A stretch of 64,000 bases of DNA from Verrucomicrobiia bacterium (GTDB lineage: Bacteria > Verrucomicrobiota > Verrucomicrobiia > JABWAM01): NCBI GenBank assembly GCA_020849895.1, contig JADZFN010000036.1:1-64000 (forward strand), written 5' to 3'. The notes beneath the pieces are model-generated. The model was given only the letters and a program-made list of their open reading frames with translations, had not been told where the DNA came from and did not search any database. The position numbers and the translations under genes were made by a program. Numbering within the stretch: position 1 is the first letter of the stretch; each line of letters opens with the position of its first letter. Below are positions 1 to 64,000 of this stretch, piece by piece.

Positions 1-1406
1 AAAGTCCCCACCTGCGTCGGATCGTAGAAACGCACCGCGTAGCTCGTCGCGCTGTTGGTCACCACGTCCGCCAAGCCCCCGGGCATCCGCACCTGACGCG
101 GTCCCCCGTTCGTCACAACCACCTGGACGTCTTCGCCCGAGACCTCGTAGTGGAGCGCCTGCGGCGTCGCCAACGACGCGTCCGCACTAAAGGCCTTGAT
201 GAAGAGCCGACCCCCGCCCTGCCCAAAGTAGCTGCGCCCAAGGTTCAGCGAGTAGTCCAGGCTCTTGTTCGCCGGAATGCCGCGACCCATGATGCACGTG
301 GCACCGTTGCATTTGATCTGAAGGGCGGCATCACCCTCACGTGCCGCACTGACGGTCGGGCATCCAGACAGCGCGTTGCATGTGTCGAACGGGACAGGAG
401 TCACGTTGGCCACCAGCAACCCGTCAATCGAGATGACGTGGGGATTGGGGGGCAACCAGTACCAATACCCACGCCCATCCAGATCGTGCGGCGCGGCGCC
501 GGCTTCAGCGTCGAGTCGGATGGACGCGGAAGACCCCCCTTGGATCGCCCCCTGAAGCGGGACGAAGAGATCGTGCCCATCATAACCCATCCGCACGAAA
601 TAGCAGCCGCCCGTCACCGCGGGCACGCTTCCCCCCACACTCACCGACCCGGCGCAGAATTCCTGGACGTTGTATTGAGCATAGATGGTGCCCAACCAGT
701 CCACGCAGTTCCCGCTTTGCACCGAATCCCCCCACTGAATCTGCTGCCCGAGGTTCGGATGAAACGAGACCGGTTGCCCGCCAGTTTGGCTTTCAATCGG
801 GTGTCCGGGAGGCGGACAGTAATGAGAATCGTCGTATGCGACGATGTAAGAACGGCTCTTTTGAGACGCCGTGATCGTCAGCCCTCCGTCGCTCCCTCCT
901 ACGGAATTCGAGAGCTTCGGCTTCATCGACAGCCGATTGATCTGCTCCGCCAACAGCGGCAGGAACTCCGCATAGTTCGCAGCCGTGATGTCGCTCGGCA
1001 AAGGAATCCGATCCCGCTGCTCGTTTCGCGTGGGCAACCCGGCGGCGTTCACCAAACCCGCGCCCCCCACGTCCAACGCCTGGCTCAGAATGAAGGAGTT
1101 GCGCACCTTCCCCGCCAGATCGGCCACCAGCTTCGCCGCCTTGGTGGCATCCTGCATGTCCACCGCGTAAAAACCATCCGTCGGCATCGCGGAGGCAACC
1201 CCCGACGAGTTCAGCGGCCACACTACGTACCCTCCCGTCAACGCATGATAGCGATCCTGGTACGCCCGCTGAAGCTCCTCGATGTTCTGGGCGGAAACGA
1301 CGCCTGCTGCGCCAAGGAACAGAACAGCTACCCAAAACAAGAACCATCCCCCACCCCGGGAAGAGGCACTTCCGTTCGCTGAAAGCCAACGCAAAGGCGG
1401 TGTCAC
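1..1406 (-). CDS. Secreted Rhs/YD-type protein, N-terminal part (runs off left edge)
   Basis: I translated the minus strand directly from a GTG at 1406-1404; the frame stays open to the window edge (about 468 residues). It starts with a hydrophobic signal segment (WFLFWVAVLFLGAAGVVSA, residues ~25-43) and then a mature extracytoplasmic region with several Cys. The last part (...GGLADVVTNSATSYAVRFYDPTQVGTF, quoted in pieces: GGLADVVTN, YAVRFYDPTQVG) resembles the segment preceding YD repeats in large verrucomicrobial Rhs-like proteins. That resemblance is from memory, not a search, and the repeats themselves lie outside the window. Its start overlaps the stop of the upstream giant gene as GTGA, so the two are probably translated together. 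The function is unknown. It could instead be another type of large secreted repeat protein. Confidence 0.65.
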   Translation of the reverse strand, partial: MTPPLRWLSANGSASSRGGGWFLFWVAVLFLGAAGVVSAQNIEELQRAYQDRYHALTGGYVVWPLNSSGVASAMPTDGFYAVDMQDATKAAKLVADLAGKVRNSFILSQALDVGGAGLVNAAGLPTRNEQRDRIPLPSDITAANYAEFLPLLAEQINRLSMKPKLSNSVGGSDGGLTITASQKSRSYIVAYDDSHYCPPPGHPIESQTGGQPVSFHPNLGQQIQWGDSVQSGNCVDWLGTIYAQYNVQEFCAGSVSVGGSVPAVTGGCYFVRMGYDGHDLFVPLQGAIQGGSSASIRLDAEAGAAPHDLDGRGYWYWLPPNPHVISIDGLLVANVTPVPFDTCNALSGCPTVSAAREGDAALQIKCNGATCIMGRGIPANKSLDYSLNLGRSYFGQGGGRLFIKAFSADASLATPQALHYEVSGEDVQVVVTNGGPRQVRMPGGLADVVTNSATSYAVRFYDPTQVGT

Positions 1407-4400
1407 GGGTTCTCTTCGAGGGGCGTGTAGAGGCGGAAGCCTAGCGCACCCTGCGAATCCAGCGCATCAGGCACATGCGGATCGCTGCCCAGCAGGTACT
1501 CCTGAAGGTTGGTCCGTCCGTCCCCGTCCGGATCCGCCGAAGCATCATTGGGATCGTTCGGGTTCAGGCCATGGGCGATCTCCCACGCATCCGGCATCCC
1601 ATCCCCATCCGAATCGGTATACGGCGTTGCACTCCCCTCGTTCGAATAGCTGGAGTAAAGACTGCCGTTGGCCGCGCGCACCCGGTAAAAATACTCCGTA
1701 CCGGCGCTTCTCCCCGTGTCGGTGAAGCTGGTCACTCCGGCCCCAACGGTTCCGATGACTGCAAAGTTCCCTCCTGAAGTGCGGCGCTCAATTTCGTAGC
1801 CGGTCGTGTTCGCGGCGTTGCCACTCCATGTCAGGTTCACGCTCGAGGCTCCGGTCGCCTGCGTAAACAGCCCCGTCGGATCCACAGGAGCCATGCCGTC
1901 GGTCGAAGCCGTGGCCGCGTCGGTCCACGCCGACATTCCCGCGCTGTTCACCGCGCGAACCCGGTAGGAATACGTCACCCCATCCGAAACGGAGGTGTCG
2001 TGAAACGAGGTCCCGTTCACGCCCACGGCCGCGATGAGGACGTATCCTCCACTACCAGTCTGGCGCTCGATCTGGAAGGCGGTCTCGTTGGAAGAAGTAT
2101 CGGTCCACGACAGGTCAATCTCAGAGGAGGACACCGCCGTCGCGCTCAGAGCCGTTGGGGCCGAAGGCGCCTGATCCGCGGTCGAAACCGACACTTCATT
2201 CGACCAAGGGGACTCGCCCTGGGAGTTGGTGGCTTTTACCCGGTAAAAATACGTCGTTTCCGCAGAGAGTCCCGAATCGGAATACGTTTGAACCCCCGCG
2301 CCCACGTAACCGGTCGCCGCATAGCTGCCGTCGGCTCCCGCCTTGCGCTCGATGACGAAGGTACTCTCGTTGCCCGAGTTGTCCGACCATCCCAGCTGAA
2401 TCTCCGTACCAGATACCGGGGTTGCCGTCAGTCCGGAGGGCGCGCCGGGCACGCCTTCCAAGGTGGTGGCGCTCGCTTCGTTGGAATAGTCGGAGTCCGC
2501 TCGAACTCCCAGAGCCTTGACCCGGTACGTATAGCCGGTTGAGGCCGACAATCCCCGATCCTGCCAAGCGGTCGTGTTGGGGAGAAGAAGGGCTACTTGC
2601 GCGAAGGTTCCTCCACTGATCTTTCGCTCGACCACGTAACCGAGTTCTTGATCCGAGTTGTCATTCCAAGCGAGGTCAATCTCGTCGGCCGCAACTGCCG
2701 CTCCCGTAAGCTCAGTTGGGGGGCGCGGGACCTGGATCCCATACTTGCGCGCCAGGTACTCGTCCACTTGCGCGCGATCCTGGGAGGAAAGTGTCCGCTT
2801 GTAGACAAGGATTTCCGCAATCTCGCCCTTGAAATAGTTGTTGAATGGATCGTTCGCAATCTTCAGTTGGGCTGACTGGGACACATCCAGCTGTGTCGTC
2901 ACGTTTGTGCACGTCAACAGAACACCATCCACACGAATGCCACCAGTACTCCCGTCGCGGTACGCCTGCACCACATGGTAGGTGTAATCCCAGTTCGAGG
3001 GTTGCACGCCCCATGCGGGCGTACCGCCATGCTGCAGGTACAAAGAGTCGCCCGCGGTGGCATGCAGCAGAAATCGATGCTCAACGGGATTTGGATCTCC
3101 ATAACACCACGCAAGCACCGTGTTGTTGACCTTCGACCCATCCTGTTTCATTACCAGGAAGAGGGTGCTTTCCGCCGCCGAGACCAGATTGCTCCCGACC
3201 AAGGAACTGCGCGTCAACACATCATCCGTACCGTCAAATCGAACGCCGGGAAGCCCCGTGTCTCCCGCGTTCACCCACAGAGGTCGGTACGAGCTCGTAT
3301 CCTGAGAAACGTTCAAACCGTTCCCACTCAAGTCGACCCATTGGGCGACGTTGGATGGCGCCAGCATCACCCCGCCACCCGCCTTCAGCCAGAGCGAAAG
3401 CCCCTCCATGGGGACATTGGGCGCTCCCGCCGTAGCCTGCACCTCAGGCGAATAATCGCTCCTCCCGAAGTCATTCGTCGAACATACCCTATACGAGTAC
3501 TGCACCCCACTCGTCAGGTTTGTATCCACATAAAACACGTTGTTGCTCGAAACCGTGGCGATCGCTTGGAACGTGCTGTTGGTGCCGTCGCGCCGCTCCA
3601 CGCAGTAGCCGAGCAGTCCGCCCCCAAGCCCAGGTTGGCCACCGACCCACGACACCACCACATCAGTTCCCGTCCGCGCGTCGGCACTGGCTACTGGGAC
3701 TGGAAAATACTTATGCAGCAGGTACTGCTCCAACTGACTCCGCTCATCACCCGACAACGCCACGTTGTAGATGAGAATCTCGGCAATGTCGCCGTTGAAT
3801 GCATAATCCGCCGAAAACTCGCTTTTACCAAGGTAGTTGAGGTTTCGGACCACGTTCGCCGGAAGCGCCATTCCCGTCGCTTCCGAAGCCTTCACCGCAT
3901 TCACATAAAGGGATGCCGTGGAGTTTGTACCATGGAGAATTTCGAACATCTGAGCATTGCTCGACTGCAGAGCATTCGTCGCGATGAGGCTGCCTCCAAC
4001 TCTCGAGAAAAACATGAGGTCATTGCTCTGGTCCTGCCGGCACAGGGCGAGGTCATTGGTGTTTGGCCCCTGCCCAAAATCAAAGAACCTCGCCCACTTG
4101 GATTGGGCCGTGGCCCGACCGACAACGACGGCCGTAAGCCCATTTGTGAAGTTGTTGAAGACGGAGGGCAAATTCAGCCACTTCGCATTTCCATCGAAGT
4201 GCACTGCCGGGTGTCCATTAAACGAATTGTTTACAAGGACCGGAGAGTTGTTATTGCCAATCTGATAAGCATCCGCTCCATTCGAACTCTGGTCCATCCA
4301 GATCATGCCGTCGGATGTAGTGCCGGCGCCCACTTCCGCATTAAGCCAGAGCTGCAATCCACGCGTTGGAACCGGTGCGTTGGTCAGGGCGTTGCTCAGG

Positions 4401-7400
4401 TATTTATCCTTCAGATACTCGCTAACCGCCAAGCGTTCCGATTCGGACAACTCACGGTTGTAAAGGATGATTTCAGAAATATCTCCGTAATAGTTTTTGT
4501 CCAAGTATCCGTCATCCCCTCCGGCCCAGTAAAAGTATTCGCTTTGCCCGATATAGTTTGCAGTTCGAACGACATTCGTAGGAAGCGCGATATTGTCAGC
4601 CTGGCCGACAAGCGCCCCATCGCGGAACAGGCGCACAACACCATTCGTGCCATGGACCACCTCCAAGATCTGCCGCTTTCCCAAAACGATGGCGTTGGTG
4701 GCCACGGGCCCATTGAGCGAGCTGGTATCCACATCGTAGACAAGATGATCTGTCGCTCCATACCTTGACAAAATGATATCTTGGTAACCGGATCCGTTGT
4801 GCCCGTTACCAAGATCGAGGAAGCGAGCCCACTTGCGATTCTCCGTCGGACGGGCCACGACAAAGGCGCTCACACCCGCCGTGAAATTCGAAAATCCTGA
4901 CGGCAACTGGAGGGAATCATCCCCGTTCACGCCCGCAAATCGAATCGCCGGTTTTCCATTGATCGCATTCTCTATCAAGCTGGGCTTTTGGTTGTTGCCG
5001 CTCTGCGTCGCGTTGTTCCCATTCCCGCTCTGATCCGCCCACATAAAGGGCGATCCATTGGTCACGCCAACGTCCGCCTTCAGCCACATCAGAAGCCCGT
5101 TCGTCGGCATCCCGCCCGTATTGACGGTGAACGTCACGCTGACCGCGTTGGTCCCGCTGGTCGCGGTCGCCGCCATGAGATTCGTGCCCTCGGACGTGAG
5201 AAAACACCAGGCCGAGACCTGGCCGTTGGTTCCCGATCTCAGGTTCAGTGTGCTGGAGGTCGAACCTCCGTTGGTGACAGCGAAGAGGCTCCCGCCGGCC
5301 AATGCACTAAAACTCACCGGGGCGTTTGTCAGCGCAAGCCCGTTGGTGTTGTTCACCTGAACGACCAACGGCATGGGAAGAAATGCGTTGGATGAACCAA
5401 ACTGGTTATTGCCGCTGACAATGCTCAGGACCGGCAACAACCCGTTGAAGAAGTCGTTGGGGTTGGTTCCCTGCTGGAATTCCTGAAGGTTGGTGAGGCC
5501 ATCCCCATCCGGGTCCGCGTTGGGGTCTTGTCCCGTAGCTCCGAAGTTTTGGATCTCCCAAGAGTCCGGAAGGCCGTTTTGGTCGAGGTCCACGAGGTCG
5601 AAGCGGACCTTGACCGGCACCGTGCGACAGAGATTGGTGCCTTCCCCCAATCGCCCACTGTATCCATAGCCCCAAGCCCAAACCGTCCCATCATTCTGAA
5701 GAGCCAGGGAGTGCTCGTCACCCGCAACAATGGCGATGATATTGCTCAACGCGGAGACTGCCACGGGCGTGCTGCGATCCACGGTCGTTCCATCACCGAG
5801 CTGCCCCCCATCATTCCAACCCCAAGCCCATACTGTCCCATTGGCCTTCAGGGCCAGAGAATGATAAGCGCCTGCGGCCACGGCCATGACGTTGCTCAAG
5901 CCGGCCACACTGACCGGTGTGTTGCGCTGCTGAGTCGAGCCGTCCCCAAGGTCTCCGAACCAGTTGCCCCCCCAAGCGGAGACACCCCCGTCTGCCAAGA
6001 GGGCGAGAGAATGGAACTGTCCAGCCGCCACGGAAACCGCATTGCTCAAACCCACCACACATACCGGCGTATTGCGCTGCACGGCAGCCCCATCGCCCAA
6101 CTGTCCGGACGAGCCGGCACCCCAAGCCCACACCGTGCCATCGTTCTTGACGGCGAGAGAGTGATAGTTTCTGGCCGAAATGGCAACCATGTCGGCGAGA
6201 TTACTTACCAAGGATGGACTACTGCTGGTGCCGTTAGGCGAACCAGTGCCCGCCTCTCCCTCATAGTTACGTCCCCAGCTCCATACAGTTCCGTCGTTCT
6301 GAAGCATCAAGCTATGGTAGGCGCCGCACGCGATGGCAGCCGCCGGACCTGACCCAGTAATTGGGAAGGGCTGTCCCCAAGTGTTTTGATTGTCTCCTCG
6401 CCCGAGCTCACCAAACGCGCCATATCCCCAACTCCAAACTGTGCCATCGGCACCCACCGCCATCGAATGCAGAGCTCCTCCCGCCACTTTAACGGCGTTG
6501 GACACACTTCCGATCAAGACCGGCAACGACGGAGCCGCGGCATTCCCGTCGCTTAGTTGATCCAGGCTGTTGTCGCCCCACCCCCAGAGCACGTGGTTGG
6601 TGTCAACGAACAGCGAAAAATCACCACCTGCTCCGAGCCGACCGCCCGTCTGGGCCACGGCATTGGTTGGGGGAGGCAGAGCAAACAACACCTGAACAAC
6701 GTTGGTGCCGCTCGTCGCCGTTGCCAGAATGGAATTGGTCCATCCGCCAACCGAGGGTTCGCGGAACCAAACGGACGCCTTGCCGTCACCCGCGGATCGC
6801 ACCGGCTGAGAAACCGCCAGCACGGCACCGTTCGTCCCCGTGGCGATCCTGCCTCCACCTTGGCTGACCGAAAACACCACTGCGGCATTCGACAAGGCCA
6901 CCCCACCCGTGCCTTGGACAAGAACTTCCAGAGGCTGAGGCAGGAACGTGCAAGCGGGCCCTTGCTGCCCGTTCCCCAAGGAAATGGTGAGGCTCGGGAT
7001 CACCCCATTGTAGAAATCCAACGGATACGGATCGCTCCCGTCGGGAATTCCGTCCCCGTCGGTGTCCGCAACGTTCGGATCCGTGCCGGCTTGTTGCTCC
7101 TGCAAATTGGTGAATCCATCTTGGTCGGGATCACCACTCCCCGTCTGGGCGGATATGCTTCCAAAATGCTCGATCTCCCACTTGTCCAGCAATCCGTCCT
7201 GGTCTGAATCGAAGAGAGGCATGATGGGAATCAAACGGTCCGTCCGGGTTCCGTCGCCCAGCATTCCGCCATCGTTATAGCCCCATGCCCACACCGTGCC
7301 GTCACTGCGTTTCGCAATCGAATGCAGGGCCCCAGCCGCCACGTCCACAACGTTGCTGATGCCCGAAACCGCCACAGGCGTCCACCGATCAGAACGGCTC

Positions 7401-9532
7401 CCGTCGCCCAGCTGTCCCACGTTGTTGTTCCCCCACGCCCACACGGTGCCGTCACTGCCCACTGCCAATGAATGATACTGCCCCGCGGCAATTAAAACGA
7501 TGTTGCTCAAGCCGATCACCTGGACCGGAGAGTTTTGCTGGGTGCCGCTATTGTCGCCCAACTGCCCGCAGTTGTTGCATCCCCACGCCCACACGGTGCC
7601 GTCGCCACGGAGCGCCAAGGAATGGTAAGCGCCCGCGGCCAACGCCAACACATTGCTGATGCCCGAAACCGCAACCGGCGTGTCGCGCTGCGTCGTTCCT
7701 CCGTCACCCAGCTGTCCGTTGGAACCCATGCCCCACGCCCACACGGTGCCATCGCCACGCACCGCCATGGTGTGGTAGTTGCCCACGGCAATCCCCACCG
7801 CATCGTTCCAATTGGTAACCGGGGCCGGCACGCCGGTTGTCGAACCGTTCCCCAACTGCCCCTCGTTGTATCGTCCCCAGGTCCAGACAGTGCCGTCGTA
7901 TCGAAGGCCGGCGCTGTGAAAGACGCCGGCTCCCAAGCTCACGAAATGCTCCACGGCAGTCATCGGAGCGGGGGTGTTCCAGCTCCCGCCGCGCCCCAAC
8001 GCCCCAAACCCATTATAGCCCCATGACCAGATTCGCCCTTGGGAATCCAGGGCCATCGTGTGGATGTAGCCCCCTACGGTCTGCACGATGTTGCTCATGG
8101 CCCCGAGCTGCACGGGGGCGGTCTCCATGGCTTGGTGTCCGTCCCCGAGTTCGCCGCACGAATTGTCTCCCCAACCCCAAAGCGTGCCGTTGTCCGCCAC
8201 CGCCATGGAGGCATAATGCGCGGCCCCCACTCGATGCACCAAGAAGGGGCTCACGGAGGGCAGGGCCGTAAAAATGACCTGCACCTGATTGGTGCCGCTC
8301 GATGCCACGACCGTTACGAGGTTCGTACCGGGGTTGAACGGAAACTGGTACCACGCCGCCGCTCGACCATTCGTCGCAGAACGCAAGGAGACGGAACTGA
8401 CCAGCGGACTTCCATTGGTAAAGGAAGAAAGCAGCCCCCCACCTTGAGTCACATTGAAAACAACAGGGGCGTTCGCGAGGAGGGCACCGTTGGTGCCGGT
8501 GACCTCCACGGTCATGGGCAGTTCGAGGAAGGCGTTGGTCCATCCCCGCTGAAAATTGCCGCCCGCGATGCTCAGGATGGGAAGCACCCCGTTGTAGTAA
8601 TCCGTCGGAAAGGCGTCGGCACCGTCAGGAATTCCGTCCCCGTCGGTATCCGGATTGAAAGGGTCCGTGCCGAGTTGCCATTCCTGCCAATTGCTGAGGC
8701 CGTCGCCGTCGGGATCGCTGTAGGTGGCGGGCAACTCCAAGACGCCGTTTGAAGAGAGCGCGATGTTGTACAGCCTGACCTCGTCCAGGACAAACGGCGT
8801 CCCGGTGATTGCAGGATTCGAGTTCCCGAGCTCGAAAAGCGCCGCGGTTCCGACGCTCCAGTTGGTGATTGTGGCGGTCGCCTCAGGCGTTCCGTCCACG
8901 TAGAGCGTCGCGTTGGAACCGGCCGTCGAATAGACACCCGCCACATGGTGCCACTGGTTGTCGAACACGTTGAGCGCCCCGCCGGACCCCGCCACGGACT
9001 GTACCTGCGAACCTGAGTCGATAAAATTCAAGCGGGCGATCCCGTTCGTGCCCACCACGAGGCTCCAGGCGTTGGTATTGGTCCCCGCCCAACGGGCCAG
9101 CACGGCCTCCCCGACCGCGTTGCTTCCCCTCAGCCAAGCCGACATCGTAAATCCATCCGTCAGCGAGAAGGTCCCGTTGGTGCCAAAACTCACGTAGGAG
9201 TTCGTTTCAAACGACAGGGCGTTGGAGAAAAGGCCCGTGACGAAAGGGGATGCGGGGAAATTGTTGAGCACACCGGTGACGGTGTTCCCCGAGCGATCCA
9301 GAACGTTGGTCTGACCAGCATCGTCCATTTGCCACCATCCCACGAGGTTGGTCGCCGCGTAGCCGTTGGTCGCAAACCCGTGTGCCGCCTGCCAGTCGTC
9401 GGGCAGTCCATCCCTGTCGAAATCCGCCGCGCGCAGCCAGATCAACCCCAAGCCCACCAAGATCAATCCAAGCCGCCACTTGTTCCGACCTGCTGCTATT
9501 CGCCAGTCGCTGATGGACCGGAAGACTTGCAT
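1403..9532 (-). CDS. Giant secreted RCC1/LamG/fibronectin-III protein (2709 aa)
   Basis: A signal-like segment (GLILVGLGLIWL, ~residues 22-33) is followed by a mosaic. This comprises a LamG-like domain (~60-255), DxDxDG calcium-type repeats (~270-310), an Ig/invasin-like domain (~317-425), a first block of seven RCC1 repeats (~434-785), a second DxDxDG segment and Ig-like domain (~790-965), and a second RCC1 block (~967-1310). It continues with a third DxDxDG/Ig-like unit (~1325-1480), two LamG-like domains (~1480-1940), an FN3 domain, a third LamG of this type (~2041-2268), four FN3 domains (~2271-2630) and a final DxDxDG segment. RCC1 repeats form beta-propellers and LamG binds glycans in known families. 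A role in surface binding or adhesion is inferred. No membrane anchor, PEP-CTERM or LPxTG tail is visible. The stop codon overlaps the next gene's GTG start. Confidence 0.9.
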   Translation of the reverse strand: MQVFRSISDWRIAAGRNKWRLGLILVGLGLIWLRAADFDRDGLPDDWQAAHGFATNGYAATNLVGWWQMDDAGQTNVLDRSGNTVTGVLNNFPASPFVTGLFSNALSFETNSYVSFGTNGTFSLTDGFTMSAWLRGSNAVGEAVLARWAGTNTNAWSLVVGTNGIARLNFIDSGSQVQSVAGSGGALNVFDNQWHHVAGVYSTAGSNATLYVDGTPEATATITNWSVGTAALFELGNSNPAITGTPFVLDEVRLYNIALSSNGVLELPATYSDPDGDGLSNWQEWQLGTDPFNPDTDGDGIPDGADAFPTDYYNGVLPILSIAGGNFQRGWTNAFLELPMTVEVTGTNGALLANAPVVFNVTQGGGLLSSFTNGSPLVSSVSLRSATNGRAAAWYQFPFNPGTNLVTVVASSGTNQVQVIFTALPSVSPFLVHRVGAAHYASMAVADNGTLWGWGDNSCGELGDGHQAMETAPVQLGAMSNIVQTVGGYIHTMALDSQGRIWSWGYNGFGALGRGGSWNTPAPMTAVEHFVSLGAGVFHSAGLRYDGTVWTWGRYNEGQLGNGSTTGVPAPVTNWNDAVGIAVGNYHTMAVRGDGTVWAWGMGSNGQLGDGGTTQRDTPVAVSGISNVLALAAGAYHSLALRGDGTVWAWGCNNCGQLGDNSGTQQNSPVQVIGLSNIVLIAAGQYHSLAVGSDGTVWAWGNNNVGQLGDGSRSDRWTPVAVSGISNVVDVAAGALHSIAKRSDGTVWAWGYNDGGMLGDGTRTDRLIPIMPLFDSDQDGLLDKWEIEHFGSISAQTGSGDPDQDGFTNLQEQQAGTDPNVADTDGDGIPDGSDPYPLDFYNGVIPSLTISLGNGQQGPACTFLPQPLEVLVQGTGGVALSNAAVVFSVSQGGGRIATGTNGAVLAVSQPVRSAGDGKASVWFREPSVGGWTNSILATATSGTNVVQVLFALPPPTNAVAQTGGRLGAGGDFSLFVDTNHVLWGWGDNSLDQLSDGNAAAPSLPVLIGSVSNAVKVAGGALHSMAVGADGTVWSWGYGAFGELGRGDNQNTWGQPFPITGSGPAAAIACGAYHSLMLQNDGTVWSWGRNYEGEAGTGSPNGTSSSPSLVSNLADMVAISARNYHSLAVKNDGTVWAWGAGSSGQLGDGAAVQRNTPVCVVGLSNAVSVAAGQFHSLALLADGGVSAWGGNWFGDLGDGSTQQRNTPVSVAGLSNVMAVAAGAYHSLALKANGTVWAWGWNDGGQLGDGTTVDRSTPVAVSALSNIIAIVAGDEHSLALQNDGTVWAWGYGYSGRLGEGTNLCRTVPVKVRFDLVDLDQNGLPDSWEIQNFGATGQDPNADPDGDGLTNLQEFQQGTNPNDFFNGLLPVLSIVSGNNQFGSSNAFLPMPLVVQVNNTNGLALTNAPVSFSALAGGSLFAVTNGGSTSSTLNLRSGTNGQVSAWCFLTSEGTNLMAATATSGTNAVSVTFTVNTGGMPTNGLLMWLKADVGVTNGSPFMWADQSGNGNNATQSGNNQKPSLIENAINGKPAIRFAGVNGDDSLQLPSGFSNFTAGVSAFVVARPTENRKWARFLDLGNGHNGSGYQDIILSRYGATDHLVYDVDTSSLNGPVATNAIVLGKRQILEVVHGTNGVVRLFRDGALVGQADNIALPTNVVRTANYIGQSEYFYWAGGDDGYLDKNYYGDISEIILYNRELSESERLAVSEYLKDKYLSNALTNAPVPTRGLQLWLNAEVGAGTTSDGMIWMDQSSNGADAYQIGNNNSPVLVNNSFNGHPAVHFDGNAKWLNLPSVFNNFTNGLTAVVVGRATAQSKWARFFDFGQGPNTNDLALCRQDQSNDLMFFSRVGGSLIATNALQSSNAQMFEILHGTNSTASLYVNAVKASEATGMALPANVVRNLNYLGKSEFSADYAFNGDIAEILIYNVALSGDERSQLEQYLLHKYFPVPVASADARTGTDVVVSWVGGQPGLGGGLLGYCVERRDGTNSTFQAIATVSSNNVFYVDTNLTSGVQYSYRVCSTNDFGRSDYSPEVQATAGAPNVPMEGLSLWLKAGGGVMLAPSNVAQWVDLSGNGLNVSQDTSSYRPLWVNAGDTGLPGVRFDGTDDVLTRSSLVGSNLVSAAESTLFLVMKQDGSKVNNTVLAWCYGDPNPVEHRFLLHATAGDSLYLQHGGTPAWGVQPSNWDYTYHVVQAYRDGSTGGIRVDGVLLTCTNVTTQLDVSQSAQLKIANDPFNNYFKGEIAEILVYKRTLSSQDRAQVDEYLARKYGIQVPRPPTELTGAAVAADEIDLAWNDNSDQELGYVVERKISGGTFAQVALLLPNTTAWQDRGLSASTGYTYRVKALGVRADSDYSNEASATTLEGVPGAPSGLTATPVSGTEIQLGWSDNSGNESTFVIERKAGADGSYAATGYVGAGVQTYSDSGLSAETTYFYRVKATNSQGESPWSNEVSVSTADQAPSAPTALSATAVSSSEIDLSWTDTSSNETAFQIERQTGSGGYVLIAAVGVNGTSFHDTSVSDGVTYSYRVRAVNSAGMSAWTDAATASTDGMAPVDPTGLFTQATGASSVNLTWSGNAANTTGYEIERRTSGGNFAVIGTVGAGVTSFTDTGRSAGTEYFYRVRAANGSLYSSYSNEGSATPYTDSDGDGMPDAWEIAHGLNPNDPNDASADPDGDGRTNLQEYLLGSDPHVPDALDSQGALGFRLYTPLEENP
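5600..6635 (-). repeat. Second RCC1 tandem-repeat block (DNA level)
   Basis: A second set of about seven RCC1 repeats with the same ~150-base period and the same WAWG...G.LGDG core. It is separated from the first block by a DxDxDG segment and an Ig-like domain. The two blocks are diverged paralogues, which suggests duplication of a whole DxDxDG-Ig-RCC1 cassette within the gene. Confidence 0.85.
7200..8235 (-). repeat. First RCC1 tandem-repeat block (DNA level)
   Basis: About seven imperfect coding repeats of roughly 150 bases, each encoding a block around GTVWAWG..N.GQLGDG. The most conserved stretch corresponds to 'cccacgcccacacggtgcc' on the plus strand and recurs at regular spacing. Neighbouring copies are close enough that unequal recombination could change the copy number. 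Confidence 0.85.
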
Positions 9533-9906
9533 GACGTTTGCTCATTAATCATGGACGTGAGGGGGCGTCAATCTTTTTCGACAGAATTTTTGAAAAGAAT
9601 TTTGGAACTGCAGGGGATGCCCCCCTGCTCGGCATCCACTCATTGCACAACAACTTCGGTCACGATCTCATTCCTCTTCGTCGATCGCGCATAGGCCATC
9701 TGCGTCACGGCACCACCGTCGCGGTTTCCCGAAATCCGTCGTGCGAAGGCGCGCCCGCCTCCGTCATCGCCGGATCGCAGAAGCACGTTCGTGGCGTCCG
9801 AAAACACGGGCAACAACTCGGCACGCACACGCCATTGCGTGCTGCAATCTGCTTCCGCCCAAGTCGTCCCAGGACGAACTTTGCCAAACGTCAAAAGGAG
9901 CGCAAC
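9533..9906. promoter_or_regulatory. Divergent intergenic region, giant gene / HA-repeat gene
   Basis: About 370 bases without a convincing gene. An open frame crosses it towards the HA-repeat gene, but its translation is not protein-like. On the minus strand a TTGACG (9571-9566) lies upstream of the giant gene with an AT-rich GATTAAT near 9550-9544. This is a weak promoter candidate. On the plus strand an AAGGAG (9895-9900) precedes the HA-repeat gene. Confidence 0.35.
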
Positions 9907-9930
9907 ATTCCATGGCGTGTAGGCTCAACG

Positions 9931-10773
9931 GTGAAATCGTGGGAAAGGCATTTCCTTGAGTTGGGGGCCTTCCGCCGAAGGAAGGGGCACTGTGCGGTCC
10001 CGCCCAATTGGAGCGAAAACCCGGACCTGGCCCGCTGGGTGGCGGTCCAGCGAACCCGACCGGACGGCATATCCGTCGGCAGGCTTCGAAGACTGTTCCG
10101 CTTGGGATTCGATTTCGGGCCATGGAACACGCGCTGGATCCGTCGGTTCCTGGAATTGGTCTCCTTTGGCCGTCGGCACGGTCACTTCCATGTCCCTTCG
10201 GCCTGGCCGAGGAACCCCTCGCTCGCCAACTGGGTCGCCCTTCAGCGAAGGACCCTTTCCCGCCTCCCTTTGACTCGAAGACGGCTGCTTGCCCGGTTTC
10301 CTTTCGAGGGCACGTTACGGGACACGGCGTTCGACCAACGGATGGCCCAACTCCGATGCTTCCGAAGCCGCTTCGGGCATTGCCGGGTTCCCGCCGTGTG
10401 GCCGCAGAACCTCCGCCTTGCCCGGTGGGTTCGTCGCCAACGAGAGCGAAGGAGCCGTCTCTCCGTCGACAAGAGACGCCGCTTGGAGGCTCTTGGATTT
10501 GTCTGGAACCGGTTCGAATGGCAATGGGAGCGGAACTTTCGACAGCTCCAAGCTTTTCGAAGACGGAAAGGGCATTGCCGTGTTCCCGCCGGTGGGTCTC
10601 CTCAATCCCCCCTCGGACACTGGGTCTCCCGTCAACGACGACGACGCGCCAAGCTCTCGCGCGCACAGGTCCACCGCCTCAATGCCCTCGGGTTTGAGTG
10701 GCACATTCCTCATTCCCCTACGTCATCCTTGCTTGCGACGCCCCGCTCCACACGCGCAACGCATCGCCCTTGA
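9931..10773 (+). CDS. Stand-alone helicase-associated (HA) repeat protein
   Basis: Four tandem ~68-residue repeats follow the helicase-associated pattern (W...F..L..F....GHC.VP......L..W...QR......L...R...L..LGF.W). In known proteins this domain sits behind SNF2/DEAD-type helicases and is thought to bind nucleic acid. Here no helicase domain is present. The protein is very rich in Arg, which fits nucleic-acid binding. The start is unclear. I chose GTG 9931, just before the first repeat (KSWERHF). The ribosome-binding-like AAGGAG at 9895-9900 is better placed for an ATT at 9907 in the same frame, or for an ATG at 9912 in another frame that stops after 15 codons. The 3' end overlaps the convergent MauE-type gene by 64 bases. 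The third repeat is less well conserved, so mild decay is possible. Confidence 0.6.
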   Translation: MKSWERHFLELGAFRRRKGHCAVPPNWSENPDLARWVAVQRTRPDGISVGRLRRLFRLGFDFGPWNTRWIRRFLELVSFGRRHGHFHVPSAWPRNPSLANWVALQRRTLSRLPLTRRRLLARFPFEGTLRDTAFDQRMAQLRCFRSRFGHCRVPAVWPQNLRLARWVRRQRERRSRLSVDKRRRLEALGFVWNRFEWQWERNFRQLQAFRRRKGHCRVPAGGSPQSPLGHWVSRQRRRRAKLSRAQVHRLNALGFEWHIPHSPTSSLLATPRSTRATHRP

Positions 10774-11231
10774 GAAGGGGATGCTTCCTGGGTGACCGCA
10801 TCTCGCGACCTGTCCTCGCGCAGAAGAAAAGCCACCGCTGTCAGCAACAAGGCGTTGCGGACAAGGGCCGCAGCCGGGGACGCCGCGACGATTGAAGCTC
10901 CGAAGCAGCCGCAGGGTACTTGCACGCCCCGTATCCATGCCGACACAAGCACCCCCGTAAAGACCAGCAGAAGCATAAAGAGGAGGCCGAGTGCGCTAGC
11001 ACGCCAGGTTCGAAATGCCAGTGCGAGACCCGCCACGATCTCGACCCATGGAATGAACAAGGCGAGGATCACCGCCACCGGATAGCCGACCGCATGGAAG
11101 TTGAGAACGTCCACGAGAAACCGAAAAGGATCGGCAGCCTTGCGGGCTCCCGCGACGAGGAAGAGGCCTCCCACACCGATCCTTATCAGGACGATCACCA
11201 CCTTCCACCACCGCCGTAGGGTGGGGTTCAT
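10710..11231 (-). CDS. MauE/DoxX-type redox-associated membrane protein (173 aa)
   Basis: Four transmembrane segments are visible (~10-28, 50-72, 79-98, 120-137). A PCGCFG motif (C107, C109) comes just after the third. This paired-Cys motif is typical of MauE-like proteins, which are linked to periplasmic thiol/disulfide chemistry. The longer open frame is a shadow: the start is the ATG at 11231-11229, overlapping the rhodanese gene's stop as ATGA. It is the last gene of the gspD-G-F-DUF1573-rhodanese run. An electron-transfer or thiol-relay partner role for the rhodanese protein is inferred from adjacency. The C-terminal tail after residue 140 is polar. Confidence 0.75.
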   Translation of the reverse strand: MNPTLRRWWKVVIVLIRIGVGGLFLVAGARKAADPFRFLVDVLNFHAVGYPVAVILALFIPWVEIVAGLALAFRTWRASALGLLFMLLLVFTGVLVSAWIRGVQVPCGCFGASIVAASPAAALVRNALLLTAVAFLLREDRSRDAVTQEASPSQGRCVARVERGVASKDDVGE

Positions 11232-11590
11232 CGCCCTTTTTCGCGGAGAACGTAAACCCGGTCCATGCCGGCTTTTTGAAGGCGTCGGGCGACCACTTCG
11301 GCTTCGACGCAGGACCTCGCGTCGCAACGCACGATCACCGGCCGGCCCGGACTCCATCGCTCCAACAGAGAGGAGAAAAAAACATCCCATTCCCCGGGAA
11401 GCGGACGTAATACGCCCGATGGATTCGCGGGCACTCCCCGCGCTGCCGTCTCCGTGTCCACCCAGAGGGAACAAGTGCGGAATCCTTCCCAGGTCCACGG
11501 CGGTTGCTTTGGATGAAACAAAGCTGCGACCGACGCTGGGAGCGCGGCGAGCACGCACAACGCGAATACCTGGCGTATCCGACAACTCAT
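11228..11590 (-). CDS. Exported rhodanese-like protein (120 aa)
   Basis: A short signal peptide (MSCRIRQVFALCVLAALPASVAA, in two parts: residues 1-12 and 13-23) precedes a single rhodanese-type fold. The active-site loop appears as VRCDARSC (C89, C94), followed by the helix VEAEVVARRL and a terminal strand RVYVLREKG. Rhodaneses carry sulfur as a persulfide on the loop Cys. The second Cys in the loop would allow disulfide chemistry. The start ATG (11590-11588) overlaps the stop of the DUF1573 gene as ATGA; the longer upstream start at 11608 would overlap further and is less likely. Its stop overlaps the MauE-type start, again as ATGA. Confidence 0.75.
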   Translation of the reverse strand: MSCRIRQVFALCVLAALPASVAALFHPKQPPWTWEGFRTCSLWVDTETAARGVPANPSGVLRPLPGEWDVFFSSLLERWSPGRPVIVRCDARSCVEAEVVARRLQKAGMDRVYVLREKGR

Positions 11591-12294
11591 GGCGACCGGG
11601 ATGACCATTCTTCCCGGATCATCGCGGGAATCGTAAACTCCTTCTTTGCTCCCATGGCGAAGTCGGTTTCCAGCAGGATCCGCGCCCTGGCGGCGGCTTT
11701 CGTGTCCTTCGGCGTGATCGTGAGCACGTACTCCCTGCCTTCTTCGAGAGTGCGTATCTTGGCTTGAAACACCTCCCCCTCCGCCTTCACGCCCAAGAGG
11801 TGGATGGGCTTTTCGTAAACCACTTTGAGGGAGACCTCCTTGGGCACCGGTTCTTCTCCGATCCTCCAGAACACAAAGGCCGGCCGCATTTCAAAGATTT
11901 CTGGAATATAGACCCGCAAGCTAAGAACCACGGTGGACTCAACGAGGTCGTCCATGCGAACGATGATCGTGCTGTCCTGTTGCCCCACGCGGTTACCGAA
12001 AGAGTAGGTCACCCTGATGCATCCAGTCTCGCCGGGCATGTACTGCTTCTTCGGGAGTTCGGCTGCAGTGCAGGCCCCACAGGAGCTTCTCACCTCGTGG
12101 ATGGCAATCGCGTGGGTGGTCGTGTTCGTGAAGGCGAACACCGCCACTGCATTGGTGTCCTGGAGGGAGGCGCGGACCTCGATCCGTCGGGTTCCCCAAC
12201 CCAGTTGGGCTTCGCTTCGGGGCGCCAACAAGAACATCGGGATCAGAAAGACCCCGATGGCAAGAAACCCGTATGGTCCGCGGTGGAGCCTCAT
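11587..12294 (-). CDS. DUF1573-family exported protein (235 aa)
   Basis: An N-terminal signal segment ending ...APRSEA (residue ~29) is followed by an Ig-like beta domain of the DUF1573 kind: FAFTNTTTHAIAIHEVRSSCGACT around residues 53-76, given here in part. Cys72 and Cys75 form the family's CGxC-like site and Cys92 lies nearby. The second half (~125-225) looks like a further beta domain. The family's biochemical role is not established. The start overlaps the gspF stop as ATGA, so it is co-translated with the secretion genes. Presence of Cys beside a rhodanese and a MauE-type protein suggests a shared redox function, which is an inference. Confidence 0.8.
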   Translation of the reverse strand: MRLHRGPYGFLAIGVFLIPMFLLAPRSEAQLGWGTRRIEVRASLQDTNAVAVFAFTNTTTHAIAIHEVRSSCGACTAAELPKKQYMPGETGCIRVTYSFGNRVGQQDSTIIVRMDDLVESTVVLSLRVYIPEIFEMRPAFVFWRIGEEPVPKEVSLKVVYEKPIHLLGVKAEGEVFQAKIRTLEEGREYVLTITPKDTKAAARARILLETDFAMGAKKEFTIPAMIREEWSSRSP

Positions 12295-13556
12295 AGCCTT
12301 CCGATGCCGCTGGTGAGGTCGAAGACCGCCATGAGAACGCTAAAGACAATACTCCCAACGAAAGCCGCCATGAGGACGATGAGGACGGGCTCGATAAGTG
12401 CCGTAAAGCGGGTGATCGCGCGGTCGAGGTCGCGTTCATAAGCCTGCGCGGTGTGCTGAAGCGCCTCGCCGAGGTCACCCGTGCGTTCCCCCACCGCGAG
12501 CATGTCGAGCATGAGATCGGGAAAGAGCTTCTGCGCGCCCAACCCCTCGTGGAGGCTGCGACCCTCGCGGACAGCCACGCGCGCCTGGCGAAGCGCGCCG
12601 CGCAACGCGGAGTTCGTGAGCGTCGCCTCGGCGACCTGGAGGCTTTCCACAAGAGTGACCCCGCTCCGCAGGAGCGTGGCCAGGGTCTGCGCGAGGCGGC
12701 TGAACTCCCCAAGGGCGAGAAGGGAACCGGCCAAGGGGACCCGCAACAGCGTGCGGTCCCAGACCAGCCGCCGCTCGGGCGCGCGGATCCAGGCACGGAA
12801 TCCCCACCATGCCGCGACCCCCACAAGGGGAATCAGCCAGCCAAATCGGGCGAGGGCGTCGCTCGTCCAGACAAGCATCTGGGTGGACCAAGGCAGCGCC
12901 TGCCCCATGTCCTTGAACATCCCCGAAAGGCGGGGAAGCATCACCAGCATGAAGAAAAGGACCGTCATCAGCCCGGCGGTGATGATGATGCAGGGGTAAA
13001 TCAATGCGCTGACCACGCGTTGGCGCACCGCCTCGCGTCGCTGGAGATACGCGGCGAGGCGCTCAAGGACATCCACGAGATGTCCGCTCATCTCACCGGC
13101 CTCGACCATCGCCCGGAACATGGAGCCGAAGAGAGTGGGATGGGCCGCCATGGCGGCGGAGAGGGGCCGGCCCCCCACAACGGCGGCGCGGAGGTCCTCG
13201 AACACCTGTTGCCACGCGGGATCAGCGCTGCGACGGGACATCACGGCCAGGGCTTCGCTCAGGCGCATCCCAGCGCGGAGGAGTTGAGCAAGTTGTTCGG
13301 TCTTGATGGGAGTGAGCGAACGGCGCGCCCGGGGCTGTCGCAAGCGAGCAAGCAGTCCTCCCGCCGGCCATGTCACGGGAGGCCCCTTTCCGTTCTGCTT
13401 CGGGGCGGTCGCCGGCGCCTCTTCTTCGCTGACATGAAGGGCAAACCACCCGCGCTCGGCAACGAGGCGGTACGCATGGGCGGAATCGCGCGCCTCGAGG
13501 CGGTCCTTCTTCAGCACGCCGGCTGCATCCCGCGCTTCGATCGCAAACCAGTTCAT
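12291..13556 (-). CDS. gspF: Type II secretion/pilus inner-membrane platform protein
   Basis: A 421-residue protein with two T2SSF domains (~85-208 and ~286-408) and membrane segments at ~186-207, 238-255 and 388-410, the usual GspF/PilC layout. The first domain contains QLLRAGMRLSEAL and the second TLLRSGVTLVESL, the conserved repeat signature. It would anchor the assembly ATPase and pseudopilin at the inner membrane. It lies 27 bases after gspG and overlaps the DUF1573 gene by ATGA. No assembly ATPase (gspE) is in the window. Confidence 0.93.
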   Translation of the reverse strand: MNWFAIEARDAAGVLKKDRLEARDSAHAYRLVAERGWFALHVSEEEAPATAPKQNGKGPPVTWPAGGLLARLRQPRARRSLTPIKTEQLAQLLRAGMRLSEALAVMSRRSADPAWQQVFEDLRAAVVGGRPLSAAMAAHPTLFGSMFRAMVEAGEMSGHLVDVLERLAAYLQRREAVRQRVVSALIYPCIIITAGLMTVLFFMLVMLPRLSGMFKDMGQALPWSTQMLVWTSDALARFGWLIPLVGVAAWWGFRAWIRAPERRLVWDRTLLRVPLAGSLLALGEFSRLAQTLATLLRSGVTLVESLQVAEATLTNSALRGALRQARVAVREGRSLHEGLGAQKLFPDLMLDMLAVGERTGDLGEALQHTAQAYERDLDRAITRFTALIEPVLIVLMAAFVGSIVFSVLMAVFDLTSGIGRL

Positions 13557-13583
13557 CGGGGAAGCGGAAGAAAACGGCGACCG

Positions 13584-14033
13584 CTACCAGTTGCGCACGT
13601 CGTCCTCGCTTTCGACCCCATCCTTGCCGAGGGAACTCAGGTCATAGCCTTCGGGATTGTGGACGCCCGGGGAAAGATAAACGTAATCGCGCCCCCATGG
13701 GTCGCGCGGCAGGGTCTTCTTCTCTAGGTACTGACGCCAGTTGGGCGGGATGGGCTCGGAGGTGGGTTTCTCAATGAGGGCCTTCAGACCCTGCTCGGTG
13801 CTCGGGTAACGGCCGTTGTCGAGCTCGTAGAGACCAAGGGCGGTGCGGAGAGATCCTTCGACATCGCTCCGTGCCGCCGTAACGCGCGCCTTCTCCGCGT
13901 TGCCCTGGATTTTCACAGTGGCAACCGTGAGGAGCATGCCGATGATCACCACCACCAACATGATTTCGAGAAGGGTAAAGCCCCCTTGCAGGAATCTGGA
14001 ACGATGCATGCGGCGGGCAAATAACGCGCTCAT
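13584..14033 (-). CDS. gspG: Major pseudopilin of the type II secretion system
   Basis: The product is 149 residues from ATG 14033, which has AGGGAG eight bases upstream. The longer start at 14093 overlaps gspD and is less likely. The prepilin peptidase site is GG|FTLLE, with cleavage after G18 and Glu at mature position 5, followed by a hydrophobic helix to ~residue 39. The C-terminal domain shows the GspG pattern (LYELDNGRYPSTEQGLKAL, then DPWGRDYVYLSPG, then YDLSSLGKDG), which in this family binds calcium. It follows gspD by four bases, so the genes are co-transcribed. Confidence 0.95.
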   Translation of the reverse strand: MSALFARRMHRSRFLQGGFTLLEIMLVVVIIGMLLTVATVKIQGNAEKARVTAARSDVEGSLRTALGLYELDNGRYPSTEQGLKALIEKPTSEPIPPNWRQYLEKKTLPRDPWGRDYVYLSPGVHNPEGYDLSSLGKDGVESEDDVRNW

Positions 14034-14037
14034 GAGG

Positions 14038-16230
14038 TCACTCCCTGATCTGCGCGGGCTTGGCAGGAATCGACTTCGGGCGTTCGATGGCATCGATCTG
14101 TTCGGAGAGGTTCTTGCGGCTAAGGATCTTGTCCTGCAGCCCCTGCTTCTTGAAGAGCTCCAAAGAACGACGCCGGAGGGTGGCCTCGGCGCTGGCCGCC
14201 TCGGCGGTTCGCAGCACGGTGGGTTTCAGCATTACCATCAACTCGGTCCGTGTCCCCTTCTTGTCCGTGGAGCCGAAGAGGTAGCCCAACACCGGAATGT
14301 CGCTCAAAATTGGAACGCCAGACCGGGTTACCGTCTCTTTGTTTTCGATGAGGCCCCCCAGGATCACCATGCTGCCGTCCTGCACGGACACAATCGAACT
14401 CGCCTCTCGCCGGGCGATGACCGGAACCTGGTTGTTATCGATGACCTGAAAACTAGTAATGTTGTCCACGCGCTGGAGGATGTCGAGGACCACGAGGCCG
14501 TCGGGGTTGACCAACGGACGAATGGTGAGTTGGATGCCGATGTCCTTGTACTCGTAGTTGGAGCGGAGATTGCCCTGATTTCCTACGAGATCGGTAGCGG
14601 TGCTGGTGACGATCGGGCGCGCCTCGGCCACGACGATTTTGGCCTCCTCGTTGTGGCTCGTCTGGATGATGGGCTGGGACAGGATCTTGACGCGGCTGTT
14701 CTGGGCAAGCGCCTGGACGAGAATGTCCACCTTGGAGTTCTTGAGCGAGGCGAAGTAGCTGAGGCCGGCAGGCAGACCTGTCGGGAGCGCGGCGGCCGAA
14801 CTGATGGTCGCGGCGTCGAGAGGGTTGATGGTCAGGCCCTTCACCAAACCCGCATTCGCGAGCTGGCCGCTGCTCGCGCGGGCGAGGACATCCACGCCCA
14901 GCGAGTCTTCCCGGTCGAGCGAAACCTCGACCACAATCCCCTCGAGGAGGACCTGGGCAAGGAGAACGTCCACGTCCTTCACGAAGTCCTGCACCCATGC
15001 GATGTCGGACTCGGTTCCCATCACGATGAGGGAGTTCGTGCGCGGGTCGGCGTAGACGACCAGGTCCTCGCCGAACTTGTTGACTTTGGTTCCGCTGGCC
15101 GAAGAAAGGCCCGACGAGGAAGGCGAGGTCGATCCCGCGGAAGAGCCGCGTTGGGGCGAAGCGGAATAGGGGCTTCCCGCCGTGTCACGGGTGAGTCGAT
15201 CCTTCTTGGCCCGCGAGGAGGCCCCACCCCTTCCCAAAACCTGGTTAATGAGGCCCGCGAGGTCTTCGGCCTCCGCGTACTTGAGTGCGATGGACTTGAG
15301 AATGGCCGGCGCGGCCGAATCAGCGTCGAGCCTCTCAATCATCTGGTCGAAGAAGGGAAAGTTGACCCCACGGGTGAGCAGGATGATCTGGTTGGTCCGC
15401 TCGTCGGCGGAAATGCTGACCTTGCCCACCACGATGGCCTCCTCGCTGAAGGTCAGCTCACCTCCCTTCGCGGCGGCGGCAGCCGCCTGCCCTTCCGCCC
15501 CCGGTGCTGCGGGAGGCGCACCCGGCGTGGCAGGTTTCTGCCCTTGTTGGGTGACTCCGGTGGAGCCGAGGAGTTCGAGAATCCGGGCCACTACGTCTTT
15601 CGCCTTGGCGTTCTTGAGTTGATAGAACTTGGTCTTGACCTTGGCCTCCAGTGGACGATCCAGGTGGTCGATGATCTTGCCGATCTCAATCAGGTTTGCG
15701 GCGGTGTCGGTGATCAGGATCGAGTTGGTGCGAGGGAATGGCGTGATCTGACCGTAGGTGTGAATGACGGGCTTGAGACTGTCCTGAACGTCCTTGACCT
15801 CCACGAATTTGAGCTGAAACACCCGGCTCGCCACCTGGTCCGCCGGCAGCAGTTTGTCGTCGCCGGCGCTGACGGCAACCCCCTCCCGTGTGACGTCTTT
15901 CGACAGGACTACCTTGAAGAACTTCTCCCCTTGGCGGACGACGGAGAAACCGTTGATCGAGAGAACATTCTCCAGGGCAATGATCGCATCCTCCTTGCTC
16001 AGTGGACCGTTTGCCTGGAGAACGATTCGGCCCGTCAGGGTGCTGGGGCGAATCGCCGTGCGACCGGTCAGGTCCGCGTACAGGGCGATGATCTGGTCGA
16101 CCGTCGCGTTCGGAAAGTTGATCGTAACTTTGTCGTCGGGACCCGCCGGGGCGCTTTTGACCAAGGGGGTGAGCAAACCGTTTCCGACGAACGCCGTCAG
16201 GAGCGCGATCCACAGGAACCGTGAGTTCAT
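14038..16230 (-). CDS. gspD: Outer-membrane secretin
   Basis: A 730-residue protein from ATG 16230. The first residues of the longer open frame come from a TTG start and are not signal-like. The signal peptide is FLWIALLTAFVGNGLL. An N0 domain (~35-110) and N1-N3 domains follow. A Ser/Gly/Arg-rich linker sits near residue 390, and the secretin barrel domain ends with VPILSDIPVLGYLFG and the following LMVMLKPTVL. It would form the outer-membrane gate. The linker and an Ala/Gly-rich insertion (~residues 235-260) are longer than in the proteobacterial protein. It is the first gene of the operon. Confidence 0.95.
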   Translation of the reverse strand: MNSRFLWIALLTAFVGNGLLTPLVKSAPAGPDDKVTINFPNATVDQIIALYADLTGRTAIRPSTLTGRIVLQANGPLSKEDAIIALENVLSINGFSVVRQGEKFFKVVLSKDVTREGVAVSAGDDKLLPADQVASRVFQLKFVEVKDVQDSLKPVIHTYGQITPFPRTNSILITDTAANLIEIGKIIDHLDRPLEAKVKTKFYQLKNAKAKDVVARILELLGSTGVTQQGQKPATPGAPPAAPGAEGQAAAAAAKGGELTFSEEAIVVGKVSISADERTNQIILLTRGVNFPFFDQMIERLDADSAAPAILKSIALKYAEAEDLAGLINQVLGRGGASSRAKKDRLTRDTAGSPYSASPQRGSSAGSTSPSSSGLSSASGTKVNKFGEDLVVYADPRTNSLIVMGTESDIAWVQDFVKDVDVLLAQVLLEGIVVEVSLDREDSLGVDVLARASSGQLANAGLVKGLTINPLDAATISSAAALPTGLPAGLSYFASLKNSKVDILVQALAQNSRVKILSQPIIQTSHNEEAKIVVAEARPIVTSTATDLVGNQGNLRSNYEYKDIGIQLTIRPLVNPDGLVVLDILQRVDNITSFQVIDNNQVPVIARREASSIVSVQDGSMVILGGLIENKETVTRSGVPILSDIPVLGYLFGSTDKKGTRTELMVMLKPTVLRTAEAASAEATLRRRSLELFKKQGLQDKILSRKNLSEQIDAIERPKSIPAKPAQIRE

Positions 16231-16263
16231 GGCACGAGGTGAGGCGACCCGCACTTCACACTC

Positions 16264-16292
16264 ATGATGGCAAGGTTCCGCCAACGCATCAA
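16264..16292 (-). promoter_or_regulatory. Candidate gspD operon promoter
   Basis: On the minus strand TTGATG (16292-16287) and CATCAT (16269-16264) are separated by 17 bases, about 33 bases before the gspD start. Both boxes match the sigma-70 consensus at four of six positions. An inverted repeat (16299-16327) lies immediately upstream. Confidence 0.3.
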
Positions 16293-16298
16293 GACATC

Positions 16299-16327
16299 AT
16301 CTCATGCTGGTCCAGGTGGCATGAGAT
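16299..16327. repeat. Inverted repeat ATCTCATGC-N11-GCATGAGAT
   Basis: Perfect 9-base arms at 16299-16307 and 16319-16327, just upstream of the candidate gspD promoter. It could be an operator or a hairpin ending read-through from the element to the right. A second small hairpin, GCATCC-TTGA-GGATGC, lies at 16371-16386. Confidence 0.5.
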
Positions 16328-16329
16328 CC

Positions 16330-16920
16330 TCCCATGCGACGATCTGCTTCTGACGATACTCGCCCTTGAGGCATCCTTGAGGATGCAAATGTTCGGAGGA
16401 ACAAAACCCCGTGTGACGATAGCCTGCAAAATCTAGCATGTTGCCTTCTTATGGAAGACGGATGCGGAAGGTTGGAGCGGTAGACGCATTGGTCACAGGG
16501 GGGGAGAAGCAAGTGCAAGTCCGCAACAACCGCGCCCCTACGGCTCGGGTTCCACTCCACGCAAACGAGAAGGATGACGGAGTCGAGGGACCCATCGGAT
16601 CATGGTGCGCACGCGAGAGGGAATGGGCGAGTCGGAAGTTTGCCCGGGTGACTTTGTGGCCGGGTGGACGCCCACTTCCGTCGCGAGGGCCTGAACCTTG
16701 GCGCGAAGCTCCTGGCAGGACTTCCGCCCGGTGGCGACGTTTTCCTCCGCGGCCGCCAAACGGCGCTCGCCGCTCCACTTCGAAGATTCCAAGCTTGCGC
16801 GTTCCTAGCGGAGGCTTTTCAGCCTCCGCTCCATCGACCGGAACTCGTGGCGGCACGTTCCCCATGAGCTGCGTTGCCAAGCTCCGCATCTCTCCCACCG
16901 GAATGGGCTCCGGTCGAACT
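16330..16920. other. Gene-poor stretch at the edge of the integrative element
   Basis: No gene here is convincing. A minus-strand frame at 16538-16792 encodes 84 residues whose first ~45 (GERRLAAAEENV, then LRAKVQALATEVG) look coding-like and helical, but the rest does not. I treat it as a possible remnant. The stretch also holds the perfect hairpin at 16807-16830. It separates the gspD operon from a truncated methylase/helicase fragment, consistent with eroded mobile DNA. Confidence 0.4.
16807..16830. repeat. Perfect palindromic hairpin AGCGGAGGCT-TTTC-AGCCTCCGCT
   Basis: Two exact 10-base arms around a four-base loop, preceded by TTCCT. I recall similar hairpins as dispersed repeats in verrucomicrobial and planctomycete genomes, but cannot confirm copy number here. 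It lies about 90 bases downstream of the truncated methylase/helicase fragment on the minus strand. Confidence 0.7.
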
Positions 16921-17319
16921 TCACCACCTCACAGTCGTGTAGTGAGCGTTCTTGACCCCAGCGGTGATCGCGACGAGTCCTTCCGGGCCGATGAGTTCCC
17001 GGATGCGTTGGAGGCGGTCTCCGTTTCCGGGGGAACGCGAGTCGAGGAACTGATTCGCCAGGCCACCCCAGCCGGTGTACTGGCGCAACGCCTCAGGCTC
17101 GGAGGCCGAAGGAGGCGAGAAGTCTCGGCCCGCTCGCCTGCAGGCGACGATCTCCATCGCGCGGAGGTTGGCCTCGACCCAACGCAGGGGCGTAAACTCA
17201 ACCGGTCGTGCAACGTCCAGCCGCGTGTCGCGGAGACGCCGCCCCTTCTCGATGTCTAATGGGTTAGCAGCAACTCGTGGAGGAGATCCGACTTGATCAC
17301 CGCGCTCCGAGCCCGCCAC
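16921..17319 (-). pseudogene. N-terminal fragment of a mobile-element DNA methylase/helicase
   Basis: The translation contains LRQYTGWGGLANQF and later KNAHYTTVRW before a stop. This order (YxGWGGL..F ... NAHYT) is the N-terminal signature of the very large adenine-methylase/SNF2-helicase proteins of phages and conjugative elements, where NAHYTS introduces the methylase core. Here the frame ends at a TGA right after the NAHYT motif, so the catalytic domains are absent. The region beyond shows only short unrelated frames. The upstream limit is uncertain because the first ~20 codons overlap the 3' end of the neighbouring small gene. An internal ATG near 17154 is also possible. I read it as a truncated, nonfunctional relic. 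Confidence 0.55.
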
Positions 17320-17612
17320 TCCTCCTCGGTCATCGCTGCCCGCGCGTCGCTCACCTGGAGGCGGTAAAGCTTCGCGATCTTTTCGATTGTCGCCGCGTCT
17401 GTACCGGGCTCCATGTTCGCTGCGACTTCCTTCTTCGCTTCGTCGAGGGTCATGGGATGGTTCCGAGGTTGTTTTGGATCTCCGCCGCTCCAGCCCGAAA
17501 ACGGGTACCGCGCGGAAACTTGCGTGGTCAGAGCTTCCTCGTCCTCCAGTGGAAGGTCAAACAGGAACTCGGTGGATGCTCGGCCCTGGACAGATCGGAG
17601 GACCGGCGACAA
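17256..17612 (-). CDS. Small unknown acidic protein of the element (118 aa)
   Basis: I do not recognise a family. The C-terminal half (TLDEAKKEVA... to ...VIKSDLLHELLLTH) is helical and charged and looks like genuine coding sequence. The N-terminal half is less regular. An internal ATG (TLDEAKK is preceded by Met) would give 65 residues. It starts 12 bases after the 317-residue gene's stop, which suggests the same transcript, and its end overlaps the methylase/helicase fragment. Confidence 0.5.
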   Translation of the reverse strand: MSPVLRSVQGRASTEFLFDLPLEDEEALTTQVSARYPFSGWSGGDPKQPRNHPMTLDEAKKEVAANMEPGTDAATIEKIAKLYRLQVSDARAAMTEEEWRARSAVIKSDLLHELLLTH

Positions 17613-17624
17613 GATGACGCCCCC

Positions 17625-18578
17625 TCAGAGGGCCTCCTTCAGGAGACGTCGCAGGGCGCGGGGTTCGGTGCGCATGTCCCAATTGAGCTTTCGCATCACC
17701 CAGTCGTCGCGACGGCTCCCTTTGAGCCCAAGCGCGACGGCCTGCGCCATGAGGCGCTTCGCACGATCTGCTTCCTTGCGGCGCTCGGACTGATTCCGGC
17801 TGAGCTTGAGACCCTGCTTTGCCAAGCTTCGTGTACGGTGGAGGGCCTTGATTCGCTGCCACCAGAAGTCACGTTGGTGATCCAGGCTCCAGTACGCGGG
17901 AAGAAAGATGACGGTGCCAAAGGGGGTAAGGTGGACGCCGACATTGAGGAGGACCGGTATGTCGCCTCGCATGCCGCGGAGGTTCCACCGGTGGCAGAAG
18001 TTCCTGAAGGCCGTGCGGAAACGAGTGCGTTCGCCATTCCAGTCCCGGTGCAGATTCATCCTCGGGTCCTGATCCTGCACGAACTCCTCGTAAATCATCC
18101 CGCTGGAGTCACGGTACTTCGCGACATTGAAGGCAGCCTTGATCTGGTTCCATTCCGAGGCCAACTCCTCGCTTTTCCGCCGTTCCTCTTGGACGACGGA
18201 AAACTTGTGTCTGGCGCGAACAAAACCGCTCTTGCTGTGCATGCGCGTTGCCGCCTCGTATTGTGCAATGACCGCCCGCACTTCCGGAGAAGGCGGCACC
18301 GAAAGAAGTTGAAGGACCAACCTCGTTTGAACATCCAGTGGCCTGCCCCGCCGCAGGTTCTTCGCAACATGGAGGCCGAACGTGTCGAGTCCGACCGGCC
18401 AGAGACAGGTCGGCGCCAACATCCATGCGCCGAGCTTTTCCAGAAGCGGGCAATCCGGATGCCTTCGCGCCCGCGCGGGCAGAAGCCGCAATGCTCGAAT
18501 CAGAAAAGCTTTGCCGGGAAAAACAGTGGAACGAGAGGCGCCTGCTGTTCGGATGGCCGGTCGAGAGCGCTTCGGCAT
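17625..18578 (-). CDS. Unknown basic protein of the integrative element (317 aa)
   Basis: I do not recognise a family. The protein is rich in Arg, Lys and Trp, with several Trp-containing motifs (FWWQRIKALHRTRSL, FCHRWNLRGMRGD). It has no signal peptide and no membrane segment. A helical, strongly basic C-terminus (SERRKEADRAKRL) suggests nucleic-acid contact, but this is only an inference. It is divergent from the excisionase-like gene across a 230-base region with a perfect palindrome, and is followed by the 118-residue gene. The ATG has AGG directly before it, so the start is not certain. Confidence 0.6.
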   Translation of the reverse strand: MPKRSRPAIRTAGASRSTVFPGKAFLIRALRLLPARARRHPDCPLLEKLGAWMLAPTCLWPVGLDTFGLHVAKNLRRGRPLDVQTRLVLQLLSVPPSPEVRAVIAQYEAATRMHSKSGFVRARHKFSVVQEERRKSEELASEWNQIKAAFNVAKYRDSSGMIYEEFVQDQDPRMNLHRDWNGERTRFRTAFRNFCHRWNLRGMRGDIPVLLNVGVHLTPFGTVIFLPAYWSLDHQRDFWWQRIKALHRTRSLAKQGLKLSRNQSERRKEADRAKRLMAQAVALGLKGSRRDDWVMRKLNWDMRTEPRALRRLLKEAL

Positions 18579-18616
18579 CCTCGCGAATTATCACGAAGAG
18601 AGAGGACCGGAATGAC

Positions 18617-18638
18617 CAACATTTGATGCCAAATGTTG
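18617..18638. promoter_or_regulatory. Palindrome CAACATTTG-ATGC-CAAATGTTG, operator-like
   Basis: Perfect 9-base arms with a four-base spacer between the divergent 317-residue gene and the excisionase-like gene. A dyad of this size in a divergent promoter region is what a dimeric repressor would bind. No matching regulator can be named from the sequence. Confidence 0.55.
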
Positions 18639-18809
18639 TCCTAACTTTTTCCGGGGTTTCTTTCCAAGATGTCCCCATGAAGCACGCGGAGCTTGTGACA
18701 CCCTTGGCAATCCATGACGCAAAGCGGGCGCGCTGAGAGCGCGTGCAACAGCTGCAACAATCACGATGCCCCATGCCGCTGAACATCAAGGCAGCCAAGC
18801 CTCGAAGCC

Positions 18810-19079
18810 ATGACGACAAAGCTGACCACCGGTGATCTCGACGACCTCACGATGAAGGCTCGAATCGCCGAGAATGCCGCGAGACTCACTTGGTTGAAGC
18901 CCTGCGAGGCGGCCTGCTACATGAACATCGGCGAATCCACCCTTTGGAAACTTCTGGCTGAGGGGACAATCCCCTCTTCGAAGGCCGGAGGCAACGTTCG
19001 CATTGCCCGAACCGACATTGATGCCTACTGGGCCAAACGGAGGCGAGGCTCGACGGCAGAGGGGGGCTGCGAGAAGTGA
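18810..19079 (+). CDS. Excisionase/AlpA-type helix-turn-helix protein (89 aa)
   Basis: A MerR-like HTH of the excisionase family spans ~residues 28-76: [20 protein letters not shown] followed by [25 protein letters not shown]. Such proteins bend DNA for prophage or integron excision or control integrase expression. Its last ~18 codons overlap, on the opposite strand, the 3' end of the tyrosine recombinase gene, so the two transcripts would be complementary there. The upstream region carries a perfect palindrome. Confidence 0.8.
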
Positions 19080-20158
19080 ATGCGTACCCTCACGGCCTCG
19101 GTCGCGAAATGCTGTTTCGCCAGATGATTCCCGTAAAGCCTCATGACGAGAATGCCGTTGTCGGTGTGCCCAAGCCAACCCGCAACGGTGGAAGCGCTAA
19201 TCCCTGTTTCGAGGCATTGTGTGGCGAAGTAGTGGCGGCAAGCGTGGAAGGTAAACCGTTGAACCTTCGTTTGATCACAAGCGGTGATCAGGGATTTTTT
19301 GGGGCAGTACTCAGTGGGGTTGCCCTTCTTGAGCCTATGAGTTTTTGGGAAAAGGAGTCCTTCGGGCTGACGCCGCACTTCAAGCCATGCACGGAGCCCC
19401 GGAAAAAGATCGACTTCCCTTGTCTTGTTCCCCTTTTCGGTGACCGTCAGGTGTCCCGCGTCAAAATCAATATGCTCCCATCGGAGGGTTCGAGCCCCTT
19501 GGCAGCGCAAACCACTCAGGCAGAGCAACTCGATAAAATCGGCGGCCTTCATGCCATCGGCGCCCGTAACACACTTGGGACCTCGGAGGTATGCGAGCAC
19601 CTTCGTGACCGCTTCCGTTGTCGGCACATGGACTTTCTTTGTGTTCGCTCTATACCGCTTGAGTTGGGAGAGGGGATTGGCCCAGATCCATCCTCGTTCT
19701 TTGGCGAGATCAAAAACCCTGCGGAGATGCGTCATGTCAACCTGGGCCGTCCTGCCAGAACACTCCAATTCCCGGGAGTCGAGATATTCCTTCAGTTGGG
19801 AGGGACGGATTTTGCTCATCCTGAGATGTCCCAGACGTTCCACTGCCTTGTTGAGATGACCTTCAATGCCGATCAACGTCTTTGCAGCCATTTTCTGGGC
19901 CACGACTCGCTTCTTGGCCAAGGATACCACTTCAGAGACGGCTTGGGGAAAAGTGGGGATGTCCTTGTGTCGTGCGACCTCGGAAGGAGCGGCCCCCAAG
20001 GAGAGACGGAAGTCGAAAAGGCGCGCGTTGGCAATGTCTCGGACCTTGGTTTTGAGGCTCAGCCGTCGAATGCGGCTATTCTTCTTGATTACGGCATAAT
20101 ATCGGCCAGTCTTTTTCCTGATGAACAGGTGCTCTGCCACTCTGGTATACTCGGTCAT
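19025..20158 (-). CDS. int: Tyrosine recombinase/integrase
   Basis: About 377 residues from ATG 20158 (an alternative ATG at 20185 adds nine). A core-binding SAM-like domain (~70-160) precedes the catalytic domain, which has the full residue set: R218 ([13 protein letters not shown]), K242, H305 and R308 (HACRHYF), H331 (LGHTDN) and Y342 (RLYGNHL). The gene begins about 145 bases from the 5' end of tRNA-Pro, a typical location for an element integrated at a tRNA. The reading frame is intact, unlike the neighbouring methylase fragment. No strong ribosome-binding site is seen for either start. Confidence 0.92.
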
Positions 20159-20290
20159 GGTCTCAATCAATACCATCGGAACCATGGGATACAAGGAAAA
20201 AGCGTGATTTCGGGATACCAATATGGTATACCACTCAAAAATAGTCAGGGTGACAGCGAGAGCAGAATTACAGAATTTTTCAGAGTTAAA

Positions 20291-20387
20291 CCTCCGTCGG
20301 GTCGGGCCGTAGCGCAGCTTGGTAGCGCGTCTGCCTTGGGCGCAGAAGGTCGCGAGTTCGAATCTCGCCGGCCCGACCCGACGGAGG
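20291..20387 (+). repeat. 19-bp inverted repeat enclosing tRNA-Pro
   Basis: Bases 20291-20309 and 20369-20387 are perfect reverse complements. They comprise the seven acceptor-stem pairs plus 12 further pairs outside the mature tRNA (CCTCCGTCGGGT against ACCCGACGGAGG). The discriminator base is itself paired. In a precursor this would be an unusually long closed helix. Confidence 0.85.
20303..20376 (+). tRNA. tRNA-Pro (anticodon TGG)
   Basis: Folded by eye: acceptor CGGGCCG/CGGCCCG (7/7 pairs), TA at 8-9, D-arm GCGC-AGCTTGGTA-GCGC, anticodon arm TCTGC-CTTGGGC-GCAGA with TGG in the loop, T-arm GCGAG-TTCGAAT-CTCGC, and discriminator A at 20376. The 3' CCA is not encoded (CCC follows). Sequence flanking both ends is also complementary, extending the acceptor helix. 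Confidence 0.96.
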
Positions 20388-20716
20388 CGCGCGCGCCGAA
20401 GATCGTCGCCACACAAAAACGACGGCTTCGGCGGAGGGGATCGCACCAACCCATCCCCCCTCTTCCCTTCTCCTTTTTTCAACCCCGCGCCCCTCTTCGG
20501 CACTCCATGGCCTCTCTCGCCTTCTCGGAAACTCCTCCCCTCTCTTCCCCCCCTTTGGAGCGAAAAATATTTTCCGCGGCGCCAAACGGCACGAACTTGA
20601 GTTCGCGCAATTTCCCTTTTGCACAACCCTTCCCTGCTGTTTTCGCGAAGAATTCACTTTCCGAGATTGCACAGGACCGTAGTCGGCTTAGACTGCATGC
20701 GTCTCGCGGAACTCGC
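20377..20716 (+). promoter_or_regulatory. Leader region before the H-X9-DG pseudopilin
   Basis: 340 bases with no supported gene. The open frame through it gives Ser/Pro-rich, unprotein-like translation. A possible promoter is TTGCAC (20667-20672) and TAGACT (20689-20694) with a 16-base gap, 22 bases before the ATG. An AT-rich patch lies at ~20564-20574, and a small dyad GAACT-TG-AGTTC near 20595. Confidence 0.3.
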
Positions 20717-21502
20717 ATGTCGTCCCTAACCTTCACGTCTCCTGTTGTCGCCCGCCTCGCCTCCCGCGGCAAAGCCGCCTCTTCCCCTTCCCGATTCAAG
20801 CTTCAAGCTTCAAGCTTCTCTTTCACTCTCATCGAGCTCCTGGTCGTCGTTGCGATCCTCGCGATCCTCGCCGCGCTGCTGATGCCATCGTTAAAATCTG
20901 CACGCGAGACGGCGAAGGGCGTCCAGTGCATGAACAACCTCCGGCAACTCATGCAGGCGGAAATCCTATGGGCCGGCGAACACGATGGAAACTTCATGTT
21001 CCGAGATGAGAATCAAGTGTATAGGGACGAGTGGTTTGACAACACCTCGGGAACCCGTCCGTATTGGTTTGTTCTCATCCGGCGTGCTCTGGGAACGACT
21101 TGGGGAGGCGATCAATACAACACGCTTGCGACGTTCAACGGAAGGAATTCGATCGGGATGTGTCCCGGAAACCGGAACGGCGAAGCCTGGGATCCAGGGC
21201 CGTGGAACAGCAAGCAGTTGGGATTCGGCTACGGGATGAACTCGATGGTTTTGGGGACCGGTCCTAACGGTCAGTCCTACCGCTCCATGGCTGCGATCGC
21301 CAATCCGGCGAAGAAACCGGCCATCGTGTGTTCACGGATCATCCCTGATGCGGTTCGCGGATATGGATTCTACGCAGGCAGCACGAACCAAATGGCTTTC
21401 GTGCACAAGGGGCGTGTAAACGTGATCTTTGTGGATGGGCACGCGGACAGCATGAAACCCGCAGCGATCCACCCGCTCATCAATCTCGCAGCCGAAGACT
21501 GA
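20717..21502 (+). CDS. H-X9-DG type pseudopilin (261 aa)
   Basis: A leader of ~35 residues ends in [20 protein letters not shown], the prepilin methylation/cleavage motif (S|FTLIE with Glu5). The C-terminus has [13 protein letters not shown], where His-X9-Asp-Gly fits the H-X9-DG signature of PVC pseudopilins. Such proteins occur in many copies per genome and are presumed cell-surface or secretion-related pilins. The globular domain includes [13 protein letters not shown] and GYGMNSM. The start ATG 20717 gives a leader typical for these proteins. The large fused frame upstream is a shadow. A TTCAAGC heptamer is repeated three times in the leader. It is not linked to the gspDGF operon, which faces away. 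Confidence 0.85.
20795..20818 (+). repeat. TTCAAGC heptamer repeat in the pseudopilin leader
   Basis: Three exact copies of TTCAAGC (20795-20815) followed by TTC. The unit is 7 bases, so gain or loss of one copy would shift the frame just before the mature pilin sequence. Confidence 0.8.
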
Positions 21503-21603
21503 TTTTCCTTCATCCGCTTCGCCCTGGGAAATGGAGGTTGCAGAAAACGGGCGCGCGGAATTTGTTTTGTCCTAAAAGCAAGAGTAGGTTCCTCTCGCCC
21601 TGC

Positions 21604-21942
21604 ATGTCCTACGAAATCTGGCATTACCTCCACCTCCTCGGCGCATCGCTCGTCTTTCTCGGCTACGGCGCCCTGCTGGCGCCTCAAGGGATTCGATCGG
21701 GCATGATGCTCACCGGCCTTGGCGCGGGAGCGAACCTCCTCTCGGGCTTTGCGCTGCTGGCCAAGATGAACCTGATGCATCCCGTCCCCGTGTGGGCGGG
21801 ACTTAAACTGCTGCTCTGGTGCGTCATCGCCGTCTTGCCGGTTCTCGCGAAACGCCGCATCTTGCCTGCGTCCACGGTAGTTGCCCTCGGAGCGCTCGTC
21901 GGCGCAGGACTCACCGGGCTGGGTTGGTTCAAGCCCTTCTGA
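21604..21942 (+). CDS. Small integral membrane protein (112 aa)
   Basis: Four hydrophobic segments are visible (~6-25, 33-53, 60-80, 90-108). Examples are LHLLGASLVFLGYGALL and LKLLLWCVIAVLPVL. The family is not certain; the layout is like small SirB-type or cytochrome-like membrane proteins, but no heme ligands stand out. I start at ATG 21604, after the upstream in-frame ATG at 21538 that would add polar residues. It precedes the sugar isomerase-like gene by 84 bases. Confidence 0.7.
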   Translation: MSYEIWHYLHLLGASLVFLGYGALLAPQGIRSGMMLTGLGAGANLLSGFALLAKMNLMHPVPVWAGLKLLLWCVIAVLPVLAKRRILPASTVVALGALVGAGLTGLGWFKPF

Positions 21943-22026
21943 TCGCGCGCGTTCCGGGAGGTTCGACCTCCACAAGTTGAAGGTTGCCGGCATGGCCTTC
22001 CGACGCCAAGCTCGCCGCCGCTCGCC

Positions 22027-22878
22027 ATGAACTCCCCTCGCCTTTCGACCGGCCTCTGCAGCGTCACTTTTCGGAAGCTTTCCGTTCAGGAAATTCTCGC
22101 GCTGGCGAAACACGCAAGTCTCGACGTCCTCGAATGGGGCGGCGATGTCCACGCTCCGCCCACGCTCTCCGCGGCGGAACTGCGGGAGATCGGCGCGCGC
22201 ACGCGCGACGCCGGCTTGCAGGTCTCCAGCTACGGCGCCTATTTTCGCATGGGCGAGACGCCGGAAGACGCGATCGGCCCCGTTCTCGACGCCGCCGGAC
22301 ACCTGGGGACTCCCGTCGTCCGAATCTGGGCGACCCGAACGCCCTCGGCCACGGCCACGCCCGAAGATTGGAAGCGCGCGCGTGATCTTGCGCGGCGTCT
22401 CGCGGACCGCGCCAAGGCTGCTGGGATGACGCTCGCCACCGAGTTTCATCGCGGATTTCTCACCGATACGGCGGTTTCCGCCGCGCGCCTCGCGCGCGAA
22501 ACGGATCACCCGAACTTCCGAAGCTTCTACCAGGTCTATCTCGAAACGGGATGCGATCTCCTGGCGGAATTGGAACAGATGCTTCCCTTCCTCGTCCACG
22601 TTCATGTTTACCATTTGGCCGGCGCGGAACGCCGGCCGCTTGCCGAAGGCGCGGCTCTCTGGATGCCGCTCCTGAAGAGGCTCGCCGAAGACTCCCGTCC
22701 ACGCGCCTTGCTGCTCGAATTCGTGCGGAAGGACGCCCCTGAACAGCTCGTCGCCGACGCGGCCACGTTGCGTGCGTGGGTCGCCGCGGCCGCGCAAGAG
22801 GCGTCGCCCTCCGCCCCAGCACCGAGCGACGTCGTTCGCCGACGTTTTTCGGAAAAAGACGCACGACGGGAAGGTTGA
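22027..22878 (+). CDS. Sugar phosphate isomerase/epimerase-like TIM-barrel protein (283 aa)
   Basis: The sequence fits the AP-endonuclease-2 / xylose-isomerase-like barrel: CSVTFRKLS, LDVLEWGGDVH near residue 40, VVRIWATR, LATEFHRGFLTD (metal ligands Glu/His) and FLVHVHVYH (His). Family members isomerise or epimerise sugars such as inosose or hydroxypyruvate. The substrate cannot be read here. It lies 31 bases before the glycosyltransferase gene. The last ~25 residues are low-complexity. Confidence 0.8.
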   Translation: MNSPRLSTGLCSVTFRKLSVQEILALAKHASLDVLEWGGDVHAPPTLSAAELREIGARTRDAGLQVSSYGAYFRMGETPEDAIGPVLDAAGHLGTPVVRIWATRTPSATATPEDWKRARDLARRLADRAKAAGMTLATEFHRGFLTDTAVSAARLARETDHPNFRSFYQVYLETGCDLLAELEQMLPFLVHVHVYHLAGAERRPLAEGAALWMPLLKRLAEDSRPRALLLEFVRKDAPEQLVADAATLRAWVAAAAQEASPSAPAPSDVVRRRFSEKDARREG

Positions 22879-22909
22879 CGCGCGCACGCGCGCGCCGCAC
22901 CTTCGGCTC

Positions 22910-24106
22910 GTGCGCGTCGCGGTCCTTCACCGTTCTCTCGAAGCGGAAATCCGCCACCTCGGCGAAGAAGGCGGCACCTCGCTCCAGCTCCTCCTCGCTT
23001 TGCGCGACCTCGGCGTCGAGGTTCTGGCCCTCACTCAATCGCCCCATCCGGAACGCTTCGCAGACGGAAAGATCGGCGGACTTCCTGCCGTCGTCTGGCA
23101 CGAAACACGGCGCGATCCAGGACTCGCTCTCCTCGACAAAGGGATCAAGCTCATCTATCACCACCGGAAATTGGCCACCGACACGCAGCGCGCCCGACGC
23201 GCCCTCGCGGAGCGCGGGCCGTTCGATGTCGTTTGGGCCTACAGCGAGGAGCCGGACGGTCTCGTGGCCGGCGTCCTGCGCGCACTCGGGAATCGCATCC
23301 CGCTCGTCATCGGCATCCAGGCGCTCCGCTACGGTTTTCAGGACGGGCGTCCGCATTTTATCGAAAAAAGGAGCCTCCAATTCGGCTTCCGCCGCGCCAG
23401 ACGGATCGTCGCGAACAGCCCCATGGTCGCGGAAGACCTCCGGCGTCATTACGGGGTTGCCCAGGAAAAGCTGACGTGGATCCCTCATAATCTCACCCGC
23501 CGCTTTCTTCGTTCGATCGAAGCGCCACAACTTCGGCGGAGTGGATCTCCAACTGTCCTTTTTCTCGGCGCGATCAACGAAAAAAAGGGAGCCGACGTTT
23601 TTCTCGATGCGGCGGCGCGGCTCTCGCGCGAACGCCCCGATCTCCTCTTTCGAATGATCGGTGGCGTCACCGATCCGCGCGCGGCGTGGTCGCGCGCCTG
23701 GGCGCAGCGCGTCGCGCGCGGCGGCCTGGGGCCGCGCCTCGCTCAACTCGGTCATCTCCCCCCCGAAAAAGTGATGGAGGAAATCCGCGCGGCGGCCGTG
23801 GTCGTTCTGCCCTCGCGAATGGACGAGTTCTCCCGCGCCGCCGTCGAGGCGCTCGCGCTCGGAACGCCGGTCGTGATGACGGAACGGATGGGGGCGGCCT
23901 TTTATCCCCGCCGCGAGGATTCGGGAGTCGTCGTCCCACCGGGCAACGCGGAAGCGCTCGCCTCGGGCATGCGCGAGGTGCTCGACAAGTCCGGCTATGC
24001 CGAGCGCGCCGCGGCGTCCGCGCGCGCCCTCGGCGACGAGCTTTCCCCGGAACGCGTCGCCGCGCAGTGGCGGCGAGCCTTGGGCGAAGCGGCAAACGGC
24101 GTTTGA
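22910..24106 (+). CDS. GT4-family glycosyltransferase (398 aa)
   Basis: A two-Rossmann (GT-B) layout with an N-terminal acceptor domain and a C-terminal nucleotide-sugar domain. The latter begins at TVLFLGAINEKKGADVFLDA and contains EFSRAAVEALALGTPVV, the GT4 E-x7-E signature, then a C-terminal helix. It would transfer a sugar to a surface glycan or lipid. I start at GTG 22910 (RVAVLHRSLE); the longer frame adds Arg-rich sequence not seen in the family. The neighbouring FkbM-type gene suggests a polysaccharide or glycolipid decoration pair. Confidence 0.85.
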   Translation: MRVAVLHRSLEAEIRHLGEEGGTSLQLLLALRDLGVEVLALTQSPHPERFADGKIGGLPAVVWHETRRDPGLALLDKGIKLIYHHRKLATDTQRARRALAERGPFDVVWAYSEEPDGLVAGVLRALGNRIPLVIGIQALRYGFQDGRPHFIEKRSLQFGFRRARRIVANSPMVAEDLRRHYGVAQEKLTWIPHNLTRRFLRSIEAPQLRRSGSPTVLFLGAINEKKGADVFLDAAARLSRERPDLLFRMIGGVTDPRAAWSRAWAQRVARGGLGPRLAQLGHLPPEKVMEEIRAAAVVVLPSRMDEFSRAAVEALALGTPVVMTERMGAAFYPRREDSGVVVPPGNAEALASGMREVLDKSGYAERAAASARALGDELSPERVAAQWRRALGEAANGV

Positions 24107-24138
24107 CGGCGGCGGCGACACGCCGTCAGAATCGGGCG

Positions 24139-24882
24139 ATGTTTCGCCGCTTCCTCCGGTCCCTCGCGTGGCGGGCGATGCCCTGGGCGGGTCTCACGCT
24201 GAATCTGTCCACCGGGATTTCGTTCCCGATCCGCACGCGGCAAGAGGCGCGACTCGTTCAGGAAATCCTTCTCGAACGGGCCTACCAACCGCTGCTCGAA
24301 GCGCTCGATCCGCCGCGCACGCTCGTGGACCTCGGCTGCAACGCGGGATTCTTCACGCTCTTCGTCGAGCACGAGCGCAGGCGACGCGCCCCGGCATCGC
24401 CTCCCGCACGCGGCCTGCTCGTGGACGCCAACCCGGACTGCCTGCGCCGCGCACGCTCCACGCTTCGCCTCAACCGCCTCGCGGATCGGTTCGATCTCGT
24501 GGACGGATTGATCGGGCCTCCCGGAGAGCCGATCGAGTTTCACATCAGCAAGGCGGACGGCCATTCCTCCGCATTCCACCGCTATTGCACCCGCCGCACG
24601 GTGCGCCGCACGAGCCTCGACCTTGAGGCCGAGATCACGCGACGTTTTCCGGACGGTGTGGACCTGATGAAGGTGGACATCGAAGGAGGCGAAAAATTCC
24701 TGTTGGAACACTGGGCCCACACCCTTCGCCGAAGCCGCGCGATCCTCCTCGAATGGCATCGCTTTGCCCTCGAAGGCGACGAGCTTGAACGGAGGATGCG
24801 CGAGCTTGGCTTTGAGCTGCGCCTCAAAGTCCAGGAGAGCGCGCATCAGGCCAACGTGTTATACGCCGCACGCCCCGTTTGA
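24139..24882 (+). CDS. FkbM-type methyltransferase (247 aa)
   Basis: The SAM-binding motif I is LVDLGCNAGFFTLF (residues ~62-75). LLVDANPDCLRRAR follows as motif II, and DLMKVDIEGGEKFLLEHW is the hallmark FkbM motif. These enzymes O-methylate sugars or polyketides. Beside a GT4 enzyme, sugar methylation is the likely role, which is an inference. The start is ATG 24139, 32 bases after the glycosyltransferase stop; the longer frame is a shadow. Confidence 0.88.
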   Translation: MFRRFLRSLAWRAMPWAGLTLNLSTGISFPIRTRQEARLVQEILLERAYQPLLEALDPPRTLVDLGCNAGFFTLFVEHERRRRAPASPPARGLLVDANPDCLRRARSTLRLNRLADRFDLVDGLIGPPGEPIEFHISKADGHSSAFHRYCTRRTVRRTSLDLEAEITRRFPDGVDLMKVDIEGGEKFLLEHWAHTLRRSRAILLEWHRFALEGDELERRMRELGFELRLKVQESAHQANVLYAARPV

Positions 24883-24925
24883 AATCGCGGCGGCAGCGAA
24901 TCCCCATCCTTCGCAAAACGCGCTT

Positions 24926-24977
24926 AGAGGGTGTTTGAAAATTCGACAGAGGGCAGGCCAATTTTCAAACACCCTCT
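24926..24977. terminator. Long inverted repeat between convergent genes
   Basis: Perfect 18-base arms AGAGGGTGTTTGAAAATT (24926-24943) and its complement (24960-24977) around a 16-base loop. It occupies the gap between the FkbM-type gene and the convergent GH4 gene, reaching the latter's stop codon, and could end transcription from both sides. Its form is also that of a dispersed repeat. Confidence 0.75.
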
Positions 24978-26317
24978 TAGCGAAGGGCGGGCGGCAGGAA
25001 ACGGCGATGCGCAGCGAGGAGCTTCACCCCCAACTCGCGCGTTTGCGCGCCGTTGAGGTGAGAGGTCACGGGGTCGAGCCGCAGCGCATGCAACGCCAGC
25101 TCGCGATCGCCGCGGAAGCAGGCTTCGACGCCAAGGTCGAACACCCGCGCGTAAGGCGCGACGAACCCGAGGACCTTCTCCGGCAGCGGCCCGAACGCGA
25201 TCGGCGCAAACCCGTTGGCGTCCACGCGCACCGCCGTCTCCACCACCGTCCCCAGCGGAAGGTTCGCGATCTGGCCGACGTTGGGGACGTTCCCCACGTC
25301 AATGAACACCCGCCCGAGGGCATGCGCCTGAATGATGTCCGCGGCGGTCTCCCGGCTTCGCGTGCGCATCCATTTCGGCAGATTCCCCAGGAGCATCGCG
25401 CGGAGGCGGCGGGCGCGGGCCGCAAATCCCCGCCGCCGTTCCGAAATCGAGGTGCGCACGATCTGGTACCGCCTCATATTCGCGCGGTTCGTGATGTACT
25501 GCGGAAAAAACTCGCACGTATGGCGGTCGCCGAGATAGGGCATCACCCCCGTCTCACGGAACAGCTCCGTGGCCACCTCGCGCTTTGAAGTGAATCCCAT
25601 CGGGTCCGGCGCGCTGGCGCGAAGCAGGTCGGTCATGCTCTTCGTGCGAATTCTGCGCTTCAAATCCGAGAGGAGATCGCGTCCTTTCGCACGGAGGGCC
25701 GTCATCCAGAAGAAGTGGTTCAGCCCTCCGTACTGCGCCGCCAGGTCCTCTTCCCGTTCGAGGCGATAGAACCGCTTGAGGAATTCCAGGTTCTCGAACA
25801 ACCCGTGGCATAACCCGACGACCGGGCCTCGACAGAGGCGGGCGAGAACCGCTGTCAAGGTCGTCATCGGGTTGGTGTAGTTGAGGACCATCGCCCCGGG
25901 CGCGCGCCGGTTGATTTCTCCGGCCAGCTTTCGGAAAACTTCGAAGTTCCGCATCAGGCGCGCCCAGCCACCCGGTCCGGAGGTGTCTCCGACCGTATGG
26001 AAAACGCCAAACCTTTCGGGAATGGCGAGGTCGTGCGCCATCGCGTCCAGACCGCCGGTCGAGATCGCGATGATGATGTAATCGGCGCCGTCGAGCGCCG
26101 CGGCCTGGCGGTCGGTCGGCGTGAAGCGCGCGTCGGCCTTCAAATCTCCATTCACCTTCCGCAAGACGGCGGCCACGAGCTCGGCGGCGCGCCGCTGAAG
26201 GTCCAGCAGGACAAACTCCGAATCCCGGATCCCTTCGGTCATCAGCATGTCCCGGACCAAGGCGGGCGCCCACGCGTTGCCGCCGCCGCCGACGAGGACG
26301 ATCTTTTTTCGCTTCAT
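24977..26317 (-). CDS. GH4-family glycosidase (446 aa)
   Basis: The N-terminal NAD-binding motif is VLVGGGGNAW (residues ~7-16), followed by DYIIIAISTGG and NYTNPMTTLT. VGLCHG contains the Cys-His metal ligands and GLNHFFW the next ligand region. GH4 enzymes use NAD+ and a divalent metal to hydrolyse alpha- or beta-glycosides by redox elimination. The non-phosphorylated alpha-galactosidase/galacturonidase branch fits best because no phospho-sugar site is evident, but the substrate is uncertain. It lies 57 bases beyond the esterase gene on the same strand. Confidence 0.88.
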   Translation of the reverse strand: MKRKKIVLVGGGGNAWAPALVRDMLMTEGIRDSEFVLLDLQRRAAELVAAVLRKVNGDLKADARFTPTDRQAAALDGADYIIIAISTGGLDAMAHDLAIPERFGVFHTVGDTSGPGGWARLMRNFEVFRKLAGEINRRAPGAMVLNYTNPMTTLTAVLARLCRGPVVGLCHGLFENLEFLKRFYRLEREEDLAAQYGGLNHFFWMTALRAKGRDLLSDLKRRIRTKSMTDLLRASAPDPMGFTSKREVATELFRETGVMPYLGDRHTCEFFPQYITNRANMRRYQIVRTSISERRRGFAARARRLRAMLLGNLPKWMRTRSRETAADIIQAHALGRVFIDVGNVPNVGQIANLPLGTVVETAVRVDANGFAPIAFGPLPEKVLGFVAPYARVFDLGVEACFRGDRELALHALRLDPVTSHLNGAQTRELGVKLLAAHRRFLPPALR

Positions 26318-26374
26318 GAAAGGACGAGACTACCACCCGCCGCCGGCGCTCACAAGAGAGGGAACCTCCGAACT

Positions 26375-28345
26375 TCAGGCGCGCCGTCGCCGGTCGCGCG
26401 CGAAGTCGCCAAGATCGCTCCAGCGAAGAATTCCATGAACCAGCGTCGAGCGGATGCCGTCGGAGACGTAGTGCCGCGCGCCCACGAAGGATGCAAAGCT
26501 GCAAAAACCGCCACCGACCGTGAGGCGCCGCACTCGCGGGTCCGCAGACGCAGCCAGTTGGCCGCACACCCCGTGACATCCTTCCGCATGAAGCGCCACC
26601 CGCCGCGGGTCCAAGCCGGGCCACTCCGCGATCACGTCAAGCGCGCGCGTCACGTCCCAGGCGCGAAGCATGGCGAGATCGTCGCCCAGCCACATGAGGT
26701 CGTCCGAAAACTTGTGAAGGGCTCCAAACCTCCCGCGAGACCCGCACGGATTCAGCGCGTTGGGCGCCAAGGCACCTTCCCCCGCCGTGTCGAGCACGAG
26801 CACGGCTTTCCCGAGACGACCTTGCGCCCGGATCCACGCGAGATGCGGGCGCAGGCAAACGCTTCCCCCATCCCAAATCGCGAGGACCACCGGCAGGCGA
26901 TGAGCACGAGGTTTCGACGGACGAAACAGGCATCCGTGCCCCAAAAGGCACGGCTGACTCCACCAAAACGCCGCCTCGACCTCGAGCGCGCCGAGCCGGC
27001 CCAAAGGGATGAAGCGCGGATTCAACGCGCTCCGGGTTCGCATGCGAAAAATCCGCCGCCGCAGCCAGGCGACGGCCCGCTCGCGCGATGGGCGCGCCGC
27101 AAGGACTTGGTGGAGGCGGTCGCGGTTCTCATGCAGCACGGCGCGCGCGCCGGGCAGCTCGCCCATCACCTGTCCCGACTTCGTGCACCAGAGGCGCGAG
27201 GGCGGGAACGGCGAAACCTTCGGCCTGTGAACCGTCCGCGCTCCGAGCAGATGCCGCGCGAAGAACTCCGCCGCCGCCGCCGCCAGACGCGGCGTGTAGC
27301 GGTGAACGCTCGCGTCTTCGACGAGGGCGAGGTCGGCGGATTTGCCACAAAGGCGCCAGAGGCGGCGGCAGCGCTCCACCGTCCGGCGCGTCCCCTCAAT
27401 GGGAAAAAAATCCGATTTCACCGCGAGGACACACACCGGCTTCGGGCACATCGCGAGCAGAATGTCCTCGTGGTCCAGGCCCGCTGCCGTGAACCCGTGC
27501 CAGATCTGTTCCGCGTCCTGTGCCTGGCCGGTCTGCATGTAGCTCTCGCGGCTCATGAGGAAAGTGGCCGGCGCCGCCGCCGCCACGCGCGGGTCCGCGA
27601 GCATCATCAGGGAGGTCTGCGTGCCGCCGCCGGAGTTGCCCGTCACTCCCATCCTTCGCGGATCCACTTCCGGACGCGAGGCAAGGTAATCGAACCCGCG
27701 CATCGCATCGTGGAGGAACCACCGGGCCAGGCCGTCCCCGAGCGGCACACACTGCGCGCCGGCGTGGTCGTGTTCGGTAGTGCCCCAGCCAATGCCCGCC
27801 CGGCGCGATGCGTCGTCGGGATAGCTGAAGCGTTCCCCCTGCCCCACCGGGTCCTGGGCAAACACCACCAATCCCGCACCCGCAAGCGTCTGACAGACCG
27901 CCTGATACTCGGGTTGGTGCTTGGCCAACATATGGTGGCCGCAAAGGAACTGCACCGCTCCACGCGGGCCATCGAGGCCGTCTGGAAGGTAGAGGTTGGC
28001 GGTGACGTAGGTCCTCGGGCGCGACTCGAAAATAACCTTCTCGATCCGGAACCCCTTTCCGCGAACAAAGCCTGTCGTCTGCGCGGGAACCCGCCCGCCG
28101 GTCGGCGGCAGTCCGCCGATCCCGCGAAGAAATTCTCGTCGGATCATTCTCTGCCGCACCGCGAGCGCGGGGCGCGCGCGGATCGCATCGCGCCTCGCAT
28201 CGCCGCGGGCGAACGCCTCGAGCGCACGTTCATAGATGTGCCGCTTCAACTGGTCGCCGACATCCCAGTAGCCGCGAACGGGAGGTTGTTTTTCGAGAAG
28301 GCGAAGGTCCATGGGGACGGAGGGAAAGAGGCCGAGATCCCTCAC
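26375..28345 (-). CDS. Two-domain acetyl-esterase-like alpha/beta hydrolase (656 aa)
   Basis: The first half is an acetylxylan-esterase-type alpha/beta hydrolase: VQFLCGHHM, AQDPVGQGERFS, RMGVTGNSGGGTQTS (nucleophile S238), then acid/His in VEDASVHRYTP. The second half repeats the fold (VLVLDTAGEGAL, DPRRVALHAEGCHG, SADPRVRRLTV), but the serine position appears to be Gly, so it is likely noncatalytic. The start is GTG 28345, two bases after the glmS stop; ATG 28312 is also possible. Esterases of this size are common in PVC polysaccharide loci. The native substrate is unknown. Confidence 0.82.
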   Translation of the reverse strand: MRDLGLFPSVPMDLRLLEKQPPVRGYWDVGDQLKRHIYERALEAFARGDARRDAIRARPALAVRQRMIRREFLRGIGGLPPTGGRVPAQTTGFVRGKGFRIEKVIFESRPRTYVTANLYLPDGLDGPRGAVQFLCGHHMLAKHQPEYQAVCQTLAGAGLVVFAQDPVGQGERFSYPDDASRRAGIGWGTTEHDHAGAQCVPLGDGLARWFLHDAMRGFDYLASRPEVDPRRMGVTGNSGGGTQTSLMMLADPRVAAAAPATFLMSRESYMQTGQAQDAEQIWHGFTAAGLDHEDILLAMCPKPVCVLAVKSDFFPIEGTRRTVERCRRLWRLCGKSADLALVEDASVHRYTPRLAAAAAEFFARHLLGARTVHRPKVSPFPPSRLWCTKSGQVMGELPGARAVLHENRDRLHQVLAARPSRERAVAWLRRRIFRMRTRSALNPRFIPLGRLGALEVEAAFWWSQPCLLGHGCLFRPSKPRAHRLPVVLAIWDGGSVCLRPHLAWIRAQGRLGKAVLVLDTAGEGALAPNALNPCGSRGRFGALHKFSDDLMWLGDDLAMLRAWDVTRALDVIAEWPGLDPRRVALHAEGCHGVCGQLAASADPRVRRLTVGGGFCSFASFVGARHYVSDGIRSTLVHGILRWSDLGDFARDRRRRA

Positions 28346-28347
28346 GG

Positions 28348-30195
28348 CTACTCGACCGTAACGCTTTTGGCGAGGTTGCGCGGACGGTCCACGTCGCGTC
28401 CAAGCGCGACGGCCGTGTGATAGGCGAGGAGCTGGAGGGCGACATTTCCCAGGAGCGGAACGAGCGGATCCGGTGCCTCCGGAATTTCGATCACGGCGTC
28501 CGCCTTCTTCGCAAGGTCGTCGTCGCCTTCCGTGGCCACCGCGATCACCGGACCGCGCCGCGCGCGGACCTCCTCGAGATTGCTCAGGATTTTTTCGTAC
28601 ATGCCGTCCCGCGGACAGAGGAAGACGCTCGGCGTCTTTTCATCCACAAGCGCGATCGGGCCATGCTTCATCTCGGCGGCGGGATAGCCTTCCGCGTGGA
28701 TGTAGGAGATCTCCTTGAGCTTGAGCGCCCCTTCGAGCGCCACGGGATGGTTGAACCGTCGCCCGAGGAAAAGGAAGCTCGCCGCGTCCTTGTAACGCGC
28801 GGCGATCCGCCGGATCTCCTCGCTCCGCGCGAGGACCCGCTCGATCTTTCCGGGCATTGCCTCCAGCTCGCGGAGAAGCCGCGCCCCCTCCAGCGCGGAA
28901 AGGTGATGCAACCGCCCGAGGTGCAGGGCGAGCAGGGCCAGCACCACCACCTGCGAGGTGAACGCCTTGGTGGAAGCCACTCCGACCTCCGGACCTGCGT
29001 GCAGATAAATCCCACCGTCGGCCTCGCGCGCGATGCTGCTGCCCACCACGTTGCAGATCCCCAGCGCGCGCGCCCCCTTGCGTTTCGCCTCGCGGAGCGC
29101 GGCGAGCGTGTCCGCCGTCTCTCCGCTCTGTGTGATCGCCACGAAGAGCGTACCGCTCCCCAGCGGCGGGTTGCGGTAGCGAAACTCGCTCGCGTAATCC
29201 ACTTCGCACGGGATCCGCGCGAACTCTTCGATCCACATCCCGCCCAGCAACCCCGCGTGCCAGGAGGTGCCGCACGCGGCCATCTGGATGCGATCCACCC
29301 GCCGCAACTCGTGGGCCGTCATGTTCAACCCGCCGAGAACCGAGGTGGCGTCCTCTGTATTGAACCGCCCGCGCAGCGCGTTGCGCAGCGTTTGCGGCTG
29401 CTCGAAGATCTCCTTGAGCATGAAGTGCGCGAACTCACCCTTCTCCGCCGCGCCAGCGTCGTGCTCGATGCGGTGCACCTCGATCTTCGCCTCTCGTTCG
29501 TCGAGGCGCGCCGCCTCGAATCCGTCCGCGCGCAGCGCGACGAGATCCCCGTCGCCGAGATAGATGACGTCCCGCGTATGTGCGACGACGGCGTTCACGT
29601 CGCTGGCCAGGAAGTGTTCTCCGCGCCCGAGACCGACCACAAGCGGGCTCCCCCGGCGCGCGCCGAAGACCGTGTCGGGACAATCCGCGCAAAGGACCGC
29701 GAGGCCGTAGGCGCCGACGACCCGGCGGAGCGCGGCGCGCAAGGCGATCAGGAAAGCGGCCTCCCCCTTCTCTCCCGCCTCGGTGTAGAACTCTCCGATC
29801 AGGCGCGCGAGCGCTTCCGTATCCGTCTCCGACGCGAACGCGTGCCCGCGCCCTTCGAGCAAACGCTTCAGTTCGGCGCAGTTCTCGATCACCCCGTTGT
29901 GAACGACCGCGATCCGACCGGACGCGTCGAAGTGCGGATGCGAGTTTGCGTCCGTGGGCGGCCCGTGGGTGGCCCAGCGGGTATGGCTGATTCCGACCGT
30001 TCCCGAGACGGGATATTCCGCGAGCCGCGCCGCCAGCGCATCAATTCGCCCCGCGCACTTGCGCGTCGCGATCTTTCCTCCCTGAATGACGCCCAGTCCC
30101 GCGGAGTCGTAACCGCGGTACTCGAGACGGCGCAGCCCCTCCACGAGGAGCGGCGCTGCGGGACGGCCTCCGACATATGCAACGATTCCACACAT
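28348..30195 (-). CDS. glmS: Glucosamine-fructose-6-phosphate aminotransferase
   Basis: Catalyses fructose-6-phosphate + glutamine to glucosamine-6-phosphate for peptidoglycan and lipid A. Cys2 follows the initiator Met (MCGIVAYVG), then RGYDSAG, HTRWATHG and HNGVIEN of the glutaminase domain. The SIS domains include AACGTSWHA, ITQSGETADT and EVGVASTKAFTSQ, and the tail is DRPRNLAKSVTVE. At 615 residues it has normal length. The 250 bases upstream contain no recognisable glmS ribozyme. Confidence 0.98.
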   Translation of the reverse strand: MCGIVAYVGGRPAAPLLVEGLRRLEYRGYDSAGLGVIQGGKIATRKCAGRIDALAARLAEYPVSGTVGISHTRWATHGPPTDANSHPHFDASGRIAVVHNGVIENCAELKRLLEGRGHAFASETDTEALARLIGEFYTEAGEKGEAAFLIALRAALRRVVGAYGLAVLCADCPDTVFGARRGSPLVVGLGRGEHFLASDVNAVVAHTRDVIYLGDGDLVALRADGFEAARLDEREAKIEVHRIEHDAGAAEKGEFAHFMLKEIFEQPQTLRNALRGRFNTEDATSVLGGLNMTAHELRRVDRIQMAACGTSWHAGLLGGMWIEEFARIPCEVDYASEFRYRNPPLGSGTLFVAITQSGETADTLAALREAKRKGARALGICNVVGSSIAREADGGIYLHAGPEVGVASTKAFTSQVVVLALLALHLGRLHHLSALEGARLLRELEAMPGKIERVLARSEEIRRIAARYKDAASFLFLGRRFNHPVALEGALKLKEISYIHAEGYPAAEMKHGPIALVDEKTPSVFLCPRDGMYEKILSNLEEVRARRGPVIAVATEGDDDLAKKADAVIEIPEAPDPLVPLLGNVALQLLAYHTAVALGRDVDRPRNLAKSVTVE

Positions 30196-30447
30196 GCGGT
30201 TTCCCCTATCTCAAAGGTGGCGGCAAGGCGATCTCAATCCCGCGCCTCCGAGGAAGCAGCCGTCACCGACGACATCCCTCATTTCAGTTGCAGGATCAAG
30301 AGTCCCATCGGGGGAATCGGATTCTCCACCGTCAGGCGGCAGGTGTTGTTCTCGCGTTCCACGGGCGACCGTGGCGGAGCGCAGCCGTTCGACCACCACG
30401 CCGACGAGCGTGCAGAGGAACATTCAAACCGCCAGGTACCGCTCGCC
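30196..30447 (-). other. Spacer between arsM and glmS with a possible gene relic
   Basis: No intact gene. A minus-strand frame ending at 30279 closes with ENNTCRLTVENPIPPMGL and LILQLK, which reads like the authentic C-terminus of an unidentified protein. The residues before it do not. This may be the tail of a gene lost by deletion or frameshift. Confidence 0.3.
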
Positions 30448-31287
30448 TCATCGCGAGGGCTTGTGCGCCTTTGCCTCGAGACTGGTGATGAAATCCGCAA
30501 CCTTCGCGCCGCGGGGCAGCTTCTCCGCGATCGCCCGGTAAAGCGGGTCGTTCCAGTCCGCCTTCGCGTCGAGGAAATCCGCCTTGAGGTTCAGCGCAAG
30601 ATCGGTCAGCCCCGCCGCCCGCATCATCCGCTCCGTTTCCTCCACGAGGACCGCTCCGGCCACGCACCCCACGAGCGCCTCGACCATCTCCACCACGGCT
30701 GCGGGAAGCGGCTGCAACAGCGCGAGGTCGGACACCGCCACTCGCCCACCCGCCTTGAGGACACGCGAGATCTCGCGCCATACCTTCGGCTTGTCGGGCG
30801 ACAGGTTAATCACACAGTTCGAGATCACCACGTCCACGCTTGCGTCGGCCACGGGCAGATGTTCGATCTCTCCCAGGCGGAACTCCACGTTGTCCAGGCC
30901 GCTCTGTTTCCGGTAGGCGATCGTGTTCCGCCGCGCTTTCGCCAGCATGTCCGGAGTCATGTCCACACCGAGAGCCCGCCCGTTCCGCCCCACCTTGCAC
31001 CCGGCGAGGAAGACGTCGAATCCCCCGCCGGCCCCGAGGTCGAGCACCACCTCGCCCGGCTGCAACGACGCGAGCGCCGTCGGGTTGCCGCACGAAAGCC
31101 CCATGTTCGCCCCCTCAGGCAGCGCGGCGAGTTCCTCGAGAGAGTACCCGATCTTGCGGGCGAGTTGTTCCGGCGAATCGTCGTCGGCGCCGCAGCAGGA
31201 TTTCTTCGGCCCGCAGCACGATCCGCCGCCCCGCGCAATCGCGGCATAACCTTCCCTCACCTTGTCGCGGATCGTTTCCTGATTCAT
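30448..31287 (-). CDS. arsM: Arsenite S-adenosylmethionine methyltransferase
   Basis: A 279-residue methyltransferase converting As(III) to methylated arsenicals. SAM motif: [16 protein letters not shown] (~81-96), then [10 protein letters not shown]. The Cys residues known to bind As(III) in ArsM are present: C66 (LSCGNP), C158 ([11 protein letters not shown]) and C208 (GCVAGA). An N-terminal Cys cluster (CC at 24-25 and 31-32) is typical of bacterial forms. The start is ATG 31287, five bases after the arsR stop, so the pair is one transcript. The longer frame is a shadow. Confidence 0.95.
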
Positions 31288-31292
31288 GAATT

Positions 31293-31622
31293 TTACCGTC
31301 TCCCGCAGCGCAGCACACGCTGCCGGCGAGCGCTTTCGGACCGCACGACACGCGTGGCGCAGCCACAGGCCTCCAGGATGCACGGTGTCTCGAGATGATA
31401 AAGGACACGCGTCCCGTCGCGACGGTCGCTGAGAATCCCGGCGGCCTTCAGCCGCCCCAGATGGCGGGAAATGTTCGACGGATCGACCGGCGCGAGGCCG
31501 CAGAGGTCGTTCACGCACCGGTCCCTCCCCCGCAGCGCCTCGACGAGAAGGATGCGGATCGGGTGAGCCAGGGCCTTGAGCACCTCGGCGCAGACCCGCG
31601 CCCGATCCATCGCTTCGTTCAT
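31293..31622 (-). CDS. arsR: ArsR-family arsenic-responsive repressor (109 aa)
   Basis: A winged-helix repressor: LKALAHPIRILLVEALRG, DPSNISRHLGRLKAAGIL (recognition helix) and RRDGTRVLYHLETPC. Candidate metalloid ligands are C36 and C41 (DRCVNDLCG) and C81, C86, C88 near the C-terminus. It should repress its own operon with arsM until As(III) binds. I start at ATG 31622; the upstream longer start would lie inside the promoter. The -10 box ends seven bases before this ATG, so the transcript may be leaderless. Confidence 0.92.
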   Translation of the reverse strand: MNEAMDRARVCAEVLKALAHPIRILLVEALRGRDRCVNDLCGLAPVDPSNISRHLGRLKAAGILSDRRDGTRVLYHLETPCILEACGCATRVVRSESARRQRVLRCGRR

Positions 31623-31629
31623 ATGCCCA

Positions 31630-31658
31630 TATCTATGCGTTATTGCGCATATTGTCAA
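31630..31658 (-). promoter_or_regulatory. arsR-arsM promoter with overlapping operator dyad
   Basis: On the minus strand: TTGACA (31658-31653, perfect -35), a 17-base spacer, and TAGATA (31635-31630, four of six for -10). Between them lies the perfect dyad TATGCG-N6-CGCATA (31634-31651), placed to occlude RNA polymerase. This is the strongest promoter visible in the window. Confidence 0.85.
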
Positions 31659-31989
31659 GTTTTCTCGAAGACCGAACGGCGGATGGACGTGGAACGAGGC
31701 CGCCAGCGGCCCGTCAGAACGGAAGCCGGCGGCGCCACGGCGTCAGATCGTTTCCCTCTCCGCGCCTCCTTCGATGCAGAAACCCGCCGGACCTGGAGGG
31801 CCTCATGAGGGCGCGGCCTGCGTCCACCGCACCGGGACCCATGAGACCCGTGAGCGGTTGCATCCGATCATGGAGGGAAGCTCCCCGAGATGCAGAGGGA
31901 GGAAGCGGTCGAGGGCCGCGCGACTCCATGCGCCGGAGCTGGCGTGCGTTCCTTGACATCACCCGCGGGTTCACGGACGGTCGGCGGGC
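31659..31989. other. Intergenic stretch upstream of the PhnP-like gene
   Basis: About 330 bases between the divergent arsR promoter and the PhnP-like gene. Short frames here overlap each other and have no protein-like content. I see no RNA gene or clear second promoter. Confidence 0.4.
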
Positions 31990-32766
31990 GTGACCCGACT
32001 CACCTTTCTGGGAACGGGAACCTCTCACGGCGTGCCCATGATCGCGTGCGACTGCGCCGTTTGCCGTTCCACGGACCCGCACAACCGCCGACTGCGCCCC
32101 TCGATCCTCATCGAGCGAAACGGCTTTTCGCTCGTCGTGGACACGACGCCGGATTTCCGGGAGCAATGCCTCCGGTCCAACGTGCGCCGTCTCGACGCGA
32201 TCCTTTACACCCACGAGCACAACGACCACCTCACTGGGCTCGACGAACTCCGCCGCTTCTGCGCACTCGACGACCGCCGCTTGCCGGCTTACGGGCCGAA
32301 ACGAGTGATCGAGAGCATCGAACGGATGTTTCCCTACGCGGTCCATCGTCCGCCGCCTTACAAAGGACTGCCCGAACTCGATCTCCGAGAAATCACCGGC
32401 CCCTTCGACCTCGGCCCTTTTCGCATCACGCCGCACGAACTCCCTCACGGCGCCACAAAAACGCTCGGACTGATCTTTGCCGACGCTTCCGGCCCGGTGT
32501 TCGCCTACTACACCGATTGCGCCGCTGTCCCGCCCTCGGCGAGAGAGGGTCTCCGCGGGATCCCGCTGCTCATCCTCGATGCGCTCCGCCATCGCCCGCA
32601 TCCGACCCATCTTTCGATCGAACAGGCGCTCGAGGTGGTGCGCGAGGTGCGCCCCGGGCGCGCACTCTTCACACACATCTGCCACGATCTCGACCACGCC
32701 GCCACGAACGCCGCCCTTCCCGAAGGCGCGGCCCTCGCGCACGACGGCCTCGTCGTGGAGGTTTGA
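31990..32766 (+). CDS. PhnP-like metallo-beta-lactamase-fold hydrolase (258 aa)
   Basis: Metal motif THEHNDHL (H75, H77, D79, H80) with further ligands HELPHG, YYTDC and THICHDLDH. The N-terminal loop GVPMIACDCAVC (C20, C22, C25) forms the zinc site typical of PhnP-type cyclic phosphodiesterases. PhnP acts on ribosyl cyclic phosphates in phosphonate breakdown, but no phn genes are present, so another cyclic or phosphodiester substrate is likely. The start is GTG 31990. The SRPBCC-epimerase gene follows 37 bases later. Confidence 0.88.
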   Translation: MTRLTFLGTGTSHGVPMIACDCAVCRSTDPHNRRLRPSILIERNGFSLVVDTTPDFREQCLRSNVRRLDAILYTHEHNDHLTGLDELRRFCALDDRRLPAYGPKRVIESIERMFPYAVHRPPPYKGLPELDLREITGPFDLGPFRITPHELPHGATKTLGLIFADASGPVFAYYTDCAAVPPSAREGLRGIPLLILDALRHRPHPTHLSIEQALEVVREVRPGRALFTHICHDLDHAATNAALPEGAALAHDGLVVEV

Positions 32767-32803
32767 AGGAAGCGAGCGGCGGAAGGAGACCGGAGAATCG
32801 TCT

Positions 32804-34177
32804 ATGAAGACGGTGCGATTCACACGCAGCGTCCGCTTGGGCGTCTCCGTCAAGACGGCCTTCCGGTGGCACATCCGCCCCGGCGTCTTCGAGCGTCTGA
32901 CGCCCTCTTGGCAGGACGCGGCGCCGCTCTCGACTCCGCCCGAACTCCGCGATGGAGCGGAATTCGCGTTGCGCGTGCAGCACGGGCCATTTCGTCTCCG
33001 CTGGACGGGGAGGCCCCGGGACGTGCAGCCTCCGACACGGTTCGTTGGCGAACGGCAGCGCGGCCCCTTCTCGCCATGGATTCACACGCACCGGTTCGAG
33101 GAGGAGGACCTTGGGGGCTGCCGCCTCACCGACGACGTGGAGTTTCGCCTTCCGTTCGGCCTCGGCGCGGAATGGATCCGCGCGGAACTCAGGAGAATCT
33201 TTCGCTACCGTCACTCGATCATCCGCCACGATCTCCGCGCGCATGCCGCGGCCCCCGACCGTTCGATGAGGATCCTCGTCACCGGTTCCCGAGGTCTGCT
33301 GGGAAGCCACCTCGTCCCCTTCCTCATCGCGGGCGGCCACCGCATTGCGCGACTTCTCCACCTCCCGCACCCCGAGTTTCCCGATGCGCTGAACCTCGGA
33401 AGCGGACCCGTCGGGGCCTGGGAGGGCCTCGACGCGGTGGTTCATCTCGCGGGGGCAAATCTCGCCGCCCGCCGCTGGACCGCCGAACGGAAGCGCGTGC
33501 TGCGTGCAAGCCGCGTGGAGTTCACCGCTCGGCTCGCGGAGCGCCTCGCCGCCCTTGCCCAGCCTCCACGCGTCGTGATCTGCGCGTCGGCCACAGGCTG
33601 GTACGGGAACGGACAGCGAGGACAGGCGGTGTCCGAAGGCGCACCCGCCGGCAACGGCTTTCTGGCCGACCTCACACGCGATTGGGAAGCTGCAGCGGCG
33701 CCGCTCCGGCGCGCCGGGATACGGGTCGTCCACCTGCGCTTCGGCATGATCCTCTCTCCGCGCGGCGGAGCCCTGAGAAAGCTTCTTCCCGTCTTCCGCG
33801 CCGGCCTCGGCGGCCCGATCGGTGACGGCCGGCAATGGGTGAGCTGGATCGCGATGGACGACGCGCTCGACGTGATTTTGCGCGCCATCTGGCGCAGGGA
33901 GTTGACGGGGCCACTGAACGCCGTAGCCCCCTATCCCGTCAGCAACGCCTCCTTTGCGACCGCGATCGGGCGCGTCCTGGGGCGCCCGGCGTCGCGGCGC
34001 GCCCCGGCCCCTCTCCTTCGCGTCGTATTCGGCGAAATGGCCGACGCGCTCCTGCTCGACGGCGTCCAAGCGCTTCCCACGCGCCTGATGGAGGACGGCT
34101 TCTCGTTCCGTCTTCCCACGCTGGAGGCCGCGCTGCGGCACATGCTCGGGAGATACCTCCCCTTGTCCGCCGAATGA
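32804..34177 (+). CDS. SRPBCC domain fused to TIGR01777-type NAD(P)-epimerase (457 aa)
   Basis: Residues ~1-150 form an SRPBCC/START-like ligand-binding domain (VKTAFRWHIRPGVFERLTP, GPFSPWIHTHRF). From M155 an extended SDR begins with MRILVTGSRGLLGSHLV, then VVHLAGANLAARRW, ICASATGWYGN (Tyr of the active site) and GRQWVSWIAMDD. The epimerase matches the YfcH-like family that in many bacteria stands alone, with its substrate not firmly established. The start ATG 32804 has GGAAGGAG upstream. The internal MRILVTG preserves what could be the ancestral epimerase start. Confidence 0.88.
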   Translation: MKTVRFTRSVRLGVSVKTAFRWHIRPGVFERLTPSWQDAAPLSTPPELRDGAEFALRVQHGPFRLRWTGRPRDVQPPTRFVGERQRGPFSPWIHTHRFEEEDLGGCRLTDDVEFRLPFGLGAEWIRAELRRIFRYRHSIIRHDLRAHAAAPDRSMRILVTGSRGLLGSHLVPFLIAGGHRIARLLHLPHPEFPDALNLGSGPVGAWEGLDAVVHLAGANLAARRWTAERKRVLRASRVEFTARLAERLAALAQPPRVVICASATGWYGNGQRGQAVSEGAPAGNGFLADLTRDWEAAAAPLRRAGIRVVHLRFGMILSPRGGALRKLLPVFRAGLGGPIGDGRQWVSWIAMDDALDVILRAIWRRELTGPLNAVAPYPVSNASFATAIGRVLGRPASRRAPAPLLRVVFGEMADALLLDGVQALPTRLMEDGFSFRLPTLEAALRHMLGRYLPLSAE

Positions 34178-34263
34178 AGAGGTTGCCGCCATCTGACGAG
34201 TGCCCCCGGGGCTCGCTGTGGCCACGGGGACATGCCCCGCGCGGGAGATCCCACACGGGCCAG

Positions 34264-34872
34264 TTACGCCTGCTCCAGCCACTCGCGGAGGGCGCGCACG
34301 GCCGCGCCGCGGTGGCTGATCGCGTTCTTCTCCCGCGCGGTCATCTCGGCGATCGTCCGCGCTTGGCCTTCAGGAAAGAAGAGCGGATCGTAGCCGAATC
34401 CGCGCCTCCCCTTCGGGTGGAGGCCGAGCTTCCCGCGCACAACTCCCTCACAGACATGCGTCTCCCCATCGCGCGGTCCGCCGGCAAACTCGGCTACGAG
34501 GACACAGCGGAACTGCGCTCCCCGGCGGGAGGCGGGCACGCCCCGCAGGCCCTCGAGGACCTTCGCATTGTTCGCGGCGTCGTCGCACGGGCTCCCCGCA
34601 TAACGGGCGGAGAACACTCCGGGCGCGCCCCCGAGCGCGTCCACCTCGAGCCCGGAGTCGTCGGCGACGACGAGGGCGGGCTCTCCCCCACGTCCGCGGA
34701 GGAAGCGCGCGACGACGCGCGCTTTGAGACGCGCGTTGGCTTCGAAAGTGACTCCGCTCTCCTCGACCTCGTCCTCGAAGTCCACCTCATCGAGAGTGAG
34801 AATCTCGCGGTCGAGAATCGCGGCGATTTCTCGGCTCTTGTGCCGGTTCCGGGTCGCCAGAACGATCCTCAT
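34264..34872 (-). CDS. rdgB: Non-canonical purine NTP pyrophosphatase (RdgB/HAM1)
   Basis: Removes ITP/XTP from the nucleotide pool. The N-terminus IVLATRNRHKSREI, the catalytic VADDSGLEVDALGGAPGVFSAR region (quoted in part: DDSGLEVDALGG), GYDPLFFPEG and the C-terminal ISHRG are all present. I start at ATG 34872; the upstream in-frame ATG adds residues absent in the family. It lies downstream of rng on the same strand but after two hairpins, so separate expression is possible. Confidence 0.95.
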   Translation of the reverse strand: MRIVLATRNRHKSREIAAILDREILTLDEVDFEDEVEESGVTFEANARLKARVVARFLRGRGGEPALVVADDSGLEVDALGGAPGVFSARYAGSPCDDAANNAKVLEGLRGVPASRRGAQFRCVLVAEFAGGPRDGETHVCEGVVRGKLGLHPKGRRGFGYDPLFFPEGQARTIAEMTAREKNAISHRGAAVRALREWLEQA

Positions 34873-34923
34873 GGGACGGAGGCGCGAAACCATGGAGGAA
34901 ACACGGATGACGAAAGACGAGAG

Positions 34924-34949
34924 TCAGATCCGCTGACGCGAATCTGACC
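34924..34949. repeat. Imperfect hairpin between rng and rdgB
   Basis: GTCAGATCCG pairs with CGAATCTGAC (one mismatch) around a short loop. With the hairpin at 34992-35020 it separates rng from rdgB. Confidence 0.45.
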
Positions 34950-34991
34950 CGCTTCAGCCGCCCATGCGATCCCTGATTCTCGCGATCGCAC

Positions 34992-35020
34992 GCGCGGATT
35001 CCGCATCGAGGAATCCGCGC
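34992..35020 (-). terminator. Hairpin after rng
   Basis: Perfect 11-base arms GCGCGGATTCC and GGAATCCGCGC around a 7-base loop, about 60 bases after the rng stop. No T-run follows, so it may be a pause or processing site rather than a classical terminator. It is the probable end of the mre-rng operon. Confidence 0.55.
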
Positions 35021-35081
35021 ACTCCTCTGTCCGTGGCCATTCGTATTTCATCCGCGCCCTTCCAAACGGCCAAAGGAAGGA

Positions 35082-36662
35082 TCACTCGAACTCGGCGCCG
35101 TTGACCGGGTTGATCACGCGAAACTCCTCTTTGTGGATCGCCGAATCGGAGCGGAAGCTGAGCTTGCCCGACAGGCGCTGTTCCATTTCCAAGAGGCGTT
35201 CCTCGTCGTGCTTGCGCAGGCGTTCGAGCACTTCGGGATGCACGATCACGCGGATCGGCATCTCCTCACCGTGTCCCCTGCGCTTGCGGAGGATTTCGGA
35301 AATCCGGCGCTGGATCTCGACGCTCATGCTCTCGGCGGATTTCACCACGCCCCGCCCGCGGCAGTTCGGGCAGGATTCGAAGACGGCATCGCGGATGCTC
35401 TCTTCCTGCCGCTGGCGCGTCATTTCGGCGAGGCCCAACGGGGAGATCGGCAGGATGTGCGTCTTGGCCTTGTCGCGTCGCACGCTTTCCCGGAGGCGAT
35501 GAGTCACCTCCTGCTGGTCGCGGCGCCCCTTCATGTCAATGAAGTCAATCACGATCAGTCCGCCGATGTTGCGGAGGCGGAGCTGGCGGGCGACTTCCTC
35601 GGCTGCCTCAAGATTGGTCGTGAGGATCGTGCGTTCGAGATCCCTTCCGCTGGTGTTGCGTCCGGTGTTTACATCAATGGCCACCAAGGCTTCGGTTTCG
35701 TCAATGACGATGTAGCCGCCGCACTTGAGCCAGACCTGGCGTTTGAAGGCGTCCTCGATCTGCTGATCCACGCCAAAGCGTTGGAAGATCGGCACGGGCT
35801 CGTCGTAGAGCTTCACCTTGGCCTTCGAACGGGTGGAGACTTGCCCGACGAGTTCGGCGATGAGGTCGTGCTCGGCGGGGCTGTCCACGATGATGCGATC
35901 AATGTCTTCCGTGAGGAAGTCGCGCACCGTGCGATGGACGAGGCCCGGCTCGGTGAAGACGATCGAGGGGGTCGGCGCGACCTTGATGCGTTCGGCGATT
36001 TTTTGCCATTCCTCGACCAGCAAAGCGAGGTCGCGGATGAAGTAGCGCCGGCTCAACCCCATGCCGGCGGTGCGGAAGATCACCCCCATCCCTTCGGGCA
36101 CGGTCATGCCGCGCAGAATTTCCCTCAGGCGGACCCGCTCGCGCGAATCCTCGATCTTGCGGGAGATGCCGCTCTGGTCGCTGAAGGGATTGAGCACGAG
36201 ATAGCGTCCCGGCAAGCTGATGTCGGTCGTGATCCGAGGCCCCTTGGTCCCGATGGAGCCCTTGGTCACCTGCACGATCACCTCGGTGCCCGGAGGATAA
36301 AGCCGCGGGATGTCGTCCATGGTCGGCCGCTTGGCGGTTGGAGACGCCTCGCGAGGGCGGCGGCCCTTGGTTTCGACGGCCTCGAAGGAAGTCTCGGTGG
36401 ATTCGGGGATGATGTCCCAATAGTGGAGAAAGGCGTTCTTTTCGTAGCCGATGTCCACGAAGGCGGCCTTGAGGCCGGGTTCGAGGTTCTTGATGCGGCC
36501 TTTGAAGATCGAGCCGACGAGACGCTGCTCGTTGGTGCGCTCAATGTGGAACTCCTCGAGGCGGCCGTTTTCGAGAAGCGCGACGCGCTTCTCGAGGGCC
36601 TCCGCATTGATGACGATCTCTTTGTTGCTCGCTCGGCGTTTGTTGAAGATGAATTTCAGCAT
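35082..36662 (-). CDS. rng: Ribonuclease E/G
   Basis: A 526-residue endoribonuclease for rRNA maturation and mRNA decay. The S1-like domain (GSIFKGRIKNLEPGLKAAFV, residues ~50-69) carries an insert of ~40 residues. The catalytic region contains VAIDVNTGRN and DFIDMKGRRD with the metal-binding Asp. The zinc-link CPNCRGRG follows, with a C-terminal region of normal RNase G length. The extended RNase E scaffold tail is absent. It follows rodA by 60 bases at the end of the mre operon, a common bacterial arrangement. Confidence 0.95.
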   Translation of the reverse strand: MLKFIFNKRRASNKEIVINAEALEKRVALLENGRLEEFHIERTNEQRLVGSIFKGRIKNLEPGLKAAFVDIGYEKNAFLHYWDIIPESTETSFEAVETKGRRPREASPTAKRPTMDDIPRLYPPGTEVIVQVTKGSIGTKGPRITTDISLPGRYLVLNPFSDQSGISRKIEDSRERVRLREILRGMTVPEGMGVIFRTAGMGLSRRYFIRDLALLVEEWQKIAERIKVAPTPSIVFTEPGLVHRTVRDFLTEDIDRIIVDSPAEHDLIAELVGQVSTRSKAKVKLYDEPVPIFQRFGVDQQIEDAFKRQVWLKCGGYIVIDETEALVAIDVNTGRNTSGRDLERTILTTNLEAAEEVARQLRLRNIGGLIVIDFIDMKGRRDQQEVTHRLRESVRRDKAKTHILPISPLGLAEMTRQRQEESIRDAVFESCPNCRGRGVVKSAESMSVEIQRRISEILRKRRGHGEEMPIRVIVHPEVLERLRKHDEERLLEMEQRLSGKLSFRSDSAIHKEEFRVINPVNGAEFE

Positions 36663-36722
36663 GGTCGGATAGGGTGAGATTTCAGGAAGGGACGAAAGGG
36701 GAAACGGGCGGAGGAGGGATGT

Positions 36723-37931
36723 TCAGTACGGGTTGCGGTGAAGCCATACGCTTTGAATGAGGCCGAGCGCGGTCAGACACACGAGCACGAAGGAACCTCC
36801 GTAACTCATGAGCGGAAGCGGCACGCCCACCACGGGAAGGAGCCCCAAAGCCATCCCAATGTTCACAAAAATATGGAAGAAAAACAGGAAGGTCACGCCT
36901 CCGGCGAGGAGCATGCCGAGGGTGTCGCCGGCCCGGATGGCCACGCGCGCCCCGCTGAAGAGGAGCACGGAATAAAGCGCCAAGAGCGCCACGCCGCCCA
37001 CGAAACCGCTCTCCTCGGCGAACACGGCGAAGATGAAGTCATTGAGGGACACGGTGCGCGGAAGGTAACCGCCGCGAGTGACATCGCCCTTGCCCCAGCC
37101 TTTCCCTGAGAAGCGGCCGCTCCCGATCGCGATCAGCGATTGGCGAATGTTCCATCCCTCGTTGAGTTGATCAAGCTCGTCGGGCGCCACGACGCCAAGG
37201 ATGCGGTTGAGTTGGTACTCTTTAAGATGAAGGATCGAAGGGTAGCGAGCCTCCGCAGACACGACTCTGGCGCTCCGCTCGTGCCGAAACTGGGTGTACC
37301 GCCAGGTCTCCCAACCCACCAGGCCGGAAGCCAGGAGGGCGACGAGAGCGAGGATGCCGAAAAAACGTGCGGACGCGCCGGCGAGGAAAAGGAGCAGGAA
37401 AAGAAGGGCGGGGATCGAGATTGCGGTGCCGAGGTCAGGTTGGCGATGGATCAGCACCGCCGGCACGATCGCCAAAAGCGAGGCGACCGCAAGGGAGCGC
37501 CAGTCGCGAAGCTTTCCCGCGCGGCGCCCGAGATACCAACACAAGATCAGCAGGACGGAAAGCTTGGCGAACTCCGAAGGCTGGATGGCAAACGATTCAA
37601 ACGTGATCCACCGCCTCGCTCCATAGATCTTCTTGCCCTTGAGCAGAACCCAGATCAGCAGGGCGAACGTGCCCGCGTACAAAAGCCAGGCCTTTCGGCA
37701 AACCCAACGATAGTCCAGGAGTGAAGCGAAAAAATAGCCGACGAGTCCGAGGGCGAACCAGAGCCCCTGTTTCTTGACCTCGTCGGGCACGCCCTCACCG
37801 GAGCGCACCGTCGCGCTGTAGATGAAGAGCAGGCTGAACGTCATGAGGCACAGCACCGCGATGAGCTGGCCCCAGCGGAAGTCCGCGAGGAGCTCGTGGA
37901 AAAACTCCCTCGTTTTGCGGCGTCGGATCAT
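36723..37931 (-). CDS. rodA: RodA, SEDS-family peptidoglycan glycosyltransferase
   Basis: A 402-residue protein with about ten membrane helices. It contains WITFESFAIQPSEFAKLS, HRQPDLGTAISIPALL (with the catalytic-type Asp), and the terminal region LLPVVGVPLPLMSYGGSFV. It polymerises lipid II in the elongasome with the PBP2 encoded just upstream. The start ATG 37931 overlaps the mrdA stop as ATGA; the longer frame upstream is a shadow of mrdA. Confidence 0.96.
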   Translation of the reverse strand: MIRRRKTREFFHELLADFRWGQLIAVLCLMTFSLLFIYSATVRSGEGVPDEVKKQGLWFALGLVGYFFASLLDYRWVCRKAWLLYAGTFALLIWVLLKGKKIYGARRWITFESFAIQPSEFAKLSVLLILCWYLGRRAGKLRDWRSLAVASLLAIVPAVLIHRQPDLGTAISIPALLFLLLFLAGASARFFGILALVALLASGLVGWETWRYTQFRHERSARVVSAEARYPSILHLKEYQLNRILGVVAPDELDQLNEGWNIRQSLIAIGSGRFSGKGWGKGDVTRGGYLPRTVSLNDFIFAVFAEESGFVGGVALLALYSVLLFSGARVAIRAGDTLGMLLAGGVTFLFFFHIFVNIGMALGLLPVVGVPLPLMSYGGSFVLVCLTALGLIQSVWLHRNPY

Positions 37932-39964
37932 CGACGGCCTCCCACGGGTTCGGCGGGAAAGGAGGCCGGCGCAGCCTCGTCGGACGCTTCGTCCACAGGA
38001 GCCGCAGGCAGGGCGGACGGCGGCGTGTCGCTCAGAATTTCTCCGCTCGCTTCGCCCTCTTTGCCGGTGAGACGGTCGCTGACGGGCATGGCCGCCACGG
38101 ACGGCGGGCGGACCAACATCCGACGGCCTTGCTCGATCTCGAAAATCTTCTTGTAGATCTCCTGGGTGAACGGCCCGATCGTCGTCCCCCCCGAAATCCC
38201 TTCCTCGGCGACGAGAGCCATCGCATAGCGGGGTTCCGGCCAAGGAGCGAACGAGATCATCCACGCGCGCGTCTTTTGAAGCGTTTCTCCGGTGAGGCGG
38301 TCCCTGACGTGGAACTGGGCGCTGCCGGTCTTGGCCGCGATCTTGATCTTCGGCAGCGCCGCGCGTTTGCCCGTTCCGTCCGCCACCACGTTCAGCATCG
38401 CCTCGCGGATGAACTGGATATGCTCCGGACTCGCGGGGAGGCGGTTGCGAAACTCCGACGGAAACTTCACCACTTCGTTCCCGTTCGGCGTCTCCACGCG
38501 CAGCACGAGCCGAGGCCTGAAAACCGTCCCCTGATTCCCGAACGCCGCGGCCACCACGGCCATCTGCAAAGGAGTCACGTTCAGCAGCCCCTGGCCGATG
38601 GACATGTTCACGGAATCGCCGGGGGTCCATCGGTCGCGCGGGTTGCGCGCCCGCTTGAGCTCCTCGGTCGGGAGAAGCCCTCCCGACTCTCCATCGAGCG
38701 GGACACCGGTCTTCTCTCCGAGGCCGAACGCGTGCGACATGGCCCAGAGCGGCGGACCGCCGATCCGAAAACCCAGGTTGTAGAAGAAAACGTTGCAGGA
38801 CATCGTGAGCGCCTCCCGGAGATTCATGTCTCCGTGCCCGCCCTTCTCCCAGCAGGCAAAGGTGATGTTCCCGAGCGAAAAGCTTCCCGGACACTGGAAG
38901 ACCGTCTTCTCGGTGATCAATCCGGTTTCGAGACCGGCCAGTGCGCCTATCACCTTGAAGGTCGAGCCGGGCGAGTAGTAGGCCTGTGTCGCGCGATTGA
39001 GCATCGGCCGCTGCGGGTCGGAAGCCAGCGCATTCCAATCCGCGCGGCGGATGGCGGGCACGAAGAGATTCGGATTGTACGACGGCATGGAGGCAAGCGC
39101 CAGCACGTCTCCGTTGCGTGGATCGAGAATCACACACGCGCCGCGATAGCCGACAAAACTCTCTTCCACGATCGCCTGGATCTCCGCATCGAGACTGAGG
39201 ACCACGTCGTTGCCCGGAGTCGGCTCGACGCGGGAGACCTCCGCTTCGGTGAAGCCCGCGGCGTCGAGGCGGACGACGCGCTGCCCCGGCGTCCCCTGCA
39301 GCACCTTGTCCATCGTCTCCTCGATCCCCGCCTTGCCGATGGCGACCGGCTGCGAGAACGCGCGCCGCCCGATGGTGTCGTAGTCTTCTTCGGCGGCCGC
39401 ACGACCCTCCGGCTTGCCGAGGTAACCGAGGACGTGGCATGCGAGCGGGCCGTAGGGATAAACGCGCACTGGCTCGATCTGGAGGTCCACGCCCGGCGTC
39501 CAGGGGCTGCGCTCCAGAAAGGCCGCAAAGGCCGCGGGGCTGAGGTCGTTCCAGACGGTGAGCGGGAGAGGGCCGCGGCGGTCGTAGTGGATGCGAACCA
39601 CGCGATCGTTCACGTTCACCGGCATTTTCATCCGCTTGTGCAGGACCTCCACGCTGGCGCGCACGCGGCGGAGGAGACGTTCGCGGTTTCGGCCCGCGCC
39701 GAACTCGTCGAGGAGGAGGGCCACGTTGTAGCTGGGGCGGTTATCCACGAGGACCACGCCGTTGCGGTCGAGGATCCGCCCGCGCGGCGCGGGGAGTCTC
39801 ATCACCCGCGTCGAACTTTGCGCCATCTGCGAGGTCCAATCCTCGCCCTGCACGAGCTGGCGGAAAGCCATGCCGATCAGCAGGACGGCCAGACCCGTCA
39901 CGATGAGAAGGAAAAGGAGAAAGATGCGCCAAGGGGTGCGTTCCCCGGAAGATGAGAAGCTCAT
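37928..39964 (-). CDS. mrdA: Penicillin-binding protein 2 (elongation transpeptidase)
   Basis: 678 residues with one N-terminal membrane helix (~13-34). The PBP dimerisation (pedestal) domain includes APRGRILDRNG and the allosteric region. The transpeptidase domain has SxxK at S334-K337 (YSPGSTFKV), SxN at S389-N391 (MSCNVFF) and KTG in IKIAAKTGSAQF. It crosslinks peptidoglycan during elongation. It overlaps mreD upstream and rodA downstream, each by ATGA. The ~50-residue Ala/Pro-rich C-terminal tail is an extension. Confidence 0.96.
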   Translation of the reverse strand: MSFSSSGERTPWRIFLLFLLIVTGLAVLLIGMAFRQLVQGEDWTSQMAQSSTRVMRLPAPRGRILDRNGVVLVDNRPSYNVALLLDEFGAGRNRERLLRRVRASVEVLHKRMKMPVNVNDRVVRIHYDRRGPLPLTVWNDLSPAAFAAFLERSPWTPGVDLQIEPVRVYPYGPLACHVLGYLGKPEGRAAAEEDYDTIGRRAFSQPVAIGKAGIEETMDKVLQGTPGQRVVRLDAAGFTEAEVSRVEPTPGNDVVLSLDAEIQAIVEESFVGYRGACVILDPRNGDVLALASMPSYNPNLFVPAIRRADWNALASDPQRPMLNRATQAYYSPGSTFKVIGALAGLETGLITEKTVFQCPGSFSLGNITFACWEKGGHGDMNLREALTMSCNVFFYNLGFRIGGPPLWAMSHAFGLGEKTGVPLDGESGGLLPTEELKRARNPRDRWTPGDSVNMSIGQGLLNVTPLQMAVVAAAFGNQGTVFRPRLVLRVETPNGNEVVKFPSEFRNRLPASPEHIQFIREAMLNVVADGTGKRAALPKIKIAAKTGSAQFHVRDRLTGETLQKTRAWMISFAPWPEPRYAMALVAEEGISGGTTIGPFTQEIYKKIFEIEQGRRMLVRPPSVAAMPVSDRLTGKEGEASGEILSDTPPSALPAAPVDEASDEAAPASFPAEPVGGRR

Positions 39965-40482
39965 GGCGCGTCCTCTTCAAAGCGGCCCGGATTAAGGCCC
40001 GAGGCGCGGAACGCCGCGTCGAGGACGAGGAAGTACGCCACACTCAACAGCCCGCACAGAGTCGCAAGGCGGAGGATCTTCGGCAGGACCGCGCCGAACG
40101 GCACGGCGACGGCCTTCCCGCTGAAAAGCCATTGGAGAAGCAGCGTGAAAAAGCCGGCAATTACGCCGTTGAAGAACCGTGTCGAAAGCCGGCTGCGGAA
40201 GAAGATGGGGCGAAGCGCGCTGAAGAGGGTCACGTTGACCAGGTAGGGAATCACGCTGGCGCCCATGGCGCCCGCGCTGAGCGAGTCGTAGAGCAACGCC
40301 GAAAACGCCCCGAGAAAAAACGCGGTCGGCAGATTCACGGTGAACGCCATATACACGAGCAGCGGCGGAAGGAGTTCAAGGCGCACCCCCCAAGGCGACC
40401 AACGCCAGGTGACCGTGCACTGCAAAGCCACGAGGAGAATCGCAACCGCCACCAGAGAAAAGGGGATGAGCAGCCGGTTCAT
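39961..40482 (-). CDS. mreD: MreD, elongasome membrane protein
   Basis: A 173-residue hydrophobic protein with five or six membrane segments and the FFLGAFSALLYDSLSAG stretch typical of MreD. It links MreC with the RodA-PBP2 pair. The family is poorly conserved, but the position between mreC and mrdA with ATGA overlaps at both ends settles the call. Confidence 0.9.
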   Translation of the reverse strand: MNRLLIPFSLVAVAILLVALQCTVTWRWSPWGVRLELLPPLLVYMAFTVNLPTAFFLGAFSALLYDSLSAGAMGASVIPYLVNVTLFSALRPIFFRSRLSTRFFNGVIAGFFTLLLQWLFSGKAVAVPFGAVLPKILRLATLCGLLSVAYFLVLDAAFRASGLNPGRFEEDAP

Positions 40483-41378
40483 GGAGCGGAAGGCCGTTGC
40501 GAACGCAGCCGCGGCCGCACGGGAGGCGCCGCAGGCAGCGCGGCGGGAGTTCCCTGCGGTTTCGCGCCCACTCCGATAAAGACTTCGTCAATCCGAGCCA
40601 GGTCCACCGCGGGCGTCACGTAGAGGGATTGATAGAGCGCTGCCTTGCGCGAGTCGCCGGCGGGCGCAACGCTCGTCACGTTCCCGATCAGGATGCCCTT
40701 CGGAAAGACCCCCCCGAGGCCCGACGTGTAGACCTTGTCGTTCGGCTGCAACTGCGCGAACCGGTCCACAAAAAGCATCCGACACTGCGCTCCGCCCCTG
40801 CCGGAAAGGACGTTGCCCTGCACGATGCCGTAGTAGCCGCTCTCCTTGAGCCATCCGGAAACCTTGCAGTTTTCGTCTATGATCAGCAGGACCCGTGCGT
40901 TGTTCTGCATGACCTCGATCACCTTCCCGACGAGCCCGTCCATGGTCAGGACGGGCAATTCCCGCGTGACGCCGTCCGAGGCGCCGCGATCCACAAGCAC
41001 CGAACTCCACCAATTGGAAGGATCCCGCTCGATCACCCGGGCGGGAATGAGCTTGAACTCGCTGCGATTCTTGAAGTCGAGCATCGCGCGGAAATTCCGG
41101 TTTTCGCGTTCGAGCTCGCTCGCCTCCGCGACGCGCGACGAAAGCTCGCTGAGCTGCCGACGGAGATCCGTATTTTCCACCTGAAGGCGCGTATAGCGCT
41201 TGGTGCGCTGGGAAAGCTCCTGCAGGCTGCCCTGAAACCGGGTCGAGAACTCGATGAAGGGAAGGAACCCTTCGCTCAATGCGTCCTTGACGCGCAGGGC
41301 AAAGGGGACCTGCAGCCGGATGATCACGAGAAGGATCACCAGCAACCCGGCGGCGGCCAGCAACGATCGTTTGCGCAC
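40479..41378 (-). CDS. mreC: MreC, elongasome scaffold
   Basis: 299 residues: one N-terminal membrane helix (LLAAAGLLVILLVIIRL), a coiled coil (~55-95, QELSQRTKRYTRLQVENTDL and following), and a beta-rich periplasmic domain with SNWWSSVLVDRGASDGV and LVGKVIEV, the MreC signature. It activates PBP2. A Pro/Arg tail of ~25 residues follows. It lies seven bases after mreB. Confidence 0.94.
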   Translation of the reverse strand: MRKRSLLAAAGLLVILLVIIRLQVPFALRVKDALSEGFLPFIEFSTRFQGSLQELSQRTKRYTRLQVENTDLRRQLSELSSRVAEASELERENRNFRAMLDFKNRSEFKLIPARVIERDPSNWWSSVLVDRGASDGVTRELPVLTMDGLVGKVIEVMQNNARVLLIIDENCKVSGWLKESGYYGIVQGNVLSGRGGAQCRMLFVDRFAQLQPNDKVYTSGLGGVFPKGILIGNVTSVAPAGDSRKAALYQSLYVTPAVDLARIDEVFIGVGAKPQGTPAALPAAPPVRPRLRSQRPSAP

Positions 41379-41385
41379 GTCCTAC

Positions 41386-42426
41386 TTAACGACCCGACCG
41401 TCGCTCATGGTCCGAGACTTTGCGCAGGAAATTGAGTTCGTTGAGCACAATGCCCGTGCCCGTCACGACCGCGCTGAGCGGGTCGTCGGCCACGTGGACG
41501 GGGAGGCCCGTCTCCTCTTCCAGGAGCTTGTTCATCCCGCGCAACAGCCCGCCTCCGCCCGCGAGCACGATCCCGCGGTCCACGAGGTCCGCGGAAAGCT
41601 CCGGCGGACAACGTTCGAGCGTGTAGCGCACCGTCTCGACAATGGTGTTGATGGGCTCCTGAATGGCTTCCCGAACTTCCTGCGAAGTGATCGTCAAGGT
41701 CTTTGGCAGACCGGCGACCAGGTCGCGTCCTTTAACCTCCATGCTGGTTTCTTGTTCGAGCGGATACGCCGAGCCGATCTTGATCTTGATCTCCTCGGCG
41801 GTCCGCTCCCCGATCATCAAATTATAGACCCGCTTCATGTACTGCGCGAGGGCCTCGTCCAACTCGTCTCCGGCCACGCGCACGCTCCGGCAGAAGACGA
41901 TCCCCGCCAGCGAAATGATCGCCACCTCGGTCGTTCCGCCGCCCATGTCCACGATCATGTTGCCTGCGGGTTCCTGCACGGGCAGCCCCACGCCGATCGC
42001 CGAGACCATCGGCTCCTCGATCAGATAGACCTCGCGAGCGCCCGCGCGCGATGCGCTATCCTTCACGGCGCGTCGCTCGACTTCGGTGATCCCGCTCGGC
42101 ACCGCCACGACCACTCGCGGGCTCACCATGCTGCGGCGGTTGTGCACCTTCTGGATGAAGTGACGGAGCATCGCCTCGGTCACCTCGAAGTCGGCGATCA
42201 CTCCGTCCTTCAACGGACGAATCGCCACGATGTTGCCCGGAGTGCGCCCGAGCATCCGTTTCGCCTCCTCCCCGACGGCGAGCACTTCGTTGGTGCCCGC
42301 CTGGACGGCGACGACGGAAGGCTCCCGCAGCACCACACCCTTGTCCTTCACGTAGACGAGCGTGTTCGCCGTACCGAGGTCTATGCCAATGTCGTTGGAA
42401 AAGAGGCCGAAAAACTTGCCAAACAT
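41386..42426 (-). CDS. mreB: MreB, actin-like cell-shape protein
   Basis: A 346-residue protein matching MreB throughout: [13 protein letters not shown] is split here as [15 protein letters not shown] near residues 13-27, then [50 protein letters not shown], and the terminal [16 protein letters not shown]. It directs lateral wall synthesis. It is the first gene of the mre operon. A weak promoter (TTGACG 42522-42517, TCTAGG 42500-42495) lies upstream. Confidence 0.98.
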
Positions 42427-42561
42427 TTGAGTGTCGCCCGAAGCCGTTCAGAATCAGGCGCTTGGAATGGGAATCACAAAAGATGAAGGGCAACCCTAGA
42501 CATCTTTTCTACATGCCGTCAAGCGTTCCCCGGGCTTCCGTTGGAGGCCCGCTGTGGGAAG

Positions 42562-43197
42562 TCAGCAGCAAACGTCGAGGAGGGCCTTGAGGGCGCGGCA
42601 GGCCGAAGTGGGGTTCGAGGCTTGGAGGATGCCGGAAACCACCACGATCCCTCGCCCGCCGGCGGCAAGCACCCGCCCGGCATTGTCACTCTTGATTCCT
42701 CCGATGCAAAAGAACGGCTTCGAGGCGACCGGCGCCACCCGTCGCACCAGCTCCAAGCCCACAGGGACGTAGGTCGGCTTGGTCGGCGTCGCAAAAATCG
42801 GGCCGACCGCAAAGTAATCCACGTCTTCCGCTTGCGCCGCGACCGCCTGTTCGAAGGAATGCGTAGATTTTCCGAGAATGCGGTCGCGGCCGATCCTTCG
42901 CCGCGCTTCGGCAACGGCAAGATCATCCTGTCCGACATGAACGCCATCGGCGTCGGCGGCGACGGCAAGGTCGGGGCGGTCATTGACGATCACAGGGACG
43001 CCCGCGGGGCGGCATGCGGCGAGCGCTGCGCGGGTCATTTCGAGGACGACCGCGTCGGAGGCGTCTTTGGCGCGAACCTGGAGGAGGTCCACGCCGCCCT
43101 CGACCAGCTGTTCCGCGACGGCGCCGGGATCGCGTCCGCCGAGGTAAGCGGCGTCGAGGATCGCGTAGAGGAAACGATGGTCGAGCGAGAGGCGCAT
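42562..43197 (-). CDS. thiE: Thiamine-phosphate synthase
   Basis: Joins HMP-PP and thiazole phosphate. Barrel motifs: LLQVRAKDAS (the substrate-binding QxRxK region), VPVIVNDRPDLAVA with DGVHVGQDD, GKSTHSFEQ, DYFAVGPIFATPTKP and FFCIGGI. 211 residues is the normal size. No TPP riboswitch is seen upstream. thiD is 16 kb away on the other strand. Confidence 0.95.
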   Translation of the reverse strand: MRLSLDHRFLYAILDAAYLGGRDPGAVAEQLVEGGVDLLQVRAKDASDAVVLEMTRAALAACRPAGVPVIVNDRPDLAVAADADGVHVGQDDLAVAEARRRIGRDRILGKSTHSFEQAVAAQAEDVDYFAVGPIFATPTKPTYVPVGLELVRRVAPVASKPFFCIGGIKSDNAGRVLAAGGRGIVVVSGILQASNPTSACRALKALLDVCC

Positions 43198-43305
43198 GAG
43201 AAGATCAGCCGCTCCGCCGTGAAGGGGGAACGAAGGGGCGGCGGCATCCGCGCGGCGGCGCGGACCGACCCTTCACCTTCGCGTCTGGGGCGTTCCTTGC
43301 TTTCT

Positions 43306-45732
43306 TCATTTCTTTTCAGCAGCGGCGGCGCCGGAGGCATCCTTGAACTCATCGCCGAACTGGAGGAGAAGCTCCTTGGGGATGAAGCGCGGTTTCCAGA
43401 CGCGGTCGTTGAGTTTGCCGCCAAGATGATACTCGAAAGGCTTCGTAAAGGGATCCAGAAGATAGCCGAGGAGAACCTTCCTCAGAAAGTGTCCCTGCAC
43501 GATGAAGTCGAGGGATTTGTCGAATTTGTAGTCGCCTTTCGCGGTCAGCGAGAGGATCCCCGCGTCAATATCCATCTCGATCACATGGACGCGTTCGTCG
43601 CCCACCGTGAAGCGGGCCGCGGCCTTTCGTGCGGTGTGCGTGCCGAGGACGGGGATGAACTTCGAAAGCTCGCCGAAAAGCGGAATCTTCCAAAGCACGC
43701 CGTCGGCAACGGTGACCTGCCCCGCGCCGCGCAGGTCGGCGGAGGAACGCATCGTCCCGTTCATCCGGGCGGCGCCGCTCATGAGGCCTTTGACGCCCTC
43801 GTAGTCCCAAAGCGCACGGGTGAGATGCTCGAAGTCCACGCGGTCGGTCTTGAGACGGAAAGCCCAGTCCTGTCGTGGAGTGGAAAAATCGAAGAGGGCG
43901 TCCCCTTCGAGAGCGCCGCCATAAAGCCCGGCGCGAAGCTGGGCGATTTCCAGGCTCTTTCCGCGAAAGCGGGCGGTCGCCGAGACGTTTGTTCCCTCGA
44001 ACCGCCAGACACCGAAGCGGCCGGCGCGCACGACGCGAGCCTCGAAATCGTCGGAGGCGCGGGAGGAGTCGAGGGCCATCGCGCCTTTCCACTCGACGAA
44101 CGGCGGAGTGAGGAAACGGTAATCGCGGAGAGCCTCTTCGACCTTCGGACCGAGGATGCGACTGAGCGGAGCGATATCCACGGAGGTCGTCAGCGCGACC
44201 TCGGCAACCTGCTTGTCGAAATCCAGGGTGAAATTTCCGACTACCCCTCCCTCGTCGCGCTGAAGGTCCACGCCGAGGAAGGTGAACCGGCGACCGTCGA
44301 ACCGGGCGCGCCCTTTCGCGGAACGGACGACGACGCCGTTGACGAACCACTCCTGCCAGTCAAAATCGCCCTCTGCATGGAGACCGTTCGGATCGCGCAC
44401 GTTCCAGGTTCCTGCGAGACGCACGAGAGGCGGTCGAGTGAAGCGCACACCGCGGAACCAGTTTTTTGGGCCGGGATAGAGAAGCTGCATGAAGCGCGAA
44501 ACATCCAAGGTGCTGGTCACATCGAAGGTTGCTGTGGCGGAAGCGGGATCAAAGGACACCGCGCCGATCATGCGGCCGGCGTCCTGGGCGACGAAGAAAC
44601 GCGGCGCCTCGATCGCGCCGCCGAGGAAGCGGAGGTCCATTTGCGCCTCGCGCCAAGTCTCGCCTCGCCAGGAAACGTTGCGAACGGCCGCATTTCCGTC
44701 CGCTTCGACGCTGCGCCAGATGCTCTCGGCTCGGGGATCGAGCGTGCCGCGCAGACGCGCCTCGATGCGCCCGTCCACTCTCGGCAGTTCGCCGCGGCCT
44801 TTCGCGGCGGCTTCCGCGCGATCCACGAACTCTCCAGGGACGAGGTCGGCCGAAAACTCGAAACGGGCGCGCCCTTCGCGGAGAGGCCACTCGGCCCAAA
44901 GCGTCGCGCGCCCTTCTTCGGTCTCGACGGAAAACCACTGGAGCGTGACGAGCCCGTCGCGGAGGATCACCTTCCCGTGAACGCGTGCGGCGCGCCAGAC
45001 GTCCCATGCAAAAGGGCGAGCGTCCAACCATCCTTCGAGCGAGGCGGCGGAAGAATTGGCGGGATCGAGATCTCCCCTCAACCGGAGGTCGAGGGGATGA
45101 TGAAAGGCGGCGAGGCGCGCCGCCCAGGCGCGCGCGGTCCGCCATCCGCCGGCCGCCGCCGGTGAGGCGGAAGCGACGCGCGCCTCCGAGGCGCCCGCAA
45201 GGACGAGGCGCCCCTCGAAACCGATCCGGATGCCCGGAATTTCCAACTCGGCGCGGCGGAGCTCGACGCGGCCGCCGCCGCCGAGCTTCACCGTCGCCTC
45301 GGCGCGCCGGATCTCGAGCGGCAATTCGCCGTCTCCAGAATCCAGCGTCACTCGTTCCGCCTCGGCGACGGCCTCGTTGAGCGCGAACCGTCCCGCGGCG
45401 AGGGACGCGAGGTTGACGTTGAACGACAGCATCTCCATACGCGCCCTCCAAGGGCGACCGCCCGAGGGGGTGTAAACGACCTCGCGCGCGACGATTCCGC
45501 GAAAGAGGTCCCAATGAAGAGATCGAAAAGTCAGCGCCACGCCCTGGCGATCGAGCTCGTGAACGACCGCGGCGCGCCATCGGCCCGGCAGGCCGTGAAA
45601 ATGCAGCCACGCCGCCGCGCTCACGGCCAAAAGGACGGCGAGCGCCGCCAACCGACGGAGGAGGCGGAGGATGAGGAAAGGACGTCGGGCGCGCACAGTC
45701 ACGCCTAGCGAAAGTTCCAGACCTTCACCCAA
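43306..45732 (-). CDS. AsmA-like envelope protein (808 aa)
   Basis: An N-terminal membrane helix (~25-43) is followed by a long beta-rich periplasmic region of the AsmA/YhdP/TamB kind. The C-terminal AsmA_2-like block is seen in QLRAGLYGGALEGDALFDF, GVKGLMSGAARMNGTM, and FIPVLGTHTARKAAARFTVG. Such proteins form hydrophobic grooves for lipid transfer between membranes. The first ~12 residues before the helix are doubtful and a later start is possible. It lies 108 bases upstream of thiE. Confidence 0.85.
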   Translation of the reverse strand: MGEGLELSLGVTVRARRPFLILRLLRRLAALAVLLAVSAAAWLHFHGLPGRWRAAVVHELDRQGVALTFRSLHWDLFRGIVAREVVYTPSGGRPWRARMEMLSFNVNLASLAAGRFALNEAVAEAERVTLDSGDGELPLEIRRAEATVKLGGGGRVELRRAELEIPGIRIGFEGRLVLAGASEARVASASPAAAGGWRTARAWAARLAAFHHPLDLRLRGDLDPANSSAASLEGWLDARPFAWDVWRAARVHGKVILRDGLVTLQWFSVETEEGRATLWAEWPLREGRARFEFSADLVPGEFVDRAEAAAKGRGELPRVDGRIEARLRGTLDPRAESIWRSVEADGNAAVRNVSWRGETWREAQMDLRFLGGAIEAPRFFVAQDAGRMIGAVSFDPASATATFDVTSTLDVSRFMQLLYPGPKNWFRGVRFTRPPLVRLAGTWNVRDPNGLHAEGDFDWQEWFVNGVVVRSAKGRARFDGRRFTFLGVDLQRDEGGVVGNFTLDFDKQVAEVALTTSVDIAPLSRILGPKVEEALRDYRFLTPPFVEWKGAMALDSSRASDDFEARVVRAGRFGVWRFEGTNVSATARFRGKSLEIAQLRAGLYGGALEGDALFDFSTPRQDWAFRLKTDRVDFEHLTRALWDYEGVKGLMSGAARMNGTMRSSADLRGAGQVTVADGVLWKIPLFGELSKFIPVLGTHTARKAAARFTVGDERVHVIEMDIDAGILSLTAKGDYKFDKSLDFIVQGHFLRKVLLGYLLDPFTKPFEYHLGGKLNDRVWKPRFIPKELLLQFGDEFKDASGAAAAEKK

Positions 45733-45772
45733 AGGTCAAACCGGAGGACGCCAGGTCCGGAACACCTTCTTG

Positions 45773-46204
45773 CTAATCGTTCACCCCGATCTCTGGCATC
45801 TCCATTTCGGAAGGCGGAGGCGATACGGAGGGCGCTGCGGATGGAGGCGACGCCGCGCGCAACCGCGATGGGGGACGCATTGTTCGAGCGCGGCGTCGCG
45901 CGCCTTTGCCTTTTCCGGGAACATACGCCTGACGTGGATGATTGGGCTGTTCCGGATGGAGAAACTCGAGGCGCCCGTCCGCAAGCAACCTCTTGAGCGC
46001 CGTATTCTGCAGATAGATGTCGTCGCGCCGCAGGTACCGGGAAATCTCCCGCAACGACTGCGGCTTCCAGGCGCAGAGGCGGACGATCAGGTTTTCAAGA
46101 TCGTGCGGAAGCACGCGGCGGTCCAGGGCGCGCAGTTCGGCCGACAACGGCGCCGGCATCGGAGCGTCGCCCTCCTCGGGAGGATGAGAAGGGAGGTTCG
46201 ACAT
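45773..46204 (-). CDS. Orphan RecG-type winged-helix protein (143 aa)
   Basis: From ATG 46204 (GGAGGGAC upstream). Residues ~37-95 (LENLIVRLCAWKPQSLREI, then SRYLRRDDIYLQNTALKRLL and HPEQPNHPRQAY) resemble the winged helix found C-terminally in some RecG-like/AlbA-type proteins, where it ends in the same PNHPxQAY. Here no helicase or AlbA part is attached. The tail is Arg/Pro/Ser-rich and disordered. It begins 17 bases after the TIM-barrel isomerase gene. Confidence 0.65.
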   Translation of the reverse strand: MSNLPSHPPEEGDAPMPAPLSAELRALDRRVLPHDLENLIVRLCAWKPQSLREISRYLRRDDIYLQNTALKRLLADGRLEFLHPEQPNHPRQAYVPGKGKGARRRARTMRPPSRLRAASPPSAAPSVSPPPSEMEMPEIGVND

Positions 46205-46221
46205 GTCCCTCCACAAAACCG

Positions 46222-47100
46222 TCAGGCCTGGTCGAGCCAGCGCGCGAGGTGCGCCATGCAAACCCGACTGGCCGGCTCTCCGTTCGCCGAAAAGGCGTAG
46301 CCCGCGGGGAGATGTTGCTCTTCGGCGGAGAGCGCCTTTTGTCGCCAATGGGTTTCGAGGGAGATCCACCCCTCGAACCCCTCTTTCTTCAACGCCGCGA
46401 TCTGCGCGGGATGATCCACCTGTCCCTGCCCCAACTCGACGCAATGTTGCGGCTCTCTCCCGCCCTCTTTCTTCGCGTCCTTGACGTGATAGTGGATCAC
46501 GCGTCCCGCAACGCGCGGGTAATCGTCTTTCACGACGTCGCCCGAGCCCGGCATGAAGACGATGTTGCACGGATCCCAGACCACCCCGACCGATGGATCG
46601 CCGAGCTGCGCGAGGAAATCCCGTGTCTCCGCCCCGCTTGCCACCATGGTCGTGTATTCGTTCTCCAAGCCGATCGCCACCTTCGCCTGGCGCGCCAGCT
46701 CGATCAGCGGCGGAAAATGATCGGCGGCATGCCGCAGGTCGTCGCGGGTCGAAGGGGTGTTCTTCCGCAGAAACGCGAACACCCGCACGAGACCGCTGCC
46801 CAGCGCATGCGCGGCGTCGAGGCTGCGCTTGAAAATGTCTATGTGCTCGCGCACTTGCGCGGGTTGGTCCGCTTCGCATTTGAAGACGGGACTGGCGCAA
46901 CAAGGCAGCTTGAGCCCCGAAGCGTCGGCCCGGCTGCGGATCTGTTTCAGATCGGTGGGCGTCAGGTCCTTGAAGGCGCGTCCGAACATGCTGCGGATTT
47001 CGAGCCCGTCGAGACGAAAGTCGCGCGCAAACGCGAGGACCTTGTCGAGTTCTTGAGAGACTTCATCCGTGATGATCGCGAGGGGAAAGGGTCTGGGCAT
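46222..47100 (-). CDS. Sugar phosphate isomerase/epimerase-like TIM-barrel protein (292 aa)
   Basis: An IolE/hexulose-epimerase-like barrel: AIITDEVSQELDK, LDGLEIRSMFGR, LVRVFAFLR, VAIGLENEYTTMV (metal Glu), VVWDPCNIVFMPG (Asp), GRVIHYHVKDAK (His/Lys) and GWISLETHWR. Metal-binding residues are complete. The exact substrate is unknown. The start is ATG 47100, since the six residues before it are not family-like. It is divergent from the DUF2513 gene. Confidence 0.85.
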   Translation of the reverse strand: MPRPFPLAIITDEVSQELDKVLAFARDFRLDGLEIRSMFGRAFKDLTPTDLKQIRSRADASGLKLPCCASPVFKCEADQPAQVREHIDIFKRSLDAAHALGSGLVRVFAFLRKNTPSTRDDLRHAADHFPPLIELARQAKVAIGLENEYTTMVASGAETRDFLAQLGDPSVGVVWDPCNIVFMPGSGDVVKDDYPRVAGRVIHYHVKDAKKEGGREPQHCVELGQGQVDHPAQIAALKKEGFEGWISLETHWRQKALSAEEQHLPAGYAFSANGEPASRVCMAHLARWLDQA

Positions 47101-47211
47101 GGAGACAAGGTATAGCAACCCCGTCTGTGCGTGGCAACGGCAGGACGCCGACCGGGCAGACAGGGCTTGGCGAAAAGACGCTCGAGGGTTAGGCTCCCTT
47201 CAGGTTATCCC

Positions 47212-47580
47212 ATGAAACCGGACATGAAGATCGTGCGCAGCATCCTTCTCGGCCTCGAGAGGGACGGTGCGTTGCTCGGACGGTTCCCGCCCGCCGCGAC
47301 GGAGCACTGCCTCCTGCTCTGGGAAGCCGGCCTCATCGAACAAGGGCTCCCGTCGGAAGCCGCCGTGCGCGGCTCGGGGATGATGGGCTGGCGCAACGCG
47401 ACGATCACTCCGCGCGGAACCTGCGCGCTCAACTCCCTTCGCGAAGAGGAGAATCTCCGCCTCGTGCAACAGCACGCCGACGCGCTCGGGGCGCATGCGA
47501 CGTTCGCCCAACTCAAAATCTTTCTCCAGCAAGTGGCCAACTGGGGAACGCCGCCGGCGTCTTCCGGGAAAGGCGCCTGA
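47212..47580 (+). CDS. DUF2513-like protein (122 aa)
   Basis: The opening KPDMKIVRSILLGLE, then EHCLLLWEAGLIEQG and ITPRGTCALNSLREEENL follow the DUF2513 pattern (a small winged-helix-like protein often found in prophages). The function is not known. Start ATG 47212; a longer frame begins upstream but is not supported. The last ten residues are Gly/Ser. Confidence 0.65.
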   Translation: MKPDMKIVRSILLGLERDGALLGRFPPAATEHCLLLWEAGLIEQGLPSEAAVRGSGMMGWRNATITPRGTCALNSLREEENLRLVQQHADALGAHATFAQLKIFLQQVANWGTPPASSGKGA

Positions 47581-47693
47581 AAGGCGGCTCTGGTCACAGC
47601 GGAAGGAACGACGGCGAGGCGAGACGCTCCGCGTGCGAAGGCGGCATGAGAGCCGCATCGGGTTTTGCTGCAAAATCATCCTCGGCGAAGTTC

Positions 47694-48239
47694 ATGAGCG
47701 AAATAAAAATGAAAGAGGAGGAGACGGTCGCCCCTCTCCATTCCGAGTCCGTGGCGAACGCGCGGGCGCCGGGGTGGATCCGTCTCCTCGCCACGGGGTT
47801 CGGCGCGGGCTATCTGCCGATCGGCCCCGGAAGCTGGGGGACTTTTCCGGGGATGCTCCTCTGCTGGGCGCTGCAGCCGCTTCCCGCGTGGGGTTATCTG
47901 GCGGCTGCCGTCGCGCTCGGATTGGCCGCCGTTCCCCTCGCCACCGCGGGAGAACGTCACTTCGGACGAAAAGATCCCGGAGAAGTGGTCATTGACGAAA
48001 TTGTCGCGTTCCCGATTACGATGTGGCTCGTCCCTCTCAGTCTCGGGACGCTCGCCGCCGGCTTCTTCCTCAATCGCCTCATGGACACGCTCAAGCTCTG
48101 GCCGTGCCACCGCCTGCAGTCGCTGCCCGGCGGCTGGGGAATCCTCCTCGACGACCTCGTCGCGGCGGGGCAATCCTGCCTCCTGATGCATGCGACGCTC
48201 TTTTTCTGGCCGGAGCTCCGGAGCTTCCATGGGTTTTGA
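47694..48239 (+). CDS. pgpA: Phosphatidylglycerophosphatase A
   Basis: Dephosphorylates phosphatidylglycerol phosphate. The signature is intact: GFGAGYLPIGPGSWGTFPG, then GRKDPGEVVIDEIVAFPI (metal-binding Asp/Glu) and LPGGWGILLDDLVAAG. Several membrane helices are present, and the protein is 181 residues from ATG 47694 (ATG 47709 is also possible). mqnC starts 30 bases later. Confidence 0.93.
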   Translation: MSEIKMKEEETVAPLHSESVANARAPGWIRLLATGFGAGYLPIGPGSWGTFPGMLLCWALQPLPAWGYLAAAVALGLAAVPLATAGERHFGRKDPGEVVIDEIVAFPITMWLVPLSLGTLAAGFFLNRLMDTLKLWPCHRLQSLPGGWGILLDDLVAAGQSCLLMHATLFFWPELRSFHGF

Positions 48240-48269
48240 CAGCGCTGAAAATCGCGTAGATTGGAGCTC

Positions 48270-49370
48270 ATGACCCGCGCCGCGCTCGACGACCTTTGTC
48301 GCAAAACACTCGAAGGCGCCCGCCTCTCGGGCGAGGAAGCGCTCGCGCTCGAAGCCGGGCTGCCTCTCACCGAACTCGGCGCGCTCGCCCACGCGCGGCG
48401 GCGAATGAAGAAAGCGAACGCCTACGGCGGACGGGGCAACGAGATCGTCACCTACCTCGTGGACCGGAATATCAACTACACGAACGTTTGCGACGTGTAC
48501 TGCAAGTTCTGCGCGTTCTACCGAGTCGAGGGCGCCGACGACGCCTACGTGATCACCCACGAGGAACTCGGGAAAAAAGTGGAGGAACTCGTCGCCCTTG
48601 GCGGCAACCAGATCCTGCTCCAGGGGGGGCATCACCCGAAGCTCGGTCTCGATTTCTACCTCGAGATGCTCGGCTTCCTGCGCGCAAAATTCCCCGGCGT
48701 AAACGTCCACGGCTTTTCGCCGCCTGAGTTCAACCATTTCAGCGAGGTCTTCAAGATGCCGGTGCCCGAGGTGATCCAACGCTTCAAGGAAGCGGGGCTC
48801 GGCTCGATCCCCGGCGGCGGAGGCGAGATCCTCGTGGACCACGTCCGTCGGCGCATCGCCCCGCTCAAGTGCGACACGAATGCGTGGCTGTCGGTCATGC
48901 GCGAGGCGCACCGCCTCGGGTTGCGCTCCTCGGCGACGATGATGTTCGGCCATGTCGAGACCGCCGCCGACCGCGTCGAACACCTCCAACGGTTGCGCGA
49001 TCTCCAGGATGAAACGAACGGATTCACCGCCTTTATCTGCTGGACCTTTCAGGAGGAAAACACGAGGCTCCGCGCGGAACCCGCCGGCGCTCACGCCTAC
49101 CTTCGCACGCAGGCCCTCGCCCGCATCTTTCTCGACAACTTCGATAACGTGCAGGCGTCGTGGGTCACCCAGGGGGCGAAGATCGGCCAGGTCGCGCTCC
49201 AATACGGCGCGAACGACTTCGGTTCGACGATGCTCGAAGAAAACGTCGTCTCCTCGGCCGGCGCGTCTTGGCGGATGACCCTTCCCGAGATGCGCCGCTT
49301 GATCGCCGACCTCGGGTATGCGCCGCGGCAGCGCGACAATTGGTATCGCCTCGTGGACCTACCCGCCTGA
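48270..49370 (+). CDS. mqnC: Dehypoxanthine futalosine cyclase (radical SAM)
   Basis: The third step of the futalosine menaquinone pathway. Radical-SAM cluster C74-x3-C78-x2-C81 (TNVCDVYCKFCAFYR), then LGGNQILLQGGHHPKLGL, HGFSPPEFNHFS and LGSIPGGGGEILVD, all diagnostic for MqnC against MqnE. 366 residues from ATG 48270, with TGGAG just upstream; the TTG at 48261 is less likely. It indicates respiration with menaquinone made by this route. The other mqn genes are not in the window. The 3' end overlaps the convergent CDF gene by 12 bases. Confidence 0.94.
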   Translation: MTRAALDDLCRKTLEGARLSGEEALALEAGLPLTELGALAHARRRMKKANAYGGRGNEIVTYLVDRNINYTNVCDVYCKFCAFYRVEGADDAYVITHEELGKKVEELVALGGNQILLQGGHHPKLGLDFYLEMLGFLRAKFPGVNVHGFSPPEFNHFSEVFKMPVPEVIQRFKEAGLGSIPGGGGEILVDHVRRRIAPLKCDTNAWLSVMREAHRLGLRSSATMMFGHVETAADRVEHLQRLRDLQDETNGFTAFICWTFQEENTRLRAEPAGAHAYLRTQALARIFLDNFDNVQASWVTQGAKIGQVALQYGANDFGSTMLEENVVSSAGASWRMTLPEMRRLIADLGYAPRQRDNWYRLVDLPA

Positions 49371-50267
49371 AGCGCCCTGGGCCGTCGCACCGGGTTTCTC
49401 ACACGCCGGCATGCGCGTCTGGTGGCGGATCGTCACTTCAGCGACCTGGGGATAGGCCTGCTTGATGCGCGCGATGACGGCGTTCTCGATCTCGAAGGTG
49501 CGCTGGGAGGAAAGCTTCGGAGAGACCACGATATGGAGGTCCACGTGCACGTTCGTCGGCGTGCCGTGAGAACGCACCATGTGGCAGTTGCGCACCCCTT
49601 CGATCTCCTCGACGAGATGACGAATTGGCAGCGGATCGAGGCGTCGGGCGTCGCTGAGCGTCATCGCCGAATCGCGGACGATCCCGTAGGCGGCCCAGAG
49701 GATCAACCCCACAATGGCCACTGCCGACACGGTGTCCATCCAGTACCACTCGAAGAACGCGGCGAACATGGCCACGAGCGCCAGCGCGGTCGCCAGCACG
49801 TCGGACTTCGTATGCTCGGCGTCCGCGAGGAGGAGCGGGTTCTGGAGTTTTCGCCCCCAGTGCCGTTCGTAGAGAGCGACCATGATGTTCACGCCGATCA
49901 ATCCCACCATTCCCGCGAGGACCCAGGCGTTGACCTCGGGGAGCTTCACCGGATGCACGATCCGCTGCCATGCGCCCGTGAGGATTTCCCAAGCCGCAAG
50001 GCAGAGCAGCGCCGAAATCCCCATCGCGCCCAGGGTCTCGAACTTGCGGTGCCCGTAGGGATGATCCTCATCAGGCGGTTGCTCGGCGATGCGCAGCGCC
50101 ACCAATGCGATGACATTCGAGCTGCCGTCCATGAGGGAATGGAGACCGTCGGAAAAGATGCTCAACGAATGCGTCCACGCCGCAAAAACGAACTTGGCCG
50201 CCGCGACCGCCAGATTCAGCGCAAGCGTCACCCAAAAGATGCGTTTGACGATGCGGGAAGCGTCCAT
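49359..50267 (-). CDS. Cation diffusion facilitator transporter (302 aa)
   Basis: Six membrane segments and the CDF metal site: SLSIFSDGLHSLMDGSSN in helix 2 (His/Asp) and ADAEHTKSDVLAT in helix 5 (Asp/His/Asp). DEDHPYGHRKFETLG is the family motif after helix 2, and the C-terminal cytosolic domain has VHVDLHIVVSP. It exports divalent metals such as Zn, Fe or Mn. The His/Asp pattern is FieF/MntE-like but does not settle which metal. Confidence 0.92.
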   Translation of the reverse strand: MDASRIVKRIFWVTLALNLAVAAAKFVFAAWTHSLSIFSDGLHSLMDGSSNVIALVALRIAEQPPDEDHPYGHRKFETLGAMGISALLCLAAWEILTGAWQRIVHPVKLPEVNAWVLAGMVGLIGVNIMVALYERHWGRKLQNPLLLADAEHTKSDVLATALALVAMFAAFFEWYWMDTVSAVAIVGLILWAAYGIVRDSAMTLSDARRLDPLPIRHLVEEIEGVRNCHMVRSHGTPTNVHVDLHIVVSPKLSSQRTFEIENAVIARIKQAYPQVAEVTIRHQTRMPACEKPGATAQGASGG

Positions 50268-50352
50268 GGCGGGCCCTCTTCATATCCGACGGCAGGCGCC
50301 CCTCGCAAATTCCAAAAGGCGAGAGATACGACGATGCGCCAGAGACATCGTC

Positions 50353-51744
50353 CTACGCCGCCTTCGGCAGCACCTCGATCTCGCTGCCGCATTTCGAGCA
50401 GCGGACCTGCGTTCCCAGAAAACCTGGGCTGAGTTGCATCACGCGCCCGCAGGCGCAGCGGAAGGATTCCCAGCCGCTCCCCTGCCGCTGGAATTGGAGG
50501 CGGCGGGGCGCGGCGGGCGCGTCCGATCCCGGAGGCGCTTCGGTCGAGACCGAGGAAGCCTCGGGAACGGGCAGCCGCGCGCCGCAACGGAGGCACCGGA
50601 TGCTCGATGCCCCGTGGCTCGCGGGGACGCGCGTCTCCAGCCCGCAGCCGCAGACGACCGGAACATAGCCGCTAAGAACAGCAGAGGCATCGCGCGCCGC
50701 CCGCCCGCCGAGGAGAGGTCCTTCTCCCGAAGCCTCGCGCTTCTCGAACGCGGGCGCTTCCGCGAGAGAGCGCGCTCCGATCACGCTTCCCCCGTGCGCC
50801 GCGGCGTAAGCGGCCGCATAATCCGCAAGCGACGCCCCCGCCATCCCCCGGAGGATGCGCACGCGCTCGTCGGTCGGCGGATGCGTCGAGAACAATCCCT
50901 GGACGCCAGATGCCGCCTGAAACGGGTTGACGATGAACATCGGTGCGGTGGTCCGGCTTGCAAACGCCACCTGCATCGACGACGCCGAAATCTTCTCGAG
51001 CGCCGAAGCCAGTCCCTCGGGGTAACGCGTGAACTGCGCGCCGGAGGCGTCGGCAAGATGCTCCCGCCGCCTCGAGCACGCGAAATACAGGATCTGGGCG
51101 ACGAGGGGACCCAGGATCGCGAAGATCAGCGCGAGAATCAGGAACGCTGCCTGGGCCTGCCCTCCGCCCCGCGAACTGGAGCGTTCCCGTCCCGTTCTTC
51201 CCAAACGGATCGTGCGCGTCAACAGATCCGAAAGGATCACGATCGTGCCCAGCATCACCGCCGCGAGCGTCATGAACTGGACGTCGCGGTTGCGAATGTG
51301 TCCGATCTCGTGGGCTAGGACCCCCTGGAGCTCGTCGCGATTCAGGCGCTGGAGAAGCCCCGTGGTGACCGCTACTGCGCACTTCTCCGGCGATCTTCCG
51401 ATCGCGAAGGCGTTGGGCGCGGGGTCCGTCACGAGCAGGATCCGCGGTGGAGTCGCCAATCCCGCCGCGATCTGCATTTCCTCGACGAGGTTGTGAAGCC
51501 GCGGAATTTCCTCGCGACTCACCTCGTGCACCGGGACCCCCTGCAGCACGACCGATTCCGCCGCGCCGAAGTAAATCCCCGCCTGCACCGCGAGAATTAG
51601 CCCCGCAACCGCGAGGCCGGCGAGGCCGCCGCCGCGCGGGGCAAACGCCTCGCCGGCGAAAAACCCGAGACCGGCAAGCACCATCGCCATCGCGGCCACC
51701 AGCATCCGTGAACGCCGGCGGTTAGCCTGAATCTGTTCCCACAT
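50353..51744 (-). CDS. M48 membrane metalloprotease with C-terminal zinc ribbons (463 aa)
   Basis: An HtpX-like protease: two N-terminal membrane helices (~12-33, 42-62), zinc site HEIGH (H145, E146, H149), third ligand in RRREHLADASG, and two further helices (~160-175 and ~205-230). After residue ~335 comes an extension with two zinc-ribbon-like units: VCGCGLETRV...IRCLRCGARL and FRCACGRVMQL...VRCSKCGSEI. The family degrades damaged membrane proteins. The ribbons may bind substrate or DNA/protein partners, which is an inference. It lies 132 bases after lemA, a partner gene in many genomes. Confidence 0.9.
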   Translation of the reverse strand: MWEQIQANRRRSRMLVAAMAMVLAGLGFFAGEAFAPRGGGLAGLAVAGLILAVQAGIYFGAAESVVLQGVPVHEVSREEIPRLHNLVEEMQIAAGLATPPRILLVTDPAPNAFAIGRSPEKCAVAVTTGLLQRLNRDELQGVLAHEIGHIRNRDVQFMTLAAVMLGTIVILSDLLTRTIRLGRTGRERSSSRGGGQAQAAFLILALIFAILGPLVAQILYFACSRRREHLADASGAQFTRYPEGLASALEKISASSMQVAFASRTTAPMFIVNPFQAASGVQGLFSTHPPTDERVRILRGMAGASLADYAAAYAAAHGGSVIGARSLAEAPAFEKREASGEGPLLGGRAARDASAVLSGYVPVVCGCGLETRVPASHGASSIRCLRCGARLPVPEASSVSTEAPPGSDAPAAPRRLQFQRQGSGWESFRCACGRVMQLSPGFLGTQVRCSKCGSEIEVLPKAA

Positions 51745-51876
51745 GGCGGAAAGGCCGCGGTCAGCCGGGCGATACGGCGCTCGAAACAGCGCCTCGGCCG
51801 TCCCCAGCGCCCAGCCGGCGCCGTTTCGATTTGTGGGAGGCGTGGCTCACGCCGAAGCGGAAGAGGCTCGTCGCCG

Positions 51877-52446
51877 CTAAAATTGGATCTTCGGCGCCGC
51901 GCGTTCGGCATCCGCGGCGACTTCGAAAAAGTCGCGGCGAACGAAGTGGAAAATCCCCGCAATAAGGTTGACCGGAAAACTCTCGATGCGCGTATTGTAA
52001 GTCATCGTGCTGTCGTTGAAGAACTGACGGGCGAACGCGATCTTGTTCTCCGTCGAGGCGACTTCCTCCTGAAGCTGCATGAAATTCTGGTTCGCCTTGA
52101 GCTCGGGATAAGCCTCCGAGACGGCGAAGAGGGTCTTCAGAGTCGAGGAAAGCATGTTCTCGGCTTCGGCGCGCGCCTTCACGCCGCTCGCGTTCATCGC
52201 CATGTTGCGCGCCTGGGTGACCTTTTCGAAGGTCCCCTGTTCGTGCTTCGCGTAACCGCGGACGGTTTCCATGAGGTTCGGGATGAGGTCGTGCCGCCGC
52301 TTGAGCTGCACGTCAATTTGCGCCCAGGCGTTCTCGATCTGATTGCGCAGGCGGACCAACGCGTTGTAGGTCCCAGCCACCCAGAGCAGCGTCAGGACGA
52401 GGATGGCCACGAAAATGACGGCAATCACGGCGAAGGCGGAGATCAT
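51877..52446 (-). CDS. lemA: LemA-family membrane protein (189 aa)
   Basis: One N-terminal membrane helix (VIAVIFVAILVLTLLWVAG) then the LemA helical domain: YNALVRLRNQIENAWAQIDV, LKRRHDLIPNLMETVRGYA, TQARNMAMNA, LFAVSEAYPELKANQNF, and FFNDSTMTYNTRIESFP. Its function is unclear. It commonly neighbours HtpX-like proteases, as here. I start at ATG 52446; the longer frame adds unrelated residues from an adjacent shadow. Confidence 0.94.
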   Translation of the reverse strand: MISAFAVIAVIFVAILVLTLLWVAGTYNALVRLRNQIENAWAQIDVQLKRRHDLIPNLMETVRGYAKHEQGTFEKVTQARNMAMNASGVKARAEAENMLSSTLKTLFAVSEAYPELKANQNFMQLQEEVASTENKIAFARQFFNDSTMTYNTRIESFPVNLIAGIFHFVRRDFFEVAADAERAAPKIQF

Positions 52447-52538
52447 GGAGGCAATTCCGGTGAAGGGTTCTACGGAAAGTTCCCTGAAGACGGCGATCCT
52501 CCCGCAGCATCCCCGCGCAGCGCAAGCCAAAACGCCGA

Positions 52539-52976
52539 TCACGATCCCGCAAGCGACTTCCCGAAAATTGCGGGGAGCGCGCGAACGAGCGCCTCGCCGC
52601 CGGGCGCTTCGGAAAGGGCCGCGAGCAGGCGAGGGAGCTCTCTCGCGTCGAACCACAACCCGTGTCCGGACGGGCAGCGATCGAGGCGCAGCGTCTCCGC
52701 GCCGGCGGAGCGTCCAAGTTCCGCGCCGAACTCGACCAGCCGCGCGTCGCAGCGGGGGCAAAGCCTTGCGGAAACGCGCCCTTTTCCGCTGAGGAGCGAC
52801 TTGAAATGGGAAGCCAGCGGGGCGCCCTTGGCCGCGCTCGCGAGTGTTTCGATTTCGCCCGCATCGAGCCAGAACCCCTGGCAGGCGAGGCAATGGTCCA
52901 CCTCGACGCCTTCATAGCGCAGGAGGAACAGCGCGGCGTGGCAGCACGGACAAACGGGGACCATCGCGAAAAGCAT
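52539..52976 (-). CDS. zf-TFIIB-type zinc protein (145 aa)
   Basis: Two zinc-binding repeats of the zf-TFIIB kind: CPCCHAAL...GVEVDHCLACQGFWLDAGEIE and LCPRCDARL...LDRCPSGHGLWFDARELP. In the second, the final CxxC is replaced by CPSGH, so Cys/His coordination is likely. Such proteins are small and of unknown role. The start is ATG 52976 or 52964. It is followed on the same strand by lemA and the protease, suggesting a membrane quality-control cluster. Confidence 0.8.
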   Translation of the reverse strand: MLFAMVPVCPCCHAALFLLRYEGVEVDHCLACQGFWLDAGEIETLASAAKGAPLASHFKSLLSGKGRVSARLCPRCDARLVEFGAELGRSAGAETLRLDRCPSGHGLWFDARELPRLLAALSEAPGGEALVRALPAIFGKSLAGS

Positions 52977-53201
52977 CCTCGCCCTCGCCCGCACTCGACG
53001 TCAAGCGCGCCCTGAATCTTCCGTGGGACGAGGGTGCATGGAGGATGAGCCGGCCTCGTTCAGGAACGGAATGCCGGGACGCCCCAGGCACTCCTCCTGC
53101 ACAACCTCGGATCCCTCCCGGCGGAAGCGGCTGGACCACTCCTGGTCCGACACGCTTGTTCCGCGCCCGTGGAACAGCGCCTCCGAAGGAGGAGGGGCCG
53201 G

Positions 53202-55538
53202 TCACGCCCTGGCGAATTTCCGCGCGAGACACCAAGCCAACAAGGCTTCCTCGCGGGTGAGGACCGTCGTTTCGGAACGCGCGGCATCGAGGAGGGCTTC
53301 GGCGAGCCGAAACCCGTTCAGCAAACGGGAGCGCGTGGGCGCGAGGGCGGCGAGCGTTCGCGCGAGCGCTTCGCCGGTCGGTTTCGCCATCGCTTCCCGC
53401 CAGGAAAATCCTCTTTCGGTTCGCGGGACCTGCGCCACGTCGAGAGTCACGAGCGCGGCCAAAACGAACCCGAGGACCGCCTCCCTCCATCGTCTCGCGA
53501 CATAGGCCTGTTGCGCTTCGCGAAAAAGCTGTTCTGCAATTCGAGACGACCGTTTTTCACGACCGAAACCGGAAACTCGCCGCGACGCGCTCATCGGCGG
53601 ATCCGCCACCGCGCTGCCCGGAACCTTCAGCTCCTGCTGCAGCGCGGAATAGTAGTCCTCGGGCGCTACGGTCATCCGCGCGAGCGCAATTGCCGCCTGC
53701 CAGCGCGGGATCTCGGCGCGGCACGCGCGCAGAAACGCGAGACCCGGCGCCACCGCGGCGTCGTCTTCCGATGCGCACCACGCCTCCAAGGCCGTCGCCC
53801 GGACGATTTCGTTTTCCTCCGGAGAAAGCGCAAGCGACCGCACCTTGGCGAGGGCGGCAGGGTCCTTCAAAACCGCGAGCCCCCGCAGCGCGGGCAGGCG
53901 CAGCGACGGGTCCTCCAGCGCGGCAAGCAGGAAAGGCGTCGCCGTGCGGTCGCCGAGTTCGCCGAGCGCCTCGATCGCCTCCGTCTGGATTTGCAGTTCC
54001 GACGAGGACGCCGCCTCGATCAGCCTTGCCCCGCAGACGGGGTCCCTGACAGCGACGAGCGCCCGCACCGCGCCGCGGCGAACGTTCAAGCTGGGATCGC
54101 GCAACGCACGGAGCAGCGGTTCGCTCGCGATAGAGCTGGGCGACTCCTCGATCCCGCGCACGGCGTCCACACGCACCGATTCCCGAAGGCCTTCTTCCAG
54201 GACGTAGCTGTGGTGGAGCACCTTGAAGGGGTTCGCGTCCATCAGGCGGCGGATCAGCATCGCCGGCGTGGCGCTCGCCGCCTCGCGAAAGCGCAGAGGC
54301 AAAGTCCCGAGAGTCACCAGCCGCAGCATGCCCTCCAGGAAGAAGAGGACTTCGTAGCGACCGAAGGGGAGATCGGCTTCCCAACTTTTCATGGCGACCA
54401 AAAGCCCGCCGCCGATGAGCGGCCCCACGGCGGCGCAGAGGCCGCCCATCCCCTGCATCAGGGAAAGCGCGAGCGACCGCGAGCGGGACGGCGTCACGCG
54501 GAGAAGCAGCGCCATCAGCGCACTTTCGTAGCCCGCACTGAACAATCCCATCCAGACGTAGATCCCCAGAAGCGTCGCGCGGGGATGAGTTTCTCCGAAA
54601 CCGACCACCGAGAACGGCCAGAGGGCGAGTCCGACGCCGCACAGGCGAAGCGTCGCTGCATGTCCGAAACGGTCTCCGAGAAACCCCCAGTAGCGCGCCG
54701 TGATCCAGCGCAGCACCCACATCACGCTCATCGCGAGGGCGAGAAACGATTGCGACACCCCCCGCTCGAGAAAATATAAGACCAGAAAACTGCTCGCGAG
54801 GAAGATGACGGAATTCACCGAACAGAGATAAACGAGGAGGCGGCGGCTGTCGGAGTTTGTGAACACCTGCCTCAACGCGGAGAGTGTGCCGCCCTGAGAT
54901 GGCGGCACGGGCGGTTCGACGATCCGGTTATGGATCGCGACATCCGCCTGGCCGAAGAACGCGCCGATGAAAAACAGCAGGGCATAGGGCCAGAGCGCGC
55001 CGCCGCCGGTGAAGCGGTCCACACCCCATCCGGCCGGGATGGCGAGCACTTGCAGGAGACTGACGAGAGCCGTCCGCCGCGCCCAGAAAGCGCCGGCGCG
55101 ATCTTTCGGCACGAGATCGGCCATCCAGGAGAGCCACATCGGCGAAGACGCCGAACCCAGAGCACTGCTGAGAAAGAAAACGCCGAGAAAGAGGACGACC
55201 GAGGCCGGCGCGCCCAACCCTCCGGCAAGAAGCGGCAGCGCCGCGAGAACCAGCCAGAGCAGCCGATGTATGCTGGCCAGCCAGAACCAGGTCGGGCGTC
55301 GTTCCTTCAAGCGATGAAGGAAGAGCATCATCCCGAATTGCAAACCCAGCCCCAGCATCGGCAGGGTGGTCAACAACGCCACCTCAAACTCCGAGGCGTG
55401 AAGCCGGAGCAGAAACCCGTTGAGGAATTGCGGCGAGACGCAGACCATGAAAACCGCGCAGACGCCGCTTCCGACGATGCTACGCCGCATCCCCTGAGAC
55501 ACCTCCAGCGCGGTGAGGGCCTTGGGCGAATCGTTCAT
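53202..55538 (-). CDS. MFS transporter fused to HEAT repeats (778 aa)
   Basis: Residues ~1-430 form an MFS permease of about 12 helices (LGSASSPMWLSWMADLVPKD, YWGFLGDRFGH in the loop region, MGGLCAAVGPLIGGGLLVA). Residues ~440-640 form HEAT/PBS-lyase-like repeats (LLRALRDPSLNVRRGAVRAL, ALGELGDRTATPFLLAALED). The C-terminal ~140 residues are helical and unassigned. The MFS part resembles small-molecule exporters or sugar permeases of unknown substrate. The HEAT part could be cytosolic and bind a partner. It is 70 bases downstream of a gene for a HEAT lipoprotein. Confidence 0.85.
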   Translation of the reverse strand: MNDSPKALTALEVSQGMRRSIVGSGVCAVFMVCVSPQFLNGFLLRLHASEFEVALLTTLPMLGLGLQFGMMLFLHRLKERRPTWFWLASIHRLLWLVLAALPLLAGGLGAPASVVLFLGVFFLSSALGSASSPMWLSWMADLVPKDRAGAFWARRTALVSLLQVLAIPAGWGVDRFTGGGALWPYALLFFIGAFFGQADVAIHNRIVEPPVPPSQGGTLSALRQVFTNSDSRRLLVYLCSVNSVIFLASSFLVLYFLERGVSQSFLALAMSVMWVLRWITARYWGFLGDRFGHAATLRLCGVGLALWPFSVVGFGETHPRATLLGIYVWMGLFSAGYESALMALLLRVTPSRSRSLALSLMQGMGGLCAAVGPLIGGGLLVAMKSWEADLPFGRYEVLFFLEGMLRLVTLGTLPLRFREAASATPAMLIRRLMDANPFKVLHHSYVLEEGLRESVRVDAVRGIEESPSSIASEPLLRALRDPSLNVRRGAVRALVAVRDPVCGARLIEAASSSELQIQTEAIEALGELGDRTATPFLLAALEDPSLRLPALRGLAVLKDPAALAKVRSLALSPEENEIVRATALEAWCASEDDAAVAPGLAFLRACRAEIPRWQAAIALARMTVAPEDYYSALQQELKVPGSAVADPPMSASRRVSGFGREKRSSRIAEQLFREAQQAYVARRWREAVLGFVLAALVTLDVAQVPRTERGFSWREAMAKPTGEALARTLAALAPTRSRLLNGFRLAEALLDAARSETTVLTREEALLAWCLARKFARA

Positions 55539-55608
55539 GGGGAGGACGGGGCGTTTCGGGCGGCTGCGCGCGAGTCGCGTCCGCGCTCGAAACCGCTTCG
55601 GGAACGGC

Positions 55609-56742
55609 TCAAGGCGCAGGCGTCGCTCCGCCCTTCGTCGGGGTCTTCGCGAGCTCCGTCAGATCGCGGAGAACCAGCCGCGCCGCGTGGCGGAGATTCC
55701 GGTCTTCCCGCGCGTCGAGCGCCATGCGTTCCAGATCGAGACGGGCGTCCGCGTCGCGCAGGATCCGCACCGCCACAAGCGCTTCGAGTCGCACCCTGGG
55801 TTCCGGATCAGCCAGGCGCTTGCGGATCGCCGGCGCGGACGCGCGGTCGTCCAGAGCCGCAAGCCCACTGATCGCGTCGCGCCGCACCGCCCAGTCTTTG
55901 TCGTCAAGCGCGCCGCGAAGCACGGGTACGGCATGCGGATTGCCGAAGCGGGCGATCGCGACCGCGCCGACCACCCGCGCGAAAGCATTGGTCCCTTCGA
56001 GCAGCTCTTCGAGCATCTCCTGCTGGCTCGGTTCGGCGAGCTCGCGCACCCCCCGGGCCGCCACGAAACGGACGTAGCTCTCCTCGTCGGAAAGAAGCGG
56101 GATGAGGCGCGCGACGCCTTCCTGATCCCGGAGTTTGACGAGCGCTTCCGCAGCGTCGGCCCGCACGTTCCAGCTCGGATCGCGCAACGCGACGCGCAAG
56201 AGCTGCGCGGAACGGCGGTCGCGAAGATTGCCGAGCGCGGCGACCGCGGCTCGACGCACTTCCACGACGGAATCTTCGAGCAGGGGAACCAGTGCGGCGG
56301 CCATCGAAACGTCCCCGAGCGACCCGAGAAGCTGGGCGGCGCCCCTGCGCACCCGGGGGTCGTCGTGGCGGAGCGCCGAATTCAAAAAGTGTTTCTTCGG
56401 GAAGGCGCGGGCCAGGATTGCTAGCTCCTGCCGCGCGAGATCGAGCCGCTCCACTTCGAGGAGCACTGCCAGTCGCGCTTCGCGCAGCCTGGCGTCCTTC
56501 GGATGAGCCGCCACCGCCTCGTTGAGGGTTTTCAACGCGTTTTCGTATTCACGAGCTTCGGAGAAGGCTTCCGCGGCTTGAATCGCTTTCCGGGAAGCCG
56601 AAGATCCGCACCCCATCGCGCCCAACGCGAGCGCGCCGACAAGGAGCATCGAAAGGGCGGAGCGAAACCGAGGCGACCCAGCGGACCGCTCGCGCGATGG
56701 AACGAACGTTGGCTTCCCACGTTCGCTTTCGTTCAGGACCAT
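55609..56742 (-). CDS. HEAT-repeat lipoprotein (377 aa)
   Basis: A lipobox LGAMGC places a lipidated Cys at residue 45 after the helix MLLVGALAL. A TPR-like pair (~55-100: AREYENALKTLNEAVAAHP) follows, then about seven HEAT/PBS-lyase-like repeats (LGSLGDVSMAAALVPLLED, DDKDWAVRRDAISGLAALDD). It should sit on the outer face of a membrane as a protein-binding scaffold. I start at ATG 56742, since the upstream frame overlaps the previous gene. It precedes the MFS-HEAT gene. Confidence 0.82.
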   Translation of the reverse strand: MVLNESERGKPTFVPSRERSAGSPRFRSALSMLLVGALALGAMGCGSSASRKAIQAAEAFSEAREYENALKTLNEAVAAHPKDARLREARLAVLLEVERLDLARQELAILARAFPKKHFLNSALRHDDPRVRRGAAQLLGSLGDVSMAAALVPLLEDSVVEVRRAAVAALGNLRDRRSAQLLRVALRDPSWNVRADAAEALVKLRDQEGVARLIPLLSDEESYVRFVAARGVRELAEPSQQEMLEELLEGTNAFARVVGAVAIARFGNPHAVPVLRGALDDKDWAVRRDAISGLAALDDRASAPAIRKRLADPEPRVRLEALVAVRILRDADARLDLERMALDAREDRNLRHAARLVLRDLTELAKTPTKGGATPAP

Positions 56743-56827
56743 GTCGGGGATGCCCAGCGGATAATGAGTCCGATTCAGAAGGCCATCGAGCGACACCCCG
56801 TTCGAGTGCGGCCCGACTTCTCCGCGC

Positions 56828-57226
56828 TTACAATCGCCTCTTCCGGTCGTTGGGATAGCGGCGCTCATTGATGGCCCAAGTGCACCATGCGAAGGCAGAA
56901 AGGATGATCAAACGGTTAAGGGCATTCCAAAGGAGGGTCCCCTTGGTCAAACCAACCGGAACCCCGAAAACAAAGATCACCGGCCAGAGCAGCGCGCTGA
57001 ACAGGGCCATGCCGAAACCGGCGCGCCGACCACTGAACCATGTCACGAGGAGGATCGGGATCAGGTAAAAACAGGTGAAGTGGACCTCGATCCCTGTGGC
57101 GTAGTCTCCAAGGGCAATCGCGAACAGCAGGATGGCACCGAACGCCTGCATCACTCTGCGATTCATGCCGTTCGAGGTCTGGCCAATTTCGAGGCGTTCG
57201 GAGAGAGGATCAAACACCATGCTCAC
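56828..57226 (-). CDS. Orphan sensor-type membrane protein (132 aa)
   Basis: Four membrane segments after residue ~27, with FYLIPILLVTWFSGRRAGFG and LLWNALNRLIILSAFAW. This is the pattern of the membrane input domain that precedes histidine kinase or GGDEF domains, but the protein ends right after it. It may be a truncated sensor or a stand-alone unit. The start is GTG 57226 or ATG 57220. A 17-base tandem repeat lies just upstream. Confidence 0.65.
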   Translation of the reverse strand: MSMVFDPLSERLEIGQTSNGMNRRVMQAFGAILLFAIALGDYATGIEVHFTCFYLIPILLVTWFSGRRAGFGMALFSALLWPVIFVFGVPVGLTKGTLLWNALNRLIILSAFAWCTWAINERRYPNDRKRRL

Positions 57227-57246
57227 ACTGGAAGCATGAAAGAGAT

Positions 57247-57280
57247 GGCGTCGCCCGTCAATAGGCGTCGTCCGTCAATA
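57247..57280. repeat. Two-copy 17-bp tandem repeat
   Basis: GGCGTCGCCCGTCAATA and GGCGTCGTCCGTCAATA, adjacent and differing at one base, 20 to 54 bases upstream of the small membrane gene. On the minus strand each copy holds a TTGACGG -35-like box, so it may be a duplicated promoter or operator. Confidence 0.6.
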
Positions 57281-57402
57281 AAAAGCCATTGCCTTCGCTC
57301 CAACCGCTCATCCAACTGGACTTCGGCGCTGCGAGAAACGACCGCAAGCCTCTCGCGCGTGCGATCCACGCGTTTTTTCGGAAAACAATTGAAAATACGC
57401 TC

Positions 57403-58566
57403 TCAAACGAACGCGGCGATCGTCTCGACCACGTCGCGGATTTCCCTTTCCGTCAGCTCGGGAAAAATCGGCAGCGCCAGCGTCGAGGCAGCCGCCTTCT
57501 CGGCCCGGGGCAGGTCGCCCGCCTGATACCCCCACGCGGCGAAACATTTCTGCAGATGGAGCGGCACAGGATAATAAATCTCCGTTCCCACTCCGGCCTT
57601 TTGGAGGTGTGCGCGCAAACGGTCGCGCATCTCGAGCGCGCGCGTGCGGATCACGAACTGGTTGAAGACGTGCCGCGTCCGGCGCGTTTCAGGAAGAAGG
57701 ATCGGTTTCCGATCATCCTCCTCGGAAGCTCCCGAAGCGCGCGCCGACGGCTTCGCGGCAAGACCCGCCTCGACAAAAAGCTTCGTATAGAGCGCCGCAT
57801 TGCGCGCACGTGCCGACGCCCATCCGTCGAGATGACGAAGCTTCACGCGCAGGAGCGCCGCCTGAATCGTGTCGAGGCGCGAGTTCACCCCGAGCAGGTG
57901 GTGATGATACTTCGGCTTCGCCCCATGCACGCGCAGCACCCGGAGCTTCTCGGCGAGGGCGTCGTCATGGGCCGTAAGCAGGCCGCCGTCCCCGAATCCA
58001 CCGAGGTTCTTGGAGGGAAAAAAGCTGAAACAGCCGAGGTCGCCGAAGCCCCCCACGGGACGCCCGAGATCGCTCGCGCCGATCGCCTGGGCCGCGTCTT
58101 CGATCACGCGAATCCCGCGCCGCTTCGCCTCGCTGAGCCAGGGCGTCATGTCCGCCGCCTGGCCGTAAAGATGGACGGGGAGGATCGCTTTTGTCCGCGG
58201 GGTGATCCTTTTTTTCACCTCCTCCGGGTCGAGGTTGTAATCGTCCAACGAAATGTCGGCGAACACCGCTTTCGCCCCGACCCGTGCGATGCAGCTCGCC
58301 GTCGCGAAGAAGCTATACGGCGTGGTGATCACCTCGTCGCCGGGCCCGATCTCGAACGCCATGAGCGCCAACAGAAGCGCGTCCGAGCCGCTCGCGCAGG
58401 AAATCGCATGTTTCGCTCCGCAATGCGGCGCGACCTCTTTTTCGAACTCTGCCACCTCCGGACCGAGGATGAACTTGCCGTGGCGTAGAACTGCGTTGAA
58501 GGCCTCGCGGAGTTCGGTTTCGATGGCGCGATGTTGACGGCTCAGGTCGAGAAGCGGAACGTTCAT
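57403..58566 (-). CDS. DegT/DnrJ/EryC1/StrS sugar aminotransferase (387 aa)
   Basis: A PLP-dependent transaminase of nucleotide-sugar pathways. Start motif VPLLDLSRQH, then GSDALLLALMA, TPYSFFATASC, PVHLYGQAADM, VIEDAAQAIGA and FFPSKNLGG with the PLP lysine K186. It likely makes an amino sugar for a surface glycan. The sugar itself cannot be read. The start is ATG 58566 and the gene is divergent from thiD with 70 bases between them. Confidence 0.92.
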   Translation of the reverse strand: MNVPLLDLSRQHRAIETELREAFNAVLRHGKFILGPEVAEFEKEVAPHCGAKHAISCASGSDALLLALMAFEIGPGDEVITTPYSFFATASCIARVGAKAVFADISLDDYNLDPEEVKKRITPRTKAILPVHLYGQAADMTPWLSEAKRRGIRVIEDAAQAIGASDLGRPVGGFGDLGCFSFFPSKNLGGFGDGGLLTAHDDALAEKLRVLRVHGAKPKYHHHLLGVNSRLDTIQAALLRVKLRHLDGWASARARNAALYTKLFVEAGLAAKPSARASGASEEDDRKPILLPETRRTRHVFNQFVIRTRALEMRDRLRAHLQKAGVGTEIYYPVPLHLQKCFAAWGYQAGDLPRAEKAAASTLALPIFPELTEREIRDVVETIAAFV

Positions 58567-58636
58567 GGAGTTGCCGGCGATCCTGAAGCTTGTGCGACCC
58601 GTTTCAAATCCTGAAATTCGCTGAATTTCCCCCCCC

Positions 58637-59482
58637 ATGCGACGCCCTCCAAACGCCCCAACCTCACGCCCTCCGACGGCGCTGACCGTCGCCGGATCCG
58701 ATTGCAGCGGCGGCGCCGGAATCGAAGCCGACCTCAAGACCTTCGCCGCCCACGGCGTCTACGGCATGGCGGCCGTCACCTGCGTCGTCGCCGAAACCCC
58801 GTGCCGCGTCGTTTCCATCCAACCGGTCCGCTCTGAAATCGTCGCCGAACAGACGGCCTGTTGCCTCGGCGGGCTTCGCGACGTCGCCGTGAAGACCGGG
58901 ATGCTCTATTCCGCCGCCATCATCCGCGCCGTCGCTCGCGCCATCGGCGCCCATCGGACGGCGATCCGCCATCTCGCGGTGGACCCCGTGATGGTCGCCA
59001 CGAGCGGCGCGCGCCTTTTGCGCGAAGACGCGATCCGCGCGCTGCAGGACTTCCTCGCCGAGCGAGCCGATCTCGTAACGCCCAACCTCGACGAAGCGGC
59101 GATCCTCGACGACGGTCGCCGCCCCGAATCCCGCGCGGAAATGGAGGCCGCGGCCGGACGGATTGCCGCACGCTACGGATGCGCCGTCCTCATGAAGGGG
59201 GGGCACCTCCGCCGCACGCGTTCCGCACCAGATTTTTTCACCGACGGCACGAACGGCTTTTGGATGGAGACGCGCCGCATCCGCGGGATCGCGACCCACG
59301 GAACCGGTTGCACCTTTTCCGCCGCAGTCACCGCCCATCTCGCCCTCGGCCGATCCCTCCCCGTCGCCGTCCGCTGCGCCAAACGCTTCCTCACTTCCGC
59401 GATCCGCCGCTCCTGCCGCTTGGGCCCTTGGATGGCGCTCAATCATCTGCAGGGAACGGCGAGACGCCTCGACAGGCCCTGA
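58637..59482 (+). CDS. thiD: Hydroxymethylpyrimidine/phosphomethylpyrimidine kinase
   Basis: Phosphorylates HMP and HMP-P for thiamine synthesis. The ribokinase-fold motifs are VAGSDCSGGAGIEADLKTF, AVTCVVAET, VDPVMVATSG, TPNLDEAAIL, AVLMKGGH and THGTGCTFSAAV (catalytic Asp replaced by the family's conserved Cys region). 281 residues, slightly longer than usual at the N-terminus. It ends 12 bases before the convergent acyltransferase gene. Confidence 0.94.
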   Translation: MRRPPNAPTSRPPTALTVAGSDCSGGAGIEADLKTFAAHGVYGMAAVTCVVAETPCRVVSIQPVRSEIVAEQTACCLGGLRDVAVKTGMLYSAAIIRAVARAIGAHRTAIRHLAVDPVMVATSGARLLREDAIRALQDFLAERADLVTPNLDEAAILDDGRRPESRAEMEAAAGRIAARYGCAVLMKGGHLRRTRSAPDFFTDGTNGFWMETRRIRGIATHGTGCTFSAAVTAHLALGRSLPVAVRCAKRFLTSAIRRSCRLGPWMALNHLQGTARRLDRP

Positions 59483-59494
59483 GAGGAAAGACCC

Positions 59495-60088
59495 CTATCC
59501 CTTGCCGGCCGGAAGATGCTTCACCACGCGCGACGGATTTCCGGCGACGACAACGTTTGCGGGGACGTCGCGCGAGACGACGGCGGCAGCGCCCACCACG
59601 GAGTTGTCTCCAATCGTGACGCCTTTCAAAACGATGGCGCCCATTCCGATCCAGACGTTGTTTCCGATGCGCACGGGGCGGGTCGGGATCGGAGGACGTT
59701 CGCCCTTGGCGAAATAAGGGTTCATCAACTCCGCGTCCCGTCGCCGCGCCGCAGGATCGAGTGGATGGAAATCGGAATCGGCGATGCCGACGTTCCACGA
59801 AATGAGACAGTGGGTCCCGATGGAAATCTCCTCTTCGCACATGATCAGCGCGCCGTTGAGCAGGGTGTGATCGCCGATGGAACAAAACCCCTCTCCTTTC
59901 ACGGCGAACGAACAGCCGGCGAAGACGGAACACCAGTTGCCGATCCGCACCGCGGGCGACCGTCGGGATTTGCAAAAGCGGAAGACTTGCGCCGTCTCGA
60001 GCCAAAGCCCTTCGCCGAACTCCACGTTCGGAGGAACCTCGCCCTGAAACCAATCGTCGGGCACCTTGCGATTCACCACGTTGCCGGG
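59495..60088 (-). CDS. Left-handed beta-helix acyltransferase (197 aa)
   Basis: Hexapeptide repeats (IGNWCSVFAGC, IGDHTLLNGAL, IGTHCLISWN, then VWIGMGAIVLKGVTIGDNSV) define the helix. The active-site His lies in DSDFHPLD, as in the maltose/galactoside acetyltransferase family, and the VVAGNPSRVVK end is typical. It would acetylate a sugar. I start at ATG 60088. The longer frame is not supported. Confidence 0.86.
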   Translation of the reverse strand, partial: PGNVVNRKVPDDWFQGEVPPNVEFGEGLWLETAQVFRFCKSRRSPAVRIGNWCSVFAGCSFAVKGEGFCSIGDHTLLNGALIMCEEEISIGTHCLISWNVGIADSDFHPLDPAARRRDAELMNPYFAKGERPPIPTRPVRIGNNVWIGMGAIVLKGVTIGDNSVVGAAAVVSRDVPANVVVAGNPSRVVKHLPAGKG

Positions 60089-60179
60089 CATGGAGAGAGC
60101 GTAGCGGGAAATGCGCCTTCGCCAACACGAATTTCGCAGCCACGGCATTCGATCTCCGGCGAGACGCCTCGCGCGAGGA

Positions 60180-61853
60180 TCACCGTTGCAAGCTGCCGAT
60201 CGCGGCGAGCCGGGCCGCGGGGTCCGCTTCTTTTCCGAGGTCGCGCACCGCGCAGGGCAGACGTTCGGTCCAGTTGCTCTCGCTCATCGGCCCGGGCGCG
60301 TTGAAGCGCTGCTTGAGCCCGAGAAGATCGGTGATCATGAACGCCGCGAGCCAGCTCGGGCTTCCGAGCAGCTTCCGGCAAAAGGCGGCCTGCAGTTCCG
60401 ACGCGAGCGTCGGCGGCAGGTCGCGTTTCCCCCACCCCGCCCAGTCCGCGGCCCGGCGCGCCTCGAGGGCGCCCTTCGGGTCGCACGCCCATTTTTCCCA
60501 CAGTGCCGCCAACGGCTCGTGGTCGTGAGTCGCGAACGTCGCCACCGACAAGGGGGGATAGGATTCCGCGGGAGTCCATGCGCCATCCGTCATGCGCTCG
60601 AAGAGCGGGATCTTGAACCCGGGGATTGCGAGCGAAGCGAGCGACGGGCGAACGTAGTCGGGCACAAAACCGAGGTCCTCGGCCACCACACCGCTCTCTC
60701 CCGCGGCTTCAAGAACCGTTCGCAGCCATGCTTCGCCATGGAGGCGATTCGACGCCCGCGACTCTTCGCGTTCGTCGCTTTCGGGCCAGAAGCGCGGCAG
60801 GTCTCCCGCTTTCGCCTTCGCCTGTTCGAGGTCGAGGTGGACATAGTCGCCGTTCTCCTGCGGCGGCCACGGAAAGGCATAGACGCGGTAGAACCCCAGC
60901 ACGTGGTCCACGCGAAAGAGGTCGAAGATTCGCGCGGTGGCCGCCACGCGCCGGCGCCACCATGCGCCGCCGTCTTCTCTCATCCGGTCCCAGCGATAGA
61001 GAGGGACACCCCAGTTCTGGCCCCACTTCTCCGTGAACAGGTCCGGCTTGAAGAAGGTCTCGGGCGGCGCGCCGCACGACCACCGCAAATCGAACAGCGC
61101 GCGCTCCGCCCAGACGTCCGCGCTGCAACGCCCGATCCCGAAAGGGATGTCGCCCATCAGGGCCACGCCGCGCCGCCGCGCGTGCCCCCGCGCCGCCGTC
61201 CACTGGCGGAAAGCCACCCACTGCACCCACGCGTGGAAGCGCGCTTCCCGGACGAATTCCGCGCGCGCCTTCGTCGGAAGGGCCGCCACCCAGGCGCGCG
61301 CCGACTCCGGCGTGCGGTGGACTTCGGGCCAGGATTCCCACAGCGCCCCGCACCCGTTTCTTCCCATGAGCGCGCGAAACAAGGCGTAATCACCCAGCCA
61401 TGAGGATTCCGCCTTAACGAACGCCTCGAAAGCCGCGGACTTCGCCGTTTTCCCTTTTCCCTCCTCCGTCGAAGCGTCGAAGGCCGCGCGCAACAACCGT
61501 TGCTTGAGCGCTTTCACCTCCCGATAGCGCACCGGACCCTCCGTCAACGCCTCCACCTCTCCTTTCTTCAGGTTGCGCAGCCGATCGCGTCGGGTGAGCT
61601 CGGGAAGAGCTTCCGGCGAGAGATCGAGCGCCGTAGGATCCAACGCGATCGAACTGATGGCGTTGTACGGGCTATGGTCGTCGCCCGTCTCGTGGATCGG
61701 CAGAAGCTGAAGCACGCCGATCCCGCGCTCCGCACACCAATCCGTCATCTCCCGCACGGCGCCGACATCGCCGATTCCGAGATCGTGGCGTCCTCGCAAC
61801 GCAAAAACGGGCACGAGGACGCCGGTGAGCCTGCGTTCGATGCGGAGGGGCAT
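60180..61853 (-). CDS. malQ: 4-alpha-glucanotransferase (GH77)
   Basis: 557 residues from ATG 61853. Transfers maltooligosaccharide chains in starch/glycogen use. Motifs: LGIGDVGAVREMTDW, LLPIHETGDDHSPYNA, DLFRVDHVLGFYRVYAFP (nucleophile Asp), VAEDLGFVP (acid/base Glu) and FATHDHEPLA (stabilising Asp). It resembles the GH77 family throughout. It is downstream of the barrel-type glycosidase gene by 164 bases. Confidence 0.95.
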   Translation of the reverse strand: MPLRIERRLTGVLVPVFALRGRHDLGIGDVGAVREMTDWCAERGIGVLQLLPIHETGDDHSPYNAISSIALDPTALDLSPEALPELTRRDRLRNLKKGEVEALTEGPVRYREVKALKQRLLRAAFDASTEEGKGKTAKSAAFEAFVKAESSWLGDYALFRALMGRNGCGALWESWPEVHRTPESARAWVAALPTKARAEFVREARFHAWVQWVAFRQWTAARGHARRRGVALMGDIPFGIGRCSADVWAERALFDLRWSCGAPPETFFKPDLFTEKWGQNWGVPLYRWDRMREDGGAWWRRRVAATARIFDLFRVDHVLGFYRVYAFPWPPQENGDYVHLDLEQAKAKAGDLPRFWPESDEREESRASNRLHGEAWLRTVLEAAGESGVVAEDLGFVPDYVRPSLASLAIPGFKIPLFERMTDGAWTPAESYPPLSVATFATHDHEPLAALWEKWACDPKGALEARRAADWAGWGKRDLPPTLASELQAAFCRKLLGSPSWLAAFMITDLLGLKQRFNAPGPMSESNWTERLPCAVRDLGKEADPAARLAAIGSLQR

Positions 61854-62017
61854 CCCTTTCGTGGAGCAGTTTTTCGAGACCGGAGCAAGGGCGGGATGGG
61901 CGTCGCCGCTCGTTCGAGGCGCATCTCGCAGGTCAACCTCGCGCCCCACGACAGCGATCTCCCGCGCCGCATCCCTGATCTCAGGGCCCGCCCGACATGA
62001 GCCGGCGAAGCCGGCCA

Positions 62018-64000
62018 TCACGCGAGATCAAGGCGGAGGCGTCCCTCCAGCAACAGCGTGGATGTCGCTTCGGACCTGCGGGCCGACCAACGGAGGTTCA
62101 CCCTCCGCCCGTTGACCTTGAGGATCGGGCGCGTCGGGCTCCAGAGGTGAAGACGCGCGAATCCGGACGAGTCCAACACGGCGCGCAAGCGTCCGGGAGT
62201 GGCCTTCGTCTCGCGCACGGCGCACGCTCCCGCGGAGAGAATCACCGGATGATTCGGAGGGCGATCCGTCTTCAGGATCGTCACCTTCTGATCGAATGCC
62301 GGGCCGCAAGGCTGGATTTGATGGGTCCCGACGCGCGCCTGGCCGTTGACCTTCATGGAGGCGATCCAACGGCCGCGCCCGCGGACCCGCACCGCCCAGC
62401 GATGTCCGTTCCAGTGAAGATTCGTGAGCGCGACGTCCCGTCCGCCGTCTCCAGGGACGCATTCCAGAGGGCCGCGCTCGAAGCGAATCCCCGCCACCGC
62501 ATCGAGAAACCCCATCCACCACGCATAAAGCGTCATGCCCTGCCACCAGGACGTGGCTTGGTAGAGCGATTCGGGTTTGTAACGTCCGCCGGGCGACGCG
62601 TGGAAAAGGTTCTCATGGATGAGACGATCGGCCGCGTAATGCTTCAGGAAGGCGTTCACCTGGAGATCGAGCAGTTCCTGGTCGCCCGCGAGGCGGGCGA
62701 GCTTCAGCGTTTCGCGCGTCTGGTTTTGGACCCAGTTGTCCTTCCAACGTTCGTAAACCGGTTCCTCCCGCCGATCCCGCGGCGCGACGGCGAGGCCGAG
62801 GGCGGGATGGCGAAACCGCGTCCGTGCGCATTCCGCGAGGGGTTCGACCACATCGAGCAGGAGCTGTTCGCCATAACCCTGAAACGCCAGGAGCGAAGTG
62901 AGGCGCAGGAAGGGATTCCGATGCGACGGGTCGTCCTTGAACCAAACCGAATCCACGAGGAATTTTTCGTGCTCGTCGAAGTAGAGGCGCAGGAAGTGCT
63001 TCTCGAGGCGGTCCACCACCCGCGCACAAGCCCGAACAGTCGCGCGGTCGTCGAGCACGGCGGCGAGTTCCGCCCCTTGGATGAGGCCGCTGAACAACGC
63101 CGCCATATCCTCCACGCCGCAGAGGCGGCTGGTGAGGGTGTTGTTCTCGCGCGGATCCTCAAAAGAGGGACGCGCGCATTGCTCGGGACGGTCGGCGCCG
63201 CCGAAACAGGATCCGACTAGGCCGAACCTCGAGGCGTGGCTGCAAATCACGCGGAGCGATTTTGCGAATCCGGGATAGAACCGCTCGAGCACAGCGCGGT
63301 CGCCCGAACGAAAGAAAACCTGATGAAGCAGGGAAATCCCCCACATCTCGTGATTGATCTGGTAGCCGTCGCCTAAGGGACGGTCCGGGTCCGGCGCGCG
63401 GAAGTTCCGGCCGTAAACCGGCCCGAAATCATAACCCACCGTCATCGGGATCGCGCCGTTGGGACCGCGGACGGCGTCAAGAAAGTTCAGATAACGCGGC
63501 ACGGTGTCGTCGCTGCCGCAGGCGTTGAGCACCATCGCCGGCCATTCCCCATCCCAGCCGTTCCACATCCCGTATCCGCGCGTGGCAGCGCGCAGGCCGA
63601 CCTGAGTCTCGTGGCGCACGCAGCGCATGGACTCCTGGAACAGCGGCGCCACGCGCATCATCTCCGCTAGCGCCGGAGGCGCCCCCTCGACTTCAAGGCG
63701 CGGGGTTGCCTCGGCGAGCTTCGCGTAGCGCGCCGTCTGCTCCTGAAACCATGCCGTCCATGACGCCCAGGCGTCGCGCAGACGCCATTCCGTCTCATGC
63801 GTGTCTTCGCCGAAAACCATCGCGAAACGGGCGGGCGCCCCGGGCCCGAACTCGACCTGAAGGCGGCGGACCACGCCGTCGGACTCATGGACGGCCGGGG
63901 CGAAGGATCCGATCCACGAGCAGGCTTCGTGGCGCTCGCGCGGACCGACCTTGGACGCAAACCCGTCTTGGAAACGGCGCAGCAGACCGTAACGCAACGC
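62018..64000 (-). CDS. (alpha/alpha)6-barrel glycoside hydrolase-like protein, 5' end beyond window
   Basis: At least 660 residues, open to the right edge. The catalytic-type barrel contains GYGMWNGWDGEWP, GYQINHEMWGISLLHQ, RCGVEDMAALFSGL-like LCGVEDMAALFSG, and WWQGMTLYAWWMGFLDAV. A C-terminal beta-sandwich ends in PILKVNGRRVNLRW. The layout fits GH63/GH78-like enzymes acting on alpha-linked sugars. The exact family is uncertain because the N-terminus is missing. The neighbouring malQ suggests alpha-glucan or oligosaccharide breakdown. Confidence 0.7.
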   Translation of the reverse strand, partial: ALRYGLLRRFQDGFASKVGPRERHEACSWIGSFAPAVHESDGVVRRLQVEFGPGAPARFAMVFGEDTHETEWRLRDAWASWTAWFQEQTARYAKLAEATPRLEVEGAPPALAEMMRVAPLFQESMRCVRHETQVGLRAATRGYGMWNGWDGEWPAMVLNACGSDDTVPRYLNFLDAVRGPNGAIPMTVGYDFGPVYGRNFRAPDPDRPLGDGYQINHEMWGISLLHQVFFRSGDRAVLERFYPGFAKSLRVICSHASRFGLVGSCFGGADRPEQCARPSFEDPRENNTLTSRLCGVEDMAALFSGLIQGAELAAVLDDRATVRACARVVDRLEKHFLRLYFDEHEKFLVDSVWFKDDPSHRNPFLRLTSLLAFQGYGEQLLLDVVEPLAECARTRFRHPALGLAVAPRDRREEPVYERWKDNWVQNQTRETLKLARLAGDQELLDLQVNAFLKHYAADRLIHENLFHASPGGRYKPESLYQATSWWQGMTLYAWWMGFLDAVAGIRFERGPLECVPGDGGRDVALTNLHWNGHRWAVRVRGRGRWIASMKVNGQARVGTHQIQPCGPAFDQKVTILKTDRPPNHPVILSAGACAVRETKATPGRLRAVLDSSGFARLHLWSPTRPILKVNGRRVNLRWSARRSEATSTLLLEGRLRLDLA

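Follow-up and report, generated by a model that had tools for sequence, protein, structure and literature searches.

Three genes at the end of a secretion operon, encoding a DUF1573 protein, a rhodanese-like protein and a MauE-type membrane protein, form a real and conserved module in Verrucomicrobiota. They were found in the window, i.e., the whole 64-kb stretch of DNA analyzed here, where gspD, gspG, gspF and the three module genes are arranged head-to-tail on the minus strand. Across the phylum, the three module genes turn up together again and again, so their arrangement is more than chance. A preliminary description of this DNA knew of no system with this composition. Our literature search likewise found none described, and the DUF1573-rhodanese-MauE set looks undescribed.

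Gene Content of the Operon

The run begins with gspD (14038..16230, minus strand), which has an ATG start and encodes the secretin (TIGR02517, 409 bits, over the cut-off; PF00263). The next gene, gspG (13584..14033, minus strand), codes for the major pseudopilin (TIGR01710, 142 bits, over the cut-off) with the prepilin motif GGFTLLE. Its longest ORF begins at 14093, but the ATG at 14033, 4 nt past the gspD stop, is the likelier start. The product of gspF (12291..13556, minus strand) is the inner-membrane platform protein of the type II secretion system (PF00482, E = 2e-57), scoring 374 bits against the equivalog TIGR02120, under its cut-off of 424. Hence, secretin, major pseudopilin and platform protein are all present in the operon. 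No gspE was found beside it, and the operon also lacks minor pseudopilins.

The three remaining genes, all on the minus strand, encode the DUF1573 protein (11587..12294, 235 aa; PF07610, 64.3 bits for a cut-off of 26.1), the rhodanese-like protein (11228..11590, 120 aa) and a membrane protein of the MauE/DoxX superfamily (10710..11231, 173 aa; PF07291, 84.5 bits for a cut-off of 27, E = 1e-23). Three ATGA overlaps, gspF/DUF1573, DUF1573/rhodanese and rhodanese/MauE, could be read directly in the sequence. The preliminary description had reported this one-strand order and these overlaps, as well as the cysteines C72/C75 in DUF1573, C89/C94 in the rhodanese and the PCGCFG motif of MauE, and all of them are indeed present.

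The DUF1573 protein, single-copy in the source genome, has a signal peptide, two tandem Ig-like domains and a C72-x2-C75 pair. Its AlphaFold2 model (mean pLDDT 84) is all-beta and matched HYDIN-type Ig domains and PDB 2qsv with Foldseek, while a sequence-based comparison of its profile with solved structures gave no match.

The rhodanese-like protein carries an N-terminal hydrophobic anchor or signal and the C89-x4-C94 pair. It has diverged: the DAR and GHIPGA motifs are degraded and the C-terminal KGGWxAW is lost, with both cysteines kept (alignment A1). The window protein itself had no Pfam match at E 0.1 and no NCBIfam match, and together with the missing motifs this suggests that the copy may be decaying or specialized. 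A pure misannotation was considered and rejected, since its relatives are clear rhodaneses: the family profile matched solved rhodanese structures (PDB 6mxv, E = 3e-26; 1yt8, E = 6e-23). The earlier rhodanese assignment is thus right, albeit through these relatives only.

MauE has four predicted helices, and the PCGCFG motif, which follows helix 3, is probably on the periplasmic side. The protein also scored just above the cut-off for DoxX (PF07681). Its fold predicted from the single sequence was too poor for use (pLDDT 65, pTM 0.28). No mau (methylamine dehydrogenase) genes were found among its neighbors within the window.

Conservation of the Cassette in Verrucomicrobiota

In Verrucomicrobiota genomes, we analyzed the family of this rhodanese at 51 distinct loci. 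The three cysteine-bearing proteins do co-occur: MauE adjoins the rhodanese in 42 loci and DUF1573 in 37, and a single locus has neither. The cassette genes are always on one strand within a locus, and 26 loci keep the window order DUF1573-rhodanese-MauE. The others are rhodanese-MauE (13), DUF1573-rhodanese (8), rhodanese-MauE-DUF1573 (3) and rhodanese alone (1). In a phylum sample, the best 30 rhodanese loci had MauE within 1.5 kb in 29 cases and DUF1573 in 20. Some lineages are without MauE. A search of plasmids gave one distant copy, on the Opitutaceae TAV5 plasmid, with rhodanese and MauE 3.7 kb apart.

The paired cysteines are conserved as well. The C89/C94 pair is kept in 50 of the 51 rhodanese loci, the exception (L049) lacking both cysteines in an intact operon, and the second cysteine is found in only 7 of 20 other rhodaneses from the same genomes. 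The CGC of MauE is invariant (42/42) and the DUF1573 pair was retained in 61 of 62 proteins. Moreover, the three proteins diverge in a correlated manner across 28 loci (r = 0.55–0.58, a value reached by no permutation), with the contribution of the species tree still included.

Junction With the Secretion Operon

The full six-gene order, gspD-gspG-gspF-DUF1573-rhodanese-MauE, was found only in the source genome among the genomes compared, and nearly all relatives carry the cassette without adjoining secretion genes. By the preliminary description's own criterion, this counts against the functional link, and the join is confined to one lineage. A weaker form of the secretion link survives in G002, a genome from another genus of the same family. 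There, gspF and the DUF1573 gene also overlap as ATGA, without rhodanese or MauE, and a homologue of a giant secreted protein directly follows. Within the family, GspF orthologues from two further genera were 61–63% identical to the window protein; identity was 51% for the orthologue from a different family of the same order. The orthologous gspF loci of G004 (a third genus of the family) and G005 (the other family) are without DUF1573. The ATPases of the source genome are distant from the G002 gspE (at most 454 bits, compared with 740 bits for the G004 orthologue).

The giant protein of the window (1403..9532, minus strand; 2,709 aa) is predicted to be secreted and contains RCC1 propeller repeats as well as LamG-like, fn3 and TSP3 domains. 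It and the G002 homologue (2,902 aa) are each the only such gene of their genome and both stand beside gspF-DUF1573, while G004 has a giant relative approximately 7 kb from its gspG/gspD cluster. Behind the giant lies the start (468 aa; 1..1406, minus strand) of a second secreted protein that runs off the contig and is homologous to the RHS-type protein following the giant in genome G003. The giant protein is a candidate export substrate of the locus. As a disulfide-rich client it was rejected, having only 13 cysteines in 2,709 residues. We also rejected the idea that the tRNA-Pro and integrase around 20 kb prove an operon-bearing island, as no att-like repeat was found.

The junction may be a chance operon fusion through rearrangement, without shared function, which is compatible with a thiol relay in the cassette itself and which we consider plausible at somewhat less than even chances. 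The full order being limited to one genome, the cassette flanks that differ from lineage to lineage, and a window gsp operon devoid of gspE and of the neighbors seen in G002, G004 and G005 all fit such an event. However, the gspF-DUF1573 overlap is common to two genera whose GspF proteins are 61% identical, indicating an old junction, and in both genera a member of the one giant-protein family comes next. This shared neighborhood, the G004 relative and the three overlaps that continue the gsp operon speak in turn for the earlier proposal of a unit dedicated to maturing or regulating the secretion machine encoded here and the substrate it exports. We find that proposal improbable, as the G002 secretion locus has neither rhodanese nor MauE, the orthologous gsp loci of G004 and G005 have no DUF1573, cassettes elsewhere have no gsp genes, the giant is cysteine-poor and the operon is without gspE. 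What holds of the earlier claim is the conserved cassette with its near-invariant cysteine pairs; a role in export is not supported, and the secretion link of the cassette is weak. Nevertheless, given the position of the module at the tail of gspDGF beside the giant protein, DUF1573 may assist the biogenesis of that locus.

Possible Functions of the Cassette

We give about even chances to the cassette being a stand-alone envelope thiol-disulfide or persulfide relay that was only later joined to a secretion operon here. MauE, with its four helices and CGC motif, would exchange electrons with a CxxxxC rhodanese anchored in the membrane, with quinone as the probable further partner. From the rhodanese, disulfide or persulfide equivalents would pass to a CxC/CxxC loop in DUF1573, whose two Ig-like domains would lie in the periplasm and which is the putative adaptor or client-facing end of the relay. 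In the source lineage, the module would have become the tail of the gspDGF operon beside a giant RCC1-repeat surface protein. In favor of the relay are the recurrence of the set, its paired cysteines, the correlated divergence, selenocysteine in the corresponding motifs of DUF1573 and rhodanese relatives, the roles described for MauE and DoxX elsewhere, and a source genome with one DsbD but neither DsbB nor VKOR. The degraded motifs of the window rhodanese, the lineages without MauE and the cysteine-less L049 speak against it. If such a relay is real, it would provide a first function for DUF1573, and a whole phylum would handle envelope thiols through three poorly understood families combined.

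A sulfane-sulfur route is possible too, though doubtful: C89 would carry a persulfide that DUF1573 binds or delivers, MauE would oxidize it to the quinone pool and the second cysteine would resolve it, as in thiosulfate:quinone oxidoreductase or sulfide detoxification. The relatives have a true rhodanese fold with a near-invariant active-site cysteine (C89, 50/51) and MauE is related to DoxX. In genus g6, one of the lineages without MauE, a gene for the cysteine desulfurase SufS comes after DUF1573-rhodanese, which favors sulfur over electron transfer, and an enzyme of the serine dehydratase family adjoins the cassette in another family. Yet both enzymes are cytosolic and each is limited to a single lineage, the near-invariant second cysteine suggests a dithiol mechanism, and the loci showed no thiosulfate or sulfide genes alongside the cassette. 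Metal handling, e.g., of copper, by the CGC motifs is very improbable. CxC and CxxC pairs can bind metal, and a MauE paralogue in the source genome faintly resembles HvfX, of a Cu-binding RiPP maturation family, at a non-significant E of 0.32. Conversely, other bacteria have selenocysteine in the corresponding DUF1573 motif, which points to redox, and a rhodanese active-site cysteine would be an atypical metal ligand set.

In a broader version of the thiol relay, MauE and the CxxxxC rhodanese would supply the envelope of Verrucomicrobiota with its missing quinone-linked source of disulfides or persulfides, in place of DsbB or VKOR and their partner DsbA, and DUF1573 would be a dedicated carrier or client adaptor. 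We regard this version as unlikely. VKOR was present in 4 of 115 sampled Verrucomicrobiota genomes, and profile searches of the source genome, MauE included, gave no DsbB or VKOR match; one DsbD was found there. With VKOR missing from 111 of the 115 genomes and DsbB from the source genome, envelope disulfide formation in these bacteria is directly testable.

Comparison With Known Systems

The window operon resembles a type II secretion operon in its GspD, GspG and GspF homologues, and departs from it by its missing components and the three appended thiol genes. As a thiol relay, the cassette would do the same job as DsbB/VKOR with DsbA in periplasmic disulfide formation, using other fold families. 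SseA, a protein of Mycobacterium tuberculosis, belongs to the rhodanese/sulfurtransferase family. In that species, a DoxX membrane protein works with SseA, a predicted thiol-oxidoreductase, in a DoxX-SseA-SodA complex (PMC6930017). The cassette likewise pairs a DoxX-superfamily membrane protein with a member of the rhodanese family; however, the cassette rhodanese is a predicted exported protein with CxxxxC, DUF1573 has no counterpart in that complex, and no superoxide dismutase (SodA) gene lies in or beside the window operon. MauE, with MauD, is thought to help disulfide formation during methylamine dehydrogenase maturation (PMC7794033). The window MauE shares the Pfam family and the CGC motif, but it has no adjoining mau gene and its partner is a rhodanese instead of MauD.

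Selenoproteins offer two further parallels. DUF1573 relatives of the OS_HP2 family (NF041425) carry Sec in the redox motif (UGC) (PMC9312934), at the same site as the cysteine pair of the window protein, which differs by its score (29.5 bits for a cut-off of 100), its CxxC spacing and its second Ig-like domain. TsoB (NF045694) is a rhodanese/DsbD-like fusion selenoprotein with UxxxxU in its redox motif, spaced as in C89-x4-C94, and its rhodanese domain is linked to a domain resembling a membrane thiol transporter (PMC13188914). The cassette relatives score far under the TsoB cut-off, their components are separate genes and MauE replaces the DsbD-like domain.

Operon Layout and Gene Identities

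The six genes lie where the preliminary description had placed them, all on the minus strand: gspD (16230-14038), gspG (14033-13584), gspF (13556-12291), DUF1573 (12294-11587), a rhodanese-like gene (11590-11228) and MauE (11231-10710). Direct reading of the sequence also bore out the ATGA overlaps at gspF/DUF1573, DUF1573/rhodanese and rhodanese/MauE. The likely start of gspG is 14033, four bases past the gspD stop, and 27 bases separate gspG from gspF; hence, the six-gene set would be compatible with a single transcription unit. A promoter scan, in which fewer than one hit would be expected anyway, found no consensus sigma-70 promoter in the operon region. Upstream, within 19025-20379, a tyrosine integrase gene was observed beside tRNA-Pro (20302-20379), with apparently decayed ORFs between the integrase and gspD. 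No att-like repeat of tRNA-Pro was found in the 64-kb window.

In profile searches, GspD and GspG exceeded equivalog cut-offs, GspF was a clear T2SSF protein, and DUF1573 and MauE exceeded their Pfam cut-offs. The rhodanese itself matched no Pfam or NCBIfam model, and its relatives matched rhodanese models. Aligned with them, it is a diverged copy in which DAR is replaced by DTE, GHIPGA is degraded and the C-terminal KGGWxAW is absent. With a hydrophobic segment at its N-terminus, the protein probably sits anchored in the periplasm. DUF1573 was modeled with good confidence as two HYDIN-type Ig-like domains, close to the Porphyromonas gingivalis structure 2qsv. MauE is related to DoxX by profile search, and its hydropathy indicates four helices with the CGC motif after helix 3, which the positive-inside rule would place on the periplasmic side.

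Recurrence of the Cassette in Verrucomicrobiota

When 57 relatives were searched with DUF1573 and rhodanese, loci emerged in which the two genes are adjacent, usually with MauE next. The rhodanese profile matched in 67 of 115 genomes of the phylum, and among the best 30 rhodanese loci of this sample MauE was adjacent in 29 and DUF1573 in 20. Over 51 distinct loci, the order of the window (DUF1573-rhodanese-MauE) occurred in 26, rhodanese-MauE-DUF1573 in three, rhodanese-MauE without DUF1573 in 13, DUF1573-rhodanese without MauE in eight and rhodanese with neither neighbor in one, all of these counts being lower bounds, with several incomplete loci stopping at the edge of a sequence stretch or contig. 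Since each family has few copies among thousands of genes, the cassette is real and the association cannot be due to chance. The divergences of the three proteins were also correlated, by a statistic that ignores species kinship.

The preliminary description had made the functional link depend on conserved cysteine pairs, and here the outcome favors the cassette. Both C89 and C94 were present in 50 of 51 members of the rhodanese family (the sole exception lacking both), the CGC of MauE in all 42 sequences spanning the motif, and the DUF1573 pair in 61 of 62. CGC is the usual form of the latter pair; the window protein has CGAC (C72/C75), and its family shows several such CxxC variants. A set of 20 rhodaneses with lower scores, drawn from these genomes, served as a control: each had the active-site cysteine, and only seven the second.

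The neighbors of the cassette vary by lineage (Wzy_C O-antigen ligase, SufS, serine dehydratase, AIR-synthase-like protein, fumarase and others), indicating that it is a self-contained unit and not a piece of one larger pathway. A second rhodanese-MauE pair of the same genome, on contig 15 (G000:C15:26225-27260; L126:4225-5261), is preceded by the genes of a Wzy_C O-antigen ligase and a 541-aa uncharacterised protein, and the order Wzy_C-rhodanese-MauE was also found in the related genomes G002 and G034. In family f40, a serine dehydratase (SDH alpha/beta) stands directly downstream of MauE in loci L177, L178 and L182, Pfam-confirmed in L177 and represented by homologous ORFs in the other two; in L179, an AIR-synthase-related gene takes that place.

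Possible Link to Secretion Genes and a Giant Protein

GspF orthologues were followed through the order. In G002, from another genus of the family, gspE-gspF-DUF1573 retains the ATGA overlap, without rhodanese or MauE; the orthologous loci of G004 (a further genus) and G005 (another family) carry gspE-gspF and gspD/gspG and lack DUF1573. The six-gene order, which had been put forward as a secretin-pseudopilin operon continuous with a thiol cassette, was thus present, among the searched genomes, only in that of the window. Adjacent in the gsp loci of relatives, gspE is absent near those of the window, and gene absences in this genome, which is ~94% complete, are provisional. Other genera of the family have an expanded DUF1573 complement (eight copies in G002, five in G003, three in G004). 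Several of these copies lie at contig ends or adjoin large proteins that contain Big_2, TPR or RHS, and an unknown ~320-aa gene (L037:1190-2158) recurs beside them.

Just beyond MauE lies a giant gene (1403-9532, minus strand) encoding a secreted protein of 2709 aa with RCC1, LamG-like, fn3 and TSP3 domains, a single opposite-strand gene for a helicase-associated (HA, PF03457) repeat protein (9538-10773, plus strand) intervening, whose 3' end overlaps the MauE end. Within the genome of the window, a probe made of the repeated module matched this giant alone; in G002, its single match was a 2902-aa protein directly after gspF-DUF1573. The two giants have RCC1 and LamG-type stretches in common. 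The neighborhood of secretion genes, DUF1573 and giant protein therefore exists in two genera. In G004, a 4706-aa relative lies ~7 kb from a gspG/gspD cluster. A second secreted protein follows the giant in the window (1-1406, minus strand), partly homologous to the RHS-type protein in that position in G003; G002 to G004 all have such a second large RHS-type protein. The giant protein may be an exported substrate.

A Proposed Thiol-Disulfide or Persulfide Relay

The main rival to a thiol-disulfide relay is a persulfide relay, to which genus g6 (L058-L062) lends support. There, signal peptidase II is followed by DUF1573-rhodanese and then by the cysteine desulfurase SufS, in an operon without MauE and with the rhodanese motif shortened to CxxxC. 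The thiol-disulfide relay is the favored reading. Neither DsbB nor VKOR was found in the ~94% complete genome of the window, which has one DsbD; across the phylum, only four of 115 genomes have VKOR, and G013, one of these four, carries the cassette as well. MauE has been proposed to help in disulfide formation (PMC7794033), and in Mycobacterium tuberculosis a DoxX protein works with SseA (PMC6930017). Redox catalysis at the cysteine motifs is indicated by other bacteria in which selenocysteine takes the place of cysteine, as UGC in DUF1573 and as UxxxxU in a rhodanese/DsbD-like fusion (PMC9312934, PMC13188914).
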